Shown: positions 1 to 24,472 of the stretch, piece by piece
How positions within the stretch are numbered: the stretch's first letter is position 1
Layout: every line of letters begins with the position of its first letter
Source of the DNA: a virus
Virus record (IMG/VR): IMGVR_UViG_3300017987_002574
Location: 1 to 24,472 of that record
Strand: one strand, 5' to 3'
Length of the DNA stretch: 24,472 nucleotides
Notes under the pieces: model-generated
The model's database searches: none
The model's input: the letters and a program-made list of their open reading frames with translations, nothing else
Told to the model about the DNA's origin: nothing
Program-made: the position numbers and the translations under genes

Positions 1-96
1 AAGGAGCACATCCTCTATCCGGATCGCCTCGAGGAGAGCGATCCTTACCTTTCCCGATGGATGAAGGAGGCCTTCAATGCTTCGTCGGACCTTTGA
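1..96 (+). CDS. C-terminal end of a probable portal protein (partial)
   Basis: An open frame enters the window at base 1 and reads 31 residues, ending SSDL, to a TGA at 94-96. The start lies outside the window. The next gene begins inside it at 77, and its SD (AAGGAGG, 64-70) is embedded in this coding sequence, so the two are translationally coupled. The tail is too short to identify by itself. In phages with Mu-type heads the portal gene usually lies just upstream of the F-like head morphogenesis gene, here at 1414, so portal is the best guess. A terminase large subunit or another head gene is possible. The frame is well supported; the function is inferred from position only. Confidence 0.45.
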   Translation, partial: KEHILYPDRLEESDPYLSRWMKEAFNASSDL

Positions 97-352
97 CGTC
101 GACGGTGCTTGGCTCGAGCTCACCCTCGAGGGGATGAGCTTCGGGGACGCAACCGGAGAGCTCGAGGAGGTCCTCGAGGACCTCGAGGAGAACGGGCTTC
201 CCGAGAGGACCGGCGGGACCGAGGGAGACGCTCAGGTCGAGAGCGTCGTCTTCGTCCCCGCGACGGTCTTCCAGGCCGACGAGGTCGAGCGATACCTCGA
301 GGAGAAGGGCTTCACGGTGGACGAGAGACCCCCAGGAGGAGGAGACGAATGA
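77..352 (+). CDS. Small acidic protein of unknown function (91 aa)
   Basis: The protein is 91 residues and very acidic, with a run of Glu/Asp-rich helix around residues 28-40 (EELEEVLEDLEE-like) and an alternating beta/alpha pattern towards the C-terminus. No family is recognised. The start is supported by a perfect SD (AAGGAGG at 64-70, six bases upstream) that lies inside the preceding gene. The stop TGA at 350-352 overlaps the ATG of the next gene (ATGA), as expected for one operon. The acidic, compact sequence would suit a small virion assembly factor, but that is only inference from its place between the presumed portal and head morphogenesis genes. Confidence 0.75.
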   Translation: MLRRTFDVDGAWLELTLEGMSFGDATGELEEVLEDLEENGLPERTGGTEGDAQVESVVFVPATVFQADEVERYLEEKGFTVDERPPGGGDE

Positions 353-741
353 GCAAGGGTAGATGGAAGTGGATTCTCGCGTGGATCAACGGCTTCGGGG
401 AGGTCGCCTTTCAGGTCGACCCGGACGTCTGGAAGGAGCGCGACAAGCATCGGCGCCTCACGATCCGGAGGTTGACCCTCCTCCTCGCGGGGCCGAAGGG
501 GATTCAACTTGCTCGGTGGATTCCCTTCGCGAAGATCGACGGCGGCTCGGAGCTCGTCTCCGGGGAGGAGATCACCCTCGAGACCCGTCTCGTCGGGATC
601 GTCGCGAAGCCCTCGAGGAAGCTCGAGGACGGTCTCCTCGAGACATGGACGAGCATCGTCACGTCGACGCCGGGGGGTCTCCCTCCGGGTCGCAGGCCGG
701 GCGGAAACGACCGGGGAGGTCCTCGGGGGCTCATCCGGTAG
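349..741 (+). CDS. Unknown head-region protein (130 aa)
   Basis: The ATG at 349 overlaps the previous stop (ATGA), with a GGAGGAGGAG SD at 335-344. The first 90 residues look folded: a Trp-rich N-terminus (W6, W8, W12), then basic and hydrophobic strands. The last 30 residues are Gly/Pro/Arg-rich and probably disordered. A longer reading in the same frame back to 109 is unlikely, because its extra N-terminus is a compositionally biased Arg-rich shadow of the neighbouring gene. No family is recognised. It lies in the operon between the presumed portal and F-like genes. Confidence 0.7.
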   Translation: MSKGRWKWILAWINGFGEVAFQVDPDVWKERDKHRRLTIRRLTLLLAGPKGIQLARWIPFAKIDGGSELVSGEEITLETRLVGIVAKPSRKLEDGLLETWTSIVTSTPGGLPPGRRPGGNDRGGPRGLIR

Positions 742-751
742 GGAGGCTTTC

Positions 752-1417
752 ATGGGCTCGATGAAGGAGCTTCGCGTCGCGATGAGCGACGAGGACAAGG
801 AGGCCCTCTTCGCCTCCTGGCGCGAGGAGGATCATCCTCGAGACGGCGGGAAGTTCGCCCCGAAGGAGGGCTCCGAGGCGCACGCGAAGAAGCACGGCTA
901 CTACGGGAAGCATTCCATCGGCGACTCGGTGAAGCGGATCGTCGAGAAGGAGGTCGCCGGGGCGAAGGACAAGAGCCCGAAGGCGATCACCGATTCCCTC
1001 ATGAAGCGCTTCGAGAAGAGCGTCAAGGATGAGAAGTCGAAGGCGGGCCTCCGGGGGGCGATCGAGGAGTACGTCGGGAAGCTCGGGAAGAAGGCCTCGA
1101 AGGGGGGACGGGTCGACCCGAAACACAAACCGGCGACAAGCGGGAGCGGGCTCACGAGGCCGGGGAAAACGGGGCGGGTCGAGACCCCGAAGTACGATCC
1201 TCCCCCCAGGGAGCCCGGAGAGGGCGGGAGGCTCTACAAGTCGGAGGGCAGTCTCATCGTGAATGACTGGCTCGGGAAGATCGACGAGGCATCCTCTCCG
1301 AAGGACCTCTCGAAGATCGAGGCCTCCATCGTCGAGGATCACGAGGACGGGCTTCTCGACTACCGCGAGAAGACGGGGCTCCTCTTGGAGATCAAGGACA
1401 GGAAAGGCAAGAAGTGA
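752..1417 (+). CDS. Lys-rich head-associated protein with an HPRDGGKFAP motif (221 aa)
   Basis: The protein has 221 residues. Near residues 25-38 it carries HPRDGGKFAPKEG, a variant of the HPRD..GRF motif often seen in phage minor head proteins and portal-linked extensions. A Lys-rich helical middle (residues 45-125) is followed by a Pro/Gly linker and a helical C-terminus. The start at 752 has GGGAGG at 741-746. A second ATG three codons later (761) is possible. The frame stays open upstream to 509, but that extension is Arg/Ser-rich shadow sequence. The stop overlaps the GTG of the next gene. Its position just before the F-like gene suggests an internal head or scaffold accessory role; the exact function is unknown. 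Confidence 0.7.
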   Translation: MGSMKELRVAMSDEDKEALFASWREEDHPRDGGKFAPKEGSEAHAKKHGYYGKHSIGDSVKRIVEKEVAGAKDKSPKAITDSLMKRFEKSVKDEKSKAGLRGAIEEYVGKLGKKASKGGRVDPKHKPATSGSGLTRPGKTGRVETPKYDPPPREPGEGGRLYKSEGSLIVNDWLGKIDEASSPKDLSKIEASIVEDHEDGLLDYREKTGLLLEIKDRKGKK

Positions 1418-2376
1418 TCGACGGACGCGACGAGATCCTCGAGCTCCTCCGGAAGAGCGCCGCCCCCTTTCGCGACGTCCTCCTCGAGCTCGCCCGCGCG
1501 GAGGCGGTCCCGAGAGAGGGACGGCGCCGGGCGGCGATCGAGGAGCTCGCGGTCCTCTTCCGGAACACCCTCGGGCTCGCCGACCTCCTGGGGCGGCGGC
1601 GCCTCGAGCTCTCCGCGCGCGGCAGGACGAAGCAATCCCTCCGGGCCCGAGCCCCGGACGAGGCCTCCCTTTTCTCGGCCGAGGGGCCGATCCGATTCGC
1701 GGTCAATTCTCCGATCGTCCCGGCGGTCGAATTTGAGGAGGCGGTTGCCGACGTCGTCTCGAGGACCCCGGAGCTTGCGCGCTCCTGGGAGGAGGTCTCG
1801 AGGGTCTACCAGAAGCACGGATTCGCGGTCGCGCGCTCGACCGACCTCGTCGTGACGAACGCGGTCAAGAGGTCGATCGAGCGGCTCGCGAAGAAGGGGG
1901 CCGACCTCTCGACGGCGACCCGGACGATCGATGCAGTCGGCTCCGACCTCGAGGGATGGTCGAGAGGCTACGCCGAGAACGTCTACCGAACGAACATGAG
2001 CCGGGCCTACTCGGCCGGGCGGTTCCGTCACGCGACCGACCCGGACGTCTCGAGAGTGATCGGCGCCCTCGAGTTCAATGCGACGAAGAACGCGAGGACC
2101 CGGAGGGGGAGGCCGAAGGAGGACAAGGGGGAGAACCATCTCGCGGCCGACGGCATCCTCGCCCATCCGCGCGATTCCATCTGGCGCGGCTACTCCTCCC
2201 CCCTCGGCTACAACTGCCATTGTGGGCTCCGCGAAGTCGACCGGTGGGAGCTCGAGGAGCGGCGGCTACTCGAGGGATCGCGGGTCAAGCGCTACCTCCC
2301 CGCGAGCTTCCCCCAGGTCGTGAAGACCCCCGGCTTCGGGGACAGGCCCGACCTCGAGATCTACGGGGGGCGGTAG
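1414..2376 (+). CDS. Phage Mu F-like head morphogenesis protein (320 aa)
   Basis: The protein resembles the Mu gpF/SPP1 gp7 minor head protein family, which binds the portal and takes part in head assembly. The diagnostic part is residues 240-275, where NHLAADG is followed by an IWRGYSSPLGYNCHCGLREV-type segment. This is the family's conserved His and CxC block. A central segment (RTNMSRAYSAGR, around residue 195) also fits the family. The N-terminal 110 residues are helical and Leu/Arg/Glu-rich. The start is GTG at 1414, inside the previous stop (GTGA). The length is typical of a free-standing member without an extra C-terminal enzyme domain. Its place between portal and protease/scaffold is canonical. 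Confidence 0.85.
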   Translation: MIDGRDEILELLRKSAAPFRDVLLELARAEAVPREGRRRAAIEELAVLFRNTLGLADLLGRRRLELSARGRTKQSLRARAPDEASLFSAEGPIRFAVNSPIVPAVEFEEAVADVVSRTPELARSWEEVSRVYQKHGFAVARSTDLVVTNAVKRSIERLAKKGADLSTATRTIDAVGSDLEGWSRGYAENVYRTNMSRAYSAGRFRHATDPDVSRVIGALEFNATKNARTRRGRPKEDKGENHLAADGILAHPRDSIWRGYSSPLGYNCHCGLREVDRWELEERRLLEGSRVKRYLPASFPQVVKTPGFGDRPDLEIYGGR

Positions 2377-2856
2377 ATGCCCGAAACATACGTCCAGCTA
2401 TGCGGGCTCCCGGGGTCCGGGAACAGACTTTTGATGCGGCTCTTCCAATCTGCCGGGGCCGAGTCGGACGTTCAGCACGGGAGCGCCGGGACTCACTACA
2501 TCCGAGAGGCTCTCGAGAAGCACGCCGGTCACCGTCGCTTCGCCGTGATCCCCGTCCGGGACTGGCAGGCAGAGATGACCTCGAGGAATCGCCGAATGGA
2601 TTGGGGAGAGCACGAGGCCAAGAAGCCCTTCGCCGTCCTCTCGGTGATGCGGGTCCTTGTCGAGCTCGAGATACCTACCCGGATGGTCTCCTTCGAGTCG
2701 ATCTTCCTCTATCCGGAGGAGTCGAAGGACCTCCTCCTCGACTGGCTAGGGTTGCCCTGGGTCCCCTGGCCCGAGGGGGACTATCCACGAGACGAAAACG
2801 CGAAGTGGAGGACGACCCGGTACATAGCCGGGCTTCCATGCGATAGGGGGCCTTGA
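2377..2856 (+). CDS. Sulfotransferase-like P-loop protein (159 aa)
   Basis: Residues 9-20 read CGLPGSGNRLLM, close to the 5'-phosphosulfate-binding loop of PAPS-dependent sulfotransferases. A strand ending V60-R61-D62-W63 with S69 nearby sits where the family has its 3'-phosphate-binding Arg/Ser. V104-SFE and then L119 to P127 (LLLDWLGLP) match the late VxYExL...L.xFLGLP pattern. At 159 residues it is shorter than typical bacterial members, with much of the middle missing. The ATG follows the F-like stop with no gap. Small sulfotransferase-like proteins occur in other phages, with unknown targets. Here it could modify a capsid component or host surface sugar; equally it could be a nucleotide kinase-like P-loop protein without sulfotransferase activity. 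Confidence 0.6.
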   Translation: MPETYVQLCGLPGSGNRLLMRLFQSAGAESDVQHGSAGTHYIREALEKHAGHRRFAVIPVRDWQAEMTSRNRRMDWGEHEAKKPFAVLSVMRVLVELEIPTRMVSFESIFLYPEESKDLLLDWLGLPWVPWPEGDYPRDENAKWRTTRYIAGLPCDRGP

Positions 2857-3593
2857 TGGCGGTTGCATTCGACGCGGCTTCGAGCTCTTCTCCGTCCGGA
2901 GTGAGCAACTCCTTCTCATGGGCTCACACTTGCTCAGGGTCAAATCGGATACTCGTCGTCTCCGTGTTCCACGAGAAGACCCCGGACCCGGCCTATTCGA
3001 CGACCGTCACCTATGACGGGGTCGCTATGACGAGGCACGGGGCGATCGACGTCGGGGGGGGCGGGGGGTCGGTAGACCGGATCGAGGCCTTCTACCTCGT
3101 GGCCCCGGCGGCGGGGTCAAAGACGGTTGCGGTTACGATCTCGGCGTCCGTCGATCGCGGGTATTTCGCTGGCCTAGCGGTCTCGATCAACGGTGCCGCC
3201 CAGGCGGCGCCGACGGACGTCCAATCCGCGCAAAACGCAGCGACGGACCACATCACGGATTCGGTTACGATCGCGAGGGCGGATAGCCTCGTCGTCACAA
3301 CGGCCGGTCACGGGCTCGATACCTCCGTGACCATGGTCCCCGACCATGGGGTCGAGCGGCTCGACGTCGGAACGAATCAGGCCGGAGGGGGCAGGGCATC
3401 CATGGGGACCCAGGTCGAGGCGGGGGTGGGCTCGGCATCCGTGGGGTGGTCGAGCGACACTTCGCAGAGAATGAACATCTACGCCCTTGTATTCCCCCCC
3501 CCGCTCCCACCCCCGCCCCCGGGAAACAAAGACTCGGAGGTATGCTTCCATGGTCCGAAGCGCTTCCACGCCTCTTGCGGAATCCACGGTTGA
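2856..3593 (+). CDS. Beta-sandwich virion surface protein with a polyproline tail (245 aa)
   Basis: Residues 1-210 follow a repeated-strand pattern (SNRILVVSVFHE, TTVTYDGVAMTR, IEAFYLVAPAAGSKTVAV) known from a beta-sandwich module in phage fibres and bacterial surface proteins. It is probably exposed on the virion. A proline run (residues about 214-222, PPPLPPPPP) leads to a short tail rich in Cys, His and Lys. The ATG at 2856 overlaps the preceding TGA by one base, with AGGGGG upstream. The proline run is encoded by C9 at 3494-3502, so a slip there would change the C-terminus: one shift fuses it to the next gene, the other ends at 3607. The stated end is the literal reading. Function is inferred from fold pattern and position. 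Confidence 0.65.
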   Translation: MAVAFDAASSSSPSGVSNSFSWAHTCSGSNRILVVSVFHEKTPDPAYSTTVTYDGVAMTRHGAIDVGGGGGSVDRIEAFYLVAPAAGSKTVAVTISASVDRGYFAGLAVSINGAAQAAPTDVQSAQNAATDHITDSVTIARADSLVVTTAGHGLDTSVTMVPDHGVERLDVGTNQAGGGRASMGTQVEAGVGSASVGWSSDTSQRMNIYALVFPPPLPPPPPGNKDSEVCFHGPKRFHASCGIHG

Positions 3594-3915
3594 AAGGGAA
3601 GGCATGAAGAGGATCGAATTGACGGCCCAGGAGGTCTACCGGCTCGGCAACGCACACTCAGACCTTGCGCGTTCCAGGGACGCCCTCGAGGCGGCTCATG
3701 GAGCGTACAAGCGAGCTCAGGCGATCACCGGAGAGGAGCTCCTCAAGGTCACGAGGCGGGCCGGGCTATCGGACGAGGATGTTTCGGCGACCTCCCTCGG
3801 GGTCGTATACCGGGACGATGGGGTCTTCCTCGAGGAAGAAATGCCCCCCAGGGAGAGCCAAGAAGGGCCCGGCCCGGCGGCTCCTCCGGTCGACGCGGAG
3901 GAGGCCTCCAAGTAG
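3550..3915 (+). CDS. Small helical protein of unknown function (121 aa, start uncertain)
   Basis: The core starts at MKRIELTAQEVYRLGNAHSD, with a helical, probably coiled-coil segment through about residue 75, then a beta hairpin and a Pro/Glu-rich acidic tail. Two starts are possible. ATG 3550 has GGAGG at 3536-3540, nine bases upstream, and overlaps the previous gene by 44 bases. ATG 3604 (103 aa) has only a weak SD. I chose 3550 because of its SD, but 3604 gives the better-looking N-terminus. No family is recognised. It precedes the protease-scaffold gene, so a small assembly factor is possible. Confidence 0.6.
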   Translation: MVRSASTPLAESTVEREGMKRIELTAQEVYRLGNAHSDLARSRDALEAAHGAYKRAQAITGEELLKVTRRAGLSDEDVSATSLGVVYRDDGVFLEEEMPPRESQEGPGPAAPPVDAEEASK

Positions 3916-3918
3916 GAA

Positions 3919-3980
3919 ACCCCTTGCGGTACTTTCGAATCTCTGGTAGAGCTTCGAAGCGGCGAGAACACTCAAGGGGT
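3919..3980 (+). other. Intergenic RNA hairpin upstream of the protease-scaffold gene
   Basis: ACCCCTTG (3919-3926) is perfectly complementary to CAAGGGGT (3973-3980). Nested inside are TTCGAA (3934-3939) with TTCGAA (3953-3958) and CTCT/AGAG (3941-3944 with 3948-3951) around a GGT loop. The outer arm ends two bases before the GGGAG SD (3982-3986) of the next gene, which starts with the rare codon TTG. There is no U tract, so a terminator is unlikely. A translational or RNA-processing role is inferred. Confidence 0.6.
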
Positions 3981-3994
3981 CGGGAGATGGCAGG

Positions 3995-5452
3995 TTGCCG
4001 ACCTCGACCGAACGCTCGCCGCAATCGAAAACCGGGCTTCCCGGTGGTGGCTACACGGCTCGAGAAAACCCTGACGGGTCCTGGGATATCCTAGACGTTG
4101 AGATCCTCGGGCCGGTCGCGGCGGGCGCCCGGAAGAACCCGAACCCGATCGGCCGGGCGTGGTTTCACGCCGCGATCGGGACCTCCCGCCGAAGGGTCTC
4201 CGAAGGCTACCTCGCCCCTCTCCACGTCTATCACCACGACGACTACGGGACGAAGCGGACGATCCGGGCGGGCTTCTTCCTCCCGACGAAGGTCCGGCCG
4301 ATTCGCTACGAGGGGAAGACGACAGACGTCACCTTCGCCGACTTAAAGAGCATCCCCCCGAAGATCTTCGAGATCATCGAGAGGGGGGAGCTCCCCTACC
4401 GATCGGTCGAGGTCCATTCCTGGGCGACTCCGGAGATCAACTCGCTCGCCCTTCTCCCCGATGAGGTCCCCTACTTCCGATTCCCGGCTCTCTGGATCTC
4501 GAAGAAGATCCCCTACCGGGGGGAGGCCCCCGAGGAGCCCGCTCGCTTCTTCGCCGTCGAGGACGGCTACGCCGCCGTCGCGGTTTTCAAACTCGAGGAG
4601 GATTCACGGATGGCAATCGAGAAGATCGACCCCAAGACGGGCAAGCCGGTGGAGATCTCCCGCGACGAGCTCGCCGAGATCCGCACCGGCCCGGATCGGT
4701 TCGCCGACGAGGAGGACGACGAGGTCGATATCTCGATCGACGTCGACGACGACGAGGGAGCGGATCTCGAGGACGAGGAGGAGAAGGATGCCGCCGAGCT
4801 CCAAGACGAGGAGCCGGTCGACGCCCCCCCGCCGGAGGCGATCGAGGAGGCCCCCGTCGAGGAGGCCCCGCCCGCATGGGCGGGTGCGATGATCTCCGGG
4901 CTCGAGGCGTTGAATGCCGGGGTCGGGAAGGTCCTCGAGCTTCTCGGAGGAGCCCCCGAAGCTCCTTCTCCCCAGGAGACCGCCCCCGTCGCCCCCCCTC
5001 CCCCGCAGGCCTTCACCGTCGAGGAGGCGAAGAGGGCCGGGGAGGTCGCCGGGCTCAGGGCGAAGGACCGCTCGAGGCAGAAGAGCGACAAGCTCCGCGC
5101 GACGATCGACAAGACGATCGCCGACCTCACGGCCGACGGCTACGAGATCGACAAGGGCGCCCGGGAGAAGCTCGAGGTCGCCGCGAGATCCGGGAAGGCC
5201 GTGCTCAAGGCCTTCGTCGGGGTCTTCCGGGAGAACGCATTTCAGGACCCCCCCGAGACCCTCGACGCCCTCGATGGAGAGGGATCGGAGCCGAGGCTCC
5301 CCCCGGAGGTCATGAGCTACCGGGATCGCCCCGAGCTCTTCTCGATCGCGCAGGAGGCGAGCGCGACCTTCGACGCGCTCGGGAAGCGTGTCGGGACGCA
5401 GTCCAGAAAGAGATTCATCGAGGTCGAGGTCGCACGAGCGACCGCCTCGTGA
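3995..5452 (+). CDS. Capsid maturation protease fused to scaffold (485 aa)
   Basis: Residues 1-205 look like a prohead protease. They include a GRAWFHAAIGT strand, a His cluster (H77, H80, H81), and YRSVEVHS (S137, H141) followed by LALLPDEVPYF (151-161), the usual pattern around a serine in scaffold-linked proteases. Which residues are catalytic is a guess. Residues 235-300 are strongly acidic and Pro-rich, and 330-485 are charged helix, as in scaffolds. The start is TTG at 3995 with GGGAG eight bases upstream; no better in-frame start exists before residue 30. An ATG with its own SD at codon 206 would give free scaffold. Order before decoration and major capsid genes is canonical. Confidence 0.75.
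   Translation: MPTSTERSPQSKTGLPGGGYTARENPDGSWDILDVEILGPVAAGARKNPNPIGRAWFHAAIGTSRRRVSEGYLAPLHVYHHDDYGTKRTIRAGFFLPTKVRPIRYEGKTTDVTFADLKSIPPKIFEIIERGELPYRSVEVHSWATPEINSLALLPDEVPYFRFPALWISKKIPYRGEAPEEPARFFAVEDGYAAVAVFKLEEDSRMAIEKIDPKTGKPVEISRDELAEIRTGPDRFADEEDDEVDISIDVDDDEGADLEDEEEKDAAELQDEEPVDAPPPEAIEEAPVEEAPPAWAGAMISGLEALNAGVGKVLELLGGAPEAPSPQETAPVAPPPPQAFTVEEAKRAGEVAGLRAKDRSRQKSDKLRATIDKTIADLTADGYEIDKGAREKLEVAARSGKAVLKAFVGVFRENAFQDPPETLDALDGEGSEPRLPPEVMSYRDRPELFSIAQEASATFDALGKRVGTQSRKRFIEVEVARATAS
4610..5452 (+). CDS. Nested scaffolding protein from an internal start (280 aa)
   Basis: In frame within the protease-scaffold gene, ATG 4610 (MAIEKIDPK) is preceded by GAGGAGGA at 4595-4602, with eight bases between the GGAGG core and the ATG. 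It lies exactly at the boundary between the protease-like domain and the acidic, helical scaffold-like part. Lambda (C and Nu3) and many other phages make scaffold this way. The product would be acidic in its first third and coiled-coil-like at its end. It is proposed as a second product, not a replacement for the full-length protein. Confidence 0.55.
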   Translation: MAIEKIDPKTGKPVEISRDELAEIRTGPDRFADEEDDEVDISIDVDDDEGADLEDEEEKDAAELQDEEPVDAPPPEAIEEAPVEEAPPAWAGAMISGLEALNAGVGKVLELLGGAPEAPSPQETAPVAPPPPQAFTVEEAKRAGEVAGLRAKDRSRQKSDKLRATIDKTIADLTADGYEIDKGAREKLEVAARSGKAVLKAFVGVFRENAFQDPPETLDALDGEGSEPRLPPEVMSYRDRPELFSIAQEASATFDALGKRVGTQSRKRFIEVEVARATAS

Positions 5453-5460
5453 ACCGTTGA

Positions 5461-5478
5461 CGGGGATACGACTCCCCG
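5461..5478 (+). other. Intergenic hairpin before the decoration gene
   Basis: CGGGGA (5461-5466) pairs perfectly with TCCCCG (5473-5478) around a six-base loop. It lies in the 42-base gap after the scaffold gene and just ahead of the SD (GGAAGG/AGGAAAG) of the next gene. No U tract follows. It may be an mRNA stability or processing element. Confidence 0.5.
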
Positions 5479-5494
5479 AGGAAGGTAGGAAAGA

Positions 5495-6337
5495 ATGGCT
5501 CTCACCGCATCGGTAGCCCGCGAGGAGCGGGGCTTCTACTACTTCGACCCCGAGGTCCAGAACGCCGCCCAGGTCTACGCGGGCTCCTACTGCGCGGGCG
5601 GGTCGGAGACGCACGGCACGGCCGCGAAGGTCGGCTACGCCTACCCCTTCAACGACGAGGACGGCGCGATCCCGCTCGGCTTCGCGCAGCAGGCCGTCCT
5701 CGGGACCGCCGTCGCGCCCAGGCCGACGGCCGAGATCGTCGTCCGGGGCCGGGTCTACGAGAACCTCGCCGTCACCGGCCTCGCCGGGAACGCGAGCGAC
5801 GTCTTCAAGCTCGTCTACGCGACGGACGACGGGACCTTCACGTTCACGAGGACGACGCCGAACCTGCCGGTCGGCTTCGTCGTGAACTGGGCCTCGGCGA
5901 CGGCGGCTCACGTCTACTTCTTCTCGATGGCCGAGCTCGCGATCCTCGCGCTCGCCGGGGGGCAGCGGAAGACGTGGCATCTCCTCTCGACGACCTACGA
6001 ATTCGCGGCGACCGGCAACATCGCGACGGAGATCGTCGCCCCGTGTCACGGGCGCATCCTCACCGTCTACGCGATTTGCACGGCGGCGCCCGCCGACACG
6101 AACGTCGCGGGGACGATCAACCTCGAGATCGGCGGCGTCAACGTGACCGGCGGCGTCGTGACCTACAACTTCGCCGACACGGTCGGCCTCAAGCTCGCGG
6201 GGACGGCGGTCACGGCCGCGAACGTCTTCCACGAGGGCGACCTCATCGACGTGGAGATCACCTCCGGCGCGGCCGGGACGGTGGGAGACGGGATGCTCTC
6301 CCTCTTCGTCGACTACGAGCCCCTCCTCGGAATGTAG
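5495..6337 (+). CDS. Capsid decoration-like protein with an extra C-terminal beta domain (280 aa)
   Basis: Residues 1-150 resemble phage head decoration or capsid cement proteins. The N-terminus VAREERGFYYFDPEVQN, a QVYAG strand, a LGFAQQA segment and VRGRVYENLAVTGLAG fit that pattern, as does a late VYATDDGTFTFT hairpin. Residues 150-280 form a second beta-rich unit (VAPCHGRILTVYAICTAAP, INLEIGGVNVTGG). Typical decoration proteins are about 110-150 residues, so this one carries an additional domain that may point outward from the capsid. The ATG at 5495 has AGGAAAG upstream. Its place between scaffold and major capsid genes is the usual one for decoration proteins. Assignment is from residue pattern and synteny. 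Confidence 0.65.
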   Translation: MALTASVAREERGFYYFDPEVQNAAQVYAGSYCAGGSETHGTAAKVGYAYPFNDEDGAIPLGFAQQAVLGTAVAPRPTAEIVVRGRVYENLAVTGLAGNASDVFKLVYATDDGTFTFTRTTPNLPVGFVVNWASATAAHVYFFSMAELAILALAGGQRKTWHLLSTTYEFAATGNIATEIVAPCHGRILTVYAICTAAPADTNVAGTINLEIGGVNVTGGVVTYNFADTVGLKLAGTAVTAANVFHEGDLIDVEITSGAAGTVGDGMLSLFVDYEPLLGM

Positions 6338-6392
6338 CGAGGGGCCCGATCCTGAATCCTGAAACGGTAGGCGAGAACCGGAGGGGGCGGGA

Positions 6393-6430
6393 GCCGGGCG
6401 AAAGCCCGGCCTAGGCCGGGCGAGGCCCGG
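6393..6430 (+). other. Tandem hairpins with alternative pairing upstream of the capsid gene
   Basis: GCCGGGC (6393-6399), GAAA (6400-6403) and GCCCGGC (6404-6410) form a seven-pair stem closed by a GNRA tetraloop. CCGGGC (6416-6421) and GCCCGG (6425-6430) form a second stem. The 3' arm of the first (6404-6411) is also perfectly complementary to 6414-6421, so a competing fold exists. The element sits two bases before the AGAGGAG SD of the major capsid gene. No U tract follows. Confidence 0.6.
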
Positions 6431-6448
6431 TAGAGAGGAGCGGGTCAA

Positions 6449-7444
6449 ATGGCCCAGGTCATATCGGCGGCGGTCCTCACGGCGGGCCTCCGCAACACCT
6501 TCGCGGACGCCTATCAGCAGACGGTGGACGCCCGAACGGCACGGCTCGGAAAGGTGATGGAGCTCGGCGTCCCGTCCGACAAGCGGGAAGAGCTTTACGC
6601 CTTCTTCGAGACGGCCCCCTACCCGAAGCGATGGCCGAGGGGACGGAACATCTCCTCGAAGCCCTTCGACTCGGTCGAGTTCTCCGTCGTCAACTACGAT
6701 TGGGGACGGCGGATCTCCTGGCACGAGGACGACCGCGAGGACGACCAGACGCAGACCCTCTTCGCCCAGGCGAAGAGCCTCGGCCGTCACTTCGCGACCC
6801 TTCACGAGAGGATCTTCTTTCAGATGATCCTCGCGTCGACGAACCTCGACCTCCTCCCGGCGGTCCCGAACGCCCCCGACGGGGCGGCGATCTACTCGGC
6901 GACCGACGGCGGGGGCGCGGCGCGCTTCGGAGTCGTGGGCGGGAACATCATCACCGGGACGGGAGTCGCGACCGCGAACGCGATCCAGAACGACGTCCTC
7001 AACGGAATCGAGCGCTTCAAGCAGTTTCAGGACACCGAGGCGCAACCGCTCTGGGATGAGGCGATGCTCGACGGTGGGGGCTACGTCCTCATCTACAACG
7101 TGGCGAACGACGCGAACGTGCGGCGGGCGCTCAAGGCGACGACCTACCTCGCGAGGGACCCGGGCGGAAACGCGGCCGTGGCGAACCTCGTCGTCGAGGA
7201 GGGGATCAACCTCGAGCTCTGGCCGACGCAGAGGATCACGACCGACGACCTCTACCTCTTCGCGGCGGGGTGCGATCACAAGGCGGTCTTCCAGCAGGAG
7301 CGGAAGGCGCTCCGCGAGTCGGTCGCGGGGATGGACAACTCCGACCATGTGCGCGACACCAAGGAGGAGTATCTCCAGTACGACGCGCGCTACGGGTACG
7401 GGAGCTTCCTCCCCTACCAGACGGTCCAGATCAACAACCCCTAG
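6449..7444 (+). CDS. Major capsid protein, Mu gpT-like (331 aa)
   Basis: Size, position and pattern fit the Mu gpT-type major head subunit with an HK97-like fold. The N-terminus (SAAVLTAGLRNTFADAYQ) is the usual opening helix. A block with ELYAFFETAPYPKRWPRGR and then FSVVNYDWGRRISWHEDD (residues about 48-95) corresponds to the E-loop and P-domain start. YVLIYNVANDANVRRAL and LELWPTQRITTDDLYLF follow. The start has AGAGGAG about nine bases upstream. The gene is flanked on both sides by strong hairpins, which would suit high and separate expression. It follows the protease-scaffold and decoration genes, as in Mu-like heads. A related HK97-fold family other than gpT is the main alternative. Confidence 0.85.
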   Translation: MAQVISAAVLTAGLRNTFADAYQQTVDARTARLGKVMELGVPSDKREELYAFFETAPYPKRWPRGRNISSKPFDSVEFSVVNYDWGRRISWHEDDREDDQTQTLFAQAKSLGRHFATLHERIFFQMILASTNLDLLPAVPNAPDGAAIYSATDGGGAARFGVVGGNIITGTGVATANAIQNDVLNGIERFKQFQDTEAQPLWDEAMLDGGGYVLIYNVANDANVRRALKATTYLARDPGGNAAVANLVVEEGINLELWPTQRITTDDLYLFAAGCDHKAVFQQERKALRESVAGMDNSDHVRDTKEEYLQYDARYGYGSFLPYQTVQINNP

Positions 7445-7461
7445 ATCCCCAGGGGCGAGGC

Positions 7462-7486
7462 GCGGGCGGGGATCTTCCCCGCCCGC
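7462..7486 (+). other. Perfect 11-bp hairpin after the capsid gene
   Basis: GCGGGCGGGGA (7462-7472) pairs with TCCCCGCCCGC (7476-7486) across a three-base loop, 18 bases after the capsid stop codon. The sequence after it is not T-rich, so it is not a classical intrinsic terminator. It could pause polymerase, stabilise the capsid mRNA 3' end or mark a processing site. Confidence 0.65.
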
Positions 7487-7523
7487 ATAGAGAACGGCGA
7501 GACCCCGAGAGAAGGAGGAATGA

Positions 7524-8141
7524 ATGCCGAAACTGCCAGAAGCGCCGACCGCGCACGACGTGATCCCGGACGAGGATATCGAGACTTCTCCTCCTTCCGG
7601 CGACCTCGAGGTCGCCGAGAGGGTCTCTCAGACGCGCGCCTCCGAGCTCGATCTCGGGGGCGCCGTCACGATTCCGAGAGAGGAGCTCGAGGCCGAGATC
7701 TTCGAGGCCGAGCCCGAGACCTTCCGCTTCTGGATCGGGACGAAGGCGACCTCTCCGATCCAGAACGCGACCGTCGGGGGAGTGACCTTCCCGAGCTTCA
7801 CGGGGGCGCTACGTCATACCGCGAAGCTGGAGCCGATCATCCCGAGGACCCGGGGGATCGTCGTCGACCTCTCGGAAGCGGACGTCGGCCGGATCGTGAA
7901 GGCAGTAAAGAACCGAGTCGTCCGGAGCTCAGGGAGGACCGCTTACATCCTCTCGAGGTCGAGCGCTCGCTACCGGCCCGCTCCTGGGGATCAGCCCCTC
8001 GCGGGGCATCTCTACATGGTCAAGATCGGGGAGAGGATGCCGCTCGACTGGCGCGAGCATGAGCCCCCTTCGATGCTCGCCCCCAGGATGCGAGATCCCG
8101 AAGAGGAGCTCGAGGAGGAGCTCGAGCCCGAGGAGGTCTAG
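7524..8141 (+). CDS. Unknown protein following the major capsid gene (205 aa)
   Basis: The N-terminal 60 residues are acidic and low in complexity (ETSPPSGDLEVAERV...). The middle (residues 65-175) looks folded, with FRFWIGTKATSPIQNATVGGVTFPSF and a basic KNRVVRSSGRTAYILS stretch. The C-terminus is an acidic tail (EEELEEELEPEEV). The ATG at 7524 has GAAGGAGGA just upstream; a nearby ATG at 7520 is in another frame. No family is recognised. Genes at this position often encode capsid accessory or connector proteins. The acidic tails at both ends are a visible oddity. Confidence 0.65.
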   Translation: MPKLPEAPTAHDVIPDEDIETSPPSGDLEVAERVSQTRASELDLGGAVTIPREELEAEIFEAEPETFRFWIGTKATSPIQNATVGGVTFPSFTGALRHTAKLEPIIPRTRGIVVDLSEADVGRIVKAVKNRVVRSSGRTAYILSRSSARYRPAPGDQPLAGHLYMVKIGERMPLDWREHEPPSMLAPRMRDPEEELEEELEPEEV

Positions 8142-8144
8142 CCG

Positions 8145-9425
8145 ATGGCAAGCCCGACAGAGGCCGAGATCCAGGCGCAGATATCCGCTTGCGTCGACCT
8201 CCTCGAAGAGATCTACAACTTCGGATCGGTCAATGCGACGAACCTTGTAGACCTCGAGGATGCGATCGTGCAGGCCCTCGAGGGAGATCAGTCGGCCGAC
8301 GTCCTCACGGCCCTATCGGCGATCCGGAGCACGGTCGCCGCCGGGGTCTCCGGGGCGAACGCGGCGGCGCTCCTCGGCCCCCTACTCCTCGCCTACGCGA
8401 AGGAGCTCGACGTCCCGTACCGAGACCCCCCCTCGATCTTCAAAGAGCTAACCGACGACTTCATTACCGGAGGGAAGTCGGTCAACTCGAGGAACATCGC
8501 GCACGGCGTACCGGCGGCGGGGGGCGGAAACGTCGGGGACGGGGTCCTGAATCGACTCGTCACCGATGAAGAGGCCCTCGAGATCGAGAATACGACGTGC
8601 GACTCGAAGGTCGCGCTATGTACGGCCGACGAGCACGGCGGGGGCGCTACGGAGCACGAGGAGAGGTTTTCGATCCGAGGCTCGCACGCTGAGAAGGATC
8701 TCCTCGAGCTCACCGGTTCGGGGAAGAGCGGGGCCCTCGTCGCGCTCTCGGCTCGTCACTCCCAAGCCTACATCCGAAACCCGAGCTTCGACGACGTCTC
8801 GGCGACGGCCCTCCCGGCGATCACGGGCCTCACGGGGTGGACGGTCGCGGGGGCGATCGCGAACCTCAAGAACGATGCGACGAACTTCTACCGGGATTAT
8901 CAGGGCGCGGCGTCTCCGGCGTCTCTTCGCTTCGACGCGGACGAGCGTATCTACCAGAACTTGAACGAGCTCGGGGCCCGCTTCGCCCCGAACGTCCCCG
9001 TCTACGTCCAGATCGCCTACAACCGGGAGATAGGCGCCGGGGACGGCACCCTTACCCTCCGGTGGGGGACAAACTCGAAGAGCGTCGTCCTTGCGGCGCA
9101 AGCCGGATGGAACATCCTCCGACTCGATCTCGATGAAAATCTCTGGTTCGACAACTGGAACGAGGAGGACCCCGACGTCGAGGTCGAGCTCTCGGGCAGG
9201 ACGACCGGATACGTCCTCGTCGACGATCTCATCGTCTCGCCCATGACGCTTTTCGACGGAACGTGGTACGCCCTCGTAGGGGGCGAGACCCCCTTTCTCC
9301 GGGACGACGTTTTCACCTGGGCGGATACGGAGGCCGGGGCGAAGATCCAGACGTGGCTATGGCGGGCATTCGGCCTCTACCTCCCCCACAACAACGCCGG
9401 GGCGGAAACGTGGGTTGATCCCTAG
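8145..9425 (+). CDS. Virion surface protein with a carbohydrate-binding-like beta domain (426 aa)
   Basis: Residues 1-95 are helical and Ala-rich, consistent with an anchoring or trimerising part. Residues 95-200 are mixed. Residues about 205-365 resemble a carbohydrate-binding module: the opening YIRNPSFDD...LTGWTVAG is the common start of CBM-like jelly rolls, and VYVQIAYN, LTLRWGTNS and YVLVDDLIVSP are strands of the same fold. The last 50 residues are Trp-rich. The ATG at 8145 has GAGGAGGT at 8130-8137. It sits between head and connector genes, which suggests a head fibre or surface appendage. The sugar-binding role is inferred from pattern only. Confidence 0.6.
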   Translation: MASPTEAEIQAQISACVDLLEEIYNFGSVNATNLVDLEDAIVQALEGDQSADVLTALSAIRSTVAAGVSGANAAALLGPLLLAYAKELDVPYRDPPSIFKELTDDFITGGKSVNSRNIAHGVPAAGGGNVGDGVLNRLVTDEEALEIENTTCDSKVALCTADEHGGGATEHEERFSIRGSHAEKDLLELTGSGKSGALVALSARHSQAYIRNPSFDDVSATALPAITGLTGWTVAGAIANLKNDATNFYRDYQGAASPASLRFDADERIYQNLNELGARFAPNVPVYVQIAYNREIGAGDGTLTLRWGTNSKSVVLAAQAGWNILRLDLDENLWFDNWNEEDPDVEVELSGRTTGYVLVDDLIVSPMTLFDGTWYALVGGETPFLRDDVFTWADTEAGAKIQTWLWRAFGLYLPHNNAGAETWVDP

Positions 9426-9436
9426 CAGGAGGCATC

Positions 9437-10009
9437 ATGGAGCGTGTACCGAGCTTTACGAGAAGCGAATTCTCCTGCCGGGACGTCGGAGACAGGTATG
9501 CGTCCTCTCGCCTGGGGGGCCGGTTTGCGGTCTGCCATGCGACCCCGGGGACCGTGATCGACGAATCGGGCGTGACCGCATTCTCGGCGACAGACCCCTC
9601 CTTCGCCTTCTACCAGACGGCGCAGTCTACCCGGGTGATCCTCTCGGGGATGACCCTCACGCAGACCGGCACCGTCGCCGGGGACGATATCGGGATCGCG
9701 ATCGTGATCGACACGACGAACCGATACTCGGCGGGCGGGACCCTCGTCACGCCGCAACCGATGGACGGCGGGCAATCCGGAGCGGCGAATGTCTCCTTCC
9801 GCACGCAACCGACCCTCGCGGCGGCGGGGACAACTCACCGGACGGTCTTCCATGCGGGGGCAACGGAGGCGATCGGGACCGTCTCGAGCTTCTGTTTCGG
9901 TGACGGAATCATGATTGCGGGCACGGGCACGATCGCGATCTACACCTGGGCGGCGACAACCGGCCCCCAATGGTACTTTGACTTCGAGATCATCGAGGAG
10001 ACGGTTTAG
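9437..10009 (+). CDS. Beta-rich presumed virion protein (190 aa)
   Basis: The sequence is mostly short strands and turns (STRVILSGMTLTQTGTV, DIGIAIVIDTTNRYSAGG, GIMIAGTGTIAIYTWA), typical of a jelly-roll or fibre knob. No catalytic motif is visible. It begins with a short charged segment containing a Cys. The ATG has an AGGAGG SD in the 11-base gap after the preceding gene. The stop TAG shares its last base with the GTG of the next gene. It and the preceding gene form a pair of likely exposed proteins placed before the connector genes. The family is not recognised. Confidence 0.6.
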   Translation: MERVPSFTRSEFSCRDVGDRYASSRLGGRFAVCHATPGTVIDESGVTAFSATDPSFAFYQTAQSTRVILSGMTLTQTGTVAGDDIGIAIVIDTTNRYSAGGTLVTPQPMDGGQSGAANVSFRTQPTLAAAGTTHRTVFHAGATEAIGTVSSFCFGDGIMIAGTGTIAIYTWAATTGPQWYFDFEIIEETV

Positions 10010-10470
10010 TGGCCCTCGAGGACGAGGTAAAGGACCGGTACGGAGACGAACACCTCGTCAACATCACGAATCCCTTTGACGAGGACCCGACGACGATCGA
10101 CGCGGCCCGGCTTTCGAAGGCCGCGCGCGACGTCGAGGCCGACTTCGAGGTCTACGCCCAGGTCGAATACGACGGGGCCGACGCGAGGCACGTCTCCCTC
10201 GCGTGCGAGGGGGTTGTCCTCAAGCTCCTTGTCCGGGCCGGAGAGCTCAAGCCGAAGGAGGAGGCCGACTGGCGGAAGAACGATCTCAAGGAGGGCCTCG
10301 CCCTCGTGACCTCCCGTGACCGCATCCTTCCTACCTCGGGCTCCGAGCTCACCGTCCCCTCGGAGCGAACTAGCGACGAGGACGTCTACGCCGACTTCGA
10401 CCGGACTCGCTTCCGCCGAATCGTCCCCTCTTCTCCTGCCGTCGGGGAGGACGACGGCGTCCTCGAGTAG
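10009..10470 (+). CDS. Head-tail connector, Mu gp36-like (153 aa)
   Basis: The N-terminal half (EVKDRYGDEHLVNITNP, then TTIDAARLSKAARDVEADFEVYAQV) has the layout of the gp36/DUF1320 head-completion family: a short ...RYG.E.L segment, then a helix carrying ID....AA.DVEA. The C-terminal third is Ser/Pro-rich and acidic. The start is GTG at 10009, overlapping the previous stop by one base. Family members bind under the portal and help join tail to head. Its place before the gpG-like gene is the usual order in Mu-like modules. Similarity is judged by eye. Confidence 0.6.
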   Translation: MALEDEVKDRYGDEHLVNITNPFDEDPTTIDAARLSKAARDVEADFEVYAQVEYDGADARHVSLACEGVVLKLLVRAGELKPKEEADWRKNDLKEGLALVTSRDRILPTSGSELTVPSERTSDEDVYADFDRTRFRRIVPSSPAVGEDDGVLE

Positions 10471-10474
10471 CCGC

Positions 10475-11113
10475 ATGGCCCGCGACGTGGAGATCCGCGC
10501 GGGCGACGCGATGGCCTACCTCGTGCGGCTTAAAAAGACCCTCGAAGACCCCGAGCCTCTTCGAAAGATGCTAGGCGCCCTCGTCGTCGCCCAGGCGCAA
10601 AGGGCATTCCGAGAGGAGGCCTTCGACGGGGAGAAATGGCTCGAGAGGTATCCAAATCAGCAAGACCCGGTCGTGAACCTCGCCGGAGTCGTCGCCGACC
10701 TCTCTCGAGGCCTCGACACGCCGAAGCCTCACCGCTTCGAGCGGCGCCCGGTGGGGAAGGACGAGGGCGATCTATGGCAGTCGATTTCAGACCGGCAGAC
10801 GTCGGTCAGGACGCCGGGGAGATACGTCGTCGAGGTCGGCTCGGTGGTCGAGCACGCTTCCCGATATCAATTCGGAGGGGTACACTCACAACCGGTTTCC
10901 GAAGGAACGAAAGCGAGAATCGCGACGTTCATCGAGAGCCCGGCCGGGGCCCCCTTCTGGAAGAAGCTATTCTTCCTTACGAGGGACGACGTGACCGAGC
11001 TAGATACAGACTTGATCCCCAGGCCGTACCTCGGGATCACGAAGGCGCTCAAGGCGAAGATCGTCGCTGCTACCGAGACGGAGCTCGAGGAGCTCAAGCC
11101 GGAGAGGGGTTAA
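10475..11113 (+). CDS. Mu gpG-like virion morphogenesis protein (212 aa)
   Basis: The pattern matches the phage virion morphogenesis (gpG/tail completion) family. A helical N-terminus with VVAQAQRAF precedes DLWQSISDRQ, VEVGSVVEHASRYQFGGVH (residues about 115-137) and IPRPYLGIT (about 182-190). The family has a substrate-like L..SI.......VG....YA..HQFGG......R..LG signature. It probably acts in joining the tail to the head. The ATG at 10475 follows the previous stop closely with a poor SD, so coupling is likely. A longer frame reaching back to 10316 is rejected because that part overlaps the connector gene and is Ser/Thr/Arg shadow sequence. Confidence 0.7.
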   Translation: MARDVEIRAGDAMAYLVRLKKTLEDPEPLRKMLGALVVAQAQRAFREEAFDGEKWLERYPNQQDPVVNLAGVVADLSRGLDTPKPHRFERRPVGKDEGDLWQSISDRQTSVRTPGRYVVEVGSVVEHASRYQFGGVHSQPVSEGTKARIATFIESPAGAPFWKKLFFLTRDDVTELDTDLIPRPYLGITKALKAKIVAATETELEELKPERG

Positions 11114-11114
11114 C

Positions 11115-11672
11115 ATGGCGAACCCGTACTCGAGGCACGTCAAGAGAATCCCGGGGAGACTCTACAAGGACCCGACGGATACGAGCCTCGCCGCCCCATA
11201 CGGGGGGACCCCCCTCGGGCTCGCTCGAGACGTCGAGTTTCGGCCGAACGCGAAGGCCCGCGAGGAGATCGCGGAAGAGTGGGGGAATCAGCGGGCGGCG
11301 GTCTACTACGCCGGGAGCTCGGCCTCCCTCTCTTGCGTCCTCCGCGAGCTCGACGACGACGCTCTCCTTGCCGTCTTGCCTTTCGCCAAGGAAGGCGCAT
11401 CCGGTCACGTCCTCATGCACGAGGAGCCCGACGGGGCGGGCGCCTTCCGGGCGGGGACAAGGCTCTCCTCCTTCGCGCTCCTCTTCGCCCCGGAGGCCGA
11501 AGATCAACACCCATGGATCTACTTTCCCGAGGCGGTAGCCGCTCTCGATGAAAGCGCCGTTCTTCAAGCGTCGATCGGGACGGAGCTCGGGATCGCGGTC
11601 GTCTTCTACGCTCTCCCGAAGAACGGGACCGGCGCCTTCGAGCAGGGCATGAGAGGAGACCTCTCGGTATGA
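11115..11672 (+). CDS. Probable tail tube protein (185 aa)
   Basis: The sequence contains YGGTPLGLARDVEFRPN (residues about 29-46), EEWGNQRAAVYYAGSSASLSCVLRELDDDALLAVLP (53-90) and a final FYALPKNGTGAFEQG strand. This resembles the beta-rich tail tube proteins of non-contractile phages, which often have a YGGT.LG opening and a long strand-helix core. The length is normal for a tube subunit. The ATG at 11115 has GAGAGGGG upstream, and the stop overlaps the next ATG. Position after the gpG-like gene and before a small helical gene fits a tube protein. The alternative is another neck protein. Confidence 0.5.
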   Translation: MANPYSRHVKRIPGRLYKDPTDTSLAAPYGGTPLGLARDVEFRPNAKAREEIAEEWGNQRAAVYYAGSSASLSCVLRELDDDALLAVLPFAKEGASGHVLMHEEPDGAGAFRAGTRLSSFALLFAPEAEDQHPWIYFPEAVAALDESAVLQASIGTELGIAVVFYALPKNGTGAFEQGMRGDLSV

Positions 11673-12010
11673 TCGACCTCCTATTCCTATCCGTCGAGGA
11701 CCTCGCCCTCGAGGTCGAGGGAGACGACGAGGGCCTCCTCGAGCTCCTCACGGCCGAGGCCGAGCGCTTCCTCCTGGGGGGCGGAACCGTCACACTCGAG
11801 ACGTGGAGAGGGCTCTCCAAGGCATCGAGGGCGGCGCTCGCAAGAGCCGGGGAGGATCTCAGGATCAATCAGGCGGCGGCGATCGCGATCGCGAGCTCGA
11901 ACCCCGTGGCGGCAGCGATGAGCGCGGCCGGGATGGACGAGGACGACGCCTCCGTCCGGTCGGCTCTCATGGCCTCGGGTGATCGGATGGAGAAGGGAGG
12001 CGAGGCGTGA
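11669..12010 (+). CDS. Small helical tail-region protein, possible tail assembly chaperone (113 aa)
   Basis: The protein starts with a hydrophobic strand (MIDLLFLSVEDLALEV) followed by Leu/Glu helices and an Ala/Met-rich C-terminus. It overlaps its neighbours at both ends (ATGA at 11669, GTGA at 12007), so its expression is coupled to both. A small acidic helical protein just after a tail tube gene is often an assembly chaperone for the tape measure. No slippery heptamer of the lambda G/GT type was noticed. Function is inferred from place and composition. Confidence 0.45.
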   Translation: MIDLLFLSVEDLALEVEGDDEGLLELLTAEAERFLLGGGTVTLETWRGLSKASRAALARAGEDLRINQAAAIAIASSNPVAAAMSAAGMDEDDASVRSALMASGDRMEKGGEA

Positions 12011-12807
12011 CCGACGAGCAACTCTACCGGCAACTCGAGAGCCTCGTCCTCGCGGAGACGTGGCCGGGTACGGCGAATCGGGTATTCCCCTCCGGGAGCG
12101 TCCTCACGGCCCCGGCCCTCGAGGAGAAGGCCCTACGGCTCCTCCGGCCCCCCTGGGTCCTCTTCCGGGTCGGATCGGCCGACGTCGACCCCGAGCACAA
12201 CGAGGAGAGCGACCTCTCGCTCCAAACCGTCGAGGCGGTCCTCGCCGTCCGGATCCCGGGAGGGCAACTTGGCCGAGGGGCGATCCTTGGGAAGAACAGG
12301 CAGGCCGGAGAGAGCAAGGGTGCGGGCATTCTCCAAGTGCAGGCCCGCCTCCTATCCGCGATACGGCGTCTCGGGCCTCAGAACGGAATCTCGATCGGTC
12401 ACGTCTACAAGGGCGCCGTCGGCGTGAAGAAAATCAGGGATCGCGACTTCGAGCTTCAACGGGGATACCGCTTTGGCGCCTGGGTCACGGCAGACAGTAC
12501 CTTCCCCGGGGCAACCCGATTCACCGCTACCGGAGGGGTCGGGAGCGCGACGCTCGCATGGGCCCTTCCGGGCGATCGCTACGACTTCGTCTCGGTTCAC
12601 GTTCGGAGAGCCGTCGGCGCGGTCCCCCCGGCAACGGTCGCGGACGGGGTGAGCGCATACCAGGGGGTCGGGGTCGGCTTCGTCGACGCCCTCGCCGCGA
12701 ACACCTACTCTTATTCACTCTTCGCCGAGTACGACGCCGACGAAGACGGAGCAGTAGACTCCTATTCCGATCCCCCGGAGAAGCAGGCCTCGGTGGTGGT
12801 CGCATGA
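12007..12807 (+). CDS. Tail-terminator-like protein with a fibronectin III-like C-terminus (266 aa)
   Basis: Residues 1-155 have the layout of tail terminators. VFPSGSVLTAPALEEKALRL is followed by PPWVLFRVGSADVDPEHN, then strands interrupted by a Gly/Lys-rich loop and a helix (LLSAIRRLG). Residues 160-266 look like a fibronectin type III domain: TRFTATGGVGSATLAWALP, VSVHVRRAVGAVPP, GVGFVDALAANTYSYSLFAEYDADEDGAVDSYS. Such domains on tail proteins are usually exposed and may touch the host surface. The start is GTG at 12007, inside the previous stop. The acidic DADEDGAVD may be a calcium site. The fusion of the two modules is unusual. Confidence 0.5.
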   Translation: MTDEQLYRQLESLVLAETWPGTANRVFPSGSVLTAPALEEKALRLLRPPWVLFRVGSADVDPEHNEESDLSLQTVEAVLAVRIPGGQLGRGAILGKNRQAGESKGAGILQVQARLLSAIRRLGPQNGISIGHVYKGAVGVKKIRDRDFELQRGYRFGAWVTADSTFPGATRFTATGGVGSATLAWALPGDRYDFVSVHVRRAVGAVPPATVADGVSAYQGVGVGFVDALAANTYSYSLFAEYDADEDGAVDSYSDPPEKQASVVVA

Positions 12808-13490
12808 GCGAGCAACTCGACGCAAAGCTCCGGATCGTCATTAAGCCCGACCTCCGGGAGCTCGAGAAGGCCGAGAAGGAGCTCGGGAAGGGCGAGCCCA
12901 GGGAGGGAGCTCGCGGTCCCGGGAGGAGGCTCCCTCCTGGCGTGATCCCCGGCTCGACGAAGATCGGCCCCGACACTTGGAGGGCTCCGAACGGGGTGGT
13001 CTACGGTCGCCGGGCGAAGGACCTTCGGGCCCCGAGGCGGGGACTCGGCTCGAGGGTAGCATCCATGGCGGGGATCGCGCTCACGGCTACGGCGGCGATC
13101 GAAGCCGCCGAGTATGTCGGCCCGGCCCTGGGGACCGTCGGCGTCGAGATGGCGAGGAAGCTTCCTCCGGTCTTGCGAGAGGTCCCGCTCGCGATCGCGA
13201 AGCTAAACAAGAAACTCGCGGACGAGGTCTCGAAGCTAATCTCGGGCGCGAAGGCCGAGCTCAAAGCGGTATTCGGTACGGTCTCGGCCTCCGCAGAGGC
13301 GGCAAGGGCTTTCGCAGTCCTCCGGGGGGACGCCTCCCAGGTGAACCCCGGAGACGTCTACGAGATGGCGAAGCGGTTGCACGGCCATATGAGGATGCAA
13401 GAGCTCGCGAACCGGAGGCGCGAGGTCGTCACGAGGGACGCCTTCGTCTACACTCTCTCGAGGATGGTACTCGACAAGGTTGTTCCGTAG
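12804..13490 (+). CDS. Candidate short tape measure protein (228 aa)
   Basis: A basic, Pro/Gly-rich N-terminal third (residues 1-80) is followed by a hydrophobic Ala/Gly segment (ASMAGIALTATAAIEAAEYV, about 86-105) and long amphipathic helix to about 180. A charged C-terminus follows. Hydrophobic patches within helix are typical of tape measure proteins, and the gene lies where one is expected, between tube-region genes and the large tail-tip genes. At the usual 1.5 angstrom per residue it would span only about 34 nm. The ATG at 12804 overlaps the previous stop (ATGA). A longer frame back to 11979 is shadow sequence. It could instead be a membrane-active tail protein. Confidence 0.45.
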   Translation: MSEQLDAKLRIVIKPDLRELEKAEKELGKGEPREGARGPGRRLPPGVIPGSTKIGPDTWRAPNGVVYGRRAKDLRAPRRGLGSRVASMAGIALTATAAIEAAEYVGPALGTVGVEMARKLPPVLREVPLAIAKLNKKLADEVSKLISGAKAELKAVFGTVSASAEAARAFAVLRGDASQVNPGDVYEMAKRLHGHMRMQELANRRREVVTRDAFVYTLSRMVLDKVVP

Positions 13491-13499
13491 GGGGTCGCC

Positions 13500-14987
13500 A
13501 TGGCGGTAGTACGGGAGCTATCAGCGAGCTACGGGGGGCACGCGACTACCCCATGCGGCAAGATCAGGATCGAGAAAGGGTATGAGCGGTCGGTGGTCGA
13601 GTGGGACTTTATCGTCTCCGGCGACTCTCACGCGGCCTTCGCGGCGGCTTGCGTAGCCGCAGAGAGCGCTTTCCGCAAGCCCCGGCAAACCCTCACGATC
13701 TCTCAGGGCGGCGCTACCCTCTTCACCCTGGGGACCTCTAACTCCGGCTTCGACGCCGACCCCTCGCTCTCCAAGGGGGACGACGTCCTCGACTCAGGGC
13801 GCGCTCGGGTCTATCACGCCCGGGTCGAATTCGGGATGCCCGCCGACACCGGGGCAGAAGACGAGGAGGGCCTCCGCTCGAGCTCCGTCGAGGTCTCCTA
13901 CTCCCCCGCGAGAAGACGGACCCTCACGATCTCCGGGGTCTTCACGGCGAAGGGGGCTAATCAGTCGAGGGCACAATACGACGCGAAGATCGACGCCTTT
14001 ACCGGAGCCGTCCGGACGGCCCTCGGCGGGGTTTGGGAGAAGATCGATCAGCGGGACGAGCACAATACCGCCGACACCCTCCTCGAGTTTACCCAGGTCT
14101 TCCGGGAGCGCATCTCCGACGAGGGGGAGGAGGGAACCCTCAATGACACGGCGATCGTCGAGCAGCACCTCAAGATCACCCGCAGAAAGGAAAACGCCGA
14201 GGGGTGGTCGAGCTATGCGGAAGGAGGGTACGGGGGGAGCGACGTCGACCCTATCTCGATTTTCTCGGTAGCCTACGAGGCATGGATCGACAAGGACGAG
14301 ACGACCGACCTCGAGGGTAAGTATGCCGCGATTCGGCCGTGGCTCCTCGATCGGATCGACGACGTCGCGAGCTCGGAGAAGGGCGCCGGAACGTGGGCGC
14401 TCGTCGAGGAGGAGCCGACCTTCGACTACGACGACAATCGGATCTCTTCCCGACTGGTCGCCCATGCGGTCGGGAAGACCGACGTCCTAGAGAACATCGT
14501 CACCGTGACGGATAATCTCCAAGTAGGGCGGCGTCTCGTCGCGATTTGGACCGGGCGACCGCTTGAGAAGTACGCCTACGACGGCCCGGCGGTCTTCCGT
14601 CGCACGGTGCGGCAGGTCTTGAAGCGGCAGGGATACAAGGCGGTAGGAGAGGGGAATGCAAACGCCTACGCCGTCGCCCTGGGATATCGCAACGTCGCCC
14701 CTAGCCTGTCCCCTCTCCAGGGGTCGACCCTGCAATTCGACACGATCGACCGCACCGGCTCCGTCACTCACAAGAAGAAGGGGCTCGACTCGAAGACTTA
14801 CGACTACACCGAGATCGAGGCCACTACCACGTTCGAGGGCTTCATCCCATACGGGGGCGCGGGATACGGGGATAGCTTCTCGAGAGGCGGGAGGACCGAA
14901 ACGACCCCGACGGCTAGGGGGGAGTCGACCTCCGGGGGTGAGGTCACTCCCCCGACGGTCAACCGCCCGGGAGAGATCACCGTATGA
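13500..14987 (+). CDS. Large tail or baseplate protein (495 aa)
   Basis: The sequence is beta-rich throughout, with strand segments such as RSVEVSYSPARRRTLTISG, LLEFTQVFRERIS, VEQHLKITRRKE, and FRRTVRQVLKRQGYKAV. The first 120 residues (WDFIVSGDSHAAFAAACVAAE...) could be an N-terminal tail-tube-like or hub domain. The last 35 residues are Thr/Pro/Gly-rich and probably flexible. No enzyme motif is seen. It starts at ATG 13500 after GGGG and its stop overlaps the next gene. Its order, after the presumed tape measure and before the hub and fibre genes, suggests the distal tail or baseplate ring. The family is not identified. Confidence 0.55.
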   Translation: MAVVRELSASYGGHATTPCGKIRIEKGYERSVVEWDFIVSGDSHAAFAAACVAAESAFRKPRQTLTISQGGATLFTLGTSNSGFDADPSLSKGDDVLDSGRARVYHARVEFGMPADTGAEDEEGLRSSSVEVSYSPARRRTLTISGVFTAKGANQSRAQYDAKIDAFTGAVRTALGGVWEKIDQRDEHNTADTLLEFTQVFRERISDEGEEGTLNDTAIVEQHLKITRRKENAEGWSSYAEGGYGGSDVDPISIFSVAYEAWIDKDETTDLEGKYAAIRPWLLDRIDDVASSEKGAGTWALVEEEPTFDYDDNRISSRLVAHAVGKTDVLENIVTVTDNLQVGRRLVAIWTGRPLEKYAYDGPAVFRRTVRQVLKRQGYKAVGEGNANAYAVALGYRNVAPSLSPLQGSTLQFDTIDRTGSVTHKKKGLDSKTYDYTEIEATTTFEGFIPYGGAGYGDSFSRGGRTETTPTARGESTSGGEVTPPTVNRPGEITV

Positions 14988-17185
14988 CGACCGAAAAGCT
15001 ACAAGGTACGGTCGCGAAGGTCGGGAACGTATCGATGCTCGCAAGCTCGGTGATCCGGTGGGCTTGTACGAACGGCGTCCAGCCATTCTATGCCCAGGTC
15101 GACCTCACCCCCTCGGATGCCGGAATGCTCCTCGAGAAGCCCGTTGTCGATATCGAGGTCTCGAGGACCGGGACCGACGGGAAGAGGCAAGACTTCACGG
15201 TGAAGGACCTATACGTCCTCCGTCGCGCGCCGGGCCCGGACCCGGCGATCGTTAGGGTCGTCCTCGCTGATTGCCGGTGGCTTTGGAGCTACGGGCATCT
15301 CTGCCGCCGGTACAACTGGAGGCGCCACATAGGGCACAAGAGAGCGAAAGACCCGGCCTCGGCCCCGGAGCTCCTCGACGTCCTCCCGGACGTCTATTTC
15401 GCGAAATGGTCTCTCAAGGACGGACAACCCTACCGGGGGGACGAGGTCCTCGAGGAGATCCTCGAGGAGATCCGAAAGCTCGAGAGCTACGTCGGGATTT
15501 CTCGGCCGATCTCGATCGACCATACGATACGGGGCAAGCTCGCCGACTACCCGATCGACAACCTACAAATCGATGACACGGCAGATCAGGCCCTCGCCCG
15601 GGTCCTCTCGTATCTCCCGCAGGCGGGATGCACGATCGACCTCGACGGGACGATCCGGATCTACTCGAGGGCCTCCGGTGGCGAGGAGGGGGTCCTCGAC
15701 ACGATCGGCCCCCCGGTGGTAGATGAGGGGACGACCCTCCCCGTCTATCAGGCGCGGCTCAGGCCGAGCGAGGTCCATGTCCTCTTTACCCGAGAAATCG
15801 AGGTCAGATTCGATCATATCGAGCTATCGGGCGGCTACGGAACCGAACGTAGCGAAGATGATCGCTATCTCGAGAACGTCCTCTCGATTCCGGATTGGAC
15901 GTTGCAAGTCGGGAATAGGGTCCTCCCTCAAGGGTCATGGATCACGGTAAACGAAGCCCTCGCGTCCTGGCCCGCTCCCGCCTCCGGGATCGCCCTTTCT
16001 CACTCCGTCATACAACGGGGGCTCGTTCCATACTTCGACGTCTGGAACGGTTTCGGCCTCCTGGGGCTCGCGACCCCGGATCAGGACTGGGCGGGTAGGG
16101 TCTCCGCGATCCAACATCATTATCGAACGACCTACCGGATAAATCCGAACTGGCTCGAGCGTACCTACTCGGTGCGGGCCTATCGGCACGCGACGATCGA
16201 CCCGGAGACCGGCACGAGAGCCCCCGCGATCGCTTACTCCAACTTCTGCTACCTTGGCTCTCAGCGGTCCATGGCCTATCAGAGCAAGCTCTCCCAGGAG
16301 GAGTCATACGCAAATAACATCCTCGGAAGGCCCGGAGAGGGCGCCCTAGACCCGATCACGAGAGAATGGCATCCCGCCCCGGCTCGGGTCTCGGTGGTGG
16401 ACGAGGATCAAGGGATCGTCCATCTCTCCTACCAGATCGACCCGACGAGAATGTACGAGATGATCCTCCCGGCCATGGTCGAGATCGAAGGCAGGGGCGC
16501 GACGGCCGGATCTCGCCCGGCGGTCCCAGGCCCCGGCGGGGTTATCAGGAACGCGAGCTCGTTCATCGCTTGGGACGCCGTGAACGACGTCGACCGGTCG
16601 GCCGTGCCGAAGCTCTCGAGCGGTCACGCGGTCACTACGATCTTGACTCTTGTCCCCGGGGTCCCGAACGACGATCGTCAACTCCACCGGGTAGTAAGGA
16701 GGCCTTCCGACGTGGAGGCGCTCGTCCCGGGAAAGCACATCCCGGAGGCCCTCGGTCCCGTGATGGAAGTACGGGTCGGGGGCGCCTTCGAGACCGCCCG
16801 GATCGTATGGCGCGACGACGATCGGAAGGAAATCGAGAAGGCCTTCGGCTTTCACGGCCCAGGGGAGCCGAACCTCGAGCACCTATGCGTCAATCAGGGG
16901 TCGAGTGCGGAAGGGGCCTCTCTCGACGCGATATCGGACGCGGTCGCCGCTCGGGTCTATGCCATGTTTCAGGATCGGACCCAGGGCGGCAAGACCGGCG
17001 ACCTCGTCCCCGTAGGCATGGCGGGATGGGCAGAGCAGATCTTGCATGAGCTCCGGCCGAGCGGGGAGGCCTTCACGTCGATCGACCTACCCGAGCAACT
17101 CCCGACCCTGAATCTCATGTCCTTGCTCGACTCCACGGCTCGGGCGATGCTCCTCAAGCTCCCGCAACCCGGAAGGGGGTCATAG
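14984..17185 (+). CDS. Tail-tip or baseplate hub protein (733 aa)
   Basis: The N-terminal 120 residues contain paired strands (VVDIEVSRTGTDGKRQDFTVKD, IVRVVLADCRWLWSYG). A helical stretch EEILEEIRKLESYVGIS (about 153-170) and a second domain with DNLQIDDTADQALARVLSYLPQAGCTIDLDGTIRIYS follow. That layout recalls hub (gp27/gpD-like) proteins, where a ...AL..LL...G......DG.I.I. motif is common. The last 200 residues include a GGVIRNASSFIAWDAVN segment and a helical end. The start ATG overlaps the previous stop (ATGA) with GGGAGAG upstream. It would form the tail tip to which the fibre attaches. No peptidase or lysozyme motif is recognised. Confidence 0.6.
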   Translation: MTTEKLQGTVAKVGNVSMLASSVIRWACTNGVQPFYAQVDLTPSDAGMLLEKPVVDIEVSRTGTDGKRQDFTVKDLYVLRRAPGPDPAIVRVVLADCRWLWSYGHLCRRYNWRRHIGHKRAKDPASAPELLDVLPDVYFAKWSLKDGQPYRGDEVLEEILEEIRKLESYVGISRPISIDHTIRGKLADYPIDNLQIDDTADQALARVLSYLPQAGCTIDLDGTIRIYSRASGGEEGVLDTIGPPVVDEGTTLPVYQARLRPSEVHVLFTREIEVRFDHIELSGGYGTERSEDDRYLENVLSIPDWTLQVGNRVLPQGSWITVNEALASWPAPASGIALSHSVIQRGLVPYFDVWNGFGLLGLATPDQDWAGRVSAIQHHYRTTYRINPNWLERTYSVRAYRHATIDPETGTRAPAIAYSNFCYLGSQRSMAYQSKLSQEESYANNILGRPGEGALDPITREWHPAPARVSVVDEDQGIVHLSYQIDPTRMYEMILPAMVEIEGRGATAGSRPAVPGPGGVIRNASSFIAWDAVNDVDRSAVPKLSSGHAVTTILTLVPGVPNDDRQLHRVVRRPSDVEALVPGKHIPEALGPVMEVRVGGAFETARIVWRDDDRKEIEKAFGFHGPGEPNLEHLCVNQGSSAEGASLDAISDAVAARVYAMFQDRTQGGKTGDLVPVGMAGWAEQILHELRPSGEAFTSIDLPEQLPTLNLMSLLDSTARAMLLKLPQPGRGS

Positions 17186-17186
17186 A

Positions 17187-20102
17187 GTGTTCATCGGTGA
17201 CAGTCGCAAGCCCAGGGGCCCCGGGATTCTTCCGCTCCAACATCACGGGCACCGGTCTCGCGGTTGGGAGCTCGACGCGAGGGCTTGCATCCTCGCGACG
17301 AGGATCGTCGATCGCCTCGACGGAAACGGCGAGATGGGGCAATACGTCTATGAAGACCGGAGCTATGGAGACCTCGTCGGCGCCCTCCTATGGGGGAAGG
17401 ACACCCGGGAGACTTCGGGGTGGTCTTTCGCGTGGCCGGTATCGACGACCGAGAAGACGGAGATCACGCCTCCGGCTACCATCGGGTCCGGGGGGACTTC
17501 CGGCGGGCCCGGAGCTCTCACCGGTCCCGCCGGAGAGGCTACCCCTGGCACCCGGAACCCGATCGCGTCGACGGTGGGGGCATTCACTCCCTCCGGGCAT
17601 TGGGAGGGCGGGGTCTACTACGACCCCCCTCCCGGGGCCCAGGCCTTCGCGGAGATGGTCAACTCGACTCCGAACTTCGGGAAGGAGATACTCGCGGCGG
17701 CGGGAGGGGCCGGAGGCGGGGGAGGAGGAGGGAACGCCCCGGAGGGCGGGAAGGATGGGAAAACTCAGACGGAGGCGAAGGCCGTTGCCGACGGAGGGAA
17801 CAAGGTCGGCGAGAAGGCCTCGTGGTTCGGCTTCGGGGAAGAGTGGCTCAACCCGTGGCCGAACGCCGGGGCGGTCGGCGGGCAGAACGGAAAGGCCCCG
17901 AACGTCTTCGGGCAGGGGAAAGAGTGGCTGAATCCGGTCTACCCCTGGGGGTACGGCAACCCTCGGGCCCCGTTCGGGATCGGGGTCGACGCCTACTCGA
18001 TCGGGATCGTCGGACACCGGGACCTCCGGGTAAAGAAGAACAAGGACGGGAAGAAGACCGACAAGGAAGAAAACGCAGCATGGATTCAGATCCTCGCCGA
18101 CTCATTCGAGTACGAGCCCCTCGAGATCTTCCCGACCCGGTCGGATTGGGGGGGAGATACTCGATACGAGGGGATCGTTCCGTCCGTACCCGTCTACTAT
18201 CCCCGCATCCCGAAGGGGTTTCACGGGATCGCCCTTTCTTCGACCGAGGAGGACGAGCAGGTCGAGCTATTCCACCCGACCGACCCCCGCCTCATCGCGG
18301 CTCACCGTGGGGGGGCGGATTACGGCTCGATCGTGACCGACGTCGCCGGGAACTACGTCGACACCTCTAGAGCGGCCCGACTGCAAAGCGTCCTCCGGGT
18401 CGTTCGGGGGCCGTCCGGGGTCCAGGGCGGTAGCGCGAACGCGATCGCTCTCAACATCGGCCCTACCGGTCAATGGGATTCGTGTGGGGCGCTCTTCTGC
18501 GATCTTCCGAAGGGCGGGACCTCGGTCGCGTCGAGGTCGGGGGACGTCTCGCCCGGAGCTCGAATGTTCGGGGCTCCGTCCGTCCGGGACGGGGGGCCGT
18601 TCGACGTCGGCCTCGGCTCCGATCAGCATCGGCTCGGGACGACCCAAGACGGCGAGCCGATCAACCCCTTGCACATCTCCACCGAGGCCCTTTTCCTACG
18701 GCCGGAATCCTATTGGGAGGACGCCCCGCTCGACTTCGAGACGAAGTTTCGTCTCGGCGGGGATCTCGACTTCCCGGTCGCCGTCCATTGTGCCTTCTCG
18801 CATGAGTACCTGAAATGGAAGTGGTACACGACGAGCTACCTCTTCAAGATCACGCCGATAACCCCGGCCGATCCGCAGCCCCCGCCGGAGCTTCCGGGGT
18901 CACGGGAACCCTCCGACCCCCCGCCCCCCGGAGATCCGGAAAGCCCAGGGGGGAGCACCGAACCGGTCCCGGAGGAGGGAGACGACTGGAATCCCGATGG
19001 GGATCAGGCTTGGAGGGATGAATGGCGGCGGCAACTCGAGAGAGAGGGGACATGGATTCCGGGCAGGGACCCGCACGCGGGGAAGACGACGATCGCCGCC
19101 GTGAGGGAAACTCAGTATCCGACGATCTCCTTCCGGCCGGGCTACATGGGGGAGGGGGAGCCCGACCTTCGATACACTCCGGGGAGCGCGAACGGCTTTG
19201 ACGTAGCGGCTCACAATGCGACGGCGCCAACGGTCTGCCGAATGGACTCCTACGGCGCGATCGGGGGCAAGCCCGGAGGGCCCTACTTCTCATATTCCGG
19301 CGGCTCGACACGGCTCCCCGGCGGTAGCTTCAACTACACCCAGGCCCCCGGGGACAAGCAAAGGCACCGGGGGGGCACCTGCCGGGGAGGGGTCGTCTTC
19401 ATGCCTCCCGAGGTCGACCTTGAGAAGATCGACGAGGACCTCGCCCCGAACGGGCTCGACCTCTCCGACGTCTTCATGATCGCAGACCCGGAGACGAGAT
19501 GGGGGGCAGGCCTACCGGAGCTCGCCGACGGTGGGCTCCGTCGTGGCTTCTCCTGGGGGAATGAGCGCGGTGGGACCGGCGATCTCGTCTTCTACACTCA
19601 CGACGAGACCGGGACGGAGGTCGAGGCCTTCCGGCTCACGGGAACCGTTGGGGGGGGGGTCTTCGGGCATACCCTGATTCCTCACGCCGAGATCGAGTTC
19701 GGAGACGCGGGGATACCCTTTCCCCTCATGGCAGGGGTCCCGGTTCAACTGATTACCCCGGCGTGGGTCGCCGGAACCTCGAAGGGCGCGACGGCGCAAC
19801 CGCTCACCTCGAATATCGCGATCACTTCCTCGATGGACTACCAGATCACGGCAAGCGTATCTCTCGAGGGGGACGGGATTCCAGACACCTACGCGATGCA
19901 CATCTACGTCAACGGCGTTCGGACGCTACTCGGCTCGCACCAATCCGATTCGCTCGGGGCCCAACTATGCGCGATGAGCACCCAGGGACAGATGCCCCTC
20001 CTCGCGGGGGACGTCTTGGCGGTTTACCTTGAATGCGTCTTCGGAGTACCGGCTAACACCATGATCTTCGATGCCGCGCTTTCGGTCGTAGGTTTAGGGT
20101 AG
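17187..20102 (+). CDS. Tail fibre or receptor-binding protein (971 aa)
   Basis: This is the largest gene, and modular. The N-terminus (1-90) may bind the tail tip. A Gly run (about 171-183) follows. A twice-repeated segment (WFGFGEEWLNP and VFGQGKEWLNP, about 213-250) comes next. Further on there is a Lys-rich stretch (about 283-296), a folded centre and a Pro-rich linker (about 559-588). The C-terminal region ends with a TNF/C1q-like jelly-roll pattern: VQLITPAWVAGTS, MDYQITASVSLEGDGIPDTY, LLAGDVLAVYLECV (about 850-971). Such terminal domains are common on trimeric fibres. The start is GTG 17187 with GGAAGGGGG upstream. It is the last large gene of the tail module. Confidence 0.7.
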   Translation: MFIGDSRKPRGPGILPLQHHGHRSRGWELDARACILATRIVDRLDGNGEMGQYVYEDRSYGDLVGALLWGKDTRETSGWSFAWPVSTTEKTEITPPATIGSGGTSGGPGALTGPAGEATPGTRNPIASTVGAFTPSGHWEGGVYYDPPPGAQAFAEMVNSTPNFGKEILAAAGGAGGGGGGGNAPEGGKDGKTQTEAKAVADGGNKVGEKASWFGFGEEWLNPWPNAGAVGGQNGKAPNVFGQGKEWLNPVYPWGYGNPRAPFGIGVDAYSIGIVGHRDLRVKKNKDGKKTDKEENAAWIQILADSFEYEPLEIFPTRSDWGGDTRYEGIVPSVPVYYPRIPKGFHGIALSSTEEDEQVELFHPTDPRLIAAHRGGADYGSIVTDVAGNYVDTSRAARLQSVLRVVRGPSGVQGGSANAIALNIGPTGQWDSCGALFCDLPKGGTSVASRSGDVSPGARMFGAPSVRDGGPFDVGLGSDQHRLGTTQDGEPINPLHISTEALFLRPESYWEDAPLDFETKFRLGGDLDFPVAVHCAFSHEYLKWKWYTTSYLFKITPITPADPQPPPELPGSREPSDPPPPGDPESPGGSTEPVPEEGDDWNPDGDQAWRDEWRRQLEREGTWIPGRDPHAGKTTIAAVRETQYPTISFRPGYMGEGEPDLRYTPGSANGFDVAAHNATAPTVCRMDSYGAIGGKPGGPYFSYSGGSTRLPGGSFNYTQAPGDKQRHRGGTCRGGVVFMPPEVDLEKIDEDLAPNGLDLSDVFMIADPETRWGAGLPELADGGLRRGFSWGNERGGTGDLVFYTHDETGTEVEAFRLTGTVGGGVFGHTLIPHAEIEFGDAGIPFPLMAGVPVQLITPAWVAGTSKGATAQPLTSNIAITSSMDYQITASVSLEGDGIPDTYAMHIYVNGVRTLLGSHQSDSLGAQLCAMSTQGQMPLLAGDVLAVYLECVFGVPANTMIFDAALSVVGLG

Positions 20103-20165
20103 GGCGGGGCGGTTGGCTGGTAAGCTATCCGGGTCCTGTTTCTCTGCCGAATGGACGGAGGAACA

Positions 20166-20552
20166 ATGCTAGCGGTAATAGACGGAGTCGTGGCCGGAGG
20201 GATCATCTCTATTGCTCTCGCGGCCCTCGAGGTGGCGAAGAGAGCCCTCGCCAAGAAGGACGGATCAAATGGGAACGGCAGGGGCGGATTCAATGCCGAC
20301 GACCGTCGCGCATTGACGAAGGCCCTCGCGGTACTCGTCGACGTCTCGAAGGTCCTCTCTCAACTCGACGAGGACGGCTCCCCTCTCACCTACACCCCTA
20401 GGAGCCTCGTCCGCACGATCAACCGACAGACGGATATCCTCGAGCGCCTCTCGCTCTCTCACTCAGGCCTCGCGACTCACGTCCGAGACCACGAGACCAG
20501 GGAGGAGCAGGTCCTCGTCGAGATCCGAGACGCTTTACGATCTCAGCCTTGA
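20166..20552 (+). CDS. One-helix membrane protein, holin-like (128 aa)
   Basis: Residues 3-24 (AVIDGVVAGGIISIALAALEVA) form one hydrophobic helix. A Lys/Gly/Asn-rich hinge and a long charged helix from about residue 45 follow, ending in heptad-like REEQVLVEIRDALRSQ. ATG 20166 is preferred over ATG 20151 because GGAGG (20157-20161) precedes it. Small membrane proteins with a single N-terminal helix and a coiled coil directly after tail fibre genes are often holins or spanin-like factors. The 63-base gap upstream shows no convincing promoter. Lysis function is inferred from place and topology. Confidence 0.55.
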   Translation: MLAVIDGVVAGGIISIALAALEVAKRALAKKDGSNGNGRGGFNADDRRALTKALAVLVDVSKVLSQLDEDGSPLTYTPRSLVRTINRQTDILERLSLSHSGLATHVRDHETREEQVLVEIRDALRSQP

Positions 20553-20564
20553 AAGGAGGCCCTC

Positions 20565-20969
20565 ATGCGGTACGCCGTGCCCGTCCTTGCCCTCCTCGCC
20601 GTCCTCCTGGGGGGATGCCTTTCGCCCCCCGAGACGGCGCCCGGAGGGACCTCACCCGCCTCGAGCAACGTCCAGATCCCGAGCGACGCCTTCGGCGCAT
20701 ACCTTCTCTCTGGCGCCCAGGGACAAGCGGCCGAGGAGCTCTTCGCCAATCAGGCGATTCAACCGGCCGTGACCGTCTGGGCCCTCTTCGGGAAGAGTCG
20801 AGTCTCGATCTCTCCCGACGGGACGACGGTCGCGGAGAGCGAGGGCGTCGAGAGATTCGGAGACTCCTTCACCATGAGCCCTACGATCACCTTCGGCGAC
20901 GTCGAGGGCGGCTCCGCGAGCTCGGGAGGAGGCGGAACCGCCGGGACCCAAGCGGGCGGGGGGCAGTAA
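20565..20969 (+). CDS. Phage-encoded lipoprotein (134 aa)
   Basis: The N-terminus is a clear lipoprotein signal: R2, a hydrophobic stretch 5-15, and a lipobox L15-G16-G17-C18, so lipidation at C18 is expected. The mature part has a Pro/Thr/Ser-rich linker, a folded middle with DAFGAYLLSGAQGQAAEELFANQAI (about 41-66), and a Gly/Ser-rich tail. A strong SD (AAAGGAGG) lies upstream. In phages, lipoproteins in the lysis region are usually outer-membrane spanin subunits, superinfection exclusion proteins or anchored factors. This one is larger than a typical Rz1 and has no obvious partner embedded in it. The role is uncertain. Confidence 0.7.
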   Translation: MRYAVPVLALLAVLLGGCLSPPETAPGGTSPASSNVQIPSDAFGAYLLSGAQGQAAEELFANQAIQPAVTVWALFGKSRVSISPDGTTVAESEGVERFGDSFTMSPTITFGDVEGGSASSGGGGTAGTQAGGGQ

Positions 20970-21152
20970 GTGACCGGCCCCCGCACGCTCGAGCTCGATA
21001 AGGGCGCCGTCGCGGTCCTACCCGAAACCTTCGCCGCCGAGCGGGAGATCGACCTCAAAGCGACGGCCGTCCTCGTGATCTACCCGGTCGCCATGAGCGC
21101 CGAGGACGTCGCGAAGCTCATCGAGGCGGCGAAGAAGGGAGGGACGTCTTGA
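20970..21152 (+). CDS. Small protein of unknown function in the lysis region (60 aa)
   Basis: The protein begins at GTG 20970, immediately after the preceding TAA, and ends with TGA overlapping the TTG of the next gene. Its middle (DLKATAVLVIYPVAMSAEDV) is a strand followed by a helix, with a Lys-rich end. No family is recognised. It lacks a clear transmembrane helix. The tight spacing to lipoprotein and membrane protein genes says it is co-translated with them. Confidence 0.6.
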   Translation: MTGPRTLELDKGAVAVLPETFAAEREIDLKATAVLVIYPVAMSAEDVAKLIEAAKKGGTS

Positions 21153-21334
21153 ACGTCGAAGCCCTGGGGCGGCTCGTAATCGTGATCGCCCTTCTCGCCC
21201 TTTGCGGCTTCCTCCTGGCGACGGGGGGAAGCCCGGTCGAGGAGCGGGTCCCCGTATGGCTCGTCGGTCTCACGACCGCCGCCGTCGGGAACGCGGCGCG
21301 ACTGCAATTCACGGCCAAGCCCCCCGACCCTTGA
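21149..21334 (+). CDS. Two-helix small membrane protein, holin candidate (61 aa)
   Basis: Two hydrophobic segments are visible (VIVIALLALCGFLLATG, about 10-26, and VPVWLVGLTTAAVGNAARLQF, about 34-54), separated by a short charged turn. This size and hairpin topology is typical of small holins. The start is TTG at 21149, overlapping the previous TGA, with GGGAGGG at 21138-21144. It is the last rightward gene before the terminator at 21383. Which of this protein and the one at 20166 is the holin, and which may be an antiholin, cannot be told. Confidence 0.55.
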   Translation: MNVEALGRLVIVIALLALCGFLLATGGSPVEERVPVWLVGLTTAAVGNAARLQFTAKPPDP

Positions 21335-21382
21335 CGCTCAGAGCCCCCAGGAGCGTGCCCCGCGCGCGCTCGACAAAAGACA

Positions 21383-21420
21383 AGCCCCCCGTCGCCTCGA
21401 GCGGCGGGGGGCTCTTTCTT
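21383..21420. terminator. Bidirectional intrinsic terminator
   Basis: Thirteen bases (21383-21395, AGCCCCCCGTCGC) pair with 21401-21413 with one T-G wobble and a five-base loop. Rightward transcripts then read UCUUUCUU. On the other strand the stem is followed by a T-rich tract (complement of ACAAAAGACA), so it also suits leftward transcripts. It lies between the converging structural and early operons. Confidence 0.85.
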
Positions 21421-21437
21421 GGCCTCGGAGGGGGGTC

Positions 21438-21857
21438 CTAGCCCTCCCCGAGCTTCTTCGCCCGCTTCCGGACCTCCTTCCTCACGATCTCGATCCGCTC
21501 TCCGACCTCCGTATAGCTCCCCGTGTAGCGCCAACCCGTGTCGAGGTATGCGAGGACCTCCCTCCGGATCTTGGGAATGGCCCGCTCGAAGTCTCCCCGG
21601 GGGAGGACGGCGACCCGGTTCGCTTCGTCGAGGATCGCCCGGTGCTCGTCCCGGGCCTTCTTCTCCCGGCGGGCGTCGAGGACCGCCTTCTCGATCTTGG
21701 CGGCGGCTCGGCACGCGGCGGGAGCGAGCACGCCGAAGGCCTCCCTCGCGTCCTCGAAGTCGAGGACCTCCCCGGCCGCGAGGAGGAGGGCCTCGGCCTC
21801 CCTCTCGGTGAGGGCGGTCCCCATGTTTCGGCGCTGATTTAGATAGAGCGTTGTCAC
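21438..21857 (-). CDS. Helical protein of unknown function, last gene of the leftward operon (139 aa)
   Basis: The protein is mostly charged helix: TEREAEALLLAAGEVLDFEDAREAF, then ACRAAAKIEKAVLDARREKKARDEH, and a Lys/Arg-rich C-terminus with YLDTGWRYTGSYTEVGERIEIVRKEV. The start is taken as GTG at 21857, which overlaps the regulator's TGA and has GAGAGGAG upstream. An ATG at 21824 (128 aa) lacks an SD. A longer frame to 21941 overlaps the regulator gene and is shadow sequence. No family is recognised. It ends just before the shared terminator. Confidence 0.65.
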   Translation of the reverse strand: MTTLYLNQRRNMGTALTEREAEALLLAAGEVLDFEDAREAFGVLAPAACRAAAKIEKAVLDARREKKARDEHRAILDEANRVAVLPRGDFERAIPKIRREVLAYLDTGWRYTGSYTEVGERIEIVRKEVRKRAKKLGEG

Positions 21858-22078
21858 TTCGGAAGCTCCTCTCTCTCGAGGTACTCGAGGACGGCCCGCA
21901 CGACCGGGCGGCTCATGGGATAGCTCTCGCCCCGCTCCCAACGCGAGACGGTTTGCGAGGAGACGCCGATCTCAAGGGCGGCGGTCTCCTGGGAGTGGTT
22001 TCGCTCCTCGCGCTTCTTCACGAGGGCGCGGGAGAGGGCCTTCAAGCGGCTTCGGCCCCGGTAGGCCTTCTTACTCAT
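21854..22078 (-). CDS. XRE-family helix-turn-helix regulator (74 aa)
   Basis: Residues 19-52 give a typical Xre/Cro helix-turn-helix: ALVKKREERNHSQETAALEIGVSSQTVSRWERGE. The N-terminal 18 residues are strongly basic, and the end is a short helix. There is no dimerisation or peptidase domain, so it is Cro-sized. It overlaps the preceding gene by eight bases and the next by four, and is the fifth gene of the leftward operon. It probably regulates phage transcription, perhaps the promoter region at 23853-23934, although its targets cannot be read from the sequence. Confidence 0.85.
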   Translation of the reverse strand: MSKKAYRGRSRLKALSRALVKKREERNHSQETAALEIGVSSQTVSRWERGESYPMSRPVVRAVLEYLEREELPK

Positions 22079-22421
22079 GCCCCCCCCTCTCGTCGCCGTG
22101 GGCGGGCTCCTGCGGGTCCTGGCGCGCGAATTCGGCTCCCCGGCGGATCTCGATCCGGAAGTAGGTCTCGAGGAGCGCCCTCGCGACCCGGCTCGCGTCG
22201 AAGATCCGGAGGAGGATCTCGGAGTCGCCCTCGACCTCGGTCTCGAGACGACCGCTCCGGAAGACGATCCGGGCCTCGGAGGTCCTCGCGATCCGCACGG
22301 TCGCCGACTGGCCCCCGAAAGGCCGCTTCACGTCGACCCTCGGGACCGCCCCGAGGGGGAGGTACGCGAGGATCGAGTCGACGATCCCCGCGACCTCGTA
22401 GGCTCCCTCGAGGGCCGTCAC
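22071..22421 (-). CDS. Unknown early protein (116 aa)
   Basis: The start is GTG at 22421, overlapping the stop of the upstream gene (GTGA). The N-terminal 25 residues form an amphipathic helix (YEVAGIVDSILAYLPLG). Strands follow (ATVRIART, EARIVFRSGRLETEVEGDSEILLRIF) and a helix (RVARALLETYFRIEI). The C-terminal 20 residues are disordered and charged. No family is recognised. The compact alpha-beta pattern and tight coupling to the regulator gene suggest an early accessory or host-takeover protein, which is only inference. Confidence 0.65.
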   Translation of the reverse strand: MTALEGAYEVAGIVDSILAYLPLGAVPRVDVKRPFGGQSATVRIARTSEARIVFRSGRLETEVEGDSEILLRIFDASRVARALLETYFRIEIRRGAEFARQDPQEPAHGDERGGHE

Positions 22422-23035
22422 GTCGTCACCTCGAGGCGTGCGATCGCCTTCTCGATCTCCTCGAGACGGCCCTCGAGGGCGACGACCATCTTCCGGAGGT
22501 CTTCGATCTCCTTCGACTTCCTCTTGAGGAGGTCGGCGAGCATCGTCTCGACGGAGAGCCGTTGAGCCTTCTCGTCGGCGAAGACGCGGGCGAGCGCTTC
22601 GCGATCCGGACGGCCGTCGATCCCGAGTTCGTCCTCGACGTCGAAGAAGAGGTCGAAGAGCCCGTCGGTGACTTTCACGAAGAAAACCTCGACCTCGGGG
22701 GCGACCTTCTTCTCCTGGGGGACGAAGCCGGTCGTCGACTTCGCGGTCTCGGCGTCGACCTCGGCGTCGACGTCCTCGATGCTCCTCTCGACCGGCTCGC
22801 AGATCCCCGGCGGGTCCCCGGCCTCGGCCGAGAAGCGCTCGGCCTCCTTCCGGTGCTCGTCGCAGAACGCCGCGACGACGATCTCCTCCTCCCCGTGCTC
22901 GTCCTTCTGGACGAGGATCGTGAGGTCATAGAGGCCCTCGCGGGTCTTCCCGTCAGTCACCCCGCAGACGGCGCAACGGCTCGGGGAGGTCCCCTTCCAT
23001 CGGCGAATGACTCGCCCGTGTCGGTCCTTCTTCAT
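22418..23035 (-). CDS. Putative zinc-binding protein with a C-terminal coiled coil (205 aa)
   Basis: The start is ATG at 23035, overlapping the previous stop (ATGA). C21-x2-C24 and C58-x2-H61 form a likely zinc site in a small treble-clef-like or zinc-ribbon fold with two strands between them (LYDLTILVQKDEHGEEEIVVAAF). The middle is acidic (SIEDVDAEVDAETAKS). Residues about 155-203 form a coiled coil (KRKSKEIEDLRKMVVALEGRLEEIEKAIARL). This may be a DNA- or RNA-binding or adaptor protein. No family is recognised beyond the metal ligands. Confidence 0.65.
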   Translation of the reverse strand: MKKDRHGRVIRRWKGTSPSRCAVCGVTDGKTREGLYDLTILVQKDEHGEEEIVVAAFCDEHRKEAERFSAEAGDPPGICEPVERSIEDVDAEVDAETAKSTTGFVPQEKKVAPEVEVFFVKVTDGLFDLFFDVEDELGIDGRPDREALARVFADEKAQRLSVETMLADLLKRKSKEIEDLRKMVVALEGRLEEIEKAIARLEVTT

Positions 23036-23187
23036 GACTGGACTCCTTCCTTCTCGGTCTCTCTGGCAAGGTGAACGAAAATAGCGGCCCAATATCCGAA
23101 GTTTGAGAACTTGTAGCGGGCGAGGTTGCGGAGGGCCTTCCTCCTCGCGTCGTCCCGCTTCTCGACTAGGAGGTCAAGGGCCTTCAC
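23032..23187 (-). CDS. Small basic protein (51 aa)
   Basis: The gene runs from GTG 23187 (overlapping the preceding TGA) to TGA 23032-23034, which overlaps the next ATG. It encodes a basic helix (VEKRDDARRKALRNLARYKFS) followed by an aromatic, hydrophobic stretch (NFGYWAAIFVHLA). The overlaps at both ends make this short frame credible. A longer frame to 23349 is Arg-rich shadow sequence. It is too short for a family assignment. Confidence 0.6.
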   Translation of the reverse strand: MKALDLLVEKRDDARRKALRNLARYKFSNFGYWAAIFVHLARETEKEGVQS

Positions 23188-23792
23188 TCCGACCCCTCGC
23201 GCTTCTCGAGGAGGGGAGCATTCTCCGGGGCCGGGGGAAAGGTCGGCGGCTCGTAGAGCTCGTCGATCGCCCGCTTCTCGGCGAGCTCGTCGGCGCGGTA
23301 CTCGTCGACGTCGTCGCGGGCGCCCTCGGCCCGCTCGCAGATCTCCCAATCCCGCCGGAAGACCTTCTCGTCCTCGTAGTAGGTCGCGCAGACGAACCCG
23401 TCGCTCCGTTCGTGGAAGAGGATCGCGACCGTCTCGCGGAGGAGGTCCTCCTCCTCGCGCGTGATCTCGAAGCCCGCCTCGAAGACGAAGGGCCTCTCGA
23501 CGTAGGCGAACGAGGCGCTCCCGCCGATCATGACCTCACCGTCGAATTCCCCGAATTTCCATAGCTCGCGCGTGATCTCGAGCTCGCCCCCGAACTTCCC
23601 CGGCCCCGCGACCTTCCGGGGCTCGCCCAGGGGCCTCGCGATCAGGTCCCCATCCGGCGCGATCTTGCACGCCTCCTTGTGGGTCTCGTACCCGGCATCG
23701 CGGGAGCACAACTCGAGGGCCTCCTCGGGGGTCTCCGCTTCGTAGGCCCCGAGCACCGTCCCCGACTGAGTGTTTTCGACCAGATACTTCAT
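23184..23792 (-). CDS. First gene of the leftward operon, unknown early protein (202 aa)
   Basis: ATG 23792 has a strong SD (GGAGGAAGG) and is the first gene after the leftward promoter. The N-terminal 45 residues (MKYLVENTQSGTVLGAYEAETPEEALE, then RDAGY) match a small domain common in phage and plasmid proteins, with a TG.VLG.Y.A.T.EEAL...DAGY pattern. Residues 85-155 form beta strands (ELEITRELWKFGEFDGEVMI, FVFEAGFEITREE). The C-terminus is acidic and Pro-rich. Its function is unknown. As the first and best-expressed early gene it may interact with the host. Confidence 0.7.
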   Translation of the reverse strand: MKYLVENTQSGTVLGAYEAETPEEALELCSRDAGYETHKEACKIAPDGDLIARPLGEPRKVAGPGKFGGELEITRELWKFGEFDGEVMIGGSASFAYVERPFVFEAGFEITREEEDLLRETVAILFHERSDGFVCATYYEDEKVFRRDWEICERAEGARDDVDEYRADELAEKRAIDELYEPPTFPPAPENAPLLEKREGSE

Positions 23793-23852
23793 GCGTCCTT
23801 CCTCCTTGTGGGTCTCTCGCCATGAATGAAACAAACCGGATATCACGCTCTC

Positions 23853-23880
23853 ATTGTACGACTGTCTAGGCGCCTGTCTA
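23853..23880 (-). promoter_or_regulatory. Leftward sigma70-like promoter
   Basis: On the minus strand, TAGACA (23875-23880) and TACAAT (23853-23858) are separated by 16 bases, each with one mismatch to the consensus -35 and -10. The first leftward gene starts about 55 bases downstream. The spacer contains the palindrome AGGCGCCT (23868-23875) and a second copy of the TAGACA sequence, so repressor binding there would block the promoter. Confidence 0.65.
23864..23880. promoter_or_regulatory. Candidate operator 1
   Basis: GTCTAGGCGCCTGTCTA contains the perfect eight-base palindrome AGGCGCCT flanked by two direct GTCTA copies (23864-23868 and 23876-23880). It lies between the -10 and -35 of the leftward promoter. 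A related sequence lies at 23921-23934. Binding by one of the two XRE proteins is inferred. Confidence 0.5.
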
Positions 23881-23920
23881 CTCTAAATCTTGGGAATGGG
23901 TTGTTTTTTTTGGTCTAAGA

Positions 23921-23934
23921 GTCTAGGCTCGCCT
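23921..23934. promoter_or_regulatory. Candidate operator 2, just upstream of the rightward regulator
   Basis: GTCTAGGCTCGCCT repeats operator 1's GTCTAGGC..GCCT with two extra bases in the centre. A further GTCTA lies at 23913-23917. It ends three bases before the ATG of the rightward regulator gene, so a bound repressor would cover its start region. Confidence 0.45.
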
Positions 23935-23937
23935 CGC

Positions 23938-24177
23938 ATGAAAACGACCGGTGAAAGGCTCCGACGTTGGCGGGCGCGCTCCGGGCTCTCCCAGGAGGAC
24001 GCGGCGAGGGTCTTCGGATGCACCGTCGGCGCGGTCAAGAAGTGGGAGGCCGACGAGGTCGAGCCGACCGGCGACGGCCTCGTCTACCGGAAGAAGGTCG
24101 AGAAGATCCTCGGGAGACACGAGGCCCATTGGGAGGAGTGCTTCGCCGAGGCGAGGGGGGTCGGGGATGGAAGATAG
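23938..24177 (+). CDS. XRE-family helix-turn-helix regulator, rightward (79 aa)
   Basis: Residues 6-42 are a clear Xre-type helix-turn-helix (RLRRWRARSGLSQEDAARVF, then TVGAVKKWEADEVEP). The rest is a charged helix with two Trp/Cys-containing turns. ATG 23938 has no SD; the frame also stays open to a TTG at 23890, but the extra residues are unlike a regulator N-terminus and would cross operator 2. The protein may therefore be made from a leaderless transcript. Its position opposite the leftward operon is that of a repressor or Cro-type switch gene. Its last codons overlap the next small gene. Confidence 0.8.
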   Translation: MKTTGERLRRWRARSGLSQEDAARVFGCTVGAVKKWEADEVEPTGDGLVYRKKVEKILGRHEAHWEECFAEARGVGDGR

Positions 24178-24250
24178 GACGAAGGCGCGAGTCGTGTTCC
24201 TCCTACTCGCGGCCGGGCTCCTAGCCTTCGCCCTGGCCCTCTTCTCGTAA
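24167..24250 (+). CDS. 27-residue membrane peptide
   Basis: ATG 24167, with GGGG-rich SD-like sequence upstream, encodes MEDRTKARVV followed by one hydrophobic helix (FLLLAAGLLAFALALF). It overlaps the regulator gene by 11 bases in another frame. A short charged N-terminus before a single helix is typical of phage membrane microproteins. The function is unknown, and it could be a spurious frame, but the clean hydrophobic stretch and TAA stop favour a real peptide. Confidence 0.5.
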   Translation: MEDRTKARVVFLLLAAGLLAFALALFS

Positions 24251-24252
24251 CG

Positions 24253-24286
24253 AGACAGGCGCCGCCGGGAGGGTCCCGGCGACGCC
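24253..24286 (+). other. Operator-like 11-mer merged with a GC-rich hairpin
   Basis: AGACAGGCGCC (24253-24263) is identical to the minus-strand sequence of operator 1 (23869-23879). The same region forms a hairpin: CGCCGGG (24263-24269) pairs with CCCGGCG (24275-24281), extended by GGCG/CGCC across one mismatch. No U tract follows. It may be a third operator, an attenuator, or both. Confidence 0.4.
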
Positions 24287-24383
24287 CTGGCGAGAACCCC
24301 CGGAAGGGGTCCATGAGTCAAGGCCTCATCTTGGCACGGTGGGGCGCGAGAGTCAACCGATCGAGAGGGAGGAGAATCACCGC

Positions 24384-24472
24384 ATGAGTCGATTTACCCG
24401 TATCCAAGGTCTGTCCGACGATCGTCGGCTTCCCCGAATCGCGAAGCTACGGCTCGGGGTCAAGAAGACCGC
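24384..24472 (+). CDS. Start of a phage early gene (partial)
   Basis: ATG 24384, with GGGAGGAG at 24367-24374, opens a frame to the window end (29 complete codons, MSRFTRIQGLSDDRRLP and then IAKLRLGVKK). The first 25 residues recall a phage and prophage family with a ...RIQGLSD.RRLPR.GKIRLG opening, sometimes annotated as a recombination directionality factor or metal-binding protein. I recall this from memory and it is not certain. The gap before it (24251-24383) holds the operator-like hairpin and a smaller ACCCC/GGGGT hairpin. Confidence 0.6.
   Translation, partial: MSRFTRIQGLSDDRRLPRIAKLRLGVKKT

Follow-up and report, generated by a model that had tools for sequence, protein, structure and literature searches.

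A recurrent stem-loop behind the major capsid gene in head modules of uncultured Mu-related phages

In 39 of 43 distinct loci a strong predicted stem (z <= -2) lies 3' of the major capsid stop codon, and this indicates that the post-capsid stem-loop is an apparently conserved part of Mu-related head modules in uncultured phages, held under pairing constraint. One of these loci is the window, the whole 24,472-nt stretch analysed here (positions 1-24,472 of IMG/VR record IMGVR_UViG_3300017987_002574), which derives from an uncultured Mu-related phage with unusually wide gaps flanking its capsid genes. The four hairpins of its protease-decoration-capsid block are not one class: outside the post-capsid gap the stems are weaker and of local occurrence. 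We regard it as slightly better than an even bet that this block of a Mu-related head module is expressed late as a single unit, with the conserved post-capsid hairpin closing its 3' end.

Late operon layout and gene identities

Start codons and gene lists behind our junction and gap counts were set by eye. On this hand-made list, gaps make up 2.8% of the window (record G+C 66%), and the 25 + strand junctions of the late operon comprise nine overlaps of 1-4 nt, two larger overlaps, nine gaps of 0-12 nt and five gaps of at least 42 nt. The sequence-only reading had described neighbouring genes as mostly overlapping by one to four bases; the tight packing is real, but overlaps of that size occur at nine of the 25 junctions rather than at most of them. 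The block holds four of the five late-operon gaps of at least 40 nt, namely gap 1 (3916-3994, 79 nt), gap 2 (5453-5494, 42 nt), gap 3 (6338-6448, 111 nt) and gap 4 (7445-7523, 79 nt), with predicted stems of about 6-13 bp; the fifth (20103-20150) lies outside it.

Gene order in the window matches that of Mu, and the names first given to the three genes fared unequally. The capsid gene is confirmed as a member of the gpT family. A decoration role for its upstream neighbour is plausible from sequence matches, with matches to PHROG 1731 (virion structural protein) reaching E <= 0.1 for 7 of 9 members and E 0.0015 for the window's own protein. For the first gene, a Pfam search gave no support for a protease identity and no more than 3 of 11 members showed weak scaffold matches, so that its name is putative, given by position as in Mu. 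A scan of positions 1-12000 found no sigma-70 promoter-like site (0.6 expected in shuffles) and thus gives no support to a promoter of the block's own. Searches of the window and four relatives (L004, L030, L021 and L016) returned no Rfam family at the gathering threshold.

Table 1. Genes, predicted stems and motif sites in the window
Feature	Position	Strand	Basis
Gap 1, 5' of the protease/scaffold-like gene	3916..3994	+	sequence read by eye, folds
Motif GGCGAGAAC in gap 1, 2 nt past the dyad	3961..3969	+	exact match
Protease/scaffold-like gene; TTG start aligns with the ATG of L004 (1044)	3995..5452	+	position, weak scaffold matches in relatives
Gap 2 hairpin, 6-bp stem, 6-nt loop, ends 16 nt before the decoration start	5461..5478	+	fold, shuffles
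Decoration-like virion protein gene	5495..6337	+	PHROG 1731 matches
Motif GGCGAGAAC in gap 3	6370..6378	+	exact match
Gap 3 tandem stems (6393-6410 and 6416-6430), arms repeated	6393..6430	+	fold
Major capsid protein gene, Mu gpT family	6449..7444	+	family matches
Gap 4 hairpin (-24.6 kcal/mol), stem of 11 bp closed by a 3-nt loop	7462..7486	+	fold, shuffles
One-mismatch motif GGCGAGACC in gap 4 (exact in gap 4 of L004)	7496..7504	+	sequence comparison
Yardstick hairpin, 13 bp, between convergent operons, U-rich tail on both strands	21383..21413		sequence, fold
Further hairpin (24258-24286), then exact GGCGAGAAC (24289-24297)	24258..24297	+	p 0.06-0.15

The hairpin behind the capsid gene

Gap energies were compared with dinucleotide shuffles (300 for whole-gap energy, 150 for the best hairpin; paired p values below are in that order), and folds were ranked across the record in 60-nt + strand windows, with a 30-nt flank allowed at gaps. 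The gap 4 hairpin exceeds its shuffles (p 0.010 and 0.027), and its best 60-nt window is within the strongest 0.7% of the record. It is stable and G+C-rich, as an intrinsic (Rho-independent) terminator would be, but its tail, ATAGAGAACGGC, has one T in eight, although the same phage carries a U-tailed hairpin at 21383-21413, and a terminator scan reports none at 7462-7486. Termination at 7486 is therefore doubtful. In the nearest relative, L004 (73% capsid identity), gap 4 is the only gap to beat its shuffles (p 0.007 and 0.000), and when the two gaps are stacked by stem, 6 of 11 stem pairs differ on both sides.

The 43 loci were kept from 70 sequences with a capsid match, window included, after dropping 21 copies with identical 100 nt after the capsid gene, two near-identical loci (L014, L043), three whose sequence breaks off at the capsid gene or shortly behind it (L010, L019, L020) and one with a fragment-like match (L033). 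L002, L003 and L033 are copies of the window, with 0 differences in the compared stretches, and are no independent evidence. INPHARED tblastn searches found no match with the capsid protein of the window or L005 (E <= 1e-5), in a collection that may omit near-window records, none with that of L031 (E <= 0.1), and one 21% match with that of L016 (E 3e-3). Two relatives are MAG contigs, labelled Chloroflexi (L027, whose 100 nt after the capsid gene are identical to those of L009) and Bacillota (L028), too little to name a host.

Five control zones reached z <= -2 in 7, 0, 14, 9 and 15 of the 43 loci, against 39 behind the capsid stop, where the exceptions are L022, L028, L035 and L059. Hairpins of -12 kcal/mol or below likewise occur in 39 of 43 loci, stem spacing is similar across loci (the 40-nt-window peak starts 25 nt past the stop) and the stem also occurs in relatives whose G+C is 44-47%. 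Gap 4 was assessed on folds and sequences after the capsid stop because the script placed the next-gene start wrongly in L004, L028 and L022, and the L022 stop was set by hand (6907) because its capsid frame is broken in the record. In a structure-blind alignment of eight relatives, both partners had changed in 6 of 13 pairs, a count reached in 0 of 500 shuffles; the signal vanishes on sliding, and a covariation count by further pair types was no better than shuffles (237/500). For alignment A7, 71-nt stretches were placed by hand around the stems and MAFFT was blind to structure; alignment A8 was excluded from the counts.

The stem is followed by a U-tract in one part of this group. By script, a hairpin with at least 5 T in 8 occurs in 21 of 43 loci, and by hand in 24, since the script-chosen stem hid the tail in L038, L039 and L061. 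L009 was labelled as lacking a U-tract although 5 T in 8 trail the weak inner stem picked by the script; its stronger stem sits beyond the 95 nt searched. On a quick, midpoint-rooted tree (long branches L035, L028, L032 and L005), a 32-locus clade with SH-aLRT 95 has the U-tract in 24 members by hand labels, whereas the 11 loci outside it, which are not one demonstrated clade, have it in none and a strong stem in eight.

Upstream gaps and a repeated 9-base motif

In gap 1 an outer stem, CCCCTTG/CAAGGGG, pairs 3920-3926 with 3973-3979 around an inner 25-bp dyad (3934-3958), yet the fold is within chance in the window (p 0.35 and 0.06) and in L004 (p 0.97 and 0.44). No promoter-like site was seen in these 79 nt, the place of the late promoter in Mu. 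Gap 2 is marginal (p 0.05 and 0.033), and the best 60-nt windows at gaps 1 and 2 are merely within the strongest 11% and 22% of the record. Gap 3 beats all 300 shuffles (p 0.000 and 0.000) and is within the strongest 0.1%; its arms can alternatively form one long hairpin (-33.1 vs -28.0 kcal/mol).

The stems that precede the ribosome sites of the decoration and capsid genes may act as 5' leader hairpins, enhancing translation or protecting the mRNA 5' end, an explanation that we consider possible but doubtful. Gap 2 of L004 also carries an 18-nt stem-loop, 15 nt before the start and built of different bases, to which the predicted fold adds one further G-U pair, and in both phages the gap 3 stems end shortly before the ribosome site. 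This arrangement is confined to two lineages, however, and L004 is at chance in gap 2 (p 0.24 and 0.25) and gap 3 (p 0.68 and 0.79). Among other relatives with a readable gap, pre-decoration stems are weak or absent in 12 and pre-capsid stems in 13 (L013, L015, L017 and L018 were left unjudged, their decoration gene being unrecognised), and the sequence 5' of the capsid start, averaged across the 43 loci, has less structure than sequence elsewhere. The same counts speak against the proposal that one shared device occupies all four gaps. Hairpins had been claimed at every boundary; gaps and foldable sequence do occur at each, but hairpins have statistical support at two of the four (gaps 3 and 4), and we reject a single device because only gap 4 is kept beyond the window and L004 and gaps 1 and 2 are weak against shuffles.

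Three of the gaps share the 9-base motif GGCGAGAAC, which with an adjacent stem could be a repeated punctuation mark (a phage-specific promoter, regulator site or RNA processing site) splitting the operon into units expressed separately, the reading nearest to the earlier proposal. It has three exact sites in the window and three in L004, all in + strand gaps, against about 0.5 and 0.2 expected on that strand, no other 9-mer occurs two or more times in the gaps of each phage, and its places agree gap by gap (gaps 1, 3 and 4, with one mismatch in gap 4 of the window). The third exact site in the window follows the hairpin at 24258-24286, in a gap preceded by a small ORF and, before that, a regulator gene. 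Allowing one mismatch gives 15 sites in L004, a count that 1 of 200 shuffles attains, but most of them are inside genes, and the 14 in the window are at chance level (shuffle mean 16.8). No exact copy occurs in 13.8 kb upstream, ten-base forms were found in 0 of 3 more distant records and 1 of 7 in another set, only two lineages carry the motif and the order of stem and motif varies between gaps, all of which makes such punctuation unlikely.

The view that such hairpins simply arise from G+C-rich gaps, with no meaning beyond spacing, would suit gaps 1 and 2, gaps 1-3 of L004 and the 15 of 46 loci (the 43 plus L010, L014 and L043) whose whole 100-nt folds after the capsid gene miss the p <= 0.05 reached by the other 31, but is improbable given gap 3 of the window, and is already contradicted for gap 4 by a stem that recurs across loci, A+T-richer relatives included, with compensatory change.

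Proposed expression unit and known parallels

The block is most likely one transcription and decay unit ending at the post-capsid hairpin. The earlier proposal that it is separately expressed stays plausible from the Mu promoter and terminator parallel and from the recurrence of the hairpin, although the shared four-gap arrangement on which it was built does not survive. We propose that the post-capsid hairpin would mark the 3' end of the capsid mRNA, through intrinsic termination with read-through at loci with a U-tract; in the window's lineage the stem may be a weak pause or termination point, or a barrier against 3'-5' decay of the capsid mRNA, and capsid protein would be made in larger amounts than the products of downstream genes. 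The protective role is one that we infer, and nothing here favours RNase III or RNase E in particular; a literature search joining RNase III, stem-loop, mRNA stability and phage major capsid returned no paper, a search-limited result that is not proof of absence. The upstream gaps would be spacers, probably holding expression signals: a candidate promoter region ahead of the protease gene, where Mu has one, and 5' stems ahead of the decoration and capsid ribosome sites. The hairpins of these gaps would be local additions, a different device from that in gap 4. It is also conceivable, though improbable, that in the window's lineage the post-capsid terminator stem minus its U-tract has joined GGCGAGAAC as a new punctuation signal, in which a 3' stem precedes a phage-specific cleavage or start site; recurring at several operon joints, this signal would divide the head genes among separate, stable mRNAs. 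The clade mostly with a U-tract and its relatives without one offer a natural contrast between termination and mRNA protection in capsid dosage, and GGCGAGAAC is a defined target for RNA 5'-end mapping.

Among known short repeats, the SAS/ESAS sites of cluster K mycobacteriophages resemble GGCGAGAAC as short asymmetric gap repeats nearly always in one orientation; excerpts of the reports describe 13-bp sites in 11-19 copies that adjoin start codons in the non-structural half, about half of them near an inverted repeat (PMC3203893, PMC11373665). GGCGAGAAC differs in its 9-bp length, its sequence and its position 24-79 nt before start codons, mostly of structural genes, and judged from the motif and its positions it is not the 13-bp GGGATAGGAGCCC adjoining start codons. 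The stoperators of cluster A mycobacteriophages are asymmetric sites that, like GGCGAGAAC, are short and lie in gaps, but they are bound by repressor and span 13 bp against its 9. The excerpted source presents these 13-bp sites as acting in transcription regulation (PMC3203893).

For the block as a whole, the best known parallel is Mu, whose annotated record (AF083977) places a late promoter (17977-18043) ahead of protease gene I. Capsid gene T of Mu ends at 20055 and is followed after 12 nt by a predicted terminator (20068-20087). On a reading of the Mu gaps, the I-Z-T block shares with the window the order MuF-like, protease/scaffold and capsid gpT and a gap ahead of the protease gene. In Mu, unlike the window, the protease gene overlaps the capsid gene, and as a Mu-type capsid unit the window has the terminator-like stem without a U-tract, whereas the Mu post-capsid stem has a U-rich tail. 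In the other annotated Mu-like phage examined, Klebsiella phage ST405-OXA48phi1.1, the head protein gene is followed without a gap by a gene that starts on the very next base. Excerpts of the SPP1 report place a predicted terminator with a long U-tract (8775-8815) at the end of capsid gene 13 (7803-8777) (PMC6316719), and those for LUZ100 describe a mapped, apparently strong terminator directly after the capsid gene, similar to T7 and coupled with a phage promoter (PMC10134795). SPP1 and the T7-like LUZ100 are unrelated to the window, yet they share with it a hairpin or terminator right behind the major capsid gene of a late operon, and the post-capsid stem looks like the transcript-end marker of Mu, T7 and SPP1.

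Gene identities and folding in the capsid block

The major capsid gene of this 24,472-base IMG/VR virus record matches the Mu gpT family (Pfam PF10124, E 2.8e-8) and PDB profiles of gpT-domain capsid proteins (best E 1.2e-4). A decoration label is plausible from sequence for the middle gene of the block, for which 7 of 9 members match PHROG 1731 at E <= 0.1, while the putative protease label of the first gene comes from its position, as in Mu, and from weak scaffold matches (at most 3 of 11 members), Pfam having returned nothing useful for it. The order protease, decoration, capsid, next gene and g8145 (a window gene) is held by the detectable genes of the 21 loci compared, the decoration gene being undetected in several. 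Separately, a copy of the window (L033, record G002) carries about 11 kb upstream of it an ORF for a small capsid-fragment-like protein that matches the capsid profile piecewise (best i-E 8e-14), the matching pieces flanking an unrelated cysteine-bearing stretch.

The sequence-only reading placed hairpins at every boundary of this block, among neighbors mostly overlapping by 1-4 nt, and proposed separately controlled mRNAs. The wide gaps held up: among 25 late-operon junctions in a hand-made gene list, five gaps reach at least 40 nt, four of them in the block. The remaining junctions are tightly packed, but only 9 of 25 overlap by 1-4 nt, with larger overlaps at 2 and genes 0-12 nt apart at 9. 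All four block gaps are foldable, but only gaps 3 (p 0.000) and 4 (p 0.01-0.03) stand out clearly from dinucleotide shuffles; gap 2 is marginal (p 0.03-0.05), and gap 1 does not exceed chance (p 0.06-0.35). Insulation is plausible for the whole block and its 3' end, but not for each boundary. L004 is the one close relative apart from copies of the window (capsid identity 73%); there gap 4 is clear (p 0.000-0.007) and gaps 1-3 are at chance level.

The stems of gaps 1-3 are lineage-level features. Gap 2 holds an 18-nt stem-loop in the window and L004, at equal distance to the start but of different bases; in gap 3 of the window a stem is doubled and can adopt either of two mutually exclusive folds (-33.1 and -28.0 kcal/mol), and the 25-bp dyad of gap 1 could be an operator at the DNA level and also a stem in the RNA. 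Relatives apart from L004 have gaps of 1-56 nt before the decoration (12 read) and capsid (13 read) genes, with weak stems or none, the strongest folds being -9.4 (L016) and -9.2 kcal/mol (L031), respectively, and structure directly 5' of the capsid start is below the locus average. A predicted stem also crosses the decoration-gene stop codon in the window and in the counterpart fold of L004.

Coordinates of features in the window and its relatives
Feature	Sequence	Position	Strand	Remark
Gap 1	window	3916-3994		before protease/scaffold-like gene
Gap 2	window	5453-5494		before decoration-like gene
Gap 3	window	6338-6448		before capsid gene
Gap 4	window	7445-7523		after capsid gene
Post-capsid hairpin	window	7462-7486		11-bp stem
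Stop-codon stem	window	6319-6345		
U-tailed hairpin	window	21383-21413		between convergent operons
Motif GGCGAGAAC, exact	window	3961, 6370, 24289	+	all in gaps
Motif GGCGAGAAC, exact	L004	1011, 3208, 4361	+	all in gaps
Motif GGCGAGAAC, one mismatch	window	7496		gap matching that of third L004 site
24-codon ORF	window	24313-24386		downstream of 24289 site
HTH regulator	window	21854-22078	-	
HTH regulator	window	23890-24177	+	
Promoter-like site	window	23880-23853	-	
Split capsid frame	L022	5992-6907		two overlapping ORFs
Capsid-fragment-like ORF	L033	2168-3058		

The post-capsid hairpin among relatives

Searches that used the capsid, protease, decoration and g8145 proteins as queries, plus one genome scan, yielded 70 capsid-matching sequences including the window, and 43 loci after copies and cut-off loci were dropped; L002, L003 and L033 are window copies with 0 differences in the compared stretches and add no evidence. 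A strong stem lies 3' of the capsid stop in 39 of the 43 (all except L022, L028, L035 and L059), compared with 7, 0, 14, 9 and 15 of 43 in five control zones, and the signal peaks in the 40 nt beginning 25 nt downstream of the stop. By a cruder test of whole 100-nt folds against shuffles, p <= 0.05 was reached in 31/46 loci. An alignment of eight relatives built without structure has two-sided changes in 6 of 13 pairs, a count attained by 0/500 shuffles; sliding the partner abolishes this signal, and further pair types do no better than shuffles (237/500). Between the window and L004, stacked by stem, 6 of 11 gap 4 pairs differ on both sides. Judging from such comparisons, we take the gap 4 pairing to be under selection. 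The split capsid frame of L022 is either a sequencing error or real.

Stem tails and a repeated motif

A U-tract follows the post-capsid stem in 21/43 loci by script, or 24/43 with three hand additions, and one 32-locus clade of the capsid tree (SH-aLRT 95) contains all 24. The 11 loci outside it, the window included, have none by hand labels, although in one of them (L009) the script scored 5 T in 8 behind a weak stem; stems of -12 kcal/mol or better occur in 8 of these 11 versus 31 of the 32. The sister-clade stem is thus terminator-like, and that of the window, followed by ATAGAGAACGGC, is tail-less, with weak terminator, pause or barrier to 3'-5' decay as candidate roles. The same phage has a U-tailed hairpin elsewhere.

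The 9-base motif GGCGAGAAC begins 24-79 nt 5' of the next start codon and has 0 exact copies across 13.8 kb upstream. With one mismatch allowed, its total is at chance level in the window, unlike in L004 (matched by 1/200 shuffles), so the claim rests on the exact copies and their places. SAS/ESAS repeats of cluster K mycobacteriophages (PMC3203893, PMC11373665) are similar in layout but not in sequence. Also in the window, the 24-codon ORF, whose ATGA end overlaps the next start, is a possible leader peptide, and two oppositely directed HTH regulators with a promoter-like site form a lysogeny-switch-like region.

Comparison with known systems

We lean slightly toward the protease-decoration-capsid block being one late unit closed by a conserved post-capsid hairpin. 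In the annotation of Mu (AF083977), gene I is preceded by a predicted terminator and a late promoter, and capsid gene T is followed, after 12 nt, by another predicted terminator. Klebsiella phage ST405-OXA48phi1.1, another Mu-like phage with an annotated record, leaves a wide gap ahead of the protease-I-like gene and none after the head protein gene, so the arrangement is not universal; this phage and the whole-fold test slightly lower our confidence. SPP1 has a predicted terminator listed at the capsid gene end (PMC6316719), and in LUZ100, T7-like in this, capsid expression is apparently confined between a local promoter and a strong terminator (PMC10134795). The window block would fit this known kind, varying from it in its tail-less stem and private motif.
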